Assembly (NCBI RefSeq): GCF_003268005.1
Contig: NZ_CP014213.1
Coordinates: forward strand, 1,364,001-1,428,000
DNA: 64,000 bases
Source of the DNA: Methanosphaera sp. BMS
GTDB lineage: Archaea; Methanobacteriota; Methanobacteria; Methanobacteriales; Methanobacteriaceae
Reading direction: 5' to 3'
Part shown: positions 1 to 64,000 of the stretch, piece after piece
Layout of the letters: each line of letters starts with the position of its first letter
How positions within the stretch are numbered: the stretch's first letter is position 1
The notes under the pieces: generated by a model
Database searches by the model: none
Seen by the model: only the letters and a program-made list of their open reading frames with translations
Told to the model about the DNA's origin: nothing
Program-made: the position numbers and the translations under genes

Positions 1-2300
1 TAATGTTGGTAATAACCATTTTCATCAGTATGGGCTGTTACTACATCTGAACCTACTCTTAGAGTTACTTCTTGATTTGCCGCATTGTTGGATGCACCGA
101 TAGGTACTGCGGTTAATGGAGCATGTTCGATGTTATCGTATAATGCTATGAATTGTAGGCTTTGATAGTCATTTACTTCATCTAGTGTTGCAGGAATAAG
201 TACTGTTGCTGAACCGCTGGATACGTCAATATATCTGGCTACTAATTCACCGAGTTGTCCATTTTCATTACGGTATAGACTAACCCTTTCATGGATATTT
301 GGATCTCCACCGGTAATCTGAACCTGAATAGTATTTTCAAATGATTCATAGTTACCAAATATTTTTACTAGATGTCCTTCTCTTACAATCTTAGGATCTG
401 CATTGACACTAAGCATGTGTCTCCTATAGTGTTGATAATGTTTATAATCAGAGATAAAGCTTACTCTTAAATCATCAACTGTTAATGGAGTTATTTCATC
501 CTTATCAAGAGTAATAACTGCAGTTCCATTTACAACTGGGAAATCACCTATGAAATTACCATTAGAATCTGTGACCCTAATAGTACCATTGGTTACTGTA
601 GTATTATATCTTGAATAATTATAATAACCATTAACACCAACTTCAGAGTGTCCTGGTTCATATCTAGTATCCATTACATCAATATTGACAGTTAATGTTA
701 AAGTTTCTGCTCCATCAACCACATTAGTAATTACTGGATCAGTTACATTTAATGCATTGTTAACATATGTGTTGTTGGCAACAAGATGTGTTCGAGGATT
801 ATAATAATCCGGATCTAAATAACCAAACAATATATCTTCATATAATCCAGTAGTACTATCAAGAGGAATAACGGTGTTGTTATTAAAAGTGTTGTTAACT
901 ATTTGAATATTTTGATACCATGATGGTGTACCATCTGCATTAGAACAAAAGTTAATTATCCATGGATGATACTCACCATTTTCCCATATTTCATTTGAAT
1001 CAAAAGTGTTACCATATGCATAAAGAGAAGGTGCACTTAAAACATGAGGATTCATATAGACAATAGATGAACCTTCCAAGTGGTTCTTAGCTATTGTATT
1101 ATTTATTAAACAAAATACTCCTTCAATATTAAATAAACAAGATGTTCCATATCCAATATTTTCAGAAATATCATTACCTATAAGTGTTAAATTACCACTC
1201 ATTGCATAGAATAAACAATCTTCTTCCTCATTTCTTACATGACCATCAGGTAAATAGTTATATTTAATGGTATTGTTTTCAATTACAAAAGTCTGAGAAC
1301 CCATTTCTACATCTACAACAACACCCTTTTTAATACCCGTGTTATATTCAATAGTATTATTCCTAACTTTCACATTTGTAGAAGATAATTGAACACCAAA
1401 GACTGTACCTTGATTTGCACTATTATTAATAATAGTGTTTCCTTCTATCAAAACATCATTTTGAGTATTTAGATAAAATGCTGCAGACATATTAGTTGCA
1501 GTATTATTGAAAATTCTATTATTAATTATTCTAGCCTCAGTTACTCCAGAATCTAGCCTAAATACAGTACCATTATCACCTGTATTGTTTTCAAAAGTAC
1601 AATTTGATGAGTATACCTTACCAGCAATTCCATGGACAATATGTGTAGCACTATTATTTACAAAAGTACTGTTGATAAGATTAATACTACCATGCCAATT
1701 AGAAACAATTAACGATGTACCCCCACCATTAATCATAGTTAAATTTGCTAAAGTAATCATTCCATCATTATTAGATTGGAAAACTGTAATACCATTAGCA
1801 TTAATAGTTTGTCCATTACCATTGATAACTAATTGTTTAACTTGAGTATTTTCTGTAATTTGAATCAACTGATCTGCAGTATATGTTCCAGGATTAAGAG
1901 TAATCCTAACTACGTCATCCATAGTATAAGTTCGTCCATTTATTATATTCAGAATATCCTGATAATTATTAGCAGTATAATTATACTGTGCAGCCTTAAG
2001 TGATTTTTCGCCGGTTTTTGTAATTGTTTTTGTCGATTCTTTGTCGTCGCTTGAAGTCGTTTGTGTATTTGTTGTATCACTTGTATTAGCTATTTTTTCT
2101 ACGTCTGCCTCCGGTGCAGCAGTTGCCGCATCGGATTGTACCACATTATCCACATCATAGTTGGCGGGTGTGGATAAACTATTTGTGTCCTTTATTACTT
2201 GTGAACTGTTATCGTCTATCGCCGAAACCATAGACATTCCCATTAGGAGAATAAGCACCGTTACAAGTAATATAAGAACATGTTTTTTAATCGTTGTCAT
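1..2300 (-). CDS. Adhesin-like surface protein, 3' end beyond window
   Basis: The frame is open from an ATG at 2300 to the window edge, giving at least 766 residues; the C-terminus lies outside. The start follows an AGGAG ribosome binding site in the same leader context as the giant gene. Residues 1 to about 27 are a signal peptide (MTTIKKH, then a long Leu/Val/Ile/Met core ending VSA). A Ser/Thr/Asp-rich linker follows, then a right-handed beta-helix-type region (NGNGQTINANG, repeated NSTFVNNSA and ENNTIKYN strings) to about residue 500. Ig-like domains come next (for example VTNGTIRVTDSNGNFIGD and VTAHTDENGYYQH at the edge). The first 70 or so residues closely match those of the neighbouring giant protein. 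Function is inferred only: an exported wall or surface adhesin-like protein. The beta-helix is less regular and has fewer GGAIY motifs than the other ALPs here. Confidence 0.85.
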   Translation of the reverse strand, partial: MTTIKKHVLILLVTVLILLMGMSMVSAIDDNSSQVIKDTNSLSTPANYDVDNVVQSDAATAAPEADVEKIANTSDTTNTQTTSSDDKESTKTITKTGEKSLKAAQYNYTANNYQDILNIINGRTYTMDDVVRITLNPGTYTADQLIQITENTQVKQLVINGNGQTINANGITVFQSNNDGMITLANLTMINGGGTSLIVSNWHGSINLINSTFVNNSATHIVHGIAGKVYSSNCTFENNTGDNGTVFRLDSGVTEARIINNRIFNNTATNMSAAFYLNTQNDVLIEGNTIINNSANQGTVFGVQLSSTNVKVRNNTIEYNTGIKKGVVVDVEMGSQTFVIENNTIKYNYLPDGHVRNEEEDCLFYAMSGNLTLIGNDISENIGYGTSCLFNIEGVFCLINNTIAKNHLEGSSIVYMNPHVLSAPSLYAYGNTFDSNEIWENGEYHPWIINFCSNADGTPSWYQNIQIVNNTFNNNTVIPLDSTTGLYEDILFGYLDPDYYNPRTHLVANNTYVNNALNVTDPVITNVVDGAETLTLTVNIDVMDTRYEPGHSEVGVNGYYNYSRYNTTVTNGTIRVTDSNGNFIGDFPVVNGTAVITLDKDEITPLTVDDLRVSFISDYKHYQHYRRHMLSVNADPKIVREGHLVKIFGNYESFENTIQVQITGGDPNIHERVSLYRNENGQLGELVARYIDVSSGSATVLIPATLDEVNDYQSLQFIALYDNIEHAPLTAVPIGASNNAANQEVTLRVGSDVVTAHTDENGYYQH

Positions 2301-2348
2301 CTTGTGACTCCTATTTTTAAACATTTTCTTAGATTTTAAATTGTTTTA

Positions 2349-2376
2349 GGTACATATCAACAGTTTAAAATAAGCT
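2349..2376 (-). promoter_or_regulatory. Putative promoter of the partial ALP gene
   Basis: Read on the minus strand this segment holds a TTTTAAAC TATA-like core. It sits about 50 nt upstream of the start at 2300 and aligns without gaps with the 28-nt segment at 33197-33224, at nearly the same distance from the giant gene's start. Conservation of position and sequence between the two paralogues is the main support. Confidence 0.4.
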
Positions 2377-3568
2377 AAACACGGATTGATTATGGAAGTT
2401 ATCCATCTTTTAATATTATATTCATGTAGTAGTCGTTGTGTTTATCCTTGCTATTTTAAAAATAAATATTAACAAGGATAAACTCTTTATATCTATTTTT
2501 GTTCAAAATTAGATATAGAAAGCTATTACTTTATAGAAACATATCGATGAATCAATATATATTAGTTCATTAATAGTATCATATAATAAACAATGTTTAA
2601 TTGATTATGAAATACATATTATTTTACACAGAAACTTATTAAAATAACTGCTCATTTTCAATGATAAACATCGTTTAAAATGACAATATCCAATGATAAT
2701 ATCCTATTGATAGCTAATCCATAATTTAGCCATACTTTCTATTTTATTTCTTATAATATATAATAATTATTAATTTTTAGTGAAGATTATTTTTTAGTTT
2801 TTGATAGTTTTTTCGAATTAAAAGAAGTATTATTGAGTTTGATTGAAAGAAAAATTTTTTCATAAATGGCTTGATAAAAATGAGATTATTATTTATTGAA
2901 AATGATAAAAAAATGTATTTAGATGTTTAATTACATCTCTTTTTTAAAATGCAAAGAATAAAATGCAAATATTGTTAATATTTAATAAGAAATACATGTA
3001 TCAATAAATTTTTAATAGATGTATTCATATCAACTTTAAATTAGATACAAAAATATGATAAAAAAATTTTGTCCTTGAAAAATAGATCGTTATAGCCTTG
3101 ACGTATTTTTTTGGATAATACATTATCATTCATGAAGTTTTAGAATAACAAATAATTGGCAAAAAATTTAAACCAGCATAGATAAAATAAGAATAATATC
3201 TCCACATACCCCATAACGACCCAAAAAACACTTTTATAGTTAAATAGAAAGACTATCTTTAAAGGAAAGCTCATAAAAAACTTGTGACTTCTAAACATTC
3301 ACATACCTATTCAACATGATATATCATATAATCATTTAATAATCATGTAAAGAAAAGACCCTACAAATAATATAAAATAGACATGATTTAAATCAATTTA
3401 ACATGGACACTATTCATATTAAATAATTTCCATTTGATTATATGATAGGTTTTAGGAAATGGAAAAAACAGGTATTAGTTACTATAATGGGTCATATAAA
3501 AAAACACATGAAAAAAACTAAATTCATAAATATCCGGTAAAAATGAGTTGATTTCTAAAATAAATGCT

Positions 3569-3593
3569 AAAAAAAATAAAAAAAGAAAAAAAA
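3569..3593 (-). terminator. T-tract terminator of the giant ALP gene
   Basis: A nearly pure A-run on the plus strand, a U-rich tract in the transcript, begins about 60 nt after the stop codon of the giant gene. Oligo-T stretches are the usual archaeal termination signal. No strong stem precedes it. Confidence 0.5.
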
Positions 3594-3652
3594 TGGTAAA
3601 TTTAGTGTAGAAAAAATAATCAAAAGAAAAAGGAGTGTATAATTATTTCTAA

Positions 3653-6600
3653 TTATACTTTGGTTATGTTGGTAGTAGTGTATCTGCCACCAAGATATCC
3701 AACTCTTTCCCCTGTTACAAGTTCTATACTGTTTATCTTATCGACGTTGTATGGTAATATGATGTTTAAGTCAACATCTCCATCAACAGCCTCATAGAAG
3801 ACTGTCCTGTTATTGATTTTATAGGTTTGACCATTTATTTTTAAACATAATGTGTTTGTTCCTTTAAGCAGGTTCTTATGATAATCCACTATCTTGGATT
3901 TGATGGTCATTTCCTTAGTCTGTGTATTTAATTTTACGCTATTGTTTACAAATGAGATTGGGGATCTTTCAACGCCGAATGTTGTAGTGTTGTTTACACC
4001 TGGGTTGTAGCTTCCACTGCCGAATACTGCCATTACAGTGTAATTCTTATCGGTAAGATTTGTGTATTTACCGGCAAGACCTGCTGGTACATAATACTGC
4101 ATGGTTGCTACACCGTTTACAACTTTGGCCTGTTTAGCTGTTCCATCCTCATTCTTAATGGTTATACCGTTTACCTTAAATACTACAAAGTTATCATCAT
4201 AGTCTTTTACCCGTCCATTATTCTTACCGCCGGTTACGTCAGTTACTACTGCCTTGAGTGTAATGTTTACATCCTGTTTAGTAGTTTTTACAGTTGTAAC
4301 TGTGATTTGAGCGTCTCGTTTTACAAGACTTGCCTGTCCGGGCACAATTGATCTTGAACTATAATATTTGCTGTTTCCACCGTATGCTCCAGTTATGTTT
4401 ACAGCAGATCTTAGGTATGTATCTGCCACTACTGTAACTGTAACTGTTCCGTTTACTGGTGATAATATCATAGGATCTCCTTCAGGGCTAAACTTACCAT
4501 TTGTTCTTAATGTTAATCCGTTAACCTTAAATACAAATTGTCCACCGGTCACTTTTGTACCAAATTCATCCGTAACTGTTGCACGTAATGTGATGTTGTC
4601 ACCGAGTACTCCTTTTACATCATCTACTTTTACAAATGTAATTATCTTACTTGCATTGTAGGTGCTGTTTGCTTTAGCGGAGTTATAGGTGTCATCACCA
4701 TTAAACTGTGCCGTTACATTATTTAATCCTACATATGTAGTATTATATTCCAGTGTGTAGTCACCATAACGGTCTGTTGTAACTGTTTTTGTTACTCCAT
4801 CCATGTTAAGTGTTACTTTTGCCTTGGCTATTGGGTTTCCATTAATATCAGTAAGTTTACCCGTGATTTGTGCTTTTTGTGTAAGGGTAATGTTTTTGAT
4901 TGGGTTGATTGTGATGATTGCCTTGTTTTTGTTGACAGAGATTGCTTGAGTTTTACTTGAAGGATTTACAAAGTCATTTCCATTATATGTAATGGTTACG
5001 TTTTGTTTTCCTGCAGGTACATCTAATTTGATAGTTGCAGTTCCGTTTTTGACAACTCCTGTTCCTATCACTTTACCATCCTTGTCTGTAACGGTTACTG
5101 TTCCATTTGGAACTTTGTTACCGTTTTTGTCTGTGACGTTTACTTGTATTGTGGTGTTTCCTACATTTGATCCTGTTTGTTTGGATTTTATTGTAGAGTT
5201 TACTTTTACTGTGAATTTTGTCTGATTATTTGATGGATTATATGTTTTATTTCCTGCGTAACTAACTGTCACATTGTTTACACCACCAGTAGTGGTTGTG
5301 TATGCAAGCGTGTAGACACCCTTGCTGTTAGTGGTGGTAGTGTATGACTTGTTGTTAACTTTCACTGTTATGTTAGCATTTGCTATTGGCTTGTTGTTTG
5401 AATCTAATAACTTACCAGTAATGTTCACTTTATCTCCAACAGATACTGTTTTTATAGTATTTATTGGGATTGTAGTGTTGATTTTCTGGGTTGTAATTGT
5501 AGTGCTTGTACTTTGTTTTTTGTACTCGCCCGTACCATTGTATGTTATGTTAATCGGCGTTTTTCCAGGTGTTGTGTTAAGTGGTACTTTAGCCGTACCG
5601 TTTACAACCGGAGCCGTTACATTTGTACCGTCAGGCATTGTTACAATTACTGTTCCATTTTTAACAGGTCTTCCTTCATTATCAGTTACTTTTACTTCTA
5701 TTGAAGTGTTTCCTGCCGTATCATTGGTTTGTTTTACATCCAGTACAACATCCTTCTTGTTGACTGTGAAGTTTGTTTTGTTAGCTGTTGGGTTATAAAT
5801 TACATTTCCATCATATTCTACTGTGATATTGTTTTTACCACTAGTTGTTGTTGTGTAGACAAGTGTGTATTCACCTGCCTTATTTGTAGTGGTATTGTAT
5901 CTTTTACCATTTATTGTGACTGTTATATTAGCGTTTGTAATGTCAACACCGTTTTGATCTTCTAAACTACCGTGTATGGTGACGTTATCACCGATTGTCA
6001 CATCATTTATCTTATCAATTGGGATTGTAGTGTTGAGTTTTACTGTTTTTACACTAGCGGTGGTATTTAATTTATCGTAGACACCTGTACCGTTGTATGT
6101 TACGTTTACATCCATTGTTCCAGGTATTGTGTCAAGTGGCACTACTGCTTTACCGTTTTTGACAGGTGCAGTTATGTTTGTACCATTTGGCAGTGTTACG
6201 ATTACATTACCTTCATCTACAGGTTTTCCATCACTATCAGTTACGTTGACTTCCAGTGAAGTATTTCCTGGAGTGTTACCCACTTGTGCTACAGCCATTG
6301 AAGTCTCTTTCTTGTTGACGGTTAACTCTTTGCTTTCACTTGTGACTGGATTTATCACTCCATCCTTACCGTTATAGGTAGCGGTTACTGGGAGTTTACC
6401 GGCCTTATCTGTAGTGTAATCATATGAGTATTTTCCATCAGTTACGTTTACTGTGTATTTTTTGCCGTCAATATCTATTGTTACAGTTCCGTTAGCTATA
6501 GGTTCACCCATTCCATCCGTTACTGTACCATTGATGGTTACCACTTCACCAATGGTTACTTCATCCTTGTCAAGAGATATTGTAATATCCGCATCTTGTT

Positions 6601-9600
6601 TTTCAACGTCTACTACGATTATTTCTTCACTTGCTGTTCCAGCGGCACTACTGTTTGTTGCATTGCTTGCTAAGTATAGGTCATTTTCATTGTATGTTAC
6701 AACCACGCTTAACTGTCCATCATGTTCTACAGGTATTGTAATGTTTGCAAGTCCATCCGTTAAGTTTTCGCTTACAAGTTCATTACCGTTCATGTCATAA
6801 ACGGTTATGTTACCCTGTATTACGTTTTCATCGGTTAGATTTGTTACATTTACGCCTATTGTCACATTTCCGACTGTTGTGTTTATGATTGTTACATTTG
6901 TCTTGGTAGGTATCTTACCGACTGTGAAGTTAATTGTTTGACTTGTGGATTCTTCAACAGTGTCATTTCCAAGGTATGTGGCATTTACTGTGTAGTTTGC
7001 TATTTCACTTGGAGTGTATTCAAGAGTGTATTTGGAATCAATTATGTCAACGATTTCTTCGGTTCCGTTTACGTTAACTGATACTTTACCTTCTGTAATG
7101 ACGTTTCCAAGTTCATCTCTTACCTCTCCAGTGATGATTACGCTATCACTGATTATTATGCTATTGTTGTTTACTTCAATAGTTATTGTAGATTTTTGTT
7201 TTACTACGTCAATAACCGTGATGCTTTCTTCACCAGGTGCTGCACTACTGTTTGTAGCGTTGCTTGCATAGTAGTAATCATTTTCCTGATATTCTACTAT
7301 TACATGGAGTGTATCTGTGTTGGATACTGGTATTGTGATGTTAGCTTTACCGTCAGTTAATTTGCCTGTTGCTATGGCTTCACCTGTTGAGTTATCTTTT
7401 ATGATAACTGTTCCTTCGCTTACATAACTAGTTGTCATGTTTGTAACTTCAACGTGTACCGTTACGTTTCCAGCAGTATGGTTTAGTATATCTGCTATTG
7501 TAACTGTAGGCATTTTGGTTACATCTATAACTATTATGTTTTCCTTCTCAGGATCAACAGCTGATTTGTTTGTAGCATTGCTTGAATAGTAGTAGTCATT
7601 TTCCTGATATTCTACTCTTATTTCAAGTTCTCCACCAATTGTTGCAGGTACTGTGATGTTTACACGACCGTTTACAAGTGGTGTTTCATCTACTATGATA
7701 TTGCCATCTGCATCATATACCACTACACTTCCTTTGTCTACAAGACTATCTGTCATATTTGTTACATTTACTCCTATTGTTACATTACCGAGTGTTGTGT
7801 TTAGTATTTCAACATTGGTGATTGTAGGGAGTTTTGTTACGTTTATGACTGTGATATTTTCTTTACCAGGTGCTGCACTACTGTTTGTAGCGTTACTTGC
7901 ATAGTAGATATCGTTTTCTTGATATGTTACTATTACCTCGATTGGTCCGGATGTTGTGGCCGGAATTTGCAAGGTTACATGTGAATCTGTTAGTTCACCG
8001 TTTGCAAGTATTTTACCTGTTGTATCGGTTACTACAACTGAACCAGTTGATACATCTCCATTTGATGTGTTTGTTACGGTTATACCTAGTGTTACATTGT
8101 TGATACTGGTGTTTAGTATTTCAACTGTTGTAATTGTAGGTATTCTCGTTACATCTATGAGTATGATTTCCTCATCAGGTGTTCCGATTGCACTGCTGTT
8201 TGTAGCGTTGCTTTGAGCATAGATGTTGTTTTCATTGTAGGTTACAATTACTCTTAACTGTCCTATGCTGTCTACTGGTATTGTAATGTTAGCTACACCT
8301 TCATGTAATGTGCTTTCATTTAATACTTTTCCAGTTGTATCTTTTACAGTGATTGTACCTTTGTTTACTAATGTTTTTGTAAGGTTAGTTACATTTACAC
8401 TTAATGTTACATTGTTTAATGTTGTGTTAAGTATTTCTACATTTGTAATTGTAGGTATTTTATTTACTGTAAAGGTTAATTCTTCACTCATTGCAGGGGT
8501 CATACTGGCATTACCAAGATATTTGGCTTTGACTATGTAGTTACCTGCAGTTATTCCTGTGTAGGTGAGTGAGTATTTTTCATCGGCTATTTCAACTGTT
8601 TTTTCTGATGTTGTTCCGTCTTCATCGGTAACATATACCGTTACGCTACCTGCTTTGACTACTTCACCCATTCCATCAAATACCTGACCGGTTATGTTTG
8701 TATTTTCTGAGATGATAATTGATGTTTCAGTGAGGTCTATGGTTATAGTTACACTTTGTTTTTGTACATCAATTACTGTGATGTTTTCACGTTCTGGTTC
8801 GGTAGCACTTTCGTTTGTAGCGTTACTTGCAAAGTAAATGTCATTCTGTTGATATTCAACTACTACTTCAATTAATCCGGATTCAAGTACTGAGTCCAGT
8901 TTAATTACGGCATTGCCTTCGTTGATTCTGCCTGTTGCCAGTATTTGTTCATAGTTTGAAGCGTTGTGTATGTATACGTCACCTGTTGTTACGGATTCTC
9001 CTGTCATGTTGGTTACTGTTACATTTAGTGTTACGTTTCCTGCTACATTATCAAGTATTTCTACTGTGGTAATTGTAGGGATTCTTGTAACATCTATAAC
9101 AGTTATGTTTTCTTTGCCAGGTAGTGCCGTGTCATTTAGTGCTGTACTGTTTAGGTATAGGTCGTTTTCAACGTATTTGACAACTACTTCCAATGGACCG
9201 ATTGCTTCTGCAGGAATAAGTATATCTGCTACTCCATCAGTTAGGTTAGCTTTTGCTAATTCATTTGAATCGGTATCGTATACTATTATGCTTCCCTTAG
9301 TTACTAAGTCCTCGGTATTGTTTGTTACGTTTACTCTGATTGTTACATTGGATAGTGTTGTGTTTAATATTTCAACATTTGTTACTGTAGCAATCTTATC
9401 GACTGTAAAGCTGGTTGTATTTTCAACTGCGTCAACTGCACTGTTTCCGGCATATACTACTTTTACGTCTACTGTTCCATTGTATATTGGTGTGTAGACT
9501 ATGGAATATACACCGTCATCATTTGTTTTTGTGATGATGCTTGTACCGTTTACGATTACTTCAACATATGCATCGGCAATAGGATTATTCATTCCATCTG

Positions 9601-12600
9601 TGAGTGTACCGTTTATAGTTACCTCCTGATAAACTATAGCAGCAATAGGTGTTGCATTAACAGTGATTGTAGCATTCTGCAATCCTACCGTAATGTTTTC
9701 AAAGACTTCACCGGAAGCCTTATCAACACCCACACTTGAAGTGTAATTCTCATTTTCAAGATATGTTACACTTACAGCCACATCACCAGCATCAGCAATG
9801 TCAAGTTTAACTGTCGTATTAACACCAGCCACATCAACAGTCACATTCTTACCAGCAACTGTAACGTTAAACTGACCACTAGTTACAACTTCACCACTAC
9901 TGTTGGTAACAACCACATCAATAGTCACATTACCAGCAGTATTATTCAAGACTTCAACAACAGTAGTTGTCGGCATCTTATTAACAGTAAAGTCAACAGT
10001 TTCACTAGTTACACCATCAACCGTAGCATTACCAAGATATGTAGCGTTCACATCATAAACACCAGCAGTGTAAGTTGCATTCTCAACGGTGTAATAACCA
10101 TCACTGATTGTCGCATGAACTGTCTGTCCATCAACAACCACATCAACATTACCTTCGGTTATGAGGTTGCCCATACCATCAAATACCTGACCACGAATAG
10201 TTACAACATCACCCATAATCACACTAGGATTAACAACTTCAATTGTAATTGAAGCTTCCTGTTTAACCAAGTCAATTACGGTTACGTTTTCATATTCAGG
10301 ACTTGCGGCAGATGAATTTGTAGCATTGCTTGCCATGTATACATCATTTTCATTGTAGTGAACAATTACTTCCAATGTATCATCACTAGCCACCGGTATT
10401 GTGATAACTGCTTTACCATCAGTTAATTCTGCAGTTGGTATTGTACTGATTACGTTACCATCTTTGTCAAGTATGTTTACTGATCCATTGTTTACAACAA
10501 CATCAGTCATGTTTGTAACTGTTACTTCAATTGTGACGTTACCTGCGGTATTGTTAAGTATTGAAACACTTGCTTTTGTAGGTATTTTACTTACAGCAAC
10601 GTTTGAATCAGTACTGCTTGCAAGGTATAAGTCATTTTCAACATAGCTAACTGTTATGTCAACAGCTACTGCATCATGAATATCCAATGTAATATCGGCT
10701 ACACCACCAGTAATGTCAGCTTCTCCAAGTATAATACTTGAATCAGATGAGTTATATACGATGACATGACCATCAATTACAAGATCTTCAGTAGTGTTTG
10801 TTACGTTTACTCTGACTGTCACATTGGATAGTGTCGTGTTAATTACTTCAACATTTGTAATTGTAGCAATCTTATCGACTGTAAAGCTGGTTGTATTTTC
10901 AACTGCGTCAACTGTACTGTTTCCGGCATATACAACTTTTACATCTACTGTTCCATTGTATAATGGAAGGTAGACAATTGAATATACACCATCAGCATCA
11001 GTTCTTGTTAGCTCAACAGTATCGTTAACTGTTACTTCAACAACTGCATCAGCGATAGGTTTACCCATACCATCTGTGAGTGTACCGTTTATTGTTACAT
11101 CCTGATATACGATAGCAGCGCTAGGTGTTGCGTTAACAGTGATTGTAGCATTCTGCAATCCTACCGTAATGTTTTCAAGGACTTCACCGGAAGCCTTATC
11201 AACACCCACACTTGAAGTGTAATTCTCATTTTCAAGATATGTTACACTTACAGCCACATCACCAGCATCAGCAATGTCAAGTTTAACTGTCGTATTAGCA
11301 CCAGCCACATCAACAGTCACATTCTTACCAGCAACTGTAATGTTAAACTGACCACTAGTTACAGCTTTACCACTACTGTTGGTTACAACTACATCAATAG
11401 TCACATTACCAGCAGTATTGTTCAAGACTTCAACAACGGTAGTTGTCGGCATCTTGTTAACAGTAAAGTCAACAGTTTGGCTAGTTACACTATCAACCGT
11501 AGCATTACCAAGATATTTAGCGGTTACTTCATATGTACCGGCCGTGTATGTTTGATTGTTGATACTGTAATATCCATCCACAATAGGAGTTGTAATGGTT
11601 ATTTCATCAACAGTAACATTTACATCACCAGTAGTTATGAGGTTGCCCATACCATCAAATACCTGACCACGAATAGTTACAACATCACCCATAATCACAC
11701 TAGAATTAACAACTTCAATTGTAATTGAAGCTTCCTGTTTAACTAAGTCAATTACGGTTACGTTTTCATATTCAGGACTTGTAGCTGATGAGTTTGTAGC
11801 ATTGCTTGGGTAGTAGTGTGTGTTTTCTGTGTATGTTACATTTACGTATAACGTATCTGTATTTTCTGTTGGAATTACAAGTATTGCTTTTCCATTTTCC
11901 ACATTGCCTGTTACGATAGTTCCACTTGCATCGGTTACAACCACTTCACCCATATTTACAGGTTCACCGGTTGCATTTGTTACTGTGACTTCTATTGTAA
12001 CGTTACCAGCTGTGTTGTTAAGGATTCTTACAGTTGTAGTTGTAGGTATTTTATTTACAGTGAATTCTACATTTTCGCTTGTAATGTTACTTACATTTTC
12101 ATTTCCGAGGTATGTAGCGTTGACTGTGTATACTCCTGCAGCTATTGTAACATTTGTTATTGTGTACATTCCATCTTTGAGTTGTGCTTGATATGTTGTA
12201 CTGTTTATTGTTACGTTTACTGTTCCTTCAGCTATTGGTAATCCCATTCCATCGGTTACTGTTCCATATATTGTCACGTCTTCACCAATGACTACTGTGT
12301 CTTTGTTGGTGTTTATTGTGATTGTAGCGTTTTGTTTTGCTACGTCAATGTATGTGATGTTTTCATCGCTAGCACCTGACGGTAGGCTTTCATTTCTGGC
12401 ATTGCTTGATAGGTATATGTCATTTTCATTGTATGTTACGTTTACTCCTATTAGTGTTGGAGTTGTTACATTTAATGTTAGGTCTATACCGCCATTTACC
12501 AGGTCGCCTTCGCCGATGATGTTGCCATTTTGATCATGTACAACTACATGACCTTTTGTTACTGCATCACCGGTAGCGTTTGTTGTGGCAATATGTACCG

Positions 12601-15600
12601 TTACGTTGCCTATTGTGTTGTTTAACACTTCGACGGTTGTTTGGGTAGCTATTTTTGTTACATCTATTACTGTGATATTTTCTCTTCCGGCTTCTGCTGA
12701 TTCATTTAAGGCAGTGCTGTTGTAGTAAATATCATTTTCAATGTATTTTACAACCACTTCAAGTATTCCATCGGTAGTTGTAGGTATGATTATGTTAGCT
12801 TTTCCATCGGTTAACTCTGCATGGGTTAATTCGTTACCGTCTGTATCATAGACTATGACTTGTCCTTTCTCCACTAACTGTGATGTACTTGTGTTTGTTA
12901 CGTTTACACCTATTGTCACGTTGTTAATGAGGTTACTTATGATTTCCACATTGGTGATTGTAGGTATTTTTGTAACGTCAATAACGGTTATTTCATCAAA
13001 TGGACTTACTGCACTGTTGTTTGTAGCGTTGCTTGGCAAGTATACATCATTTTCATTGTAATGTACAATTACTAGTAATTCACCGGTTTTGTCAACTGGT
13101 ATTTGTATATCCGCCATACCATCGGTTAGTTGATGGTTTTCTACAAGAACATTTCCTTCTCTGTCATATATTGTCACCGTACCGTCTTCAACGTTGACTC
13201 CGGTAATGTTTGTTACATTTACACGGATGGTTACATTGTTGAATGTTGTATCAAGTATGGTTACATTTGTTTTTGTAGGTATTTTACCTACATTTATGAC
13301 TATTGTTTCATTATCTCCAGCTGCAGCTGATTCATTTGTAGCATTGCTTGCCATGTATACATCGTTTTCATTGTAGTGAACAATGAATTTGTATTCTTTG
13401 GCTTCATCAAATGGTAGTTTGATTACAACTTCACCATTATCGAGCACTAGTTCATCTAAATCACCTATTACATTACCGTCCGTATCAAGGATTGTTACGT
13501 TTCCTTTTTCTACGGATTCACCGGTTTGATTTGTGACTGAAACCCTGATTGTTACATTGCTTAATGTAGTGTTTAGTATTTCCACACTTGTGACTGTAGG
13601 GATTCTGGTTACGTCAATCTGGGTAATGTTTTTATATGGATCTTCTTCACTTAGTGATGAGTTTGTAGCATTGCTTGCCAGGTAGGTGTCATTTTCCTGA
13701 TATTCTACTATGACATCTAACTTACCTATATTATCAACTGGAATTGTTATATTAACTACTCCATCAACAACTTGTGCTTCTGTTATTACTTGTGCATAAT
13801 CTGATGCATTGCGTACTTTAACTGTACCGTTTACATCATTGCCGTATACATCAACTACACTTACTTCAACTGTTACATTGGATAGGGTAGTGTTTAATAT
13901 TTCCACACTTGTTGCTGTAGGTATTTTAGTTACTTCAAATGTTGTTTCATTTGTTGCAACATTATAGTTGTCATCTGTAAATGTTGCAGTTACGGTTATT
14001 TCACCTAATCTATCAGATTGATAGTCAAGTGTGTATCCACCGGTACTGTTGGTTTTAACAATAAAGTCATTACCGTCAACGTTTACTGTTATGTAACTAT
14101 CAGTTATTCTGTTGCCCATACCGTCAGTTAGGTTACCTGATATGTTTACATTTTCACCAAGATAACAACTTGAGACATTGGTTTCAAGTGTAATGTTGGC
14201 TGTTTGTTTTACAACCGTGATATTTGTTAACTCTTTGTTATCATCAGTATTGTTAGCAATACTTGGTGCGTAGTAATCGTTACCGAGATATTCTACACTT
14301 ACAGGTATGTCTCCTACTGTTGTAATTGAGGTTAATGGAACCGTTAGGTTTTCTTTACCATCAATTAAGTTTACAGTATAAGTTTTACCTGCAATGGTGA
14401 TGTTTACATCACCGGTCATAGTAGTGTTTCCATCTGCTCCTACTACTTTAATGTCGATTGTAACGTTTCCAACAGTATTGTTTAGTATTGTAACTGTTGT
14501 AGTTGTATTTATTTTATCTACAACAAATGTCGTGTTGTTTGTAGATGACTTGATTAATACGTTTGCATTATCTGTAAGTACATCATTAAACTCTGCGGTT
14601 ACATTGTTAACTCCGACAATATCCGTCATGTATTCATGTGAATATCCGTCTTCTGTTAGCTCTACCTCTACAGGTGATTCTTCATTTACAGTTAGGTATA
14701 CATGTCCTTCAGTTATTTCATTGCCCATTCCGTCATATACATGTCCGGTAATTGTTACTTTTTGACCGGATGTCTGACTTTCTGGAATTACAACAACTGT
14801 TATTGAGGATTGCTGACTATCTGCATTGAATACTGTGATTTCTTCACCGGTAGTTGAGTTTAATCCATTGCTTGATAGATATGAATCGTTTTCAACATAT
14901 TTTACGTTGAAGGTTACTTCATCTGTTGTGTTGATGAATGCATTGCCGTCCAACGTGATTGTTGAATTACGTCCTATTACCGGGTATTGTTCTGTTTTGC
15001 CGTTTACTGTTACTTCAAAGCAACCTGCAGATATGATATCTGTATGTCTGCCTGTCACGTTTTCTGTAAAGACAACGTCAATTGTCACATTACCTTGGGT
15101 ATTGTTTATAACAGTTACATTTGTTATTGTAGGTATTCTATTTACAACATAACTTGTAGTGTTATTTGCAGGACTTATTGATTTATCTACACCATCATAT
15201 ACTACTTTTACATCATAATTTCCTTTATTTAGGTTGTTTATGATGTATGAGTATTCACCGTTTCTGTTTGTTTCAACTGTTGCTTTCAATACATCATTGA
15301 TGTATATTTTTACATCAGCTGTTGATATAGGCCTATCCTGTCCATCAGTTAATATACCACTTATTTTAACGCTTTCATCAACATATAATGAAGACTCGTT
15401 AACGTTAACTGTTATTGTGGAATTTGATAGATGGATATTTTCCGGATCGATTGTTTGAGTATCATTGGATCCTTCATAGAGGTCATCTTCAGCAAATACT
15501 GCCATAACAACTATCGTTTCATTGCTTTGTGGCGTGTAACTTACAACAATTGTTCCATTTTCATCAGTTAATGGTACATTGCTTAACACTTCACCATTTA

Positions 15601-18600
15601 CTGTTATGATAATTGCTTTGTCACTGATATTGTTGGCATTTGCAGTATTGTTTGTTAGTCTTACTTCAATGTCGAATGGTACGAATACCTCTACCTCATC
15701 AGGTAGGGTTACTGTAACATTTGTAGGCATTTTATGTACGCTGAAATGTGTTGTATCGCTATCACCAAGAATTGCATTAGCTATTCCATCATATACAGCT
15801 TGTACTGTGTATTCACCGGCAATCTCATGGTTTAATAGATATGAGTATTCACCGTCACTATTGGTTAATACACCTGTTAAGTAGTTACCGTTTAGATAGA
15901 TTGTAACTGGTCCTCCAACGATTTTATTTGATTGTCCATCAACCAGTTTACCGGAGATTGTTACATTATCACCTGCATATAAAGCTGGTTTATCAACTTT
16001 AACTGTTATTTGTGACTGTGACAATCCAACGTTAACGGTTAATTCCGTTTCGTTTCCAAGGTATACATCGTCACTTTCCTCAAGGTATACTGCCTTAATT
16101 ACTAATGTAGTATTGTCTCTTGGTGTGTATGTTATACTTGTTTTACCATATTCATTGGTTTTTGGAATACCGGTTATTGGTATGTCATTTACGGTTATGA
16201 TAATGTTTTTACCGGCTATTGGAGCATTGCTGCTGTTAGTTAATGTTACTTCAATGGTAAATTCCTTGTTTACTTCCACATTATTAATTGGAGTAATAGT
16301 TATGGTTGTAGGTATTTTACCAACAGTATACTCTACAGCATTGCTGTCTGCACCGTTTACAGTATCGTTACCAATATATGTGGCTGTTACTGTGAATGTG
16401 CCGAGTGCTACTGTTTGATTTGATACTATAATCTTACCATCCAGAACGTGCATGTCATCCCTGTTAACTATTTCATCTCCATCGATGTAGATTGTTACAT
16501 CATCAAGTTTTGTTACTTGGTTTCCATCGCTGTCTGTGACATTAACTATTATATCAACTTTTTCTGATAGAATCAGTGAAGTTGTGTTAACATCAACTAT
16601 TACAGTAGAGTTTAGTTTTGCAAGGCCGATTACAGTTGTGTTTTCCTTATCTGGAGTTACTCCACTAGTGGTGTTATGATATACACTTGAGTTGTAGAGA
16701 TCATTTTCAAGGTAGGTTACATTTACTTCCAGTGGATCCATATTCTCGGAAGGTATATTGACATTAACTTTTCCATCAATATCAAGTTCTTCTTCAATAA
16801 TAGTTCCATTGGCAAATGTTACTTTGATTTTACCACTTATTGGACTTCCGGTTTCATTTGTTACACTTACTTCAATAGCTACATGACCAAATGTATTGTT
16901 TATTATTGTTACATTGGTTTTTGTAGGTATTTTATTTACTGTGAATTGTACATTTGTGCTTGTTACACCAGCACTGTCACCAGCACCAAGGTATGTTGCA
17001 TTGACTGTATATTCACCTGCACGTGAAGCCGTGTATGTTAAGTTATATGAACCGTCACTATTTACCATTACAGTAGTGTTTGTACCATTAATTGTTACAT
17101 TTACCTGTCCTGATGTGATAAATTCATTGTTAACTGTTACTGTACCGCGTATATAAACGTTTTCACCAACAATCAATACTTCAGGATTTAATCCTATGCT
17201 GATTGCTGCTTCCTGTTTAACTACGTCAATATTTGTAATGTTAATATCAGGATCATCACTTGACAGACTGCTGTTTGTTGCATTGCTTTCAAAGTATACG
17301 TCATTTTCTTGATATGTTACGTTTACTTTGACAACACCAACTGTGTTGACATTTAATGTAATGTCCACTCCACCATTTACAAGTTCTCCTTCACCGACAA
17401 TTACACCAGACTGGTTATGTACTACTACATGACCGCGTTCTACCGGATTATCAGTTAGGTTTGTAACTTTCACATGGATGGTTACATTACCGATGGTATT
17501 GTTTAATATTGTTACATTGGTTTTTGTAGCAATCTTAGTAACGTTGAATGTTGTATTGTCATAGCATGAGTTATAATTATCGTTTCCATCAAATGTGGCG
17601 TTGACAATTATGTTGTCTGCTACCTTACTTGTTGTGTAGTTTATTGAATATCCACCTGTATTGTTGGTTTTAGCATGATAAGCTACTCCATCAATGTAGA
17701 TTACTAAATCTGTGTTAGGTATATTATTCATCATTTCATCAACAAGCTGACCGCTGACTGTTACGTTTTCACCAAGGGTAACATTTCTAGGATTTACTTC
17801 CACGGTGATTGCTGAATTTCTTGGAGTTACTGTGATGTTCTTAAGAACTTTGTTATCATCAGTATTGTTTGCAATACTTGGTAGGTATGTGTAGTTACCT
17901 GTGTATTCAACTTTTACGCTGAAGTTTCCAACATGTGTCATGTTGTCACGTAGGTAGACAATTGTGTTGTCCTGACCGGATAAATCCACTTCAAAGGCGT
18001 CATTACCGGCTATGGTAATGTTTACTTTACCTTCCCTGATGATGTTATTATAGCTGTCTACAACTGTAATGTTTAATGTTACATTACCAACCGTATGGTT
18101 GGTGACTGTTACATTGGTAGTTGTAGGTATTCTTCCAATAGTTAATTCAACATCTTCGCTGGTTGCAATTAATTCCTCTTTATTGTATGAGGAGTTAATT
18201 GTGACCGTACCGTTATAGACTGGTGTGTAGTCATAGTAGTATGTTCCGTCCTCACTGTTGAATGTTGCAGTATAATCTGTTCCATTTATTTTCACAGTTA
18301 CTGTTGCATCCTCAAGTAGAGGTTCTCCAGTTTCATTATAGACTGTTCCACTTATTCTTACAATTTCTCCTATTATTACATCAGTCTTTTCAAGGTTGAT
18401 TGTAATTTCAGGGTCAACCGTTACTGTAATAAGGGTAGTGTTTTCCTGACCTGCAGGAGGATTTAATCCTGTAGCGTTGCTTGGAAGGTAATTGTCATTT
18501 CCTTCATAGGTTACGTTTACATAAATGTCTCCAGGTTCGGTTACACTTAGTGTAATGTTAACTTTACCATCGGTTAAATCTCCTTCACCCAATACAGTAC

Positions 18601-21600
18601 CATCTGTTGCATCGGTTACTATTACGTGACCTGTAGCAATTAAATCCTCTGTATCATTTGTTACGTTTATTGCTATTGTTACGTTTCCGGCTGTTGCGTT
18701 TAATATTTTTTCAATATTTGTTGTACTTGCAGCCTTGTCAACACCAATTACTATAACATCCTGATCGAGTGCAAATGCTGATTCATTTCTGGCATTGCTT
18801 GAGAGGTATTTAGGATTTTCCTGATAATAGATAAGTAGTTTATCTGTACCTGCATCAATGTCAACGGTAAATTCAACATTTCCTCCTGAAACATCTATAG
18901 GTTCTGGAGTTAGGATTTTACCCTGTATGAAGTCATATACATAGACATATCCTGTTGTTACAAATTCACTAGGGTCTCTTAGATCTGTTACGTTTACTCT
19001 TACGGTTACGTTTCCATAGGTATGGTTGATTATTGTTGCATTGGTCATTGTAGGTATTTTATTTACCACATAGTCTACTGAGGTACTGTTTATTTCATTT
19101 ACAGTATCATTACCATGATATGTAGCGTTAACTGTAAATGTACCGTTAGCAGTTGTCTGTATTCTTGCCGTGAAATTACCGTCAACTACTTCTATTAAGT
19201 CTTTGGAGATTGCCACATTGTTAATGTAGATATCCACATCATCCTTATCGGTAATCTGGTTGCCCATTCCATCTGTTATGTTGACTTTAATGGTTACATA
19301 TTCATCAACGAATAACTCTGTTGGGTCAACAGATATATCTATAGTTGCATTCTGTTTTTCAACAGGTATTTCTATGGTATCATCACTTTCAAGGTACTTG
19401 TCGTTTTCATTGTAGGTAACTTTAACGTTTAATGTTTCAGTATCATCGGATGGGATTGTTATATTCACTTTACCGTCTGTAAGGTTTTTAAGTGTAATAG
19501 GTGTTCCATCATCAAGTTCTACCGTTACATTACCTAAATCAACTGGCTGACCTGTTTCATTGGTTACGGTTACTTCTATTGTAACATTGCCAGTTGTCTG
19601 GTTAACTATTCTGATAGTTGTAATTGTTGGCATTTGAATAACTTCTTGTGCTTCAATTACCGTTGAACTTTCAGTGTAGTTTTTATTTCCTAGGAATTCT
19701 ACAACAAAGTCATATTCTCCAATTTCCTGGATGTCCGTGAGTATTGTTGCATTTCCATTCTTGAGATATCCTACACCTACGATTTCATCATCAACTTTAA
19801 CCACAACGGCTCCTGTTTTTACAGGTACACCTGTTTCGTTATCTGTTACCGTTACATTTAATGTTACATTGCCTATGGTTTTGTTTATAACCTGTGCAGT
19901 TGTTCTGCTTGGTCTTTGTTCTACAAATACTCTTATGGTTGTATTTGTAGAGTTGTATGTATCGTTACCAGGATAGGTTATGAGCAAGTCATTTACCCCT
20001 ACAGGCAAGTCTACTGGTATATCTACCAGACCATCAGATCCAGTTTTGCCAGTTACATTTGTACCGTTTGGTAATGTTATTATTATATCTGCATCAGACA
20101 ATGGATTTTTACTTTCATCATCAGTAAGGTTTACACGGATACTTGTATTTCCTAATGTGGTATTTGTAGCGTTTGCAGTTATATCTGCTAGACGTCCTAC
20201 AATTTCAACATTTGTTAGGTTTAATTTAGTTTCCTCATCAGCATCTGTGTTACTTTCAATGTAATAATCATTTCCTTCATAAGTAACTACAAAGGTGTAA
20301 TATCCTTTTGTTGTGATGTTTGTTACTATTATTGCATGTCCATCTTCACTGTTGAATGTGACATTTCCAACATCACTGCCGTTTGCCTTAACTGATACAG
20401 TACCGTTGGTTACAGGTACACCTGTTACGGCATCGGTAATATATGCTTCAAGTGTTACATTGCCTGCGACGTTGTCAACAACGTTAGCCGTGATTGAGCT
20501 GTCACGTTTGTCTAATGTGACTTCATAGTCAACAATGTTTTCATTGAATGTATCTGATCCCGTGTATTTTATAACAAGGTTATAAGTGTCCGGTTTATCA
20601 AGGTATCCTTCAATGATATTAACTGTTGCTTCACCGTTTTCCACATCGGCCTGTCCGATTAGTGTTTCACCATCATCAAGGTATATTTCAACTGTTCCAT
20701 TGTTTACGTTTTCTTCAAATAGACAGTCAACGTCAACTTTGATTGAAACGTTACCTGCAGTGTTGTTTACAACACTAGGTGTTAATGAAACATCAAGTTT
20801 AAGTACTTCAAGTGGTCCTACTGTTTCATTTGCAAAGTATGTGGTTGTACCACCATATGCTACAATGATTGTGTAATTTTTGGATACGTCAACATCATGT
20901 AACTGTATGATTGCCTTACCGTCCACAACAGTTCCACGTCCAAGTTCTATTCCTCTATCTTGGGTTTCGGTCATGTTGTATATGACCACTTCACCCTCGT
21001 TGATTATGGTTGTTGGGTTTTCCAAGTCTTCCACATTTACCTCTATGGTTGTATTGTATACGGTATTGTTTAGTACTGTGTATGATACAACATCATCTAA
21101 CCTGATGATATAGAAGTTAATACTTTCAGTTACTCTGTTATAGTCTACTGTATCATTTGTAAATATACCTGTCAGGTATACTTCCTGTTCCCTACCACTA
21201 GAGTAGTTGTACAGTCCAACTCCATCTTTAACAGGAACTAATGCTAGAATATGACCTTCTTCATCATAGATTGTGAATGTACCGTTTACCGGAATTCCGT
21301 TTGCATCATTAATAGTGAAAGTTAATAGGTTGTTCTGATGTATTCTGACTGTCCTGTTAGCATAGACCCAGTCACTGTATGTTAGTATTTTATCATCAAA
21401 TACTTTTCTGAAGTCATAGCTTATGTAACGATCGCTTCCAAAGTATGCAAATCCTATGGTAAAGTTATCATGGGAGAATTCTTTTCTGAAGTTAAATACG
21501 AAGTTACCTGTAGCATTTGTAATGTAGGTTCTAGTTTCATTAGTGCCGTTCTGATAGAATATCGTGATGTTTACAGGTTCATTTGGAATTGTTAAGTTAT

Positions 21601-24600
21601 TACCGTTTTTGTCTTTAAAGAAGAGTAATCCGATAAATTCAACAAATCTTTCACTATGATATTCTGTTTGATTGAAGATACGACCTAATGTTGCAATCCT
21701 ATTTACTTCTAATATTGAGTTATTGCTTGCAGTGTTGTATTCAACATCCATACGTCCGTCAAATGTTGCCGTAATATTGTATACAGCTTCACTTGCCGGT
21801 TGCCATTTGATTGATCCTTCACCGTTTTCATCAAGATGTACTACTTCTGAATATACGAATTCATTATTCTCATCGACGTTTGTGATAGTTATTGTAACAT
21901 CCTTGTTTGGAATAATATCTCCATTTTGATCTTTGAGTATAACTGATATGGTTACATTGTCTTCAGGAGCTACATTTACTGTAGTTCTATCATCACTTAG
22001 AGTTAATTCAATTGTTGTATTGGTTTTATCCAATTTTACAATCACCTGAGTGGTTGCCTCATTATATAAGTGATTTTCAACATATTTAAGCGTTACAGTT
22101 GTTGCTTCTTCCAATTCATCAATAGGAATTACTACCACACCGTTTTCAACATTGTATTCCACATCTGTTGAATCGACTGTGAATATTAATTTTCCATTTG
22201 GTATCTTGGATGAGTTTCTGTCATCAACTTTAACCGTTAATACTCGTTTATCATCAGAGGTAATCTCTTCGATTGGTGTAATTACTACATCGTGTTTGAC
22301 AGCGGTTAATGTTATATTTTCACTGGTTACAGGGTTTGTCACATTGGTTATACCATTGAATGTGGCATTGATTTTATATGTATCAGGATATTTTGCCTGA
22401 TATTTATATGAATATCCGTTTTGATTAATATCTACGGTGAATTCTTCATCATTTACAATTATTGTAACTGTTCCTTCTGTAATTTCACTGCCGTCAACAT
22501 CAATTACATGACCGCTGATTGTTGTTGTTTTATCAAATGGGATTTCACTTTCACTTAGAGCAATGTCAATTGTCACATTTTTATTCTGTACGTCAATTAT
22601 CATTATCTCTTCGTTAGGAAGTCCTGGTATGCTGCTGTTTTTAGCATTGCTTGTTTCATACAAGTCATTTTCATTGTATGTTACAACAATCTGCATTGGA
22701 CCGGATCTTGCTGCTGGAATTGAAATGTTTGCAACTCCACCAGTTAATGTCTGGTTAGCTATTGGATTGTTTTCCATGTCATATACTGTGATGTTTCCGA
22801 TTATTACATTATCACCTGTCATGTTGGTTACATTGACACCTATCACTACATTTCCAACAGTATTGTTGATTATTGTTACGTTTGTTTTTGTAGCAATCTT
22901 GGATACTGTGTAACGAGTGTTTTCTGCATCTCCAAGTATTACTCCAGGAATACCTGTAAATATTGCCGTTACACTGTATGGAGTGTCACGTTTCTGGAGG
23001 TATTTTGCTAATTGCTCGGTAGCAGTTAATGTGTATTCATAGTAACCTGTAGCATCTGTTTGAACTGTTGCCACTTCAACAGAGTCAATTCTTATAACTA
23101 CATCTACACCTGTTATAGGCATGTATTTACCTGTTACAGCATCAATTAATGTGCTGTTTAATGTACCGAATATTTTTACAGTTTCATTTACTATTAACTG
23201 AGTATTGTTCACATCTACTGATATTGATGAGTTAAGTAAGTCAATTGTATCCTTGTACTGTAATGCAGTGCTGTTTCCATAATACAATTCATCTTCACTG
23301 AAGACTGCTTCAATGATGAATTCATTGTTGTTATGTACAGTATAATCAAAGATTAACTGTCCATTTGTATCGGTTTTACCCAGATTTTCTACTGGAACAC
23401 CGTTTACTTGTACATATATATCTTTGCCTGCTATTGCAGCACCAGTTCTATTTGTAAGTGTTATGACTACTGGGAATGACTGGTTTATTGCCACGTCACT
23501 TATTGGAGCGATGGTTATATTTGTAGCGAATTTATCAACCTTGTAGGTTGTACTTGCTGCTTTACCAAGAATTACACCTGGTTCACCATCATACTCAACA
23601 GTTACCACATACTCTTCGGCAGAATATGCAAGTAGCTGTGGATATGTATCCTTAGTAATTGTTACTGAATAATTTCCATATTCATCGGTTGTAGTCTGAA
23701 TACTTACACCATTAATAGTTACAGTCACTAAAGCATTTGCTATAGGATGAGTGTAAATGCTGGTATAAGTATCATTCATGAAACTGTCATTCAATGAACC
23801 AGAAATTACAATGCTTTCATTGATGAATATTGGAGTTTTATTCACAGATACACTAATATTTGATGTGAATAAATCTATTGTACCATTATATAACCAGAAG
23901 GTACTGTTTCCAAAGTATACATCGTCTTCCTCAAATTCCACTTCAACCAATATCTGATTGTTGTTATGAACAATATAATCAAATGTTAACAATCCATTAC
24001 TGTCAGTTGTTCCAATACCGGTTACAGGTTCCTTGTTGATAAAGACTTTAATAGCCTTACCTTCAAGACCAGTACCAGTTCTGTTGGTCAAGTTCAATGT
24101 AATTGGGAATGTTTGATTGATTTTTACACCAGTAAATGGTACTATTGTGAGATTTGTTGGAATCTTGTTGACTTTGTAGGTTGTACTTGTTGCTTTACCA
24201 AGAATTACACCCGGTTCACCATCATACTCAACAGTTACCACATAATCACTGGTTGAATATGCAAGTAGCTGTGGATATGTATCCTTAGTAATTGTTACTG
24301 AATAATTTCCATATTCATCAGTTGTAGTCTGAATACTTACACCATTAATAGTTACAGTTACTAAAGCACCTGCTATAGGATGAGTGTAAATACTGGTATA
24401 TGTATCATTCATGAAACTGTCATTCAATGAACCAGAAATTACAATGCTTTCATTGATGAATATTGGAGTCCTATTCACAGATACACTAATATTTGATGTA
24501 AGCAGGTTAATTGTATCTTCATACAATAGATATGTACTGTTTCCACGATACTCTGCATCTTCCTCAAATTCTGCTTCAATTAATATTCTATCATTATTAT

Positions 24601-27600
24601 GAATCATATATGGGAAGATTAATTGTCCATTTTCATCAGTAGTGCCTAGATCTGTAAGTTCAACCTTATTGACAAGAACTTTTATAGGTTTACCTACTAC
24701 GGCATCACCTGTTCTGTTGGTAAGGGTTATTGTTACTGTGAATGTCTTGTTAATTTCTATTCCACTTAGTGGGTCTATTGTGATGTTGGTTCTGTGTTTG
24801 TTTACTTCAACAACAAATGTCGTATTATTCGTTGATTCAAGTACCTTGACGTTACCGTTAATATCGGTTAGTCCATTGAAGTGTACTTCAACTGGTATTA
24901 TACCAACAATACTTGTTATGAATGTCTTTGAGTATCCGTCGGCGGTTACAGGTATTCCTGTGAATTCTTCAGTACCTATTGTTATGTCAACGGTACCTTC
25001 GGTGATTTCCACACCGGCCTCATCGTATACCCTACCACTTATTACAACGTCACTGCCACTTACTACTGGATCTGGATGTACAGTTATTGTCATATTTGAT
25101 GGAATAGCCTCCACGTCAATATGTGTAAATACTTGAGAAACATCAGAATAGTTACGTCCAGTACTGTTTAGATGAGTGTTACTTTCATTGAATGCAACAT
25201 TCACGTTTACTCTGCCGACTACATCTATATCATCAAGCAGGATTGTTGTGTTAATACCCATTATAGGATATTGTACTGGGTTTCCACCATTTACTCCTTC
25301 AATTGTCACATTGATAAATCCATCCTGGACATAATTTGTGAATTTACCAGTAACGTTTTCCTGTACCACTACATCAATTGATACATGTCCTATTGTAGTG
25401 TTTAGAACATTTACAGTTGTAATTGTAGGTATCTTAAGCACGTTAAACGTTTTGTTTTCACTGGTAGCTCTTATCTTATCATTCAGGATATAGGAAGCGT
25501 TCACAATGTATGTTCCATTATTATCGAATACGGGGTAAATTAGGTACATAGCTGTTGAATCAAGTGGACAGGTAATGTTTGTTCCATTGCTGAGTGTAAT
25601 GTTTACACTACCCTCGGTTACACTTCGACCATAACCATCAGTTACTCTACCTATCATCATCTGTGACTCTGTCACGTAGATATCAGATAGTTCATTGATT
25701 GTAATAATCTGTCTTCTTACAACAAATTCATTTGAAACAACCCAATCATTGTAGTTATCATCATTTTCATATGTGACTTTTACAGTATAAGTGTCTGGTT
25801 CATACTCGGTTAAGTCAAATTCAACTGGATTGCCTGATTTAAGAGTGTATTGTCTTGTATCAATGACATCACCTGTTGAATTTATGATTTCAACTGTTAT
25901 GTCACCACTGGCATTATAGCTTGTAGTGCTGATTGTAACAGTCTCGGTTTGTCCATAACTTATATTTGTCACATCAATGACAATTTCAGGATCTGCTTTT
26001 GTAACATTGAATGACATTGAACTTGAGTTTGAACGGAAGTGTTCATCGGCGGTATATGATACTGTTAAATTGTATGTGCCTACTACCAGTTTTCCGTCAC
26101 TGACAATGTTTGTTAAGCTTGCCGTATCGATTTGGATTAGTCCATCCTCATCTATGGTGTATCCTGTTAATACAGTATCGTTGAGTTTGATTTCAAGGTT
26201 GTTAAGGTTGCTTGCAGCCGGTACTGTAATGTTAATTAGTTGGGTTTCACCATAGGTCATGTTGACCAATTGGATATTTATTGGATAGTTATCGATGGTT
26301 ACTGCAAATTGGGTTTTGTTTGAACCTTCGAAGTGGTTTTTATCCCCATAATAGTTAACAGTTACATTATATGTTCCGACCGGTAGTGCATCCATTAGCT
26401 GTGATGCTCTTGAGTCAACCAGAGTGTAGGATTGATCCAAGAATACACCATTGGTTTGGTTGACTACAATTATTCTGACTGTGTTTGTTGATACTTCAGG
26501 TTCTACATGAACATCTATTCTGTATATTTCATCACCTGTATCTACAGCCTGAAGGTCAATTACAGGATTAATTTTGTTGACCGTGAATCTATGTACAGTA
26601 GTATTTGAGGTGTAGTTTAGGCTTTCATTATAGAATGCTGTTACTTCATATTCACCTGCATTAAGTATTGGTAATTCTATTACATTACCAGTTACTTTTT
26701 CATCGTTTACTTGGATGTTTAATTCAATATCATTCCATGAATAGATTGTACCATCACTTTCACGTCCTGTTATGTTAACAAGAACTGTTCCTGCCATTGG
26801 CTTATCTTCAATACCAGTTAAGTCAAAGCTGATGTCGCCTGTTTCGTTGTAGGTATAGTTGGTTACATCAAAGTCAAGCTTACTTTGAGCCTTGGATACT
26901 GTGAAGTTTGCAGTTGCTATCTCGGATAGGTATCTTCCATCACCATTATATCTTACATATACATCATAGTCTGCTGCACTTAACAAGTTCAGTGGTGGTG
27001 TTGATATTTCAACTACTCCATCACCAATATCCCCTATTTCAAATGTCTGATTGACAAATCCTTCAAGGGTACTGTTAAGGTATACTGTTAGACTACCTGT
27101 TGGTAATGGATCATCATCTGATGTCCTATTTACTCTGATTACTATGATTTCTTCTTCACCATAGGTGATGTTTGTTACATTTACCGTTAAGTTAGCGATT
27201 AACTTGTCAAATGTATCTACTATGTATGTGTAATAGTCATCTTCCAAGTGATATAATCTGAAACTGTCATCAGGATCATATGGGAATTCAAATTCATAGT
27301 TACCAAATTCATCGGTCAGGGTAGTCATATTGTATTTGAGTTGATTGTTCCTATCATATACTTCTAGTGTAACGTTCTGGTAGGTTTCATTCAAATGAAC
27401 AGTAGCTGATACATCATCTATGTTAACCACACCGTTTAATCCTAGATATAGTACATTTACTCCAAGGACATTTCCACCAAGCACGTATATACCGTTTAGG
27501 TAGTTGTCACAACCGAGGAATACTCCAAGTAGATGTTTTGTGTCACCATCAACATATTCCCTTTTATTGGCACTGATATTTGCACTGTGTGCCTGGTTGT

Positions 27601-30600
27601 CTAGAAGCCTTATATTTGTAAGTCTTACTGTACCACCGTTTACATATATACCAGAACCGTTTGTAGCATTGTTGTTTGTAATGTTACAATCAGTAAGGTT
27701 TGTATTTTTGGTGATGTATAATGCCCCACCGTTTACTGCCAGGTTATTAGTGAAGTTAATGTCAGTTAACGTTACTGGAGCATTTATATAGATTGCTCCA
27801 CCATTGGATGCATTGTTATAATCAAAGGTGTTGTTAGTAATATTATAATTACTTATACTGTTAATATATAATGCTCCACCATCATTTGTAGCTGAACCAT
27901 TATAGAAAGTAGTGTTTGTAATGTTTACATTAGGACCACTTATATAAATGAATCCAGCATTTGTTGCATTAGTATTGTTAGAGAATACACAATCTCTTAC
28001 AATAAGTCCATTCTTTTGAGGATAGGATGAATAATAACTATAATAAATAGCACCAGCAGTACCATTTGCAGTATTATTTATAAATACACAGTTTTCATAG
28101 GTGTTATTTGATGTACAAAGATATAATGCTCCACCATTTCTACCAACAAAATTATTTTCAAAAGTACAATTGATATGGGTGTTATTTGAACATCCACCAG
28201 TGTGATGACGATAGTAAATGGCACCACCATCCCATAGAGCTGAACAATTCGTAAAATTATTATTAATTATCAAATTGTTATTAGCAGCTTCGAAATAGAC
28301 TGCTCCACCTTGTCCAGAATATTCTGGTCTATCTGCTGACATAGAAGAACAATTTATAAACTTATTATTTATTAGTAAACCATTATTATCTTTCCAACAA
28401 ATAGCAGCACCAGAACGGAATACTGAATAACAGTTCATAAAAGTACAATTTGATACTTGAGAACCGACTGAAGTAGATGATGAAACGAAAAATGCTCCAC
28501 CGTCTTTTTCAGAGAAACAAGTGTCAAAAGTACAATTATCTATAAGGTTTCCTGTATTTCCTTGGAAATTAATTGCTCCACCGTGATGACCATCACCAGT
28601 AGCAGTTGAAGCTTGAATTCTACCACAACTACAGTTATAGAAATATGAATCTCTCAATTGAATATTTTCACTTTTTTGCCAGGAAATAGCACCACCAAGA
28701 AGTTGTGCATAACAATTAGTAAAGTTACAACCAGTAATATTACCATTGTTAGAACCAGACAGGTACAGAGAACCTCCATTAGAACCTATACTTGAATTAA
28801 AGTTAGAATAATTAATATTCAATAATTTACCATTACAAGCTATATCTCCACCAGGTTGATTACCATTACCGGCAGAATTACTAGTCATGTTTACATAAGA
28901 AATTGTAGCACTATCACCATAAATGTAGATAGCTCCTCCACTTGAACTAGCTGCCTTGTTATTTTCGAAAATTGAATATTCAACAGTAGCATTTCCTCCT
29001 TTAATATTCACTGCTCCACCATTAGTTGTAGCATTGTTCAGAGTAAAGTTTGAATTTGAAACTTTACCATAAATACCATTAATATATACTGCTCCACCAC
29101 CTTTTCCGGCAACGTTTTCAGTGAAATTTGAATTTAAAACTGTACCATTAGCACCGTTTAAATATACTGCTCCACCATTACCAAAAGTATCACTACCGAC
29201 TTTATATCCAACAACCCTGTTATTTGTGTAGGATGAATTTGATATAATAGCCTTAGTACCATTAACATATACTGCTCCACCTTCTTTTAAAGCAGTGTTA
29301 TTTTCAAATTTTGACAAGTCAATAGTACCGTTAGTACCATTAACATATATTGCTCCACCAGTATTGTTAGCAATATTATTAGTGAAGTTTGAATTTAATA
29401 TAGTACCATTTGTACCATTGAGATATATTGCTCCACCATTATTTGAAATAGTGTTATTTTCAAAATTTGAATAATCGATTGTGGCATTAGCACCTTGTAC
29501 ATATATTGCTCCGGCACCATCTCCACGGTGATTGTTGGTGAAGTTGGAGTATGAAATGTTAGCATTATCTCCTTTAATATATATTGCTAAACCCCATGCA
29601 TATGGTGTTGAACTAGAATCATAATTTCCATCAAAGACCGTGGCATTCACAAATGAATTGTTTCCATCTAATCTTAATGCTGCACCAGTGTTGTTTGCTG
29701 TGTTATTTTGGAAGTAAGATGAAGTAATGTTACCATCATTTCCTTCGAAACGAACGGCTCCACCAGCCCATTTTGCAGAGTTATTACTAAATGTTGATGA
29801 ATTGATTACACCATTGTTACCTTTCCAATCAACAGCTCCTGCATTAGCATATGCGGAATTGTTTGTAAATGTTGAATTGTCAATAAGACCTTCATTACAA
29901 CCTTCTCCGAAGCTGATTGCTCCACCATCACCATAATCACGACTACCAACAGTATATCCAATTGCTTTGTTATTAGTGAAATTGGAATTTAATATTTGAG
30001 TATTGTTAGCATCGTCATCAATGTTTATAGCTCCACCAGTAAGTGTTGCATTGTTGTTGGTAAATAGGGAGTTATTGATTGTTACGTTCTCGTTTTTCTC
30101 CAAATGAACTGCCCCACCAATAAATGCTGAGTTGTTGATGAATGTGTTGTTTTCCAATAGTTCATTTGAACCGTCAATAGCGATTGCTCCACCAGTATTA
30201 GCTCCATGTTGGTTTGTGAAGTTTGAATTGGTGATGTTGGTATTGTTACCAGTTAAGTATATAGCTGAACCCCATGAGTAGTTTCCCTGTGGGTCGTAGT
30301 TTCCATCGAATACTGAGTCGTTTACAACTAAGTGATGTCCATCCAATCTAAGTGCTCCTGCAGCGTATGGTGCTGAGTTGTTGTAGAACTTAGATGATGT
30401 TACGTTTCCGTATTCACCAGTCCATACTACTGCTCCACCATTGGCGTTTGCACTATTGTTGACGAAGGTGGAGTTGTCGATTAATCCATCCTTAGAGCCA
30501 CTTCCAAAGTATACTGCTCCACCATCACCGAAATAATACGTTCCTGATGAGTTTGTAATATTGATACCTTTAACTGTGTTGTTTTCAAAGTGTGAGTTAA

Positions 30601-33145
30601 GAATCTTTGTATTGTTGGCTGATAGGTTAACCATTACTGCTCCACCGTCTTCTATTGCAGTGTTGTTTACGAAGAGGGAATTGTTTATTGTAATGTTTTC
30701 ATTTCTTAGAATGAATACTGCTCCTCCAAACTTGCTGACGTTATTGTTCGTGAAGTTTGAATTGAGAAGAGTACCGTTACTGCCTATCCAGTTTATTGCT
30801 CCACCGTTTCCGCCGGAAATTGAATAGTTAAACAATCCTGCCTCTTCATAGTTGGTAGGATAATTTACCAGCCTTGGATCATTATCCACATTTCCAATTA
30901 CCTCATTGTCATTGAATTTAGAATCGTATACGTGACCGTTGAAACCGTTCCAGTAGACTGCTCCACCACTACGATTAGCTACGTTATTGTCGAATGTTGA
31001 ATTGATGATATAACCATTTGTTGAACCAGTAAAGAAGTCCAATGCTCCACCGTTTAATCCTGCAGTATTGTTGATGAATACTGAATTATTTATAGTACAG
31101 TTTTCAGCGTCAACATCAGTAACTTGTTTTGTGAAGAATATTGCTCCTCCACGGTAGGCGGCAGTATTGTTTCTGAAGTAATTGTTTACTACAGTACCAT
31201 TACTTCCAGTCCATATTATAGCTCCACCGTCACCACCTGTTGTTGTGGCATTATCTGTACCTAATGCATGGTTATTTATGAAGTTGGATGATTTTACTGT
31301 TCCATTGTATCCATTCCAGTAGATAGCTCCACCACTACGATTTGCCGTGTTGTTTTCAAATATTGTATTGGTTACAAAACCGTTTGAAGCTCCTTCTCTC
31401 CAATCAAGTCCACCACCATTGTTACCAGCGGAGTTGTTTATTATTTTGGAGCTGTTGACTATAAGGTCAACTCCATCATTAAACATTATTCCTCCACCGT
31501 TTACTTTAGCTGTGTTGTTGATTATTGTTACATTGTATAGGGAACCTAGTGCTCCTGTCCATGTAATAGCTCCACCATTTCCACCAGCAGTCGGATAAGT
31601 GGTTGTTCCACTAGGATCTGTTGTTTCCTGAACTGTTCCGAAAGCCTGGTTATATAGGAATGTGGTGTTTTCTACAGTTCCGTTATGACCATTCCAGTAT
31701 ACAGCACCGGCACTACGATCAGCTGTGTTGTTCTCGAATGTTGAGTTGATTAGTTGACCGTTGTGTGAACCGGCTGCCCAGTCAATTGCTCCACCGTTGT
31801 GATGTGCATGATTATACTTGAAGGTACAGTTTATAACACTTGTATTTTCAGATGGATATTCAGTTGTTCCAGTAAGGAAGATACCTCCTCCACGACCAGC
31901 TGCAGTGTTGTTGATAAAGGTTGAATTTACGATTATACCTATATCTCCTACCCACATTACTGCTCCACCATCACCAATGGTAGCATTGTTGTTTGTGAAG
32001 TTGGAATTGAATATGTCTCCGTCTTCACCGGACCAGTAGATAGCTCCACCATAGGTAGCATTGTTATAGCTTAGATTGGAATTATCAATCTTACCATGTT
32101 TTCCAGTCCAATAAAATGCTCCACCTGTTTGTGCGGAGTTGTTTATTGCTGTGACATTGGTTATTCCTATGTTGGTTCCATGAATATATACTGCACCACC
32201 CATACTACCTGCAGTGTTGTTAATAAATACCATGTTATCAACACCTCGGCCGGTACCATCAGTATAAGCATATACTGCTCCACCTGAAGTACTTGCATTG
32301 TTGTTGATAAATGTGATGTTATCAAGTGCTGTTGGAGTTACAACATATAGTGCTCCTCCGTTTTCGGCTGAACAGTTTTCTATATTGATGTTCTTGAGAA
32401 TTGTTGGCATGTTTTCTTGAGCGTGTATATACATTGCTCCACCGTCTGTGGCTTTGGAGTTTGTGATGTTTATATAGTTTAATATTCCATCATGTCCTGC
32501 ATAGTATATTGCTCCACCATATCCTTCAAGACTATCTGAGGGTGCACTTGCATTTATTAGATTAAGATTTAATATATTTACAGTAATGGATTCACCGTCT
32601 ATCAGGAATATTCTTGCAAGATTGCTTCCATCTATTGTATGTCCGTTACCGTTAAGGGTAAAGGTTTTGGTGATTAGTAATCCATCTGCAAGGGTACTGC
32701 CTGCTTGATCATCAATACCTACTGTGAATTTATAATCTTTATCTAAGGCATATGCGGTGTTACCGTTTATTAGCTGTTGTAGTTCGGTAAAAGTACCTTC
32801 TCCGTCACCTTTAATAGTTTTTTCAATATCTTTATTAATATTGCTTGTTGCAATATTGCTATCATTTGTTATTATTGAATTCTCTGTTAGTTTATTTGTC
32901 GTCTCTGTATTTGTGTTTTCACTTGTATTTGATATTTTTTCTACGTCTGCATCCGACTTAGCAGTTGCCAAATCGGATTGTACCACATTATCCACATCAT
33001 AATTGGAGGGTGTGGATAACACATTATTATCTTTTATTACCTGTGTGTTGTTGTTTGTATCGGTAGCCGACACAAAAGCAGCTCCTAATAATAGGATAAA
33101 TACCACACTAAGTAATAATAGACAATGCTTGATATTTGTTGTCAT
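3653..33145 (-). CDS. Giant adhesin-like protein, 9830 aa
   Basis: One uninterrupted frame of 9830 codons. The ATG at 33145 is preferred over in-frame codons upstream (frame opens at 33274) because a signal peptide starts there (MTTNIKHCLLLLSV, core to VSA at about 27) and a GGAG ribosome binding site lies just upstream. Layout: Ser/Thr/Asn linker to about 110; polymorphic beta-helix region of GGAIYW/NNSTFxNNTA repeats, about 110-1910, with a Cys-rich patch at about 1470-1720; then about 7,600 residues of Ig-like repeats (motif TxNVTxxNxTxGNVTIxVxVTN), of the order of 80 units of 85-105 residues (estimated, not counted exactly); and a C-terminal module from about 9505 (FKVNGxTxK, GVERS, last residues TTTNITKV) shared with the other ALPs. 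No C-terminal membrane segment. NxS/T sequons are extremely dense, suggesting glycosylation. The role is inferred: a very long surface fibre or adhesin. Confidence 0.9.
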   Translation of the reverse strand: MTTNIKHCLLLLSVVFILLLGAAFVSATDTNNNTQVIKDNNVLSTPSNYDVDNVVQSDLATAKSDADVEKISNTSENTNTETTNKLTENSIITNDSNIATSNINKDIEKTIKGDGEGTFTELQQLINGNTAYALDKDYKFTVGIDDQAGSTLADGLLITKTFTLNGNGHTIDGSNLARIFLIDGESITVNILNLNLINASAPSDSLEGYGGAIYYAGHDGILNYINITNSKATDGGAMYIHAQENMPTILKNINIENCSAENGGALYVVTPTALDNITFINNNASTSGGAVYAYTDGTGRGVDNMVFINNTAGSMGGAVYIHGTNIGITNVTAINNSAQTGGAFYWTGKHGKIDNSNLSYNNATYGGAIYWSGEDGDIFNSNFTNNNATIGDGGAVMWVGDIGIIVNSTFINNTAAGRGGGIFLTGTTEYPSENTSVINCTFKYNHAHHNGGAIDWAAGSHNGQLINSTFENNTADRSAGAVYWNGHNGTVENTTFLYNQAFGTVQETTDPSGTTTYPTAGGNGGAITWTGALGSLYNVTIINNTAKVNGGGIMFNDGVDLIVNSSKIINNSAGNNGGGLDWREGASNGFVTNTIFENNTANRSGGAIYWNGYNGTVKSSNFINNHALGTDNATTTGGDGGAIIWTGSNGTVVNNYFRNNTAAYRGGAIFFTKQVTDVDAENCTINNSVFINNTAGLNGGALDFFTGSTNGYIINSTFDNNVANRSGGAVYWNGFNGHVYDSKFNDNEVIGNVDNDPRLVNYPTNYEEAGLFNYSISGGNGGAINWIGSNGTLLNSNFTNNNVSKFGGAVFILRNENITINNSLFVNNTAIEDGGAVMVNLSANNTKILNSHFENNTVKGINITNSSGTYYFGDGGAVYFGSGSKDGLIDNSTFVNNSANANGGAVVWTGEYGNVTSSKFYNNSAPYAAGALRLDGHHLVVNDSVFDGNYDPQGNYSWGSAIYLTGNNTNITNSNFTNQHGANTGGAIAIDGSNELLENNTFINNSAFIGGAVHLEKNENVTINNSLFTNNNATLTGGAINIDDDANNTQILNSNFTNNKAIGYTVGSRDYGDGGAISFGEGCNEGLIDNSTFTNNSAYANAGAVDWKGNNGVINSSTFSNNSAKWAGGAVRFEGNDGNITSSYFQNNTANNTGAALRLDGNNSFVNATVFDGNYDSSSTPYAWGLAIYIKGDNANISYSNFTNNHRGDGAGAIYVQGANATIDYSNFENNTISNNGGAIYLNGTNGTILNSNFTNNIANNTGGAIYVNGTNGTIDLSKFENNTALKEGGAVYVNGTKAIISNSSYTNNRVVGYKVGSDTFGNGGAVYLNGANGTVLNSNFTENVAGKGGGAVYINGIYGKVSNSNFTLNNATTNGGAVNIKGGNATVEYSIFENNKAASSSGGAIYIYGDSATISYVNMTSNSAGNGNQPGGDIACNGKLLNINYSNFNSSIGSNGGSLYLSGSNNGNITGCNFTNCYAQLLGGAISWQKSENIQLRDSYFYNCSCGRIQASTATGDGHHGGAINFQGNTGNLIDNCTFDTCFSEKDGGAFFVSSSTSVGSQVSNCTFMNCYSVFRSGAAICWKDNNGLLINNKFINCSSMSADRPEYSGQGGAVYFEAANNNLIINNNFTNCSALWDGGAIYYRHHTGGCSNNTHINCTFENNFVGRNGGALYLCTSNNTYENCVFINNTANGTAGAIYYSYYSSYPQKNGLIVRDCVFSNNTNATNAGFIYISGPNVNITNTTFYNGSATNDGGALYINSISNYNITNNTFDYNNASNGGAIYINAPVTLTDINFTNNLAVNGGALYITKNTNLTDCNITNNNATNGSGIYVNGGTVRLTNIRLLDNQAHSANISANKREYVDGDTKHLLGVFLGCDNYLNGIYVLGGNVLGVNVLYLGLNGVVNIDDVSATVHLNETYQNVTLEVYDRNNQLKYNMTTLTDEFGNYEFEFPYDPDDSFRLYHLEDDYYTYIVDTFDKLIANLTVNVTNITYGEEEIIVIRVNRTSDDDPLPTGSLTVYLNSTLEGFVNQTFEIGDIGDGVVEISTPPLNLLSAADYDVYVRYNGDGRYLSEIATANFTVSKAQSKLDFDVTNYTYNETGDISFDLTGIEDKPMAGTVLVNITGRESDGTIYSWNDIELNIQVNDEKVTGNVIELPILNAGEYEVTAFYNESLNYTSNTTVHRFTVNKINPVIDLQAVDTGDEIYRIDVHVEPEVSTNTVRIIVVNQTNGVFLDQSYTLVDSRASQLMDALPVGTYNVTVNYYGDKNHFEGSNKTQFAVTIDNYPINIQLVNMTYGETQLINITVPAASNLNNLEIKLNDTVLTGYTIDEDGLIQIDTASLTNIVSDGKLVVGTYNLTVSYTADEHFRSNSSSMSFNVTKADPEIVIDVTNISYGQTETVTISTTSYNASGDITVEIINSTGDVIDTRQYTLKSGNPVEFDLTEYEPDTYTVKVTYENDDNYNDWVVSNEFVVRRQIITINELSDIYVTESQMMIGRVTDGYGRSVTEGSVNITLSNGTNITCPLDSTAMYLIYPVFDNNGTYIVNASYILNDKIRATSENKTFNVLKIPTITTVNVLNTTIGHVSIDVVVQENVTGKFTNYVQDGFINVTIEGVNGGNPVQYPIMGINTTILLDDIDVVGRVNVNVAFNESNTHLNSTGRNYSDVSQVFTHIDVEAIPSNMTITVHPDPVVSGSDVVISGRVYDEAGVEITEGTVDITIGTEEFTGIPVTADGYSKTFITSIVGIIPVEVHFNGLTDINGNVKVLESTNNTTFVVEVNKHRTNITIDPLSGIEINKTFTVTITLTNRTGDAVVGKPIKVLVNKVELTDLGTTDENGQLIFPYMIHNNDRILIEAEFEEDAEYRGNSTYLLYEDTINLLTSNISVSVNRTPIFINESIVISGSLNDSFMNDTYTSIYTHPIAGALVTVTINGVSIQTTTDEYGNYSVTITKDTYPQLLAYSTSDYVVTVEYDGEPGVILGKATSTTYKVNKIPTNLTIVPFTGVKINQTFPITLNLTNRTGTGLEGKAIKVFINKEPVTGIGTTDSNGLLTFDYIVHNNNQILVEVEFEEDDVYFGNSTFWLYNGTIDLFTSNISVSVNKTPIFINESIVISGSLNDSFMNDTYTSIYTHPIANALVTVTINGVSIQTTTDEYGNYSVTITKDTYPQLLAYSAEEYVVTVEYDGEPGVILGKAASTTYKVDKFATNITIAPISDVAINQSFPVVITLTNRTGAAIAGKDIYVQVNGVPVENLGKTDTNGQLIFDYTVHNNNEFIIEAVFSEDELYYGNSTALQYKDTIDLLNSSISVDVNNTQLIVNETVKIFGTLNSTLIDAVTGKYMPITGVDVVIRIDSVEVATVQTDATGYYEYTLTATEQLAKYLQKRDTPYSVTAIFTGIPGVILGDAENTRYTVSKIATKTNVTIINNTVGNVVIGVNVTNMTGDNVIIGNITVYDMENNPIANQTLTGGVANISIPAARSGPMQIVVTYNENDLYETSNAKNSSIPGLPNEEIMIIDVQNKNVTIDIALSESEIPFDKTTTISGHVIDVDGSEITEGTVTIIVNDEEFTVDINQNGYSYKYQAKYPDTYKINATFNGITNVTNPVTSENITLTAVKHDVVITPIEEITSDDKRVLTVKVDDRNSSKIPNGKLIFTVDSTDVEYNVENGVVVIPIDELEEATTVTLKYVENHLYNEATTQVIVKLDKTNTTIELTLSDDRTTVNVAPEDNVTISVILKDQNGDIIPNKDVTITITNVDENNEFVYSEVVHLDENGEGSIKWQPASEAVYNITATFDGRMDVEYNTASNNSILEVNRIATLGRIFNQTEYHSERFVEFIGLLFFKDKNGNNLTIPNEPVNITIFYQNGTNETRTYITNATGNFVFNFRKEFSHDNFTIGFAYFGSDRYISYDFRKVFDDKILTYSDWVYANRTVRIHQNNLLTFTINDANGIPVNGTFTIYDEEGHILALVPVKDGVGLYNYSSGREQEVYLTGIFTNDTVDYNRVTESINFYIIRLDDVVSYTVLNNTVYNTTIEVNVEDLENPTTIINEGEVVIYNMTETQDRGIELGRGTVVDGKAIIQLHDVDVSKNYTIIVAYGGTTTYFANETVGPLEVLKLDVSLTPSVVNNTAGNVSIKVDVDCLFEENVNNGTVEIYLDDGETLIGQADVENGEATVNIIEGYLDKPDTYNLVIKYTGSDTFNENIVDYEVTLDKRDSSITANVVDNVAGNVTLEAYITDAVTGVPVTNGTVSVKANGSDVGNVTFNSEDGHAIIVTNITTKGYYTFVVTYEGNDYYIESNTDADEETKLNLTNVEIVGRLADITANATNTTLGNTSIRVNLTDDESKNPLSDADIIITLPNGTNVTGKTGSDGLVDIPVDLPVGVNDLLITYPGNDTYNSTNTTIRVFVEQRPSRTTAQVINKTIGNVTLNVTVTDNETGVPVKTGAVVVKVDDEIVGVGYLKNGNATILTDIQEIGEYDFVVEFLGNKNYTESSTVIEAQEVIQMPTITTIRIVNQTTGNVTIEVTVTNETGQPVDLGNVTVELDDGTPITLKNLTDGKVNITIPSDDTETLNVKVTYNENDKYLESDDTIEIPVEKQNATIDISVDPTELFVDEYVTIKVNITDGMGNQITDKDDVDIYINNVAISKDLIEVVDGNFTARIQTTANGTFTVNATYHGNDTVNEINSTSVDYVVNKIPTMTNATIINHTYGNVTVRVNVTDLRDPSEFVTTGYVYVYDFIQGKILTPEPIDVSGGNVEFTVDIDAGTDKLLIYYQENPKYLSSNARNESAFALDQDVIVIGVDKAASTTNIEKILNATAGNVTIAINVTNDTEDLIATGHVIVTDATDGTVLGEGDLTDGKVNITLSVTEPGDIYVNVTYEGNDNYLPSNATGLNPPAGQENTTLITVTVDPEITINLEKTDVIIGEIVRISGTVYNETGEPLLEDATVTVKINGTDYTATFNSEDGTYYYDYTPVYNGTVTINSSYNKEELIATSEDVELTIGRIPTTTNVTVTNHTVGNVTLNITVVDSYNNIIREGKVNITIAGNDAFEVDLSGQDNTIVYLRDNMTHVGNFSVKVEYTGNYTYLPSIANNTDDNKVLKNITVTPRNSAITVEVNPRNVTLGENVTVSGQLVDEMMNNIPNTDLVIYIDGVAYHAKTNNTGGYSINYTTSKVADNIIVNATFDGNDNYNSCYDNTTFNVTKIATKTNVTILNNTIGNVTIHVKVTNLTDNPVERGHVVVHNQSGVIVGEGELVNGGVDITLNVNTVGVVKVNVTYQENDVYFESNATNSSLSSDDPDINITNIDVVKQEAAISIGLNPEVLIVGENVYIRGTVTVNNEFITSGQVNVTINGTNTTVMVNSDGSYNLTYTASRAGEYTVNATYLGAGDSAGVTSTNVQFTVNKIPTKTNVTIINNTFGHVAIEVSVTNETGSPISGKIKVTFANGTIIEEELDIDGKVNVNIPSENMDPLEVNVTYLENDLYNSSVYHNTTSGVTPDKENTTVIGLAKLNSTVIVDVNTTSLILSEKVDIIVNVTDSDGNQVTKLDDVTIYIDGDEIVNRDDMHVLDGKIIVSNQTVALGTFTVTATYIGNDTVNGADSNAVEYTVGKIPTTITITPINNVEVNKEFTIEVTLTNSSNAPIAGKNIIITVNDIPITGIPKTNEYGKTSITYTPRDNTTLVIKAVYLEESDDVYLGNETELTVNVGLSQSQITVKVDKPALYAGDNVTISGKLVDGQSNKIVGGPVTIYLNGNYLTGVLTNSDGEYSYLLNHEIAGEYTVQAVYDGIANAILGDSDTTHFSVHKMPTNVTVTLPDEVEVFVPFDIEVRLTNNTANANNISDKAIIITVNGEVLSNVPLTDENGTIVVSYTPQSNETIVVMAVFAEDDLYEGSNDTQTIDPENIHLSNSTITVNVNESSLYVDESVKISGILTDGQDRPISTADVKIYINDVLKATVETNRNGEYSYIINNLNKGNYDVKVVYDGVDKSISPANNTTSYVVNRIPTITNVTVINNTQGNVTIDVVFTENVTGRHTDIISAGCFEVTVNGKTEQYPVIGRNSTITLDGNAFINTTDEVTFNVKYVENDSYLSSNGLNSTTGEEITVFNADSQQSSITVVVIPESQTSGQKVTITGHVYDGMGNEITEGHVYLTVNEESPVEVELTEDGYSHEYMTDIVGVNNVTAEFNDVLTDNANVLIKSSTNNTTFVVDKINTTTTVTILNNTVGNVTIDIKVVGADGNTTMTGDVNITIAGKTYTVNLIDGKENLTVPLTSITTVGDIPVSVEYLGNDYYAPSIANNTDDNKELTNITVVKQTANITLETNVSSCYLGENVNISGNLTDGMGNRITDSYITVNVDGNDFIVKTNSTGGYTLDYQSDRLGEITVTATFTDDNYNVATNETTFEVTKIPTATSVEILNTTLSNVTVEVSVVDVYGNDVNGTVKVRNASDYAQVITEAQVVDGVVNITIPVDNIGKLDVIVEYQENDTYLASNATNSSLSEEDPYKNITQIDVTRIPTVTSVEILNTTLSNVTIRVSVTNQTGESVEKGNVTILDTDGNVIGDLDELVLDNGEVVIKLPFDEAKEYKFIVHYNENDVYMASNATNESAAAGDNETIVINVGKIPTKTNVTILDTTFNNVTIRVNVTNITGVNVEDGTVTIYDREGNVLVENHQLTDGMADIQIPVDKTGELLVIVHYNENDVYLPSNATNNSAVSPFDEITVIDVTKIPTITNVEIISNLINNVTIGVNVTNTSTSQLVEKGQVIVYDTDGNELTHAELTDGKANIIIPTTTDGILEVVVKYIENDIYYNSTALNESAEAGRENITVIDVTKIATQTTVEVLNNTIGNVTVHIATTNATGDAVTKGHVVVHDQNGNIIGEGDLVNGGIDLTLNVTTPTLIGVNVTYNENDIYLSSNARNESLPSGASDENITYIDVAKQNATITINTNKDTVVIGEDVTIYGTVTDGMGLPIAEGTVNVTINSTTYQAQLKDGMYTITNVTIAAGVYTVNATYLGNENVSNITSENVEFTVNKIPTTTTVRILNNTAGNVTIEVTVTNATGEPVNMGEVVVTDASGTIVTGNVENGKAILVIPTENTDTLYVNVTYTENTHYYPSNATNSSATSPEYENVTVIDLVKQEASITIEVVNSSVIMGDVVTIRGQVFDGMGNLITTGDVNVTVDEITITTPIVDGYYSINNQTYTAGTYEVTAKYLGNATVDSVTSQTVDFTVNKMPTTTVVEVLNNTAGNVTIDVVVTNSSGKAVTSGQFNITVAGKNVTVDVAGANTTVKLDIADAGDVAVSVTYLENENYTSSVGVDKASGEVLENITVGLQNATITVNATPSAAIVYQDVTINGTLTDGMGKPIADAVVEVTVNDTVELTRTDADGVYSIVYLPLYNGTVDVKVVYAGNSTVDAVENTTSFTVDKIATITNVEVINTTLSNVTVRVNVTNTTEDLVIDGHVIVYNSSDSSIILGEADITGGVADITLDIHDAVAVDITVSYVENDLYLASSTDSNVAVSKIPTKASVSILNNTAGNVTIEVTVTNMTDVVVNNGSVNILDKDGNVISTIPTAELTDGKAVITIPVASDDTLEVIVHYNENDVYMASNATNSSAASPEYENVTVIDLVKQEASITIEVVNPSVIMGDVVTIRGQVFDGMGNLITEGNVDVVVDGQTVHATISDGYYTVENATYTAGVYDVNATYLGNATVDGVTSETVDFTVNKMPTTTVVEVLNNTAGNVTIDVVVTNSSGEVVTSGQFNVTVAGKNVTVDVAGVNTTVKLDIADAGDVAVSVTYLENENYTSSVGVDKASGEVFENITVGLQNATITVNATPIAAIVYQEVTINGTLTDGMNNPIADAYVEVIVNGTSIITKTNDDGVYSIVYTPIYNGTVDVKVVYAGNSAVDAVENTTSFTVDKIATVTNVEILNTTLSNVTIRVNVTNNTEDLVTKGSIIVYDTDSNELAKANLTDGVADILIPAEAIGPLEVVVKYVENDLYLNSTALNDTALPGKENITVIDVTRIPTITTVEILDNVAGNVTLNVTVTNMTGESVTTGDVYIHNASNYEQILATGRINEGNAVIKLDSVLESGLIEVVVEYQQNDIYFASNATNESATEPERENITVIDVQKQSVTITIDLTETSIIISENTNITGQVFDGMGEVVKAGSVTVYVTDEDGTTSEKTVEIADEKYSLTYTGITAGNYIVKAKYLGNASMTPAMSEELTFTVNKIPTITNVEILNTTLNNVTLSVNVTNLTKTLVNKGTITVKDTTGKVLNESTLHEGVANITIPVDSIGQLRVIVTYNENNIYAQSNATNSSAIGTPDEEIILIDVTRIPTITTVEILNTSINNVTLGITVTNTSNGDVSTGSVVVTDTTGKILANGELTDSHVTLQIPATTSGPIEVIVTYQENDIYYASNATNSSAAPGKENITVINVTKLPTITNVEILNTTLGNVTIGVNVTNMTDSLVDKGSVVVYDADGNIIVDETPLVNGRVNITVPATIGGELEIRVEYQENDYYYSSNATNKSAVDPEKENIIVIDVTKMPTVTIADILNHTAGNVTVHVEVTNMTTSYVSEGTVIIKDNSTGEAIATGKLTDGKANITIPVSNTDTLHVIVEYQENDYYYASNATNSSAAPGEESITVIDVVKQKSTITIEVNNNSIIISDSVIITGEVRDELGNVITEGKVSVNVNGTEEIVDIIDSKYTLEYTPSEIANYTVNATYLGNDTVEESTSQTINFTVGKIPTKTNVTIINTTVGNVTIGVNVTNLTDENVIQGNITVYDMNGNELVSENLTDGLANITIPVEHDGQLSVVVTYNENDLYLASNATNSSAAGTASEEIIVVDVEKQDADITISLDKDEVTIGEVVTINGTVTDGMGEPIANGTVTIDIDGKKYTVNVTDGKYSYDYTTDKAGKLPVTATYNGKDGVINPVTSESKELTVNKKETSMAVAQVGNTPGNTSLEVNVTDSDGKPVDEGNVIVTLPNGTNITAPVKNGKAVVPLDTIPGTMDVNVTYNGTGVYDKLNTTASVKTVKLNTTIPIDKINDVTIGDNVTIHGSLEDQNGVDITNANITVTINGKRYNTTTNKAGEYTLVYTTTTSGKNNITVEYDGNVIYNPTANKTNFTVNKKDVVLDVKQTNDTAGNTSIEVKVTDNEGRPVKNGTVIVTMPDGTNVTAPVVNGTAKVPLNTTPGKTPINITYNGTGEYKKQSTSTTITTQKINTTIPINTIKTVSVGDKVNITGKLLDSNNKPIANANITVKVNNKSYTTTTNSKGVYTLAYTTTTGGVNNVTVSYAGNKTYNPSNNQTKFTVKVNSTIKSKQTGSNVGNTTIQVNVTDKNGNKVPNGTVTVTDKDGKVIGTGVVKNGTATIKLDVPAGKQNVTITYNGNDFVNPSSKTQAISVNKNKAIITINPIKNITLTQKAQITGKLTDINGNPIAKAKVTLNMDGVTKTVTTDRYGDYTLEYNTTYVGLNNVTAQFNGDDTYNSAKANSTYNASKIITFVKVDDVKGVLGDNITLRATVTDEFGTKVTGGQFVFKVNGLTLRTNGKFSPEGDPMILSPVNGTVTVTVVADTYLRSAVNITGAYGGNSKYYSSRSIVPGQASLVKRDAQITVTTVKTTKQDVNITLKAVVTDVTGGKNNGRVKDYDDNFVVFKVNGITIKNEDGTAKQAKVVNGVATMQYYVPAGLAGKYTNLTDKNYTVMAVFGSGSYNPGVNNTTTFGVERSPISFVNNSVKLNTQTKEMTIKSKIVDYHKNLLKGTNTLCLKINGQTYKINNRTVFYEAVDGDVDLNIILPYNVDKINSIELVTGERVGYLGGRYTTTNITKV
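9310..10340 (-). repeat. Near-identical tandem block, copy A (period 1476 bp)
   Basis: This segment of the giant ALP gene is almost identical to 10786-11816. Landmarks such as gactgtaaag (9401 and 10877), cagtgattgt (9661 and 11137) and gaagcttcct (10251 and 11727) are all offset by exactly 1476 bp, which is 492 codons. Only scattered substitutions separate the copies. Boundaries are approximate. Confidence 0.85.
10786..11816 (-). repeat. Near-identical tandem block, copy B (period 1476 bp)
   Basis: Second copy of the Ig-like block at 9310-10340, offset by 1476 bp and in frame. The constant offset across more than 1 kb shows that no indels have accumulated, so the duplication is young or has been homogenised. 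Confidence 0.85.
23540..24530 (-). repeat. 633-bp tandem duplication in the giant ALP gene
   Basis: Two Ig-like units repeat with an offset of 633 bp (211 codons). The stretch from about 23567 to 23880 matches about 24200 to 24510 with few differences. The encoded segment runs from GKA(A/T)STTYKV back through the SGSLNDSFMNDTYTSIYTHPI stretch. Confidence 0.75.
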
Positions 33146-34104
33146 TTTTATGTGACTCCTATTAAACATTGTTTTTTTAAACATTTTAATTAGTTTGGTA
33201 CAAAAGCTATTTAAAAGGTTAGCTTCTAATTGAAAGATTAATGTTTTATCATGAAAATGCATTAATGTAATCAATGTTAATATCTTAATATAGATTATTA
33301 TGAATTATTATGATTTATCGCTAGTATTATAATGATTTTTCATAGTTAAATTGTGTTTTTTGTAATGATTATTGCTACGATTCCAATAATCATTCAATTA
33401 GTCGCTTGATATTTATCTATGTAGATTATAATTAATATACTTTGTTTTTTAGGGAATTTTTGAAGGGATTTGTTATAATTTTAAATGCTCAAAATAAAAT
33501 TTTACCATGTGAATAAAGTCCATATCATAATATAAATTTTTATAAATTTTAGAATAATATTTTACCAAAAATATTTAAAAAAAAGAGATTTTTTCGAATA
33601 TAAAATACTTTTTTCATGACACAAAATTTATCAACATATCCTTTACAGACATCACATATAACCTATCCCTTCTTAACGCCTATTTTGAAGATAATGGTAT
33701 TTCAATCTAATGATCAACCATTACATAACGTTTAACGATTTTAATTTGAAAATTTCCAATCCTACTTATTGAATTATCTGATCCATATGTACCGAATGTA
33801 CTTTCTCCAACTTAACCATAGCGAGAGTGTTGACTTTAAATGTAACGTTATCTATCCTATTGATGTTAAAGACATTGTTATTTGTTACATCATAATTATT
33901 CCGGATGATTTTACAGTAATTTGATGAAAAAATTAATCACACCACCCCTGTACTTAAAAAAAACATGAATATCCGGATTAGAAATCATATCTAATATTTT
34001 CTAGTTAATAACCAATTAATAAATACCTTTAAAGACATATAATTAAACACAATATGACTGAACTGTCAAATATATTAAATTAAACAATAGAGGATAAGTT
34101 TATT
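33146..34104. other. Divergent intergenic region
   Basis: AT-rich gap between the giant ALP gene (leftward) and the C1-peptidase ALP gene (rightward). It holds the giant gene's promoter and the GAGG ribosome binding site of the next gene near 34090. A minus-strand open stretch of about 50 codons within 33750-33935 (containing VFNINRIDNVTFKVNTL) faintly resembles ALP C-termini but has no start and is too short to call. Confidence 0.5.
33197..33224 (-). promoter_or_regulatory. Putative promoter of the giant ALP gene
   Basis: On the minus strand the segment reads AGCTAACC followed by a TTTTAAATA TATA-like box, 52-79 nt upstream of the chosen ATG. A start site about 25 nt downstream would give a leader of about 40 nt containing the GGAG site. 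The equivalent segment is conserved at 2349-2376. Confidence 0.45.
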
Positions 34105-37100
34105 ATGAATAAAAAAGTCAACATAACATTAAAAATCATAATGATATTTATATTTCTATCCATCATAATACCAGTATCATTTGCAAATAGCACCGAGACA
34201 TCATACAGTGATGATACACTGCAAAGCCAGATAACCGATGAAAATGTCAGGGATTTGCCAACATTACGAAGTTCTCCCGAATACAAGGACATTTACTTCA
34301 ATGCATCACTGTCACATGATAATGGAAATGGATCACTATCAAACCCTTATAAGAAGTTAACCACCAATAGAATTGAAAGTAATTCAAACATCCATCTAAG
34401 TGACGGCAATTATACCCTTTCAAGTAGAAAAACCATTAATAATGTAACATTTATAGGACAATCCAGACAAAACACAATATTATCCAATATTCTACTTACC
34501 AACAAAGAGTTAATGACGACAATAAATTTGACCTTTAACAATTGCAGCATAACAAATAACAATAACATTACAATGATAAACACGAGTTTTGTTAACTCAA
34601 CATCCAGTACCATCTCAAGTAGCTCCGGAAATATTAATATGGATAACTGTGTATTCATCAACACCGACACCAAAGATAGCTTTTCAATAAGAATACAGAA
34701 TACAAACCTAACAATAAACGACTCATTGCTTGAAAACAATACTGCATACAATGGAGGCTGCATATATTCACTCAATTCCACGATAACAATAACAGATTCA
34801 CTATTGCTAAACAATAGTGCAAGCAGATTCGGTGGGGCCATAACATCACTCAACACAAATCTAAGCATAAAAAATACTACTCTTAAAAATAATAATGCAG
34901 GCTATGATGGAGGAGCCATATATGGATTCTATGGATTATTAAGCCTGATTAATTCAACAATCGAAAACAACAGTGCAACCGAGGGTGGTGCATTAGTAAT
35001 TGATAACATGACAAGTACGGACATATCACAAAATATCTTCCAGGACAATACCGCCAATAGATATACAGACATATATTCAATTACATCCAACATAACAAAT
35101 TCCATATTGGATTCAAATACCTTCAGAAATCTATCCATAAATCCCGAAGATAATGTATACATAATCAGCGTACCCAACATGATTATCGGCAATGAAAACT
35201 ACACGCTATTTAAACTTGAATCGATATACGAAAATATTAGTGATTTACCCAGCAGTTATGATTTAAGGGAGTTAAACCTTGTAACACCGGTAAAAAATCA
35301 GGGAGGTGACGGTAACTGTTGGGCATTTGCAATACTGGCTACCCTTGAATCAAACATATTGAAGGCATCAAATGTTACATATGACTTCTCGGAGGAAAAC
35401 ATGAAAAACATCATGGCATTATACTCCGATTACGGATGGAATATCCCAACCAATACAGGTGGATCCGATACAATGCCACTGGGTTATCTGACAAGCTGGC
35501 TTGGCCCGGTCAATGATGTTGACGATAAATACATGTCAGGACTAGTATTGTCCCCCGTACTTAACAGCATTATGCACGTACAAAACATATTGTTCCTGGA
35601 CAGGAAAAGTTATACCGACAACGATAACATTAAAAAGGCATTGATGACGTACGGATCGGTTGCAGTACGTATAGGATGGTACAATACTTTCGAGAAAGGC
35701 TCATCTTATTACTGCTACAACAGCAAAGACCAGAACCATCTGGTAAGCATTGTCGGATGGGATGACAATTACTCAAGGAACAACTTTAGAAACACAGCAC
35801 CCGGTGATGGTGCATGGATAATAAAAAACAGCTGGGGTACAAATGTGGGTGAAAACGGATATTACTACGTTTCATATTATGATACGACATGTGCAATTAA
35901 TTCATTTGAATACGTCTTTATCCTGAATGATAGCATCCGCTATGACAAAAACTACCAATATGATATACCCGGCACTACAGATTATTTCCTAAGCAGAAAT
36001 GAAAGTGCATGGTACAAGAACATATTCACCGCAACAGATGAGGAATACCTGGAAGCTGTATCCACATACTTCAGAAACAATACCAGCTATGAAATATCAA
36101 TATACGTGAACAATAAACTTGAAGCCATACAGGAGGGAATCACAAATGCAGGATACTACACCATTGACCTTAACCGGAAGATATTATTACAACCCGATGA
36201 CATCTTTGAAGTTGTATTCAAGATAACACAGATAAATGAATCAGCAGTACCTATCTCGGAAAACATATCCCTGAACAAGTTACTCTACAAAGAGAACATA
36301 TCCTTTGTAAGTTATGATGGAGTCAACTGGACGGACTTCTATAATCTAAGATGTGACTATGAAAACAGTCATTCATACTACTCACAGGTTGCTTGTATAA
36401 AAGCCTTTACTACAAAGAAAATTGCAAAGGTTAAACTGGAAATAGAAAACGACAACCCTTGTAATATTGTTGCCAAGATAGTAGACCAGCATGACAATCC
36501 GATAAATACGGGAAACGTGACATTCAATATAGGTGATGATATTGTGAGAGTGGATGTGTGTGATTCACAAGCACAACTTACAAGAATACTGCCAATAGGT
36601 GACCTCACCATAACTGCTACATTCTATTCTGATGAGTATGGTATTGTGACAAATAGTACTGAAATTACCGTATGCAATCCTGAAACTGCCAAGTTATACG
36701 TTGAAGCAACGGTTTCAGACAAACTTAACCTGACTGCTACGCTCTACGGATCAAGTGGAAGAGTATCCAATGGTAAAATAGCATTTAAGGTAAATGGTAA
36801 AACACTTAAAGATGCCAACGGCAAAGTAATTTATGTCAAAGTCGTCGATGGAACTGCAAGCATATTATATGACATTGACGGCACTTGGCTGGAAAATATC
36901 ATTTCAGTAACTGCGGTTTATTCTGGAAGCAGCGTGAATCCATCTGTAAGAAACAATACAACAATATATATTCCAAAAAAGGATTCAAACATTAAACTTA
37001 CCCCCTTTGAGGAAAGTGTAAAAATAGGAAACAATGTCACGTTTAAAGCTACTGTGACTGATGGATATGCTCCTATGACTACCGGTAAGGTAATTTTCAA

Positions 37101-37290
37101 GATAAACGGCAAAACTATTAAGGATGAAAATGGAAAAGTCATCTATGCAATATTAGATTCCAATGGTGAAGTATCAGTTAATTATACAATAACCGGCCTT
37201 AAAGCAAAAAGTTATACAATAACAGCCGTATTCATATCAGATGAATATAAGCGGGCAGAAGATACTGCTAAATTGACGTTGGTAAATTGA
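34105..37290 (+). CDS. Surface protein with beta-helix, C1 (papain-like) peptidase and Ig-like domains
   Basis: 1061 aa with a signal peptide at 1-27 (core IIMIFIFLSIIIPVSF, then AN). Residues about 60-370 are beta-helix repeats (NNTAYNGGCIYS, NNSATEGGALV). Residues about 382-605 form a papain-family domain: Gln399 and Cys405 in VKNQGGDGNCWAFA, His545 in QNHLVSIVGWD and Asn575 in IIKNSWGTN. The oxyanion Gln and Cys/His/Asn triad are complete, so an active cysteine peptidase is predicted. A beta-rich stretch (about 605-770), as often follows C1 domains in surface proteins, and three Ig-like domains end at residue 1061. Two of these match the FKVNGxTLKDANGK module of the minus-strand ALPs. There is no C-terminal membrane helix. 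A GAGG site lies 11 nt before the ATG. It is the only plus-strand gene of the ALP island. Its substrate is unknown; ALP maturation or wall-peptide cleavage is possible. Confidence 0.88.
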   Translation: MNKKVNITLKIIMIFIFLSIIIPVSFANSTETSYSDDTLQSQITDENVRDLPTLRSSPEYKDIYFNASLSHDNGNGSLSNPYKKLTTNRIESNSNIHLSDGNYTLSSRKTINNVTFIGQSRQNTILSNILLTNKELMTTINLTFNNCSITNNNNITMINTSFVNSTSSTISSSSGNINMDNCVFINTDTKDSFSIRIQNTNLTINDSLLENNTAYNGGCIYSLNSTITITDSLLLNNSASRFGGAITSLNTNLSIKNTTLKNNNAGYDGGAIYGFYGLLSLINSTIENNSATEGGALVIDNMTSTDISQNIFQDNTANRYTDIYSITSNITNSILDSNTFRNLSINPEDNVYIISVPNMIIGNENYTLFKLESIYENISDLPSSYDLRELNLVTPVKNQGGDGNCWAFAILATLESNILKASNVTYDFSEENMKNIMALYSDYGWNIPTNTGGSDTMPLGYLTSWLGPVNDVDDKYMSGLVLSPVLNSIMHVQNILFLDRKSYTDNDNIKKALMTYGSVAVRIGWYNTFEKGSSYYCYNSKDQNHLVSIVGWDDNYSRNNFRNTAPGDGAWIIKNSWGTNVGENGYYYVSYYDTTCAINSFEYVFILNDSIRYDKNYQYDIPGTTDYFLSRNESAWYKNIFTATDEEYLEAVSTYFRNNTSYEISIYVNNKLEAIQEGITNAGYYTIDLNRKILLQPDDIFEVVFKITQINESAVPISENISLNKLLYKENISFVSYDGVNWTDFYNLRCDYENSHSYYSQVACIKAFTTKKIAKVKLEIENDNPCNIVAKIVDQHDNPINTGNVTFNIGDDIVRVDVCDSQAQLTRILPIGDLTITATFYSDEYGIVTNSTEITVCNPETAKLYVEATVSDKLNLTATLYGSSGRVSNGKIAFKVNGKTLKDANGKVIYVKVVDGTASILYDIDGTWLENIISVTAVYSGSSVNPSVRNNTTIYIPKKDSNIKLTPFEESVKIGNNVTFKATVTDGYAPMTTGKVIFKINGKTIKDENGKVIYAILDSNGEVSVNYTITGLKAKSYTITAVFISDEYKRAEDTAKLTLVN

Positions 37291-37302
37291 TTGGCAGATT
37301 AT

Positions 37303-37347
37303 GATAATTAAAAAAAGTTATTTAATCCCCCTAATTATCTTTTTTTT
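37303..37347 (+). terminator. Hairpin plus T-tract terminator
   Basis: GATAATTA at 37303-37310 pairs perfectly with TAATTATC at 37332-37339 and is followed directly by eight T. It lies just after the stop of the C1-peptidase ALP gene. Confidence 0.6.
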
Positions 37348-37509
37348 GATGAAATTTACTTGTTTTTTCGTGTACCATGACAAATAAATACAATATGATA
37401 AAGGATAAAGTCCATTTGCAACAAAAAAAGAGTATTATTGAAAAACTCCAAATATTGTAGAAGTTTCAAAAAAAGAATTAAAAAAAATATCAATGAAATA
37501 CGCGAATTA

Positions 37510-38703
37510 CTACTCTTTAGTAAAAGCTATCCCATTTCCAATTTGTGTTGCATGATTTCTTGTCAATGACCCATTGAATATAATATTATCCAATGAATCA
37601 AAGAAGTTGATTGCTCCACCATATCTTGCATGATTATTGGTGAAATTTCCATTAAATGTTATATTATGAGGTGTTTGACGGAAATTTATTGCTCCACCAT
37701 GTTCTCCTGCACGGTTATTTATAAAGTTGCAGTTAAATATTGAATTTGTGGATTCATCCTTGAATGTTATTGCCCCACCATTTCCTGTTAATCCCGTATT
37801 GTTTTTAAAAATTCCATCAAATGTGTTGTTGTTTGTTTTATTATAGAAAAATATGGATCCTCCACAGGATTTTGCAGTGTTATATTTGAAGGTACTGTTG
37901 AAGATGTTGTTATTTGACTGGTTGTAGAAGAATATTCCTGCACCGTACATTGCCATGTTGTGTTGGAATATGGAGTTATATATGTTTTGTTGACTTAAGG
38001 TGTAGAAGAACATTGCTCCTCCACTTGCTTCCAAGGCCGTGTTATTGTAGAATCCGGACTTGAATTCGTTGCCTGTTGAAGTTCCCCTAAAGTAGATTGC
38101 ACCACCTGCTCTTGTTGCGGTGTTGTTTTTGAATTTTGATTTGATAGAATTTTTTTCAGTCGTGGAGTTGAAGTATATTGCACCACCATTATTTGCATTG
38201 TTGTTTATGAATGTGGATGTTAGTTTAGATTTTGAATAATCGTTTTCAATAAAGACTGCACCTCCTGATTGATTTGCATTGTTGTTTTCAAAGAAGCAAT
38301 TTATCAGATTCAATCCATACTTTGAGTATATTGCACCACCATTTGTAGCATTTCCATTGATAAATCGGATATTTTTGAGTGTTACATTGCTTGATGTTAT
38401 GTTAAATATTCTGGCATTGTTTTTTGCGTCAATAACATGACTTTTACCATCCAGGACATAATTGTTCCTGTTTATTAGAATTCCACTTTTATACCCATCA
38501 TCTCTGGAGGAGTTGTATATGTAATTCTTGTTCAATTGATTAGTTGTTGTGTTTTTATTAAGATTATTGTTTAGTGTTGTGAAGTCACATGTATTATGAT
38601 GTGTCGAATTATATATTGTCTGCGTGTTTTCAACCGCACTTATACAAGTGATGTTTATAAGAACAAATAATACCACTGCAATAATAAATATTTTGCTTTT
38701 CAT
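37510..38703 (-). CDS. Small secreted beta-helix (polymorphic repeat) protein
   Basis: 397 aa from the ATG at 38703. The frame also has an ATG two codons upstream (38709), but the AAGGAG site is 1 nt from that codon and 7 nt from the chosen one, and the signal peptide starts naturally with MKSKIFIIAVVLFVLINI, cleaved after ISA near residue 23. A short polar linker follows, then from about residue 65 to the end one continuous set of 23-27 residue repeats (NNNIFNSTFKYNTAKSCGGSIFFYNK type, with GGAIYF/GGAITF turns). There is no Ig-like tail, no C-terminal module and no membrane anchor, unlike the large ALPs. It may be secreted, bind another wall component, or be the remnant N-terminal part of a longer ALP; the stop falls after IGNGIAFTKE with no obvious broken frame beyond it. 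Confidence 0.82.
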   Translation of the reverse strand: MKSKIFIIAVVLFVLINITCISAVENTQTIYNSTHHNTCDFTTLNNNLNKNTTTNQLNKNYIYNSSRDDGYKSGILINRNNYVLDGKSHVIDAKNNARIFNITSSNVTLKNIRFINGNATNGGAIYSKYGLNLINCFFENNNANQSGGAVFIENDYSKSKLTSTFINNNANNGGAIYFNSTTEKNSIKSKFKNNTATRAGGAIYFRGTSTGNEFKSGFYNNTALEASGGAMFFYTLSQQNIYNSIFQHNMAMYGAGIFFYNQSNNNIFNSTFKYNTAKSCGGSIFFYNKTNNNTFDGIFKNNTGLTGNGGAITFKDESTNSIFNCNFINNRAGEHGGAINFRQTPHNITFNGNFTNNHARYGGAINFFDSLDNIIFNGSLTRNHATQIGNGIAFTKE

Positions 38704-39482
38704 AATCATTCTCCTTATAATTTATGATTTTTTCATTTAAAAAAGGAATATGGAAGAAATTTATTTTTTCTCATCGACCTATAAATTTGGAGGCATTAAA
38801 GGTTTTTTTGAGACGTTTGATTCGTTATCCATTATTTTTTTTCTTTCCTAGTATTCCACACATTGGATTTACTCTTTTTTTTGAGTTTCACAGGCTGAGT
38901 AATCTTAAGATACTAATGTTATTAGTTCATTTACATTTAGTTGAATTATTTTTGATGCGTTGTTCCGCCCATGTTTGTTAAACTTCCAGCTGATTATACA
39001 ACTTACGCCTATAATGCTATTATTAAACATATTGGGATTAAGGTAATTTTTTCATTTTTATCATTCCTCTAAGTTTATATATAATAAAAGATATTTTCCT
39101 CTACTAATTATTATATACAACAATGTATATGAATCTTTTCGAATGCAAGTACTCACTTACATTTTTAATAGCAAATCAAAGGGAAATAAACAAGTTTATA
39201 AATAATCAGAGATTACAAGTAAGTTATAATATAAAATTAATGAATCAAGAAAAATATTGGAAACATTTAAAATACCAGAAAATAGAACAGGATATGCACG
39301 CATGGCAGTGAAATTTTTACCATGAATCAAGAGCATATTCCATTGTTTTTGATAAATAAAGAATTATTAATAGATATTACTGAAAAAATGGGGCATAAAC
39401 GAAATATGAAAGTAAGTACTTACTTACATGATTAAATAACAACTACTTAATAAAAAAAAGATAAAATTGGAAAAATATGGAG
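38704..39482. other. Gap with possible gene remnants and palindromic sites
   Basis: No convincing intact gene. On the plus strand, 39230-39325 reads as a C-terminal-like stretch (RKILETFKIPENRTGYARMAV, then a stop) without a start, reminiscent of a nitroreductase C-terminus, so a decayed gene is possible. A further 37-codon frame at 39322-39435 has no ribosome binding site. AAGT/ACTT-containing palindromic elements occur at 39146-39160 and 39410-39425. Confidence 0.4.
39410..39425. promoter_or_regulatory. Perfect 16-bp palindrome, possible TetR operator
   Basis: AAGTAAGTACTTACTT is its own reverse complement. It lies 58 nt beyond the 3' end of the TetR-type gene. Related half-sites (ACTTAC at 39155-39160 and AAGTAAG near 39218) occur to its left. 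TetR dimers bind palindromes of this size; the assignment to this regulator is inference from proximity only. Confidence 0.35.
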
Positions 39483-40076
39483 TTATTCTGGCATTATACC
39501 ATTAAAGAGGATATCAAAAATATTATCGGAGTAGTAATCCAATTCATAATCAGGACTTAGACTATAAACTTTTCTTAATATGACTGATTGGAAGATTATA
39601 CTAAAACACATAACCGCCATTACCTTAGGATCAATGTCCCTAACAGTACCCTTCTCTTTTTGTAATTTGAAAAAGTCCTCCAACTTTTCAAGGATGACAT
39701 CAGTTATTTGAATAAGTAAAAGTTTTCTCTCAGGAATTTCCCTAACTTCTTCCATGGCAACCTTAAGAATACTGAAGTCACTATCGGATAGATTTAAGAC
39801 TCCCATAAATGCTCCTTTAATATATTCCTCAATGTCCTCATCACCATTAAAATAGAATATACCACGTAGTCTATCTATAAACATGTTGAGGAAATGATCT
39901 TTGGTCTTTTCAATCAGATTCTTTTTATTGTCAAACTTTCTAAAAATAGTTACCTCATTGACTCCGGCTTCAGCAGCTATTTTTTTAGTTGTGGCCTTAT
40001 TAACACCCTCTTTTTGAAGAATTTTAAACGTGGCATTTAATATTTTTTCCTCAGTATTTTCTCTTTCATTGAACAT
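39483..40076 (-). CDS. TetR/AcrR-family transcriptional regulator
   Basis: 197 aa from the ATG at 40076. In-frame ATGs at 40097 and 40115 would add 7 or 13 residues (MNRLYNMKYKLII), but none has a ribosome binding site. The start at 40076 lies about 26 nt from the centre of a TTATATAAT box, as expected for a leaderless archaeal mRNA, and the DNA-binding domain begins right after it. The N-terminal helix-turn-helix (KILNATFKILQKEGVNKATTKKIAAEAGVNEVTIFRKFDNKKNLI) is typical of TetR, and the helical C-terminal domain is of usual length. The ligand is not predictable. The gene is single, flanked by a possibly decayed gene and a membrane protein, and a perfect palindrome lies just beyond it. Confidence 0.88.
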   Translation of the reverse strand: MFNERENTEEKILNATFKILQKEGVNKATTKKIAAEAGVNEVTIFRKFDNKKNLIEKTKDHFLNMFIDRLRGIFYFNGDEDIEEYIKGAFMGVLNLSDSDFSILKVAMEEVREIPERKLLLIQITDVILEKLEDFFKLQKEKGTVRDIDPKVMAVMCFSIIFQSVILRKVYSLSPDYELDYYSDNIFDILFNGIMPE

Positions 40077-40097
40077 GATAATAAGTTTATATTTCAT

Positions 40098-40106
40098 ATT
40101 ATATAA
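40098..40106 (-). promoter_or_regulatory. TATA box of the TetR-type gene
   Basis: TTATATAAT on the minus strand, centred about 26 nt upstream of the ATG at 40076. This spacing implies transcription starting at or next to the start codon (leaderless mRNA) and decides the start. Confidence 0.5.
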
Positions 40107-40212
40107 TCTATTCATAGGTATTTAGAATTTAATGAAAATAACCTAAAAATATTGAAGTTGATAATTCATCAGTATTGATGTCTTAGGGTTATCAGAATAA
40201 GATACTAATGAT

Positions 40213-40226
40213 TAAAAAAAAAAAAA
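40213..40226 (-). terminator. T-tract terminator
   Basis: Uninterrupted run of 14 A on the plus strand (U-run in the minus-strand transcript), 17-30 nt after the stop of the gene ending at 40243. Confidence 0.5.
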
Positions 40227-40242
40227 TAAGCTGATGAGTGAA

Positions 40243-40794
40243 TTAGAATTCACTATCATTATATTCATCAGTTGAAAATCCAAATCCTCTTGCACAGTAT
40301 GTTTGATTTCTTCCCAAGAAGCGTGAATTTTCAGCAAATTCATATTCATTGTATTCATGAGGTTTTATTATCTTTGCACCATTTTTCTTGTAGATATCAG
40401 TTACCATGTTATAACTGCTTGTCGAGTTATTTACTGCGACATATATTCCATCCGTGAAGTTGAATGTTCCACCACTTGATGTGTATAATGCGGCCATCTG
40501 TTCTAGTGTGAAATAATATGTTCTTGTATTTCCATTTTCATCTGTTGCATTACAATATCCGTAGAGATCTTTATTAAATTCATATCCATATGGATTCATG
40601 TCAAATATTTCCGGTTTAATCAATTCGGTATCTTCCGGAACTCTAAATATTAAACCTCCTATAAGTCCCATTATTACTGTAATTCCTATTGTTATCATTA
40701 TCAGGTATATTATGTATTTCTTATTGTATGTTACTTTTTTTCTTCTCTTATGTTTTTTATTTACGTTTACTTTTCTAAATTTTTTTGAATCCAT
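40243..40794 (-). CDS. Single-pass membrane protein of unknown function
   Basis: 183 aa. The ATG at 40794 follows an AAGGTGAT ribosome binding site. The first 26 residues are very basic (MDSKKFRKVNVNKKHKRRKK), then one hydrophobic helix at about 27-50 (YIIYLIMITIGITVIMGLIGGLIF), so the N-terminus is cytoplasmic and the remainder is outside. The outer part is hydrophilic, with two cysteines (YGYCNATDEN and NQTYCARGFG) that could form a disulphide, and several NxS/T sequons. I do not recognise the family. It lies between the TetR-type gene and the 2811-aa ALP gene, all three on the minus strand, with its own T-tract terminator. The gap of about 165 nt to the TetR start holds a terminator and a promoter, so co-transcription with TetR is unlikely. 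Confidence 0.75.
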   Translation of the reverse strand: MDSKKFRKVNVNKKHKRRKKVTYNKKYIIYLIMITIGITVIMGLIGGLIFRVPEDTELIKPEIFDMNPYGYEFNKDLYGYCNATDENGNTRTYYFTLEQMAALYTSSGGTFNFTDGIYVAVNNSTSSYNMVTDIYKKNGAKIIKPHEYNEYEFAENSRFLGRNQTYCARGFGFSTDEYNDSEF

Positions 40795-40945
40795 ACAACA
40801 TCACCTTGACCATACAAGTATTTAATCTCATAGTATTTAAACTTATACAACATTTTATAAAAAATAATATAGAGAATAATCAATAATTAAAACAAATAAA
40901 AACTTTTTAGAGGGCATTATAATTTTTAAAATTATATAAATTCAA

Positions 40946-40969
40946 AAATAAAAAAAATAGGTAAAAAAT
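40946..40969 (-). terminator. T-rich terminator of the 2811-aa ALP gene
   Basis: A-rich tract on the plus strand, U-rich in the transcript, beginning about 25 nt after the stop codon at 40994. No stem is evident. Confidence 0.4.
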
Positions 40970-40993
40970 AAGAGGAGATTAATAAAATACTTA

Positions 40994-43900
40994 TTAATTA
41001 AGTACTTTTATTTTTGTTGTAGTGTTACGTTGACTGGTGTATGCCAACCTGTCCTGCGTTACAACCTCCACATAATTATACACATTATATACAGGAATGT
41101 CAATATTACTTATTGAGAGTATTCCATCTACCGAGTAGTAGTACATAGGTTCTGTACCATTGGTTATGCTGAAGCCGTTAAGTTTTATGATAAACTTGTT
41201 AGGACCTTCAACGACATTTCCAAGATAGTCCCTGACTGTCACCTTCAAGGATAACTTATGTGTTTTGTTGTTAGCAGTGACATTAGATATGACAAGTGTC
41301 AGGTTGGATCTTTCAACCTGGAATGTCGGAGTCTGTGAAACCGTATCATAGTTTTTATTGTAATAGCCGGCGACAATCGTATGATTCTTAACTGCCATGG
41401 TTTTACAGTCCATGATACCTGCTATTCCAAGTGGTACCGTGTAGTTTATTGTAGCCACACCATTTACAAGTTTGACTTTTATCGTTTGATTATTTGCATC
41501 CTTGAGCGTTATACCATTTACCTTGAAGAATACGTACTCGTCAGGATATGCAGTAAGGTTGGTTGACTTCTTGCCGTTTGTCGTATCATATACCCTGGCC
41601 GTTATTGTCAGTACCTGTCCCTGTTTTACTACTTTTTTGCTTGTGGTAATTTCTATCGATGCATTTCTAGGTGCAATCTTTATATTGGCAGGACTGCTTA
41701 CGGATGCATTGTATATGCTTGTTCCAATGTATGATGCCACAATTGTCTCGGCACTCTTCATGGTCACATCAGGTATTATTGTAGCTGTAGCAACACCATT
41801 TGTCACTTTCACCTTAAGTGGGTTATTTGAGCCTGAAAGTTTACCGTTGTCCTTAATTGTCACACCGTTTATTTTAAAGATAAGGTTTCCCTCATTTACC
41901 TTATTGTTGTTGGTATCGGTTACTGTAGCCTTAATTATTAATTTTTCACCTATCACACCACTTGCTGCAGTCATAACTGTTTTTGTATTGTATTTGTTTT
42001 GAACTGTTATCTTGGTAGTTGCAGTACTGTTATTGTCCTGGCCATTTCCCTTAAAGGTTGCGGTTATCGTTTGCGTCTCCACCTTGGTTGGAGTATAACT
42101 CATTGTAACTACTCCATCCTTGTTTGTGGTTACATTGTATGTTTTACCGTTGACATTTAAGGTTATAGGCTGATTTGCAAGCTTGTTGTTATTGCTATCA
42201 GTTAATGTAGCGGTAATTGTTATGGTCGTATTGTTTACAGGAGTACTGTTTGATACTTTAAGATCTATTTTCGTGTTAATCTTTTTGACTGTTATGTTTG
42301 CTGTTGCGGTACTGTTATTGTATTTACTGTCTCCTTTGTATGTTACGGTTATTGTCTGTTTTTCAACCTTGGTTGGAGTATAGCTTTGTGTAGCCACACC
42401 ATTGCCATTGGTTTTTACATTGAATGTTTTACCAGCAACACTTAAAGTAACATTCTGATTAGCCAACTTATTACCACTTGCATCAGTAAGTGTAACGGTA
42501 ATATTTATGGAAGTATTAAGTACTGGTGAAGTGTTGGATGCCTTGACTGCTAGTTTTGTATTACTCTTTGTAACCGTAATGTTTGTAGTTGCCGTACTGT
42601 TGTTGTATTTACTATCTCCTTTATATGTAGCGGTTATTGTTTGGGTTTCAACCTTAGTTGGAGTGTATGATTGTGTTACCACACCATTAGTGTTGGTTTT
42701 ATTTGTAAAGGTTTTACCACCGACATTTATAGTTACGTTTTGATTTGCAAGTTTATTACCACTTGCATCAGTGAGTGTAGCCGTTATGGTAATGGCAGTA
42801 CTGTTAACTGGTGTACTGTTGGATACTTTAACGGCGAGTTTTGTATTTATCTTCTTGACTGTTATACTGGTACTAGCTGTAGTGTTAACATATTGGCTGT
42901 CACCTTTATATGTAGCAGTTATTGTCTGTGTCTCGACCTTGCTTGGAGTGTAGCTTTGAGTTGCCACACCACTGGCATTTGTCTTAACGTTGAACGTCTT
43001 GCCACCGACGGTTATCGTCACGTTCTGACCGGATAACTTGTTACCATCCACATCAGTTAATGTAACTGTTATGTTTATAGGCGTACTGTTTACCGGCGTC
43101 GTATTGGATGCCTTTACTGATAACTTAGTGTTAATCTTCTTGACAGTTATCTTGGTTGAATTAGTACTGCTGTTGTATTTATCGCTTCCATTGTATGTGG
43201 CTGTTATTGTCTGTGTTCCCAGTGTCGTGTTTGGAGTATACTTCTGTGTTACCACTCCGTTTGCATTGGTTTTATTTGTAAATGTTTTACCGTTGATGTT
43301 TAATGTAACATTCTGATTGGCTAATTTCTTATTGTTTATATCTGTTAGTGTAGCGGTTACTGTTATTGCCGTATTGTTTACCGGAGTCGCGTTGGATACC
43401 GTGAGTGCAAGTTTCGTATTTATCTTCTTGGCAAGAATGTTTTTAGTAACATTGCTTTCATTGTAGCTGTAGTATCCATCATATTTAGCTGTTACCTTCG
43501 TCACGTTGGATGCTAAGGTGTAGTCGACTGTTGCTATACCATTGGAGTTTGTGGTTTTGTTGTATGCTTTACCGTCTACTGTTATGTTTAGCTTTTGACC
43601 ACTGAGTAATTTACCGTCTTTGCCTTTTAATGTGAATGTTATCCTGACTTTATCACCCACCGTCGGGTTGGTGTTGTTTGTGGTTATTGTGATTGTCGTG
43701 TTGATTGTGCCGTCATCGAATATGTTCTTTATGATACTTACATCATCACCATAGGTGTATATTGTACTGTAGTATCTGGATGTTTTATCGTTGATATTAT
43801 TTCTTATTTCAGCGGTTCCTGACTCGTCTACTATTGCACTTTCTCCACTTGCTGCCTTGTTGGTCTTGAAGGTATTGTTGTAGATTGTGGCGTTGCCCAT

Positions 43901-46900
43901 GTTATGGATTGCACTTCCAATATTTGCAGTGTTATTCGTAAATACAGTCGTGTTGATGTTTAAGAGTCCGTCTTCATGATAAACTGCTCCACCACGATTA
44001 TCTGCATTGTTGAATTCTATCGTGGAGTTGGTAATGTTTAGGTTAGTACCGTTCTCAGTATTGTAGATAGCACCACCATAACTGGCATTATTATATTTTA
44101 ATGTACTGTCATTGATAAGAACATTACTGTAACAGTCCCCCATATCCTCTGTCAACTCAGATTCAGATACAGGAAGTACTGCATTAAATATTACTCCACC
44201 ACAGAATGCCGTATTATTGTTTAATGTAGAGTTTGTTATGATAATATTGGAATAGACATCCCATTTTTCATCGGATTCTGCTGCTGACTTAATTGTCTTG
44301 GAAAGACCCAGCATCTGTTCTTGAGGCATTTCCAGTTTTGCATAATTAACTATTGCACCACCCATCATCTTTGCCGTGTTGTTTACTATGGTAGCGTTAC
44401 TGATAGTCATGTTAGCATTATAATTTTCTATTGCTCCACCAAATGATGCATTGTTGTTTTCAATACGAGTATCATTTATGATTATATTACCGTACTCGTT
44501 TGAAATAGCACCGGCCTCAAATGCAGCATTATTTGTTATTGTAGAGTTTGATATGATAACGGTACCGGAATAATCCCCTTCTTCATCATCTGCCCTGTAG
44601 ATACCTAGGATAATTTTACCGTTACCAAACGTAGCATTATTGCTTAATGCTCCACCATTATCAATAGCTGTGTTATTATTCAGGACGACATTAGTCATGT
44701 TCAAAATACCATTTTTGTTATATATCGCTCCACCATTACATGTTGCATTATTGTTTTCCAGCCTAGCAGAGTCAATACTCATATAAGCATTATTGTAGAT
44801 TGCTCCACCATCAGATGTTGTACCGTTAACGTGATTACAGGTAAAGTTGGTGTTGAAAATGATTATGTCACCATCCTCATTGAATATTGCTCCACCACCA
44901 CATTCCTGGAGAACTTCATCATCGGCAATTTCTTCACCCTCAAATGACGTGCCAGTGATTGAATTATTATTAAATATAGAACCTGTAATGGTTAACATTT
45001 CATCCCAATTGATTATTGCTCCACCAGTTAATTCTGCCGTGTTCCCGGTCAGGTTACTGTCAGTTATATATGCGGTAGCATCATTATCGATTGCACCGGA
45101 ATTTCTTGCAGTGTTATTCTCAAAGGTACTATTTGTGATATTGACAATACCATAATTTTCTATTGCTCCTCCATAAGCATCTGCATTGTTATCATTAAAG
45201 TGACTGCTTATTATTGTTGCTAAGGCACCCTCCTCATTATATATTGCTCCACCTTCAACGCTTGCATTGTTATATTCGAATGTGGTATCAGCTATGCTAA
45301 GGATACTGTCATAAGTACTTTCTGTTTCTTCAGGGTTTTCCTGATTGGTTAATGTTCTTGAAGCAGATCTTGTACTATCCCATATTGGTCCGATAATTAT
45401 TTCCACGATATTTTTTATGGCTCCACCATTAGCAGATGCCGTATTGTTTTTTAATGTACTATTTGTTATAGTTAGATTACCTGAAGTTTCTATTGCTCCC
45501 CCTGATTCTGCATTGTTGTTATTTAATTCGGATTTATCTGTTATATTCATAATACCAATATTTTTTATAGCTCCACCATATACTGCATTGTTGTTGTTTA
45601 TCCTGCTGGCAATAATTGTAACGGTATTGTCAACGATTGTTTCATCATCAGCTTTAGGGATACTTGGCACAGCTACACCTTTGGCATTTCTCGTAGTTCC
45701 ATCAGATAATTCATTATTTACATTATATATTGCTCCACCAGTTCCTGCCTCGTTATAGGTCATGTTTGTATCATTAATTGTTAAGTTACCCTTATCGTTG
45801 TAGATTGCTCCACCATCCACTTCAGCGATGTTGTTGTTTAGTGTTGTGGTTTTAATCGTCAAATTACCAGAATTGTATATGGCTCCACCATTACTTCTTG
45901 CATTGTTGTTTTCAAACAGTGAATAACTGCTGATATCTAATATTCCTCCATTTGATACTGCCCCACCTCTTGATGCGGCATTGTATTTGAATGTAGCGTT
46001 ATCAAGGATTAAGTCAGCATAATTAACTATTGCTCCACCAGTAATGTCAGCGGTGTTGTATTCAAAGCTGGTGTCATTAATTGTTAATTTACCATTATTA
46101 TCTATTGCTCCACCACTCCAGTAAGCCGTATTGTTATTGAAACAACTTTCTGTTATGGTAAACGTACCATCATTTTCTAATACGCCACCACTAAAGCCTG
46201 ATGCATTGTTGTAACTGAATGTGGCTTTAGTGACATTTACAGTACCATTGTTATATATCACACCACTAGTATAGGCAGTATTGTATTCGAGAATAACATC
46301 CCTCATGGTTAAAGTACCTGTTTGGTTATTGTATATAGCTCCACCCTCATATGATGCATTGTTATGGGTTAGATTGGTATTGGTTAATGTTATCCTACCA
46401 TAATTACAATTAGTTATTGCTCCGCCGGATTCTGCTTGGTTATAGTTTAGTCTTGAATCGGTAATGGTTAAATTAGCTGATCTGTTGTTGAATATTGCTC
46501 CACCATTTTCTTTTGCGTGGTTGTTTTCCAAGGTAATATTGTTTAATGTAAGAGTACCATTATTATCTATTGCTCCTCCATCATTTGCTGTGTAATTGGT
46601 AAGTGTGATGTTTTCTAAGGTTAAACTATAACCACTGTTTACATACATGAACTGATGAACATTTATACCGTCAAGCGTAAAGCCATTTCCATTTATTGTT
46701 AAATTACGGGTACTGCCGGTTGCATCAGCCCAGGTCATACTAGCTGTTGCATTGTAATTTCCAGGCAATAAGTTAATTGTATACTTATCACAGCTGGTGG
46801 ACTTTGCATATTCAACTGCCGATACAAGAGCAGGATAACCAGATACAAGAACATCATCCCCTTCTATCTGTACATCCAGGATAAATGTGTTCATATTGAA

Positions 46901-49429
46901 TTTTGTTTGATCTAATCCGTTTACAACTAATTTAATAGGGTAAAATCCGGCAGGTAAAACATATTCATTAAGATTGTTTCCGGTATATCTTGGAGTGCTT
47001 TCATCTGCCAAGTAAATGGCATAAGTAGCATCTTCCGGGATATAATTATCATTGTTATCTAATTGGATATAATTTTCATCGTTTATTTTGTAGTTTGCTG
47101 GAGTATTATTCTCAAAGGTTGAATTTGTACAAATAATATCACTATCAGTGCTGGTATCTATTGCACCCCCAACTTCCTTATTTTGTCCTGTTGCTATGTT
47201 GTGTATGAGATTGGAGTTGTTTATGGTAATAGTATCAGCAGTGTTGTATATTGCACCCCCATGTCCTTCATTTCGTCCTGTTGCGTTGTTGTGTGTGATA
47301 TTAGAGTTGTTTATGGTAAGAGTACCACTATTGTAGTTGTATATTGCACCCCCTCGCCCAATATTTTGTCCTGTTGCTGTGTTTTGTGTGAGGTTGGAGT
47401 TGTTTATGGTAAGAGTACAACGATTGAAGTTGTATATTGCACCCCCATGTCCTCCATTTTGTCCTGTTGCGTTGTTGTGTGTGAGGTTGGAGTTGTTTAT
47501 GGTAAGAGTACCACTATTGTAGTTGTATATTGCACCCCCATATCCAGAATATGTTTGTCCTGTTGCTGTGTTGTTTGTGAAATAGGAATTGGTTATGGTA
47601 ACATTACCACCATTTATGCATATTGCACCCCCATATCCATCTCTTTGTCCTGTTGCTGTGTTGTTTGTGAAATTGGAGTTGGTTATATTAAGAGTACCAT
47701 TGTTGTATATTGCACCTCCATATCCAGGAAATATTTGTCCTGCTGCGTTGTTGTATGTGAAGTTGGAGTTGATTATATTAAGAGTACCGGTGTTGTATAT
47801 TGCACCTCCATTTCCAGGATATGATTGTCCTGTTACTGTGTTGTTTGTGAAATTGGAGTTTGTTACGGTAAGTGTATCTATGTTATATATTGCACCCCCA
47901 TATCCAATACCTTGTATTGTTGCTGTGTTATTGTCGATGTTGGAGTCTGTTATGTTAATAATTCCATTGTTGTATATTGCAGCTCCACCTCCATGTTGTC
48001 CTGATACAATGTTGAACGTGAGGTTGGAGTTGGTTATGCTAAGAGTACCATTGTTGTATATTGCACCTCCATAATCACTTGATGTGTAGTTTGTTATTGT
48101 AACACTTTCTAGTTTTAGATTGTGTCCTGATGCTATCTTGATGAATTGGTATTCTTTCTTACCGTTGAGTGTCACACCATTACCGTTAATGGTGATATTT
48201 CTTGTAGCCGAATTGCTCCAATCTATACTAACGGTTGCATCATAATCTTCTCTTGGTTGTAGGTTAATTATCATATTTATGTATTGACTCTCTTTGGCTA
48301 TATCTATTGCATTCACTAAAGCATCATACCCGTCTACATCTATCGTATCCGATATTATGTATTCATTGTTGATCCTATTTGTACCGTTTATAATTAGTTT
48401 AACTAGATGATTACCCTCTGGAATTGGAATAGTACTTAACTGTGCAGGGTTTGCATTAGTTAATTTTTCTTCACCATCTACCATTAGGGTGACTTGACTC
48501 ATGGTGATATAATTATCGTTGCTTAGTAGTTGTATATTTCTTGTCTGATTTATGATGAAGTTTGCTGGGGTATTGTTGTAGAATATTGTGTTATTTATTT
48601 CTTCAATTGAATTCTGGGAAATGTAAATTGCTCCACCATATCTGTCTGCGTGGTTGTTTGTAAATTGTGTCTCGGTCACGAATAACCCACCATAGTCATT
48701 GTAGATTGCTCCATACATATATGCGTTGTTGTCTGTAAATTGTGTACCGGTCACATTTAAAGTAGCACCAAAGTTGTAGATTGCTCCAGCTTCGGTTGCA
48801 CTGTTGCCCGTGAATTGTGTATCAATCACGGTTAAAGTACCCATCTCATTGTAGATTGCTCCCCCAAAGATGTTTGCGTTGTTGCCCGTGAATTGTGTAC
48901 CGTTCAGGGTTAAAGTACCCTCTTTCTTGTAGATTGCTCCACCATCCCCTGTAGAATTACAGTTGGTGATGGTGAGGTTGTTAATTATAACCGTATGCCC
49001 CCTACTGATTTTTAAGAATTGGTGTTGGTTGGCTCCGTTTATCGTGTTTTTTTCTCCATTGATGGTAACATATGTGGGGTTAATAGAAATACTACCAGTA
49101 AGTGTTATGTTATTTTTAATATTGACTGTTACGTCGTCATCAGAGCTTGTCAATGCCTCGTTTAACTGTTGATATGTTTCTACATTATACTCTGGTGCGG
49201 TTTTCGTGTTTTTTTCTGTTTTTGTTATCTTATTACTTTTTTGTTCTACCGTCTTTTCTTGTACATCCATTGTGGGTGTACTTTTTTCTTGTATTGCTAC
49301 TTCCACTGCTGCGGGTGTATCCGTGCTGAGTGTATCCGTTGACAGATCATTTGACACGTCACTTGCACTCACGACTCCTACCAGCAATACCAGTAGTGTA
49401 ACAAATAGTATGGTTATGATTTTTTTCAT
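40994..49429 (-). CDS. Adhesin-like protein, 2811 aa, three beta-helix blocks
   Basis: The ATG at 49429 is preferred because the signal peptide MKKIITILFVTLLVLLVGVVSA begins there; the frame extends 26 codons upstream without a better start. The leader has only a weak GATGTGA site. A charged linker (about 24-80) is followed by beta-helix region 1 (about 80-285), a linker with VDGEEKLT and VKLIINGTN, region 2 (about 400-770) made of 29-31 residue GGAIYN..NNTATGQ repeats, a second linker, and region 3 (about 925-1900) of GGAIYNN repeats. Each region opens with an ITINGNG or equivalent motif and QF(I/L/M)K/Y-type segment. Six Ig-like domains (NTKLAVKVSNSTPVN) span about 1911-2475, then the conserved C-terminal module to the end (VFFKVNGITLKDANN, FQVERSNLTL, QDRLAYTSQRNTTTKI). 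No membrane anchor. Surface adhesin-like; ligand unknown. Confidence 0.9.
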   Translation of the reverse strand: MKKIITILFVTLLVLLVGVVSASDVSNDLSTDTLSTDTPAAVEVAIQEKSTPTMDVQEKTVEQKSNKITKTEKNTKTAPEYNVETYQQLNEALTSSDDDVTVNIKNNITLTGSISINPTYVTINGEKNTINGANQHQFLKISRGHTVIINNLTITNCNSTGDGGAIYKKEGTLTLNGTQFTGNNANIFGGAIYNEMGTLTVIDTQFTGNSATEAGAIYNFGATLNVTGTQFTDNNAYMYGAIYNDYGGLFVTETQFTNNHADRYGGAIYISQNSIEEINNTIFYNNTPANFIINQTRNIQLLSNDNYITMSQVTLMVDGEEKLTNANPAQLSTIPIPEGNHLVKLIINGTNRINNEYIISDTIDVDGYDALVNAIDIAKESQYINMIINLQPREDYDATVSIDWSNSATRNITINGNGVTLNGKKEYQFIKIASGHNLKLESVTITNYTSSDYGGAIYNNGTLSITNSNLTFNIVSGQHGGGAAIYNNGIINITDSNIDNNTATIQGIGYGGAIYNIDTLTVTNSNFTNNTVTGQSYPGNGGAIYNTGTLNIINSNFTYNNAAGQIFPGYGGAIYNNGTLNITNSNFTNNTATGQRDGYGGAICINGGNVTITNSYFTNNTATGQTYSGYGGAIYNYNSGTLTINNSNLTHNNATGQNGGHGGAIYNFNRCTLTINNSNLTQNTATGQNIGRGGAIYNYNSGTLTINNSNITHNNATGRNEGHGGAIYNTADTITINNSNLIHNIATGQNKEVGGAIDTSTDSDIICTNSTFENNTPANYKINDENYIQLDNNDNYIPEDATYAIYLADESTPRYTGNNLNEYVLPAGFYPIKLVVNGLDQTKFNMNTFILDVQIEGDDVLVSGYPALVSAVEYAKSTSCDKYTINLLPGNYNATASMTWADATGSTRNLTINGNGFTLDGINVHQFMYVNSGYSLTLENITLTNYTANDGGAIDNNGTLTLNNITLENNHAKENGGAIFNNRSANLTITDSRLNYNQAESGGAITNCNYGRITLTNTNLTHNNASYEGGAIYNNQTGTLTMRDVILEYNTAYTSGVIYNNGTVNVTKATFSYNNASGFSGGVLENDGTFTITESCFNNNTAYWSGGAIDNNGKLTINDTSFEYNTADITGGAIVNYADLILDNATFKYNAASRGGAVSNGGILDISSYSLFENNNARSNGGAIYNSGNLTIKTTTLNNNIAEVDGGAIYNDKGNLTINDTNMTYNEAGTGGAIYNVNNELSDGTTRNAKGVAVPSIPKADDETIVDNTVTIIASRINNNNAVYGGAIKNIGIMNITDKSELNNNNAESGGAIETSGNLTITNSTLKNNTASANGGAIKNIVEIIIGPIWDSTRSASRTLTNQENPEETESTYDSILSIADTTFEYNNASVEGGAIYNEEGALATIISSHFNDNNADAYGGAIENYGIVNITNSTFENNTARNSGAIDNDATAYITDSNLTGNTAELTGGAIINWDEMLTITGSIFNNNSITGTSFEGEEIADDEVLQECGGGAIFNEDGDIIIFNTNFTCNHVNGTTSDGGAIYNNAYMSIDSARLENNNATCNGGAIYNKNGILNMTNVVLNNNTAIDNGGALSNNATFGNGKIILGIYRADDEEGDYSGTVIISNSTITNNAAFEAGAISNEYGNIIINDTRIENNNASFGGAIENYNANMTISNATIVNNTAKMMGGAIVNYAKLEMPQEQMLGLSKTIKSAAESDEKWDVYSNIIITNSTLNNNTAFCGGVIFNAVLPVSESELTEDMGDCYSNVLINDSTLKYNNASYGGAIYNTENGTNLNITNSTIEFNNADNRGGAVYHEDGLLNINTTVFTNNTANIGSAIHNMGNATIYNNTFKTNKAASGESAIVDESGTAEIRNNINDKTSRYYSTIYTYGDDVSIIKNIFDDGTINTTITITTNNTNPTVGDKVRITFTLKGKDGKLLSGQKLNITVDGKAYNKTTNSNGIATVDYTLASNVTKVTAKYDGYYSYNESNVTKNILAKKINTKLALTVSNATPVNNTAITVTATLTDINNKKLANQNVTLNINGKTFTNKTNANGVVTQKYTPNTTLGTQTITATYNGSDKYNSSTNSTKITVKKINTKLSVKASNTTPVNSTPINITVTLTDVDGNKLSGQNVTITVGGKTFNVKTNASGVATQSYTPSKVETQTITATYKGDSQYVNTTASTSITVKKINTKLAVKVSNSTPVNSTAITITATLTDASGNKLANQNVTINVGGKTFTNKTNTNGVVTQSYTPTKVETQTITATYKGDSKYNNSTATTNITVTKSNTKLAVKASNTSPVLNTSINITVTLTDASGNKLANQNVTLSVAGKTFNVKTNGNGVATQSYTPTKVEKQTITVTYKGDSKYNNSTATANITVKKINTKIDLKVSNSTPVNNTTITITATLTDSNNNKLANQPITLNVNGKTYNVTTNKDGVVTMSYTPTKVETQTITATFKGNGQDNNSTATTKITVQNKYNTKTVMTAASGVIGEKLIIKATVTDTNNNKVNEGNLIFKINGVTIKDNGKLSGSNNPLKVKVTNGVATATIIPDVTMKSAETIVASYIGTSIYNASVSSPANIKIAPRNASIEITTSKKVVKQGQVLTITARVYDTTNGKKSTNLTAYPDEYVFFKVNGITLKDANNQTIKVKLVNGVATINYTVPLGIAGIMDCKTMAVKNHTIVAGYYNKNYDTVSQTPTFQVERSNLTLVISNVTANNKTHKLSLKVTVRDYLGNVVEGPNKFIIKLNGFSITNGTEPMYYYSVDGILSISNIDIPVYNVYNYVEVVTQDRLAYTSQRNTTTKIKVLN
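42905..43100 (-). repeat. Ig-like unit near-identical to 51415-51610
   Basis: An Ig-like repeat that is almost the same DNA in the two shorter ALP genes. 43025-43096 is identical over 72 nt to 51538-51609, and a further stretch to its left (through gtgtagctttgagttgcc) is also identical. Confidence 0.85.
47160..48070 (-). repeat. Direct repeats of 87-93 bp in the 2811-aa ALP gene
   Basis: About ten copies of a unit encoding GGAIYN-(x)-TLTINNSNLTxNNATGQ-(x)-G. The Ala codon of GGAIY recurs every 93 bp between 47251 and 47625 and every 87-90 bp further right. Nucleotide similarity is high (tgtcctgttgctgtgttg and tgtatattgcaccccc recur). Confidence 0.8.
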
Positions 49430-49791
49430 TTTTCGTTCACATCTTTCTATTTTAATAATTTTCATAATAACATAGCATATGTTCATCTTTTCATAAAAAC
49501 TGAACATGAAATTAGATTATATGATATTAAATTTTATTCTTATTTATAATAAACCTTTTCATTTTCATAAGTCTTAGATGAATAGATGAATCCTTGGTAT
49601 TATCAGTAAAAAAAAAGTATTAGATATGTTCATGATTTTATTCTTTTCATAAGTCTTTGTGGTGTCTTTTCCCCCCGTTACAGGGGATTGAAATTTTATT
49701 AGGTATTCAAAGGCATAGATAATATGATGTTTTTGTCAAAAAAGTTTAAAAGAAGAAAAGAAGGGGGTTGAATGTCAAAAGGTATTACTTC
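49430..49791. other. Intergenic region between two ALP genes
   Basis: Carries a TTATAAATA TATA-like box on the minus strand near 49541-49551 for the left gene. It also has an isolated C/G-rich element at 49669-49695 and a direct repeat of cttttcataagtctt-like sequence near 49558 and 49643. No coding frame. Confidence 0.45.
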
Positions 49792-52700
49792 TTAATTTAC
49801 TACTCTTATCTTTGTCGTTGTGTTACGTTGTGACATATATGCTAGTCTATCCTGTGTTACGACCTCGATGTTGTTGTACTTGTTGTATACCGGTATGTCA
49901 ATATTGTTTATCGTTAGTATTCCATCAACCGAATAGTAGTACATGGCTTGTGTACCGTTTGTTATACTGTAACCGTTGACTTTTATAACAAACTTGTTAG
50001 GACCAGCCACGACGTTTCCAAGGTAATCCTTGACTGTTACCTTCAGTGATAGTTTATGTGTCTTGTTGTTTACCGTAGCATTTGCTATTTCAAGTGTAAT
50101 GTTGGATCTTTCAACCTGGAAGGTAGGAACCTGTGAAACCGTATCATAGTTCTTATTGTAGTAACCTGCTATCACCGTGTGGTTTTTAGGTGCCATGGTC
50201 GTACAATCCATTATACCAGCAATACCCAATGGTACTGTGTAGTTTATCGTTGCCACACCATTAACCAGTTTTACCTTAAGTGTCTCATTGTTGGCATCCT
50301 TTAGAGTTATTCCGTTTACCTTGAAGAAGACATATTCTCCATCATATGCTGTTAGGTTGGCGGACTTCTTACCGTTTGTCGTATCATATACCCTAGCAGT
50401 AATGGTTAACACTTGTCCCTGTTTGATTATCTTCTTGCTTAAGGTTATTTCAATCGTGGCATTTCTTGGTGATATCGTAATATTTGCAGGACTGCTTGCA
50501 GACTTGTTGTAGATATCCGTTCCGACATATGAAGCTGTAATAGTAGAGGCACTCTTCATGGACACGTCAGGTATTATCGTAGCGGTTGCCACACCATTAA
50601 CAACCTTTACTTTTAATGGGTTAGATGATCCGGACAGTTTACCGTTATCCTTGATTGTCACACCATTTATTTTGAAGATTACATTTCCATCAGTAACTTT
50701 GGCATTGTTTTGATCAAGTACCGTTGCCTTAAGTGTCAGTTTTTCACCTATTACCCCACTGGAAGGAGTCATCGTTACCTTAGTGTTGTACTTGTTTATG
50801 ACTGTTATCTTGGTTGTTGCCGTACTGTTGTTGTCCTGACTGTTTCCCTTGTATGTGGCTGTTATCGTCTGACTTTCTACCTTGGTTGGAGTATAGTTTA
50901 GCATAGCTACTCCCTCCTTATTTGTGGTTACGTTATATGTTTTACCGTTAACATTTAAAGTAACGACCTGACTGGCTAGCTTATTATTATTAGCATCTGT
51001 TAATGTAGCGGTTATACTTATCTGAGTATTGTTAACAGGCGTACTGTTTGATACCTTTAATGTGAGTTTCGTGTCAATCTTCCTGACTGTTATATTGCTT
51101 GTTGCAGTGCTACCCGTGTATTTGCTGTCACCATTGTAAGTAGCCGTAATTTTCTGTGTCTCTACCTTTGTAGGAGTATAACTTTGAATTGCCACACCAT
51201 TACTGTTTGTTTTAACCGTGTATGTTTTTCCACCAACGGTTAATGTAACGTTCTGCCCTGATAATTTGTTACCGTTTATATCTGTAAGTGTAGCCGTAAT
51301 ATTTATGGAAGTGTTAAGTGTTGGTGTAGTGTTGGATACTTTAACGGCAAGTTTTGTGTTGATTTTCTTGACTGTTATACTGGTAGTTGCTGTACTGTTA
51401 ACATATTTGCTGTCACCTTTATATGTAGCGGTTATTGTCTGTGTTTCTACCTTCGTTGGAGTGTAGCTTTGAGTTGCCACACCACTGGCATTTGTCTTAA
51501 CGTTGAACGTCTTACCACCTACGGTTATTGTAACATTCTGACCGGATAACTTGTTACCATCCACATCAGTTAATGTAACTGTTATGTTTATAGGCGTACT
51601 GTTTACCGGAGACGTGTTTGATGCCTTGACTGCCAGTTTTGTGTTAAGTTTCTTAACTGTAATATTCGCTGTTGCGGTACTGTTGTTATGTTGGCTGTCG
51701 CCTTTATATGTTGCGGTTATTGTCTGAGTTTCAACCTTGGTTGGAGTATAGCTTTGTGTAGCCACACCATTGGTGTTTGTTTTAACCGTGAATGTTTTAC
51801 CGGCAACTGTTAATGTTACATTTTGATTAGGTACTGCCTTATTATCGGCATCGGTAAGTGTAGCTGTGATAGTAATGGCAGTATTATTTACTGGTGTGCT
51901 GTTGGATACTTTGACTGCGAGTTTTGTATTGATCTTCTTGACTGTTATGGTAATTTTTGCTGAACTATTAATGTATTGATTATTTCCAGCGTATGCTGCA
52001 GTTATTGTCTGTTTTTCTACTTTGGTTGGTGTGTATGCTTGTGTTATGATACCGTTAGCATCCGTTTTAGCTGTAACATTTTTACCATTGATGTTTAGGG
52101 TTACGTTATGTCCTGATAATTTTTTACCGTTTACGTCAGTGAGTGTGGCTGTGATATTGATTGATGTATTGTTTATTGGTGTGCTGTTTGATACTTTGAG
52201 TGTTAGTTTTGTGTTTATTTTTTTAGCGTTTATATTCAGTGTTTGATTACTTACGTTATATATTCCGTTTCCTTCAAATTTTGCGGTTACTTTTGTCAGT
52301 GTTGAGTTTAATGTGTATTCAACTGTTGCAATACCGTTTGCATTTGTAGTTCTAGTATATGTTTTTCCGTCAACTGTGATTTTAAGTGTTTGACTTGCAA
52401 CTGGTGTTCTTGTTTGATTTTCTTCTAGTAGGAAGGATATCTTGACTTTATCTCCCACATAAGGGTTGGTGTTATTGGTTGATATTGTAATTGTTGTATT
52501 TACTATTCCATCATCGAATATGTTTTTAATTATGCTGACATCTTCCCCCTTGGTGTATATTGTACCGTAATAGGTTGATGTTTCATCGTTGATGTTATCT
52601 TTAATTACGGCGGTTGCCTCGTTTATTATTGCCTTGCCTTTCATGTCTGCCTTGTTGGTCTTGAAGGTATTGTTATATATTGTAGCATTACCTGTGTTGT

Positions 52701-54822
52701 TTATTGCACTTGCATTAGGAGCCGTATTATTGGTAAATACTGTTGTATTAATGTTTATTGTTCCGTTTTCATTGATTATTGCTCCACCAGTGATATCTGC
52801 ATGGTTGAATTCTATTGTAGAGTTTGTGATGTTTAGATTACTGGCGTTACTGTTAACTATTGCTCCACCATTCTTTGCCTTGTTATATTTAATTGTGGTG
52901 TCACTTATAATTACATTGCTTGTAATTTCAATTGTATCCGTAGAGCCAATCGGTGCAGTTTTCATGTTTTTTTCAAAGACAAATTCAATTTCAGGTAGTA
53001 TTACAATGCTGCTTATAGCACCTGCCTCATCAGTGGCGGTATTGTTGTTTATTGTTGAATGGGTAATTGTTAAATTTCCATTTAAATTCCCAATAGCACC
53101 TATATTACTAGCATTGTTATTTTCCAAAGTGGTATTGTTAATGGTTATATTTCCCTGTGAGTTAAAGACTGCTCCCACATTTAATGCACTGTTATTTTTT
53201 AAGGTACTGTTATCTATTGTAATAACTGCACAATTATTCATAACTTCAAAAATAAATGGAAACATACTTCCCGATTGCATCGTTTCATAAATTGGTTCAA
53301 GCGTGTTAACTATTGCCCCACCTGTTAATGCTTCATTGTTTTCTAATGTAGTATTGTTAATGTTTACAATACCCCCTTCATTGAAGATTGCTCCACCATA
53401 TTCAGCTGAGTTATCTCCTAATGTACTGTCCTTAAGGTCAATGATAACATAATCTTTTGGAGATATCGGATCATCGGATGCTGTTTTAATTGATTTCGTC
53501 CAATCTCCATACATATAAGGCATTAGATGATTGAAGATTGCACCACCCAATGGGGCCCCATTATTCTTTAATGTACTGTTTATAATTGTAATATTGGAAT
53601 AAGTATCTTCCATACCATCTTCAGATAATGCAGCCTTAATTGTATTGGAAAGTGATGGTAGAGGACCATATCCACTATCTAAGTCATTGGCTATTGCCCC
53701 ACCTGCCTTATTAGCTGTGTTGTTAATTAGGTTAGTGTCTTTTATAGTTATATTTCCAACATTGTATATTGCACCTGCTACGGTAGCATTGTTATCGGTA
53801 AAATTACATTTGACAATAGAAACATTATATTTATATGTATCATCTGCATTGTCACCTATTATGCCTGGAGTTTCTATTATACCACCATTATCTCCAATCG
53901 TATTATATAATGCTCCCCCTGTATCAGCAGTGTTATTTCTTAGGGTAACATGAGTCATGTTTAAATTACTATAATAATTGTAGATGGCTCCTCCCTTATT
54001 AGCACTGTTATGTTCTAGAGTAACATTATTTAAAGTTAGATTACCTTCCCAATTGTCTATTGCACCACCACAACTTGAATCTGCACTGTTATGTTCAAAG
54101 TAGGAGTCTGTAATAGTAAGATTACCCAAATTTTCTATTGCACCACCATCTCCACCAACGTTGTTATATGCAAATTTGGAGCCGGTAATAGTAATAACAT
54201 GATTATTCAATATTGCACCACCATAATCAGCTGTGTTATTTGTGAAGTTGGAGTCGGTTATTATCAGTGTTCCCTCATTATATATTACACCACTCCATGA
54301 TGAAGATGCATTTGTGATTGTGATGTTTTTTAGAATTAAAGTACAATCTTCACTTACCCAGAATACTTGTTGTTTTTGTCCATCAATTGTTTGTCCGTTT
54401 CCGTCAATAGTGACTTGTATATTTGGATTTTCTATAGTTATCACACCAGTACTTTCATAAGTACCCTGTTGTAATTTTATTTCTGTTGATGTTTCTAAGT
54501 TTTCAATCTTTTCCTTAAGATCAGCGTAGCTTGTTACTGTTTCAGGGTCTTGTTTAATGTCCTTGTTTGTTTCATCTTTTGTAATAGTCTTTGTTGAACT
54601 TTCTTTTATATTATCTTTTAGATTTTCATCTGTTTGTATATTATGTTTTATATTTATCTTATCTTTTACAGCATTTGTTTGTAATAATGCATGTGTATCT
54701 TGTACTATTTGTTCCTGCGTATCATCAATACTGTTTGTATCCTCCGATACTTCATTGGCATTTACTAGTCCAGCTAGCAGTACCAGTATTGAAAGAAATA
54801 GTATTATTTTTTTATATTTCAT
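49792..54822 (-). CDS. Adhesin-like protein, 1676 aa
   Basis: The frame runs from an ATG at 54822; a TTG two codons upstream is not needed. Signal peptide MKYKKIILFLSILVLLAGLVNA (cleavage near 22). A Lys/Asp/Thr-rich linker (about 23-95) with many KDN/TKDE strings precedes a beta-helix region (about 110-770) of GGAIYN/GGAIVN/GAI repeats of irregular length, with polar loops such as DGMEDTYSN and EDVSIIKNIFDDG. Six Ig-like domains (NTKLTLKVSNSTPIN) cover about 770-1335, and the C-terminal module to 1676 matches the neighbouring 2811-aa protein almost residue for residue (VFFKVNGITLKDANNET, AYMSQRNTTTKIRVVN). There is no membrane anchor. The TATA-like box TTATAAATA near 54878-54886 lies about 60 nt upstream of the start. 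It is a paralogue of the left neighbour with a reduced beta-helix region; surface adhesin-like, ligand unknown. Confidence 0.9.
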   Translation of the reverse strand: MKYKKIILFLSILVLLAGLVNANEVSEDTNSIDDTQEQIVQDTHALLQTNAVKDKINIKHNIQTDENLKDNIKESSTKTITKDETNKDIKQDPETVTSYADLKEKIENLETSTEIKLQQGTYESTGVITIENPNIQVTIDGNGQTIDGQKQQVFWVSEDCTLILKNITITNASSSWSGVIYNEGTLIITDSNFTNNTADYGGAILNNHVITITGSKFAYNNVGGDGGAIENLGNLTITDSYFEHNSADSSCGGAIDNWEGNLTLNNVTLEHNSANKGGAIYNYYSNLNMTHVTLRNNTADTGGALYNTIGDNGGIIETPGIIGDNADDTYKYNVSIVKCNFTDNNATVAGAIYNVGNITIKDTNLINNTANKAGGAIANDLDSGYGPLPSLSNTIKAALSEDGMEDTYSNITIINSTLKNNGAPLGGAIFNHLMPYMYGDWTKSIKTASDDPISPKDYVIIDLKDSTLGDNSAEYGGAIFNEGGIVNINNTTLENNEALTGGAIVNTLEPIYETMQSGSMFPFIFEVMNNCAVITIDNSTLKNNSALNVGAVFNSQGNITINNTTLENNNASNIGAIGNLNGNLTITHSTINNNTATDEAGAISSIVILPEIEFVFEKNMKTAPIGSTDTIEITSNVIISDTTIKYNKAKNGGAIVNSNASNLNITNSTIEFNHADITGGAIINENGTININTTVFTNNTAPNASAINNTGNATIYNNTFKTNKADMKGKAIINEATAVIKDNINDETSTYYGTIYTKGEDVSIIKNIFDDGIVNTTITISTNNTNPYVGDKVKISFLLEENQTRTPVASQTLKITVDGKTYTRTTNANGIATVEYTLNSTLTKVTAKFEGNGIYNVSNQTLNINAKKINTKLTLKVSNSTPINNTSINITATLTDVNGKKLSGHNVTLNINGKNVTAKTDANGIITQAYTPTKVEKQTITAAYAGNNQYINSSAKITITVKKINTKLAVKVSNSTPVNNTAITITATLTDADNKAVPNQNVTLTVAGKTFTVKTNTNGVATQSYTPTKVETQTITATYKGDSQHNNSTATANITVKKLNTKLAVKASNTSPVNSTPINITVTLTDVDGNKLSGQNVTITVGGKTFNVKTNASGVATQSYTPTKVETQTITATYKGDSKYVNSTATTSITVKKINTKLAVKVSNTTPTLNTSINITATLTDINGNKLSGQNVTLTVGGKTYTVKTNSNGVAIQSYTPTKVETQKITATYNGDSKYTGSTATSNITVRKIDTKLTLKVSNSTPVNNTQISITATLTDANNNKLASQVVTLNVNGKTYNVTTNKEGVAMLNYTPTKVESQTITATYKGNSQDNNSTATTKITVINKYNTKVTMTPSSGVIGEKLTLKATVLDQNNAKVTDGNVIFKINGVTIKDNGKLSGSSNPLKVKVVNGVATATIIPDVSMKSASTITASYVGTDIYNKSASSPANITISPRNATIEITLSKKIIKQGQVLTITARVYDTTNGKKSANLTAYDGEYVFFKVNGITLKDANNETLKVKLVNGVATINYTVPLGIAGIMDCTTMAPKNHTVIAGYYNKNYDTVSQVPTFQVERSNITLEIANATVNNKTHKLSLKVTVKDYLGNVVAGPNKFVIKVNGYSITNGTQAMYYYSVDGILTINNIDIPVYNKYNNIEVVTQDRLAYMSQRNTTTKIRVVN
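51415..51610 (-). repeat. Ig-like unit near-identical to 42905-43100
   Basis: Partner of the block in the 2811-aa ALP gene; see the 72-nt identity 51538-51609 with 43025-43096. It encodes an Ig-like repeat containing TLTDVDGNKLSGQNVTITV. Confidence 0.85.
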
Positions 54823-55535
54823 ATTCAATTACATCCATATATTTTTCTTTTTAATCGAACAATTACTGTTCTTGATTATTTATAAGTCTTTTGTATAATA
54901 TTAATTTTTCTAGTTTTTTTAAAGAATTAAAATACTTTAATTCATTCATTATATTCCCTAATAAGAGTAATTTTTCAATTATACAATAGATATATGAATA
55001 TTCTTTAATTTAATATAATTCAAAGAATGCATCCCTATTTTTTTTCATAATCTGTTGTTATACTTTGTTTTATAGTTTTCATTTTTAAAATATAATCTAT
55101 AATCACATCCATCTTTTTTCCAGTCATGATACTTTTTATCAAATGATTTTTGGATAAGTATAAAATCAAATTTAATAAAGAGGAATATATTTATAGATGA
55201 AAATCATATATAACTTTTTAGAGATAAAAAAATATTTTAACATTTAATCACCAGAATTTCATTATTATAATCCGGGTAATATTTTGTAAATAGTACCTTT
55301 CAATAATAGATAAGTGTTATTGATGGGATTATTTTTAAGGATATTTTTACTCAAGAAGTAAAACATTGCAAAAATAGCATTTTTAAAACATTACATATAC
55401 ATGTAATTGTTGATTTTTGATAGTTTAATGAGATTTGGAAAAACAGAGGAAAGAGGAAAATATTTATCATGATTTATCATAATTACATGGTAAAATCCAT
55501 AATGATACATAATGATTTTGGACCCTTTGGAAAAA

Positions 55536-55571
55536 TTTTACTTCGTTATAGTACAGTATAGCGAAGTAAAA
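55536..55571. repeat. Long inverted repeat (possible hairpin RNA or protein site)
   Basis: TTTTACTTCGTTATA and TATAGCGAAGTAAAA flank a GTACAG hexamer. The arms pair over 15 positions with a single G-T wobble. It is far from any gene end (more than 350 nt on either side), so a terminator role is not obvious. Confidence 0.6.
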
Positions 55572-55910
55572 AAATATTCCTAGAAATTTAGAAAAATAAA
55601 GCATGAACTTGCATCCATAGATAAAAACAATACCCAGAATGATTATGGATTGATACAAATAATACCCAGAATTTTGAAAAAATAGTCTCATTCAAATATT
55701 AATCCCATAACCAGTTATTTAAAAGTATAAGTGAGAACTGAGAATTAATAGGAAGTAAAACGATAATACTGTACATAAAATAATAGAAATAAGTAGAAGA
55801 CTTTAATAATTATAGATAACTATTAAAAATAATAATAAAAAAAAACATTAAAATCTAGACAAAACACTTTTTTATAGAAGTAATACTATAAAAAATTAAA
55901 AAATCAAAAC

Positions 55911-55921
55911 ATTTATATATA
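55911..55921 (+). promoter_or_regulatory. TATA box of the 55955 operon
   Basis: ATTTATATATA lies about 38 nt upstream of the ATG at 55955, which predicts a leader of only about 10-15 nt. This fits the absence of a ribosome binding site there. Confidence 0.5.
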
Positions 55922-55954
55922 ACATGTAACATATTCCCTCTTGTAAAAAAGATT

Positions 55955-56470
55955 ATGATAAAAAGAGATACCTTGAAAAATATTACAATAAATAATAAAA
56001 GATTTGAACTCAAATACCTCAATTTAATAAATCTGATTGAAAAAGAAGATGACAAAAGTAAATCTTACTTTAATAATAGTTTACTTATCTTAACTGTAGA
56101 GTCTACCTTAATAATCAGCTTATTATTAAATATAAACTGGAAAATGATTAGTTATTTTCATTTAATCATTATCTTATTTAATTTATTAATATTATTTTCA
56201 ATAAATATCGGATTAAAATATTTTAAAAAATCCATTGACAACAAGGACATCATCACTATAGAACCAAGTGAAGAAACTGAAAAAATAAAACTTAGACCTG
56301 AGGACTATTTGACTCAAATCAATCTGGATTATGAAAAAAACAATTACAAAAATAGAGAAATATTAAATGATAAACGATTTGCCAATAATCAAGGAATAAA
56401 ATTTTTAAGATATGGAATTATATACTTATCATTTTTCTTAAGTTATCTTTTGATTAACGTATTATTATAG
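55955..56470 (+). CDS. Three-TM membrane protein of unknown function
   Basis: 171 aa. The N-terminal 40 residues are a charged helix (KRFELKYLNLINLIEKEDDKSK). Then come two close hydrophobic segments (about 42-60 and 66-88), a charged cytoplasmic part (about 90-148; EPSEETEKIKLRPEDYLTQINLDYEKNN) and a third segment (about 150-171) ending the protein. The ATG has no ribosome binding site but a TATA box about 38 nt upstream supports it as the first gene of a unit. The next gene starts 9 nt after the stop, so the two are almost certainly co-transcribed. I do not recognise the family. The helix, 2TM, helix, TM layout is seen in various small effector or sensor membrane proteins, but nothing here identifies a role. 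Confidence 0.75.
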   Translation: MIKRDTLKNITINNKRFELKYLNLINLIEKEDDKSKSYFNNSLLILTVESTLIISLLLNINWKMISYFHLIIILFNLLILFSINIGLKYFKKSIDNKDIITIEPSEETEKIKLRPEDYLTQINLDYEKNNYKNREILNDKRFANNQGIKFLRYGIIYLSFFLSYLLINVLL

Positions 56471-56479
56471 GTGATTAAA

Positions 56480-56665
56480 ATGATTGATAAAGAGAATTTT
56501 GACTGGGATGAATATTACAACACGCATCCCGACTATCAAAGACGTGTAGACATTTTAATGGATCCACGAGAAGACTATAAATATGCACCACCCCCATTAC
56601 ATGTGCAAATCAAGGAATTCTACCAGTCACTTAAAGAAAAAATAAATAAACTACGCTCCAAATAA
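56480..56665 (+). CDS. Small soluble protein, 61 aa, unknown
   Basis: The ATG at 56480 is preceded by GGTGAT at 56470-56475; the in-frame GTG at 56471 is part of that site and is a less likely start. The sequence is hydrophilic and mixed-charge (MIDKENFDWDEYYNTHPDYQRRVDILMD, then a PPP turn and a basic helix KEFYQSLKEKINKLRSK). No membrane segment and no known domain was recognised. It follows the three-TM gene by 9 nt and is the last gene of that unit, before a hairpin terminator. It may be a cytoplasmic partner of the membrane protein; this is inferred from the operon only. Confidence 0.7.
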   Translation: MIDKENFDWDEYYNTHPDYQRRVDILMDPREDYKYAPPPLHVQIKEFYQSLKEKINKLRSK

Positions 56666-56668
56666 TCA

Positions 56669-56700
56669 TAGATGAATATTCATCTAATCAATCCTTTTTT
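56669..56700 (+). terminator. Palindrome plus T-tract terminator
   Basis: TAGATGAATATTCATCTA is a perfect 18-bp palindrome starting 4 nt after the stop of the 61-aa gene and is followed by a run of T from 56694. Confidence 0.6.
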
Positions 56701-56891
56701 TAAAAGATTGAACTCAAGAAATAAACATTATTGATGAATCACAAGCCTATTTTTTTAATTTATTCATCAAATCAATTGAAACTTGACATGCAATATAGAA
56801 AAAAAGCAGATGGGTAAATTAATCTTAGCCAGAAACCATATAATACTATACTCTAATTCCAATATATATTCGTGTAAAAGTTGATTTAACC

Positions 56892-56929
56892 AAAATTTAT
56901 ATAAGTTTATGAAATAGGTAAAATTTCAT
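56892..56929 (+). promoter_or_regulatory. Promoter and possible operator of the J-domain gene
   Basis: A BRE-like ACCAAAA run precedes a strong TTTATATA box (56896-56903). About 25 nt downstream, around the expected start site, lies the inverted repeat ATGAAAT (56909-56915) with ATTTCAT (56923-56929), 7 nt apart. The leader to the ATG at 57029 would be about 100 nt. Confidence 0.5.
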
Positions 56930-57028
56930 CGTAAAATATACTATAAGCCAATTACATATAATATCATGAGAGTGAAATACGAAAAATAAAGAAAAAAAGT
57001 ATGTGAAAAAATATTCGGAGGAACTAAA

Positions 57029-57601
57029 ATGACCAAATATATTCAAGATTATTATGGCATATTAAATGTAGAATCAGATGCAGATAATGAAACAATTAAA
57101 GAAGCATATGAATGCAACATGAAAAAGTATCATCCTGACGTCAATAATGGTGCTAAAGCCCAGAAAAAATATGAATTAAGCCAGGAAGCATATGACGTAT
57201 TATCTGATGGTGATAAAAGAAAAGAATATGATAAATTAAGGGAAAAAGCCTTAGCCAACCAAAAGAAAAAAGAAGAGAAAGAAAAAGCCAAACAGGACTT
57301 TGATTACGATAAATCAAGTAAAACATCATCCAAGAAAGGCAGATCATCATTCAAAGGCAAAAGGGGTTCTTCCTTCAAGGGTCGCGGAAGATCAAAAAGC
57401 AACCTTTCAAGTTCTTTTGATGTGTTGAAAGGTTTGGAAAAAGGAGGCAGTGTTTCAAAAGTTTTAGGTGCTGGAGTTAAAGCAGGAAACTCAGGTTCAT
57501 TATTCTCATTATCCAAATTGATTTTAGGTGGTGCCGCTACTGCTTATGGTGTTAAAAAAGGAAGAGACTATGTAAATAAAGGTAGAAAAAACCAAAACTA
57601 A
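57029..57601 (+). CDS. J-domain (DnaJ-like) protein with basic tail
   Basis: 190 aa; a GGAGG site lies just upstream of the ATG. Residues about 5-70 are a J-domain (DYYGILNVESDADNETIKEAYECNMKKYHPDVNN, with the invariant His-Pro-Asp at 35-37, then AYDVLSDGDKRKEYD), predicted to stimulate an Hsp70 (DnaK) ATPase. The Gly/Phe and zinc-finger regions of classical DnaJ are absent. Instead there is a Lys/Glu helix (about 72-95), a Ser/Lys/Gly/Arg-rich basic stretch (SSFKGKRGSSFKGRGRSKS, about 105-125) and a Gly/Ala-rich C-terminus with a weakly hydrophobic segment (LSKLILGGAATAYGVKKG). The basic part could bind nucleic acid or ribosomes; that is a guess. Single gene with its own promoter. Confidence 0.85.
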   Translation: MTKYIQDYYGILNVESDADNETIKEAYECNMKKYHPDVNNGAKAQKKYELSQEAYDVLSDGDKRKEYDKLREKALANQKKKEEKEKAKQDFDYDKSSKTSSKKGRSSFKGKRGSSFKGRGRSKSNLSSSFDVLKGLEKGGSVSKVLGAGVKAGNSGSLFSLSKLILGGAATAYGVKKGRDYVNKGRKNQN

Positions 57602-57859
57602 CCACCCCTCACCTTCTTTTTACTTTAAAATAAACTTTTTTTATATAAAACTATATTAATGATGTTGTTTCTTTAATTTTAATAATTTATGATCCCATTA
57701 TACCTATTGAATCATTAAATTGAATAAACTTTTTGTCTACAAACATAGTACATATATGTAAACATTATATCCAGTATGATTATATTAACAAATAGGATAT
57801 TATAATTAAGAAAAATTCCATTTAAGACATGAAATTATTAATAATCGACTGGTGATTAT

Positions 57860-57997
57860 ATGGAAAACAAAATAGATGTATCTTGTTAAAAAATCTGGTC
57901 ACTAGCATGTGTTTCTTTAGTATTATTCAGCGTATTCACATGTTTTACGCTATTTAAAATCTTCTTTTTAATCCATTTACCACCTAAAAATAGATAG
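57860..57997 (+). pseudogene. Small membrane-protein ORF interrupted by a TAA
   Basis: An ATG with a GGTGAT site 4 nt upstream opens a frame reading MENKIDVSC, then TAA at 57887-57889, then continues in the same frame as KIWSLACVSLVLFSVFTCFTLF, KIFFLIHLPPKNR and stops at 57995-57997. Ignoring the first stop, the product would be a 45-residue protein with one hydrophobic helix and a basic end. A point mutation in a real small gene is the simplest reading. TAA is not recoded in methanogens, so read-through is unlikely. The frame could also be chance. Confidence 0.4.
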
Positions 57998-58292
57998 TTT
58001 CTTTAATCCACCATAATCCAAGTTAAAAGTAGTACGTTATATTCTTTAACAATTATTTATTCTTTTATTATAAACTATATATGATACGTGTAATACATTT
58101 AGGTAATCAAGTAATATTTAGTTTTATAAGATATACTTTAATAAATAATTGATTAAAAGTATAATACGAAAAATGGATTTAAAGGCTTTTTTTAGGTAAT
58201 TAATACTATAACACCGTTATTTAGAAAAAAAGTAATAACAATATTTAAATAAGTATTAAAACATAATATTATTGATGTTCAATAAGTAATTA

Positions 58293-58302
58293 TTATAAAA
58301 AA
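58293..58302 (+). promoter_or_regulatory. TATA-like box of the FmdE-domain gene
   Basis: TTATAAAAAA would place the transcription start near 58323-58328, exactly at the left arm of the inverted repeat 58324-58351, with a leader of about 70 nt. Confidence 0.4.
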
Positions 58303-58323
58303 ATAATAAATTATTAACCATAA

Positions 58324-58351
58324 TTGCATTTAACTACAAGTTAAAATGCAA
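58324..58351 (+). promoter_or_regulatory. Inverted repeat at the predicted start of the FmdE-domain transcript
   Basis: TTGCATTTAACT (58324-58335), ACA, then AGTTAAAATGCAA (58339-58351). The arms are perfectly complementary except for one extra A. It may be an operator of a metal- or cofactor-responsive repressor or a 5' hairpin. It does not match a known riboswitch that I recognise. Confidence 0.45.
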
Positions 58352-58397
58352 AATAAAAAGAACATCACCAATATAATTAAATAAAAAGGAGGAAAAC

Positions 58398-61300
58398 ATG
58401 AGAAAACAAGTATATCTAATAACATTCCTTGCATTATTCTTAGTAATGTTAGGTACTGTTGCTGCAGCAGATGTTACTAACGACAACACTACAATGACAA
58501 CAAGTAACGCTAATACAGTCGACAATTCAAATGTTATGGTAACTTCAGAAACACCAAATGCTGACGATAGCATTTCAGATTCTCAAGAAATTGAAACTTC
58601 CGAAAAAAATATAGACGTTAAAGTAGATTATCAATACTCAGATGATGTGAAAACAGTCACCCCTGATTTCTATATATTTTCAAACGGCAGTGAAATTAAA
58701 TTTAACAGATCAATAAATTCAAACAATGGATTTACACTTAAATTTAATGACAGTATATTAAATACCGAATACAACATCACCGCTATGACATCCGGATATA
58801 ACTCCGAAAGTAAAATAATCACTTCAACAGATAAACCAGTAACCTTTAAATTAACAGCTACTGAAGCATATAAACTCGGTAGGGATGCAACAATCGCTGC
58901 TGATAAGGTATTGAATTTCAATGGTGCTGACGATGTTTTAGTAGTAACTTCTGCAGGAGTTGCCAGATTAAACAACAAAACTACTGAAGAAGCTATTGAA
59001 GGTATCTTAAACTATGGAAGTAGCAAAATATCCTATACCGATATTTTAATGTTAAGAGATAGTGCAGTTGATCCTATTGACTTTGCATTTATTACAAAAA
59101 AAGGTAAGGATTTACAAGTTGTTGTCTATGAAAATGCTTCCCTTAAACCATCATACTTAGGAACAATTTCAAAAGACATGACCAAACAAGAGTGGAATGC
59201 CTATTTTAATGCATTAAGTGGTGAAAATGCATGGTCATTTGCTAGTTTAGCAAATGGTTGGGCAGCCGGAGTATCAAGAGAAGTACTTCAAGAGGCTGCA
59301 TTCCATGGACACATTTGTGAAGGTACACTTGGTGGATATAGTATTGTTAAAGCATTACTTCAGTATTACCCTCCAGTACAAGAAACATCTATGGGTGGAG
59401 GTTCCCCTGGAGACATAACATCCTATAAAATATTAGGAGTTCCAGGCGGATCAGATGATGATGCTGCAATGTTCTTCTTAGATGCAACTGTAGGTAAAAT
59501 AGGTTATGTTGGAATAGACACCACGGCAACAGGTGCTACCGAAAACATGATTGGATTTATCAGATGGTTTGCAAATGATAAAACCGGCGATTTAATAATC
59601 ATGACCTTTGATTCCAACAAAACCAAAGCAGATTTCACGAAAGAAACAGGAATCAACCCAGATGCAGGAAGTCTAGAAGAATTACAATATGACACTTGGT
59701 GGATTAACAAAATTAACAACCGTCCTGAAGAATTAGTAACATTCCTATATGAATTTACTAACTTAACTGAAGAACAATACTACTACTTGATGGGAACAGC
59801 TAGTGACGTAGTCCAAGATGAAGATCACAGCATACAAGCTATTGATTCACATGGATTAGACATGGAATATATCTTATCATTAAACTTACCAAAAGCTAAA
59901 AGAACAACCACAACAGCCAATGTTGGTTCTTTAAGTGACAGCCAAATGAAAAACATAGGAATAAAAGCTGCTACCAAAGGTAAAGAAATATTTGAAAAAG
60001 AATTAGGAATAGACATATTCAAAGATGACATCGACTTCGCTGTATTTACATCAGCAGGATATGTTTACTTAGAAGGCCAGGAAACTGTTTTAGTTAGAGA
60101 CGGTCTTTATGAAACATTAGGTACAAGCTTATACAGTAAAGACATGCTACAATACCATCAAGCTCTCTGGAAACCGTTATGGTTTGCATTCATCATGCGT
60201 AACCCTAACAGTGATGATGTATATGCAGCATACTTAAGATATAATCCTGACGGAACATTCTTCGTAGGAGACTTAAACGGTTCTAAAGTAGTCAATATTG
60301 GTATTGACACATTAAATAATTCTGAAAAATTAGCCGAAATCCAAAAAACGTTTATGCCCGACGGCAACTGGTTCAGTATACAAACAATTGCAAACGCTTG
60401 GAAAGCAAATCCAAACTTCGATCAGATAATGTCCTTCCTATACCACAACCACGTATGTCCAGGTGTACAACCAGGATTCTTTATAACAGATTACATACAG
60501 AAAAATTATCCATTACATGAAAATGAATCATACACATACATCGCTTCAAGTACCTACTGTAAAGATGACAGTTTAACCTACATCTTAGGCATATCCCCTG
60601 GTATGGGAACGTTTATTGTTCAAAAATTACCAAATAGCGAAACTGAATCATCATATGTTGAAGGCGGAACTGATGAAGGAGTATTAGTTGTATGGGATGA
60701 TGCTAAAAAAGTTGGTAAAGCATCAATAATCACATTCAAATGGCCAGTAGTTGATACAAGTATGTATTCTACTTCAGAAGCTAAACGTGCAACACAAATC
60801 CAGGCATTCATTGACTTAAACAAAGGTAACCCTAATGATAAAATATTGGAAGAACCTGTTGTTAAAGCTAGTGAAGAAAGATTTATCAATGAAGAACAGT
60901 TTAACTTACTTAAATCTGGTTCTGGTGACTTGAACACTATGACATTCATAAAAAATCTTCCAGTATTAACTGAAGAGGAAGTAATGGCACAAAACTCTGC
61001 AAATCAAAATGCTACAGATGACAACAACGAAAATACACAAAACAACAACACAAACAACAACCAAAACACTAATCAAAACACTAATCAAAATAACAACCAA
61101 AACACTAATCAAAATAACAACAATAATCATAGATCATCTTCCAACACAAACAGATACACAAGTTCAAGCATATCTGCATCACCAAACACAGTATCTGTAG
61201 GTACTACTGTAGCAGCAACAGCTGCTCTTGCAGAAAACACCGAAACTTCAGATAATCCTGCAGATACACAGGAAAGTCCTGAATCATCAGAAAGTCCTGA

Positions 61301-61442
61301 ACCAAACAGTGGAAAAGCTTATGAAGTATCACAAAATACGCCAACAAACAATAATTCAATGAACATATTATACTTCGCTGGATCATTAATATTAGTTGGT
61401 GGTTTAGCTGGTTATGGATTTATCAGATACAGAAAAAATTAG
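58398..61442 (+). CDS. Surface-anchored protein with two FmdE-type domains
   Basis: 1014 aa with a strong AAGGAGG site. Signal peptide 1-23 (MRKQVYLITFLALFLVMLGTVAA). Residues about 70-155 form a small beta domain. Two homologous halves follow: about 156-500, with AFHGHICEGTLGGYSI (His303, His305, Cys307), and about 512-800, with YHNHVCPGVQPGFF (His683, His685, Cys687). Both match the HGHxCPG metal-binding motif of the FmdE family, which is named after a gene near molybdenum formylmethanofuran dehydrogenase operons; its biochemical role there is not settled. Each half starts with a similar segment (FTSAGYVYLEG or VTSAGVARLNN). A Gln/Asn-rich linker (about 875-925), a Ser/Pro/Glu stretch and a C-terminal membrane helix (about 990-1009, then RYRKN) anchor it on the outside. 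With the metal-transport genes downstream, capture of a metal or metal-cofactor at the surface is inferred. Confidence 0.82.
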   Translation: MRKQVYLITFLALFLVMLGTVAAADVTNDNTTMTTSNANTVDNSNVMVTSETPNADDSISDSQEIETSEKNIDVKVDYQYSDDVKTVTPDFYIFSNGSEIKFNRSINSNNGFTLKFNDSILNTEYNITAMTSGYNSESKIITSTDKPVTFKLTATEAYKLGRDATIAADKVLNFNGADDVLVVTSAGVARLNNKTTEEAIEGILNYGSSKISYTDILMLRDSAVDPIDFAFITKKGKDLQVVVYENASLKPSYLGTISKDMTKQEWNAYFNALSGENAWSFASLANGWAAGVSREVLQEAAFHGHICEGTLGGYSIVKALLQYYPPVQETSMGGGSPGDITSYKILGVPGGSDDDAAMFFLDATVGKIGYVGIDTTATGATENMIGFIRWFANDKTGDLIIMTFDSNKTKADFTKETGINPDAGSLEELQYDTWWINKINNRPEELVTFLYEFTNLTEEQYYYLMGTASDVVQDEDHSIQAIDSHGLDMEYILSLNLPKAKRTTTTANVGSLSDSQMKNIGIKAATKGKEIFEKELGIDIFKDDIDFAVFTSAGYVYLEGQETVLVRDGLYETLGTSLYSKDMLQYHQALWKPLWFAFIMRNPNSDDVYAAYLRYNPDGTFFVGDLNGSKVVNIGIDTLNNSEKLAEIQKTFMPDGNWFSIQTIANAWKANPNFDQIMSFLYHNHVCPGVQPGFFITDYIQKNYPLHENESYTYIASSTYCKDDSLTYILGISPGMGTFIVQKLPNSETESSYVEGGTDEGVLVVWDDAKKVGKASIITFKWPVVDTSMYSTSEAKRATQIQAFIDLNKGNPNDKILEEPVVKASEERFINEEQFNLLKSGSGDLNTMTFIKNLPVLTEEEVMAQNSANQNATDDNNENTQNNNTNNNQNTNQNTNQNNNQNTNQNNNNNHRSSSNTNRYTSSSISASPNTVSVGTTVAATAALAENTETSDNPADTQESPESSESPEPNSGKAYEVSQNTPTNNNSMNILYFAGSLILVGGLAGYGFIRYRKN

Positions 61443-61455
61443 ATGAATAAAAATT

Positions 61456-61486
61456 AAAGAAAGAATTACATTTATTCTTTCTTTTT
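61456..61486 (+). terminator. Hairpin with T-tract between FmdE-domain gene and downstream genes
   Basis: AAAGAAAGAAT (61456-61466) and ATTCTTTCTTT (61474-61484) form a perfect 11-bp stem with a 7-nt loop followed by T residues. It starts 13 nt after the stop. It may be a full or partial terminator that separates expression of the surface protein from the permease genes. Confidence 0.5.
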
Positions 61487-61507
61487 ACTAATTTTCGAGG
61501 TGTTAAT

Positions 61508-62050
61508 ATTAGATTTAATAAATATTTACTATTGACGATTATTTTTATTACAGTAATATCATTAGCTATTACTACTGTATATTCTCACCCAGGTCATGGA
61601 CATGAATATCCGGAGGAGGTATCATCTACACATAGCAGTAGTTCATATTCAAGTCATAGTGCATCATCCAGTAGTTATAAACCACAGAGTAGTTCATCAG
61701 GCAAACAATCATCATCCTCCAGCAATTACAGATCAAATGTAAAAAGTAGCAGTTCACAGTCATCAGCTAAGCAACAAGCTTCTACTACGACAAGCGGCAA
61801 TCAAAAACAAGAGGTATCCCAACAGGAATCAACCAAACAACAAACAAACAATAACAATGAAAGCGGCACGAACATTTCAGATAATGCCAGTATAAATAAT
61901 ACTACTGATAGTAACATTAGTAATAATTCAAGCCAAGACATTCAAGACGATAACTCAATGTTTTCCATTGAAAACATTATAATATTAACATTAAGCCTTA
62001 TAATAGGATTTTTAGCTATTGTATTGATAGATACTATAAGAAATAGATAG
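61508..62050 (+). CDS. His-rich secreted/anchored protein, apparent ATT start
   Basis: 180 aa if translation starts at the ATT at 61508. No ATG or in-frame GTG exists upstream of the signal peptide. A TTG at 61532 would remove all basic residues from it. A GAGGTG site at 61498-61502 is spaced 5 nt from the ATT, and RFNKYLLLTIIFITVISLAITTVYS is then a normal signal peptide. Cleavage after Ser26 would leave a mature N-terminus HPGHGHEYPEE (His27, His30, His32), a likely Ni/Co/Cu-binding end. A long Ser-rich then Gln/Asn/Thr-rich linker (about 38-150) leads to one membrane helix (about 155-174: IIILTLSLIIGFLAIVLI) and RNR. Its stop is 10 nt before the CbiM-like gene. The family is not recognised; metal delivery to the permease is inferred. 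Confidence 0.7.
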   Translation: MRFNKYLLLTIIFITVISLAITTVYSHPGHGHEYPEEVSSTHSSSSYSSHSASSSSYKPQSSSSGKQSSSSSNYRSNVKSSSSQSSAKQQASTTTSGNQKQEVSQQESTKQQTNNNNESGTNISDNASINNTTDSNISNNSSQDIQDDNSMFSIENIIILTLSLIIGFLAIVLIDTIRNR

Positions 62051-62060
62051 GAGGCATTAG

Positions 62061-62681
62061 ATGCATTTACCTGATGGAATAATTCCATTAAATCAAGCGA
62101 TTGTTTACTGGATTATATCAATTATAATCATTTCGATAGTATTCTATAAATTCTCAAAGGATGAATATAAGGAAAAGACAACCGTTGAAATAGCAATATA
62201 CTCTGTGTTTATGACAGTAATCTCTTCATTATCAATACCATCACCCTTGGGTTTACCAATACATTTTTTTACAATAGCATTACTAGTGTTTCTCATAGGC
62301 CCTTATAATGCATGCTTCGTATCATTTATAAGTCTATTATCACAAGCACTACTTTTAGGTATGGGTGGTCTCACATCATTTGGTGCAAATTTCCTGATAA
62401 TAGGAGTCGTTATTAGCATGTCCACCTATGTCATATACACCCTATTTGAAAAAATAAATAGGCAATATGCAATATTCATATCAACCATGTTTGGTATACT
62501 GCTGGCAACGATAGGCCAAATAATAGTATTACTACTTAGTAAAACAACGACCCTAATGGCATTAGCATCAACATTAATACCCTTTTATTTATTCATTTCA
62601 ATAGTTGAAGGAATATTAACAGTTATGATAGTCAATGCCATTAGCAAGATTAAACCGGAGCTGTTGAAAATAAAGATATGA
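62061..62681 (+). CDS. cbiM: CbiM-like cobalt/nickel ECF transporter component
   Basis: 206 aa, ATG preceded by AGGAGG. The N-terminus MHLPDGIIPL is the hallmark of the CbiM/NikM family, in which Met1 and His2 coordinate the transported Co(II) or Ni(II). His68 (GLPIHFF) sits where family members carry the GGTSGH histidine, though the GGT part is replaced by SPLGLP. The later motif LLLGMGGLTSFGANFLIIGVV matches the family's QALLFGDGGLTALGAN region. Five to seven membrane segments; usual length. Canonical systems add CbiN, CbiQ and the CbiO ATPase. None of these is in the window; instead a two-TM protein, a DUF2162-like protein and an ExbB-like channel follow. It may use a shared ATPase encoded elsewhere or a different energy source. 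Cobalt versus nickel cannot be decided here. Confidence 0.82.
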   Translation: MHLPDGIIPLNQAIVYWIISIIIISIVFYKFSKDEYKEKTTVEIAIYSVFMTVISSLSIPSPLGLPIHFFTIALLVFLIGPYNACFVSFISLLSQALLLGMGGLTSFGANFLIIGVVISMSTYVIYTLFEKINRQYAIFISTMFGILLATIGQIIVLLLSKTTTLMALASTLIPFYLFISIVEGILTVMIVNAISKIKPELLKIKI

Positions 62682-62691
62682 GGTGTGAAAT

Positions 62692-63174
62692 ATGAACAAT
62701 AGATTAATCAACATATTACTTATTCTCACAATATTAATGGCCAGCTTGACTGTGCTATCTGCTCATGGAGTAGATGTGACCAATGATAAGATGGTCATAG
62801 CCGATGACAATAATGGCCAACAAGTAAAGGACATAGCGGATAAAGAAAACATTAATATTAGTGTATATAAGTTTACTTCCAAAGACGAAGTGGCTCATCA
62901 ACTGGAACATATGTTAAATAATTCAAATAAACATATTCTTGTTGTAAGCTATCAGGATACTGCACAGGAATTTCTTAAAAGTCATCCGGAAGTATCCGAT
63001 AGACTGATTATTTTAAATCAATATGATGACAAGTCATTATCAGAAAATATGAAAAAAATAGCGGATAGTACAACCACAAATAGTATTGACTCAAACATAC
63101 TTATCATATCAGTTATGATAATAATCATAGTGTTAATGATAGGTGCTATACTACTATTAAAGAATAAAAAATAA
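62692..63174 (+). CDS. Two-TM protein with extracellular domain, CbiN-like position
   Basis: 160 aa with a GAGGTG site. An N-terminal hydrophobic segment (about 5-23, LINILLILTILMASLTVLS) may be a signal peptide cleaved after Ala24, leaving His25-Gly at the mature end. Residues about 27-132 are soluble and outside, with an alpha/beta pattern (DNNGQQVKDIADKENINISVYKF, NKHILVVSYQDTAQEFLKSHPEVSDRLIIL). One C-terminal helix (about 137-156) is followed by KNKK. Its place after CbiM and two-segment layout recall CbiN/NikN accessory subunits, but it is larger and I see no sequence signature. The outer domain looks like half of a Rossmann-type binding domain; a substrate-binding role is inferred only. 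It starts 10 nt after the CbiM-like stop. Confidence 0.7.
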   Translation: MNNRLINILLILTILMASLTVLSAHGVDVTNDKMVIADDNNGQQVKDIADKENINISVYKFTSKDEVAHQLEHMLNNSNKHILVVSYQDTAQEFLKSHPEVSDRLIILNQYDDKSLSENMKKIADSTTTNSIDSNILIISVMIIIIVLMIGAILLLKNKK

Positions 63175-63191
63175 AAAAAACGGAGATTACG

Positions 63192-63890
63192 ATGAATGTA
63201 ATAAGTGTAATATGGCAGATTAGTTTTATTTCTATGCTGCTTGCATTTGGAATCGAAGTGGGTATATCCTCAGGATTGAGTAAGTTAAACAGAAGATCAT
63301 TTATAATGATATGCTGTGCTTATTGTGGAGGTATATTCCTCTTAACCGAAATATTGTCCTTATTTCCAATAAGCCTTAGTGGTTTTTTAAGTGACTATAT
63401 TACGGTCATTTATGGAATTATGGCAATACTGATGATTGTTGGAGCATACAGGATAATTAAAAAATATAAAAACGATGACCATGTCTTCGATAGCATAAAG
63501 ATAGCTCATGGAATATCCATACCATGTTGTATATTCACCATGGCAATAAATATCATGGTTATACAACCAACTATTGAGTTATCAGTAAATAGGTTGAATC
63601 TTTATTCATGTGCATTGCTGCTGATAATTATGACCATTTGTTATTTAACGTCAAAATATATCGATATAATTAAAAAACCATATCCCATATTACTTAGTAA
63701 TTATATGCTACTGTTTGGTGAATATTTCATATTTACTGCATTATTCCTACCAAACATTTCAACTGCATTACAAAAAACAAGCAATATAACAATTTACTCT
63801 ATAGAGTACATGTTTATATTTATAATAATAGTTATTGGATTGATAATATTCGGTTTATTGTTGAATATTAGAAAATCGTTATTAAAATAA
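63192..63890 (+). CDS. Polytopic membrane protein, DUF2162-like putative transporter
   Basis: 232 aa; ATG with a CGGAG site 17 nt after the preceding stop. There are six or seven hydrophobic segments. The first (IWQISFISMLLAFGIEVGISSGLS) carries the acidic/Gly pattern of the DUF2162 family. A Cys pair occurs early (MICCAYCGG) and a conserved-looking Pro-Cys-Cys (HGISIPCCIFTMAINIM) in the middle, reminiscent of the Cys/Pro motifs in LysE/CcdA-type permeases. DUF2162 genes are, to my knowledge, found beside MotA/TolQ/ExbB and DUF2149 genes in methanogens, and here the next gene is ExbB-like, which supports the call. The substrate is unknown. Metal, metallophore or thiol/redox transport are alternatives. 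Confidence 0.65.
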   Translation: MNVISVIWQISFISMLLAFGIEVGISSGLSKLNRRSFIMICCAYCGGIFLLTEILSLFPISLSGFLSDYITVIYGIMAILMIVGAYRIIKKYKNDDHVFDSIKIAHGISIPCCIFTMAINIMVIQPTIELSVNRLNLYSCALLLIIMTICYLTSKYIDIIKKPYPILLSNYMLLFGEYFIFTALFLPNISTALQKTSNITIYSIEYMFIFIIIVIGLIIFGLLLNIRKSLLK

Positions 63891-63904
63891 AAGGAGGCTA
63901 ATAT

Positions 63905-64000
63905 ATGAATACGACTATACCCTATACAAATTTAATCACAGGAACTATGGATGTTATAAGTCAAAGTTTAACCATACCTGTTTTAATAATATTGTCCATA
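63905..64000 (+). CDS. Start of a MotA/TolQ/ExbB-like proton channel protein (partial)
   Basis: The first 32 codons (MNTTIPYTNLITGTMDVISQ, then SLTIPVLIILSI) follow an AAGGAGG site and run off the window. A short polar N-terminus leading into a first membrane helix resembles archaeal MotA/TolQ/ExbB family proteins. The call rests on this short piece plus its position directly after a DUF2162-like gene, so it is tentative. If correct, a DUF2149 (ExbD-like) gene should follow just outside the window. Confidence 0.5.
   Translation, partial: MNTTIPYTNLITGTMDVISQSLTIPVLIILSI

Follow-up and report, generated by a model that had tools for sequence, protein, structure and literature searches.

A gene on the plus strand of the 64,000-nt stretch of DNA analysed here (below, the window) probably encodes a secreted, cell-surface papain-type (C1A) endopeptidase, in which a Cwp84-type pair of domains is carried on an adhesin scaffold and which would cleave surface-accessible proteins; the probability of this reading is put at about 0.7. 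Gut methanogens possess large adhesin repertoires of unclear purpose and, if the reading is true, a large paralogous set of intact surface proteases within that repertoire, without an inhibitory leader, would make part of the adhesin coat an enzymatic surface.

Gene and domain organization

The ORF listing and translation of the window give one single ORF of 1061 amino acids at this locus (Table 1), compared with a longest stop-free run of 130 amino acids among 200 shuffles of the stretch. A promoter scan found sites at chance level, using a bacterial consensus that is not applicable to archaea. In a Pfam scan of the protein, Peptidase_C1 (PF00112) was matched over residues 381-601 (E 1e-23), followed by Lectin_like (PF18560) and a Big_3_5 repeat; an NCBIfam scan gave no match. 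The signal segment has its hydropathy peak at residue 9 and is modelled as a helix at residues 5-18. The full-length AlphaFold2 model (60 alignment rows; pLDDT 86.2, pTM 0.73) consists, in order, of this short helix, a parallel beta-helix, a linker, the peptidase, the lectin-like domain and three Ig-like domains. The beta-helix is again obtained when residues 56-380 are modelled alone (pLDDT 87.8); Foldseek relates it weakly to beta-helix lyases and epimerases (best E 2e-4, TM of 0.37 on the query length).

Table 1. Features of the peptidase gene, as positions in the window.
Feature	Position	Strand	Basis
Whole gene, adhesin-scaffold cysteine peptidase, 1061 aa	34105..37290	+	ORF and translation
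N-terminal hydrophobic signal segment, ~residues 1-27	34105..34185	+	Hydropathy, model; cleavage site by eye
Right-handed beta-helix, ~residues 61-343	34285..35133	+	AlphaFold2, weak Foldseek matches, kinship with ALP helices
Linker, residues 344-380, at the place of the prosegment in relatives outside Methanobacteriales, itself lacking the motif	35134..35244	+	Motif and profile tests
Papain-type (C1A) peptidase domain, residues 381-605	35245..35919	+	PF00112; Cwp84 fold match
Gln399, oxyanion-hole residue	35299..35301	+	Alignments
Cys405, nucleophile	35317..35319	+	Alignments
His545, catalytic	35737..35739	+	Alignments
Asn575, catalytic (Ser in Cwp84)	35827..35829	+	Alignments
Lectin_like domain (PF18560), residues 617-769	35953..36411	+	Pfam, E 4e-21; profile and fold matches
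Three Ig-like domains, ~residues 786-857, 863-955 and 962-1060	36460..37284	+	Model; Big_3_5 at 969-1052

An earlier note on this DNA had described a C1 domain with an intact Gln/Cys/His/Asn set behind a beta-helix of the type found in adhesin-like proteins (ALPs), and both features are borne out: all four residues are present, and the modelled helix is akin to those of the neighbouring ALPs (∼20-30% identity). Overlooked in the note were the lectin-like domain and additional Ig-like domains at about residues 786-955. The protein has the N-terminal membrane or signal segment, the beta-helix and the archaeal Ig-like (Big) repeats by which methanogen ALPs are recognized, and its profile and fold matches, with Gln, Cys, His and Asn in place, put the peptidase in the C1A (papain) family.

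The three ALP neighbours are 9873, 2837 and 1678 amino acids long, the largest being a giant adhesin-like protein encoded by the adjoining single ORF at 3653-33274 on the minus strand. The three have in common a terminal domain of ∼130 amino acids (34-82% identity among them), which also ends another C1 protein of the genome (L016). The window protein lacks this domain; its last Ig repeat finds its matches mostly among repeats internal to the neighbours and at the ends of other C1 proteins of the genome. The supposed identity of the C-terminal Ig-like module with that of the neighbours therefore holds only loosely: the scaffold is of the same broad kind, its C-terminal module a different one. 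Antisense overlaps aside, every other ORF of at least 150 amino acids in the interval 3653-54828 is on the minus strand. The gene is accordingly the only one of its orientation in the island, as had been noted, but C1 loci of this kind number 11 in the genome.

A Cwp84-type catalytic module

The best solved relative by sequence is Cwp84 of Clostridioides difficile, found with an E of 1e-35 when the window protein alone served as query and with 3e-58, over both domains, when a profile was used. Residues 381-772 of the model superimpose on residues 92-497 of the mature Cwp84 chain (Z 43.0, 2.3 Å over 372 residues, ∼28% identity in the structure alignment), whereas plain papain-type enzymes and cathepsins reach a Z of ∼25 in the fold search and cover the peptidase domain only. 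Ser92 is the first residue of mature Cwp84 (PMC4089489), and the aligned range starts at that very residue, i.e., at the mature start. By sequence and model, the peptidase and Lectin_like domains together constitute a Cwp84-type module.

The calcium ligands Glu448 and Asn487 of Cwp84 align with Ser718 and Val762 in the window protein, the propeptide and calcium-site numbers being those given in the available passages of PMC4089489, mapped by counting along printed alignments. At these places Glu and Asn are each found in 14 of 15 rows from other lineages, taken from among the best 80 of 569 matches, and in 6 and 5, respectively, of the 139 Methanobacteriales rows. Because the two ligands are not conserved in Methanobacteriales, the lectin-like domain may behave differently from that of Cwp84.

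Conservation of the active site

Gln, Cys and His are kept in all 70 rows with a letter at the place among 71 module segments from the genus, where Asn occupies its catalytic place in 66 of 70 rows and Asp in the remaining four; the three are among the 12 invariant columns of 404 well-filled ones. Across all lineages, 154 distinct modules retain Gln, Cys and His without exception and Asn in 151, figures with some bias towards conserved residues since the rows were gathered by family profiles or by patterns of conserved stretches. These 154 were kept from 165 rows after removal of identical rows and of those with lengths outside 351-599 residues, the latter comprising a split gene, truncated contigs and ORFs with two module matches. 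Compared with the nearest orthologous module (G005, 89% identical), dN is 0.067 and dS 1.03, giving a dN/dS of ∼0.07 with dS near saturation.

Since Gln, Cys and His are invariant in 154/154 modules and dN/dS is ∼0.07, the window protein is very probably an active peptidase. The same two observations make it highly improbable that it is a pseudo-enzyme serving only as a binding domain, an idea to which the replacement of the catalytic Asn by Asp in 3 of 139 distinct Methanobacteriales modules and the splitting of one C1 copy of the genome might otherwise lend some weight.

Within the genome, module paralogues are 28-58% identical (nine distinct rows). The residues that line up with the acidic S2 pocket of Cwp84 vary among Methanobacteriales, in a part of the alignment that contains gaps; paralogue differences at these positions would be in line with diversified specificities.

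Two near-copies of a C1 protein of 3006 and 3005 amino acids, located at ∼136 kb and 2.53 Mb (L009 2268-11288 and L010 2469-11486), both have Asp at the place of the catalytic Asn. At a further locus (L011), a C1 adhesin gene is split inside the peptidase domain into two ORFs in different frames (6629-9355 and 9388-10788); an intact C1 paralogue lies immediately upstream.

The region ahead of the peptidase

Relatives outside Methanobacteriales start shortly before the peptidase and carry there a prosegment with the motif APxNPxF followed by GxIPxPVDLS, with some variation. They are represented by 15 rows picked from the best 80 of 569 confirmed stretches, and hence chosen by likeness to the query, from Methanosarcina and Methanosarcinaceae, Methanoregula, Methanoregulaceae, Methanolinea, Acidobacteria, Armatimonadota, Omnitrophota and one entry titled only 'bacterium'. 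In a profile built from these rows, GxIPxPVDLS aligns with the part of the Cwp84 propeptide that inserts into the active-site groove, where Val66 sits at S2 (PMC4089489).

By pattern, the motif pair was detected in 15/15 of these relatives (among the best 80 of 569 matches) as against 0/137 Methanobacteriales rows, identical stretches having been dropped from both sets; 132 of the 137 have at least 100 residues upstream. In leave-one-out profile searches each omitted outside row (13.3-64.5 bits) scored above the best of these 132 upstream regions in the same run, the latter reaching at most 11.5 bits in any run. Columns of at least 70% identity upstream of the mature start number 12 in the outside relatives (12 rows, three of the 15 having been left out for their short N-termini) and three in Methanobacteriales (133 rows). 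Relocation of the prosegment to the N-terminus or elsewhere was rejected after a whole-frame profile search, in which nothing outside the 15 training rows (lowest 32.7 bits) scored above 9.9 bits. The upstream regions of Methanobacteriales match instead the Chlam_PMP repeat, mostly beta-helix, in 56 of the 72 rows scanned with Pfam (from 80, six being too short and two duplicated or containing unknown residues). Ig-like sequence precedes some of the genome's own modules, and the upstream regions of four loci in a different Methanobacteriales genus have the same look. An unrooted FastTree phylogeny separates the 139 Methanobacteriales rows from the 15 others with a branch support of 100 and, having no root, does not distinguish gain from loss.

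A search for chagasin-type inhibitors (I42) found none in the genome. I42 is present in 6 of the 67 C1-bearing genomes (missing from 61), compared with 3 of the 27 without C1, or 9 of the 94 of the order, and a trans-acting I42 inhibitor replacing the prosegment was rejected as I42 presence is unrelated to that of C1.

The linker block 361-370 has a mean pLDDT of 83 in the full model, and the corresponding region is below 50 when the N-terminal part is modelled alone. As it is confident in the former and disordered in the latter, the linker may pack on the catalytic module, and the absence of the known prosegment may leave room for other groove blockers, such as this linker. A more far-reaching joint reading for gut Methanobacteriales holds that the prosegment and the calcium site were lost once, that fusion to an adhesin scaffold was followed by growth to as many as 20 paralogues per genome, and that the beta-helix or Ig unit in the prosegment's place gates or steers the active site such that cutting depends on what the helix binds; taken as a whole, this is speculative and rather unlikely.

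Copy number and distribution

The genome (2.87 Mb, one contig) contains 12 PF00112 matches by profile search, ten in intact frames including that of the window and two in the halves of the split gene. These correspond to 11 C1 loci (ten intact, one split), several of them outside ALP islands. PF18560 is matched 11 times, each beside a C1 match. PF00112 is found in 20/20 genomes searched in the genus, and both families occur in the same 67 of 94 Methanobacteriales genomes, in 5 of 17 genera, the module being absent from the other 27 genomes and 12 genera in these profile searches. In the order as a whole there are 421 PF00112 and 405 PF18560 matches, with a per-genome rank correlation of 0.996. 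One ORF of 2480 amino acids in Methanobrevibacter sp. RGIG2750 (L100) carries two complete C1 and lectin-like modules, and one C1 match (G059:C108:10012-10674) has a single TGA inside its frame. At another locus (L015) a C1 protein is directly followed by tandem near-copy ORFs of 292 and 296 amino acids (9013-9891 and 10135-11025), with a common N-terminus that is zinc-ribbon-like by eye. Among the best 80 of 569 matches, the module with its catalytic residues is also found in Methanosarcina, Methanoregula, Methanolinea, Acidobacteria, Armatimonadota and Omnitrophota.

Proposed mechanism and likely substrates

In the reading preferred here, the beta-helix and Ig repeats would keep the enzyme at a distance from the envelope or display it on vesicles. 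Cys405, activated by His545 and Asn575 and with Gln399 in the oxyanion hole, would cut ordinary peptide bonds in proteins accessible at the surface, and the lectin-like domain would form part of the wall of the cleft. Activation probably takes place without removal of a classical propeptide, because the groove segment is missing and the scaffold is in its place. The likeliest substrates would be proteins of the archaeal surface (ALPs, in cis or in trans) or proteins on attached cells. For Methanobrevibacter smithii ALI and M. intestini, an increase of a 'peptidase_C1' protein with adhesin-like domains has been reported in vesicles (PMC12134236); this protein presumably belongs to the family of the window protein, and the report is in line with a surface or vesicle location of the latter.

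It is possible, though less likely than not, that the peptidase is a sheddase or maturase which trims ALPs, itself included, and so releases or activates adhesins, comparable to the processing of SlpA by Cwp84; ALP trimming was one of the roles considered in the earlier note, whereas the cross-linking of ALPs, also raised there, finds no support here. The catalytic module is that of an enzyme known to process a surface protein (PMC4089489), the C1 protein of the vesicles was increased alongside ALPs (PMC12134236), and C1 copy number follows Ig-repeat abundance with a Spearman coefficient of 0.85 over 94 genomes and 0.76 over the 67 with C1, Big_3_5 abundance being taken as first-look candidates per genome, with at most 49 scored in each. 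This correlation may, however, merely reflect the fact that C1 proteins are ALPs themselves. Moreover, five repeat-rich genomes (G024, G026, G031, G033 and G034; 67-221 Big_3_5 candidates) have neither a C1 nor a Lectin_like match, so that a C1 peptidase is no general need of ALPs, and the case for a general role in ALP maturation is weakened.

Somewhat unlikely, yet worth considering, is a predatory or nutritional function, in which proteins on attached bacteria, protozoa, feed or host mucus would be digested and the paralogues would represent a range of specificities. As many as 20 C1 copies are found in a Methanobacteriales genome, whereas according to a survey a single C1A peptidase is usual in prokaryotes, with up to three on occasion (PMC10380794), and the paralogue divergence and variable S2-aligned positions described above accompany constant catalytic residues; variation in surface loops would, however, be expected also without selection for substrate.

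Pseudomurein peptides are a less likely substrate. The Methanobacteriales are an order walled by pseudomurein, and a predicted surface peptidase might cut the cross-linking peptides of the cell's own wall, a role also put forward in the earlier note. Such a role is nevertheless improbable. Among the best 80 of 569 matches, the module has its catalytic residues in Methanosarcina, Methanoregula, Methanolinea, Acidobacteria, Armatimonadota and Omnitrophota, none of which is known to have pseudomurein, and it is missing from the 27 Methanobacteriales genomes and 12 genera mentioned. The known pseudomurein endopeptidases belong to another family, C71, and the cross-links are isopeptide bonds, which are not usual substrates of C1A enzymes. 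Neither a C71 domain nor a pseudomurein-binding repeat was found in the Pfam scan of the window protein; a C71 search of the genome gave no match but, as the control likewise had none, carries no weight. Turnover of pseudomurein was suggested in 2010 for several Methanobrevibacter ruminantium ALPs with PF00112 (PMC2812497). As the defining substrate, pseudomurein was rejected as the most likely candidate on the grounds of distribution.

Comparison with known systems

Papain-domain methanogen adhesins are a kind already known. In addition to the M. ruminantium proteins, one PF00112 ALP each is tabulated for M. smithii and Methanosphaera stadtmanae, and a lectin-like domain is named among the rare ALP domains (PMC11532034, Table 2 for the former). 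Like the window protein, these combine adhesin-like sequence with PF00112; the passages available from the published accounts do not mention a Cwp84-type module, a missing prosegment or the range of copy number. In the main texts of the open-licence literature, no report was seen of a lost prosegment in Cwp84-type/lectin-like peptidases of methanogen adhesins. Within the literature so covered, the recognition of a complete Cwp84-type module, the substitution of the prosegment and the extent of the expansion seem to be new. A single catalytic Cys together with a prosegment-bearing outgroup offers clean tests of how methanogens act on neighbours, vesicles and their own coat.

The secreted C1A and lectin-like peptidases of Methanosarcina, Methanoregula, Acidobacteria and Omnitrophota have the same module and catalytic residues as the window protein but, unlike it, a short N-terminus with a conserved prosegment. 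Their C1 domain begins 62-185 residues into the stop-to-stop frame, and there is therefore no room for a beta-helix of the size found here.

Cwp84 (PDB 4ci7 and 4d59) likewise has a C1A peptidase followed by a lectin-like domain, in the same order and relative place, with Gln, Cys and His in common and its conserved Gln338 corresponding to Gln618; it is a surface protein, as the window protein is predicted to be from its signal segment. The two differ at the fourth catalytic place, where Cwp84 has Ser instead of Asn575, and in the prosegment of the Cwp84 type, which is missing here (motif absent, profile at noise level). They also differ in what surrounds the module: Cwp84 bears C-terminal cell-wall-binding repeats, whereas the window protein has Ig repeats there, of which the Pfam scan matched one and in which it detected no cell-wall-binding repeat, and a beta-helix stands in front of its peptidase.

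Follow-up and report, generated by a model that had tools for sequence, protein, structure and literature searches.

FmdE domains are usually located inside cells. The 64,000-nucleotide stretch of the Methanosphaera sp. BMS genome analyzed here (the window; contig NZ_CP014213.1, positions 1,364,001 to 1,428,000) encodes a protein, hereafter FmdE2, in which two such domains lie between a signal peptide and a membrane anchor, raising the question of what FmdE domains would do at the cell surface. We propose, with a probability of about 0.62, that Methanobacteria acquire nickel by a system in which FmdE2 would be the receptor at the cell surface, a reading built on the protein sequence, the neighboring genes and a putative upstream operator. 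This would be the first function proposed for exported FmdE domains.

Architecture of FmdE2

The reading frame and its parts are laid out as follows, in window positions.

58398..61442, plus strand: exported tandem-FmdE protein (FmdE2), 1014 aa (ORF list, Pfam)
58398..58469, plus strand: signal peptide, about residues 1-24, MRKQVYLITFLALFLVMLGTVAAA (by eye, a hydrophobic run ending in VAAA)
58845..59273, plus strand: N-domain of unit 1, residues 150-292, without a Pfam match (hhalign E 8.7e-16 against the unit 2 N-domain)
59301..59726, plus strand: FmdE copy 1 (PF02663; Pfam, family alignment, hhalign)
59304-59318, plus strand: His303, His305 and Cys307 of HGHICEG (residues 303-309, copy 1)
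59451-59453, plus strand: Ser352 of copy 1, at the position of the fourth, Cys ligand (alignment)
59931..60425, plus strand: N-domain of unit 2, residues 512-676 (hhalign)
60444..60773, plus strand: FmdE copy 2 (PF02663; Pfam, alignment, ligands of solved FmdE)
60444-60458, plus strand: His683, His685 and Cys687 of HNHVCPG (residues 683-689, copy 2)
60558-60560, plus strand: Cys721 of copy 2, completing a His2Cys2 set (alignment)
60993..61190, plus strand: Asn/Gln-rich stalk (sequence)
61314..61328, plus strand: KAYEV box, residues 973-977, immediately N-terminal to the anchor (common to exported CobN)
61356..61439, plus strand: C-terminal membrane anchor with basic tail (sequence)

PF02663 matches FmdE2 in two stretches (73.5 bits, the cut-off being 22.9; whole-protein E 2.3e-20); in a search of its own genome each copy alone exceeds the cut-off (E 6.3e-9 and 3.8e-11), and the two are the sole FmdE matches in the 2.87 Mb. 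The signal peptide, the N/Q-rich stretch and the hydrophobic C-terminal anchor can be read from the sequence itself, bearing out the original prediction of an exported tandem FmdE protein with a Gln/Asn-rich stalk and a membrane anchor, and both metal motifs stand at the residues it named. The span it had assigned, 58860-60800, lies inside the reading frame but covers only its middle. The two diverged FmdE copies that it described do reflect a duplication, but the repeated unit is not FmdE alone: it comprises about 350 aa, an N-domain of ~140 aa followed by FmdE, with copy 1 matching copy 2 at E 3.8e-31 and 22% identity (hhalign, split family alignment). The N-domain as a further FmdE homologue was unsupported (hhalign probabilities of 0.1-0.2%), the N-domains matching each other instead. 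NCBIfam gave no match to FmdE2 at 0.01. The treble-clef zinc finger found at the C-terminus of only some FmdE members had no match within the 1014 aa, unlike the cytoplasmic FmdE of locus L036, which does have one.

Of 150 Methanobacteriales genomes, 73 encode FmdE2 homologues, and within the phylum matches came from Methanobacteriales and one other family of the same class; these homologues are mutually related, so that the counts are not independent. Such a spread, together with the conservation of the metal triads in 40 of 42 homologues (see below), argues that the tandem FmdE architecture is not a product of chance. A tandem-FmdE protein with 80% identity to that of the window over the shared part is encoded on a contig assigned to an uncultured Clostridia metagenome-assembled genome (L004), most likely a misbinned methanogen contig.

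Predicted metal sites

The solved FmdE proteins ligate their metal through His15, His17, Cys19 and Cys55, a set that binds Zn or Zn/Ni, one member having a mixture of Zn and Ni (PMC2954224). In the alignment of 42 full-length homologues, His303/His305/Cys307 are conserved in 40, and so are His683/His685/Cys687. Cys721 is kept in all 42, and copy 1 aligns Ser352 there; by this alignment, copy 2 has a His2Cys2 set and copy 1 a His2Cys set without the fourth Cys. Since both copies have the HxHxC triad and the P-to-E change falls outside the ligand positions, it is the fourth ligand, rather than CPG versus CEG, that distinguishes them. This supports two FmdE sites predicted to be non-equivalent, with Cys against Ser as fourth ligand; the original prediction had reached non-equivalence from the CPG/CEG difference, and only its conclusion stands. 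Relatives, neighboring genes and operator suggest nickel as the metal of these sites, sequence itself being unable to separate Ni, Co and Zn.

Structure prediction added little to this picture. The model of the two-unit region (701 aa) reached a mean pLDDT of 45.7 and a pTM of 0.31 with a 3-sequence alignment, and that of unit 2 a mean pLDDT of 57.9 and a pTM of 0.53 with a 5-sequence alignment; most homologues were left out of both alignments, and both models are too poor for placing metal sites. A Foldseek search with the unit 2 model (pLDDT 57.9) ranked 3d00 second (E 0.062) and 2gvi seventh (E 0.20), neither being significant. A profile of the whole family had no match in the PDB, and the unit 2 profile alone reached 3d00 at E 0.06.

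The fmdE2 operon

FmdE2 is encoded by the first gene of an operon that continues past the window end (locus L005) with the following genes.

61532..62050, plus strand: secreted, anchored His-rich protein, predicted mature N-terminus HPGHGHEYPEE
62061..62681, plus strand: CbiM/NikM-like ECF S-component (PF01891, E 1.3e-42)
62692..63174, plus strand: small secreted, anchored protein of no known family, predicted mature N-terminus HGVDVTN
63192..63890, plus strand: DUF2162 predicted membrane transporter (PF09930)
L005:6406-7053, past the window end: ExbB (MotA_ExbB, E 2.3e-10)
L005:7053-7388, past the window end: DUF2149, ExbD-like (E 7.7e-23)

Conservation at or above 90% applies to AHPGHG in 32 homologues of the His-rich protein, to His2 and His68 of the S-component, and to Asp26 in the membrane helix of DUF2149 (25 homologues). 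DUF2162 was considered as a possible thiol carrier; its Cys112 is present in just 17 of 22 sequences. Rfam returned nothing at gathering threshold on the locus, so no riboswitch was seen. Elsewhere in the window, one open reading frame of 9873 aa occupies 3653-33274 on the minus strand and is followed on the same strand by frames of 2837 aa (40994-49507) and 1678 aa (49792-54828), the latter with beta-helix and Ig-like repeats.

The order FmdE2, HPGHG protein, CbiM, HGVDVT protein, DUF2162, ExbB, DUF2149 is repeated in Methanosphaera and other Methanobacteriaceae; in some Methanobacteriaceae, CbiM and its partner are divergent from FmdE2. In Methanothermobacter, an exported CobN (PF02514) comes after FmdE2, together with the DUF2162-ExbB-DUF2149 trio, and FmdE2 adjoins exported CobN and this trio in several genera. 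Some FmdE2 genes have no CbiM or ExbB gene nearby. Mere co-occurrence with DUF2149 was discarded as weak evidence, since 134 of the 150 genomes have it. A 635-aa relative (L055:6780-8687, minus strand) that keeps the N-domains and has lost the FmdE metal motifs lies directly upstream of a DUF2162-ExbB-DUF2149 trio.

The genome of the window encodes four CbiM and two CbiQ proteins. The CbiM of the window adjoins neither CbiQ; the operon has no CbiQ or CbiO, both CbiQ genes being elsewhere, and no ATPase among its genes. CobN is absent from the operon, though present elsewhere in the genome, which encodes two exported-type CobN proteins; at one other locus (L116:659-10003), a DUF2162-ExbB-DUF2149 trio stands upstream of an exported CobN of 2553 aa.

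A candidate NikR operator

58232..58259, no strand: candidate NikR operator GTAATAACAATATTTAAATAAGTATTAA (GTAATA-N16-TATTAC, 1 mismatch), 138 bp upstream of the fmdE2 start

A de novo inverted-repeat search found this dyad, GTAATA-N16-TATTAC, exactly in 10 of 32 FmdE2 upstream regions; in shuffled sequences, no repeat reached more than 2. When one mismatch was allowed, 53 dyads were present in 1.02 Mb of fetched loci (4-9 expected). Among half-site spacings of 10 to 20, 16 was the commonest (53) and 19 the second (39), the others giving 5-20 and most of them ~15; GTAATA-N19-TATTAC is thus over-represented too. At up to one mismatch, the dyad stands before 27 of 49 FmdE2 genes that have the motifs, before none of 4 that lack them and before 6 of 409 other ORFs (Fisher p 1.4e-24, kinship among the sequences not being corrected for). 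About 45% of the motif-bearing FmdE2 genes have no such site within 300 bp, the Methanothermobacter FmdE2-CobN loci among them.

Two of the five exact dyads in the genome of the window are intergenic, and both precede nickel-transport genes, namely NikM of a NikMN-CbiQ cluster and a NikA-like protein. Exact dyads in relatives stand before hmd, hmdC, hypA, NikA-like genes and a methyl-CoM reductase beta gene, and also before some genes without a known nickel tie; a dyad with one mismatch precedes a CobN gene (L042). One NikR is encoded in the genome of the window (L151). By its geometry and by the genes downstream, the dyad is a candidate NikR operator. One or two dyads also lie between divergent hmd and hmdC genes of Methanobacteriaceae (L190:2379-2545, L172, L187, L170) and are candidate NikR operators of this nickel-free hydrogenase.

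The operon and the dyad both bear on whether FmdE2 serves uptake at all. A surface sink or sensor for metal, guarding the cell or its wall, could well be anchored and bear His and Cys as FmdE2 does; we hold this highly improbable, as FmdE2 shares one operon with a transporter S-component, DUF2162 and an ExbB/ExbD-like motor, and the putative operator is of a repression type common to importers.

A short box before the membrane anchor

K[AS]YE[VI] directly precedes the membrane anchor in FmdE2 and exported CobN; it was found in 46 of 50 motif-bearing FmdE2 proteins with the strict pattern and in 6 of 7 CobN with a looser one. It occurred in none of 5 motif-less paralogues, in 1 of 28 HPGHG proteins and in none of 28 HGVDVT proteins. 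A third kind of anchored protein, whose gene in L130 immediately precedes ExbB-DUF2149, contains NAYEVTK. A general role of the box as a sorting signal was not supported: K[AS]YE[VIM] codons occur at 11 places in the genome, and only those of FmdE2 precede an anchor near the C-terminus. Common to dissimilar surface proteins located next to an ExbB/ExbD-like motor, the KxYEV box is reminiscent of the TonB box, and we hypothesize that it could be the coupling point of FmdE2 and CobN with that motor.

Exported tandem-FmdE paralogues that have neither HxHxC motifs nor KxYEV box nor dyad were also encountered (L052:7594-10062, L053, L130, L131, L054); several are near tungstate-type ABC transporter genes, and the one in L054 is divergent from tfx-fmdECB. 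The family name and such surroundings, which include exported FmdE2 genes near tungstate-type transporters in L038, L052 and L130, would agree with a molybdenum or tungsten protein comparable to the cytoplasmic FmdE encoded in the fmd operon. For the FmdE2 of the window we consider this very unlikely, since the paralogues at most of these Mo/W-type loci lack the three features just named and no Mo/W gene is found at the window locus.

Nickel limitation in Methanothermobacter

On the chromosome that we take to be that of M. marburgensis (G018), the exported CobN of the locus is split into exactly three open frames (L197:7867-12795, minus strand), relatives having one; DUF2162, ExbB and DUF2149 come before it, in this order, and FmdE2 after it. 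A Methanothermobacter review lists MTBMA_c10550-10570 as one chelatase. As the CobN of the locus is likewise made of three ORFs, gene order suggests that MTBMA_c10530 is the ExbB and c10580 the FmdE2 of the locus. In a 2025 proteomics study of M. marburgensis, nickel limitation raised the "transporter" MTBMA_c10530, and CobN1 and NikR1 were at high level only in this condition; FmdE2 goes unnamed in the accessible text (PMC12350162). CobN1, as described there, may be a CobN other than that of the locus. Nickel limitation also raises hmd, and according to the same review that reports this, the nickel ABC transporter of Methanothermobacter had not been identified (PMC3087415).

These data help to weigh the metal. 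Uptake of cobalt or corrinoids could be envisaged from the CbiM annotation of the S-component, the CobN partner and the high cobalt need of methanol-using methanogens. We judge it improbable: the CbiM of the window falls under every NCBIfam cut-off, hence annotation assigns it no metal, the upstream dyad is common to nickel genes, and the reported induction came with nickel limitation (PMC12350162).

The form of the nickel is a closer matter. FmdE2 might take nickel released from or held in a porphinoid, such as F430 of dead methanogens, in concert with an HmuS-like exported CobN. HmuS, a CobN relative, takes iron out of heme (PMC12583661), and several genera have FmdE2 next to an exported CobN and the DUF2162-ExbB-DUF2149 trio; the one-mismatch dyad of L042, the two exported-type CobN proteins of the window's genome and the CobN1 response would fit as well. 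The window operon, with CbiM and without CobN, instead fits free metal ions, no tetrapyrrole-binding domain was recognized, the direction of CobN (insertion or removal) is unreadable from sequence, and the reported CobN1 is not necessarily the CobN of the locus. Altogether, we regard a tetrapyrrole source as rather unlikely, though less so than cobalt.

A model for nickel acquisition

We propose the following model for FmdE2 as a nickel receptor. When nickel is scarce, the repressor NikR would leave the upstream dyad and the operon would be made. FmdE2 would be exported and anchored, as its visible signal and anchor suggest, and would hold nickel, free or chelated, at its two FmdE sites. The two small partner proteins could then hand the nickel along by their extracellular N-terminal histidines, and it would enter through the CbiM/NikM S-component, DUF2162 or both. 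The ExbB/DUF2149 pair, with the intramembrane Asp expected of an ExbD-like motor, would give force or conformational change, and the KxYEV box beside the anchor of FmdE2 may be the contact with this motor. These archaea have, to our knowledge, no outer membrane. A bolder and rather doubtful extension is an archaeal Ton-like system without one, in which the ExbB/DUF2149 motor would pull KxYEV-boxed FmdE2 and CobN, stripping nickel from chelates or tetrapyrroles for uptake.

Hydrogenases and methyl-CoM reductase, hence methane formation, are limited by nickel. The locus provides a testable answer to the unexplained "transporter" and CobN1 of M. marburgensis and to the archaeal use of HmuS/CobN homologues, described as unclear in 2025 (EMBO J; PMC12583661). 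It also puts forward a box as the possible means for an ExbB-type motor to work on surface proteins. In Methanobacterium, ExbB genes were read earlier as siderophore iron uptake (PMC10350532); for ExbB of the window type, nickel seems to us the better guess.

Comparison with known systems

Each part of this putative system recalls a known one. With the FmdE family (2GLZ, 2GVI, 3D00), FmdE2 shares the HxHxC triad in both copies and the fourth Cys in copy 2; it differs in being exported, duplicated and anchored, in its extra N-domain, in the missing fourth Cys of copy 1, in having no C-terminal zinc finger and in lying outside an fmd operon. As in NikR regulons, a 6-N16-6 inverted repeat precedes nickel genes and NikR is encoded in the genome. 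The half-site, however, is GTAATA, against GTATGA in the E. coli operator GTATGA-N16-TCATAC (PMC7055735) and GTGTTAC in the delta-proteobacterial operator GTGTTAC-N13/14-GTAACAC (PMC545781). The S-component has the N-terminal MHLPDG of the CbiMNQO/NikMNQO ECF transporters, but the operon has ExbB/DUF2149 instead of CbiQ, CbiO, NikN and CbiN.

The Bacteroidota hmuYRSTUV locus (HmuS, CobN-like de-chelatase; HmuU, ExbB; HmuV, DUF2149) has the same ExbB-DUF2149 pair (PMC12583661, PMC10434189), and together with the exported CobN of Methanothermobacter and relatives this pair recalls the HmuS-HmuU-HmuV of Bacteroides. Neither HmuY nor a TonB-dependent receptor is among the locus genes; FmdE2 is in the place of the receptor and the operator is of a nickel type. 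From the Ton system, the locus has an ExbB-type protein, an ExbD-like DUF2149 with the conserved membrane-helix Asp and a short box on surface proteins, the box here adjoining a C-terminal anchor. The particularity of the locus is thus the combination, under a nickel-type operator, of FmdE domains turned into a surface receptor, an hmu-like ExbB-DUF2149 pair and an orphan S-component.
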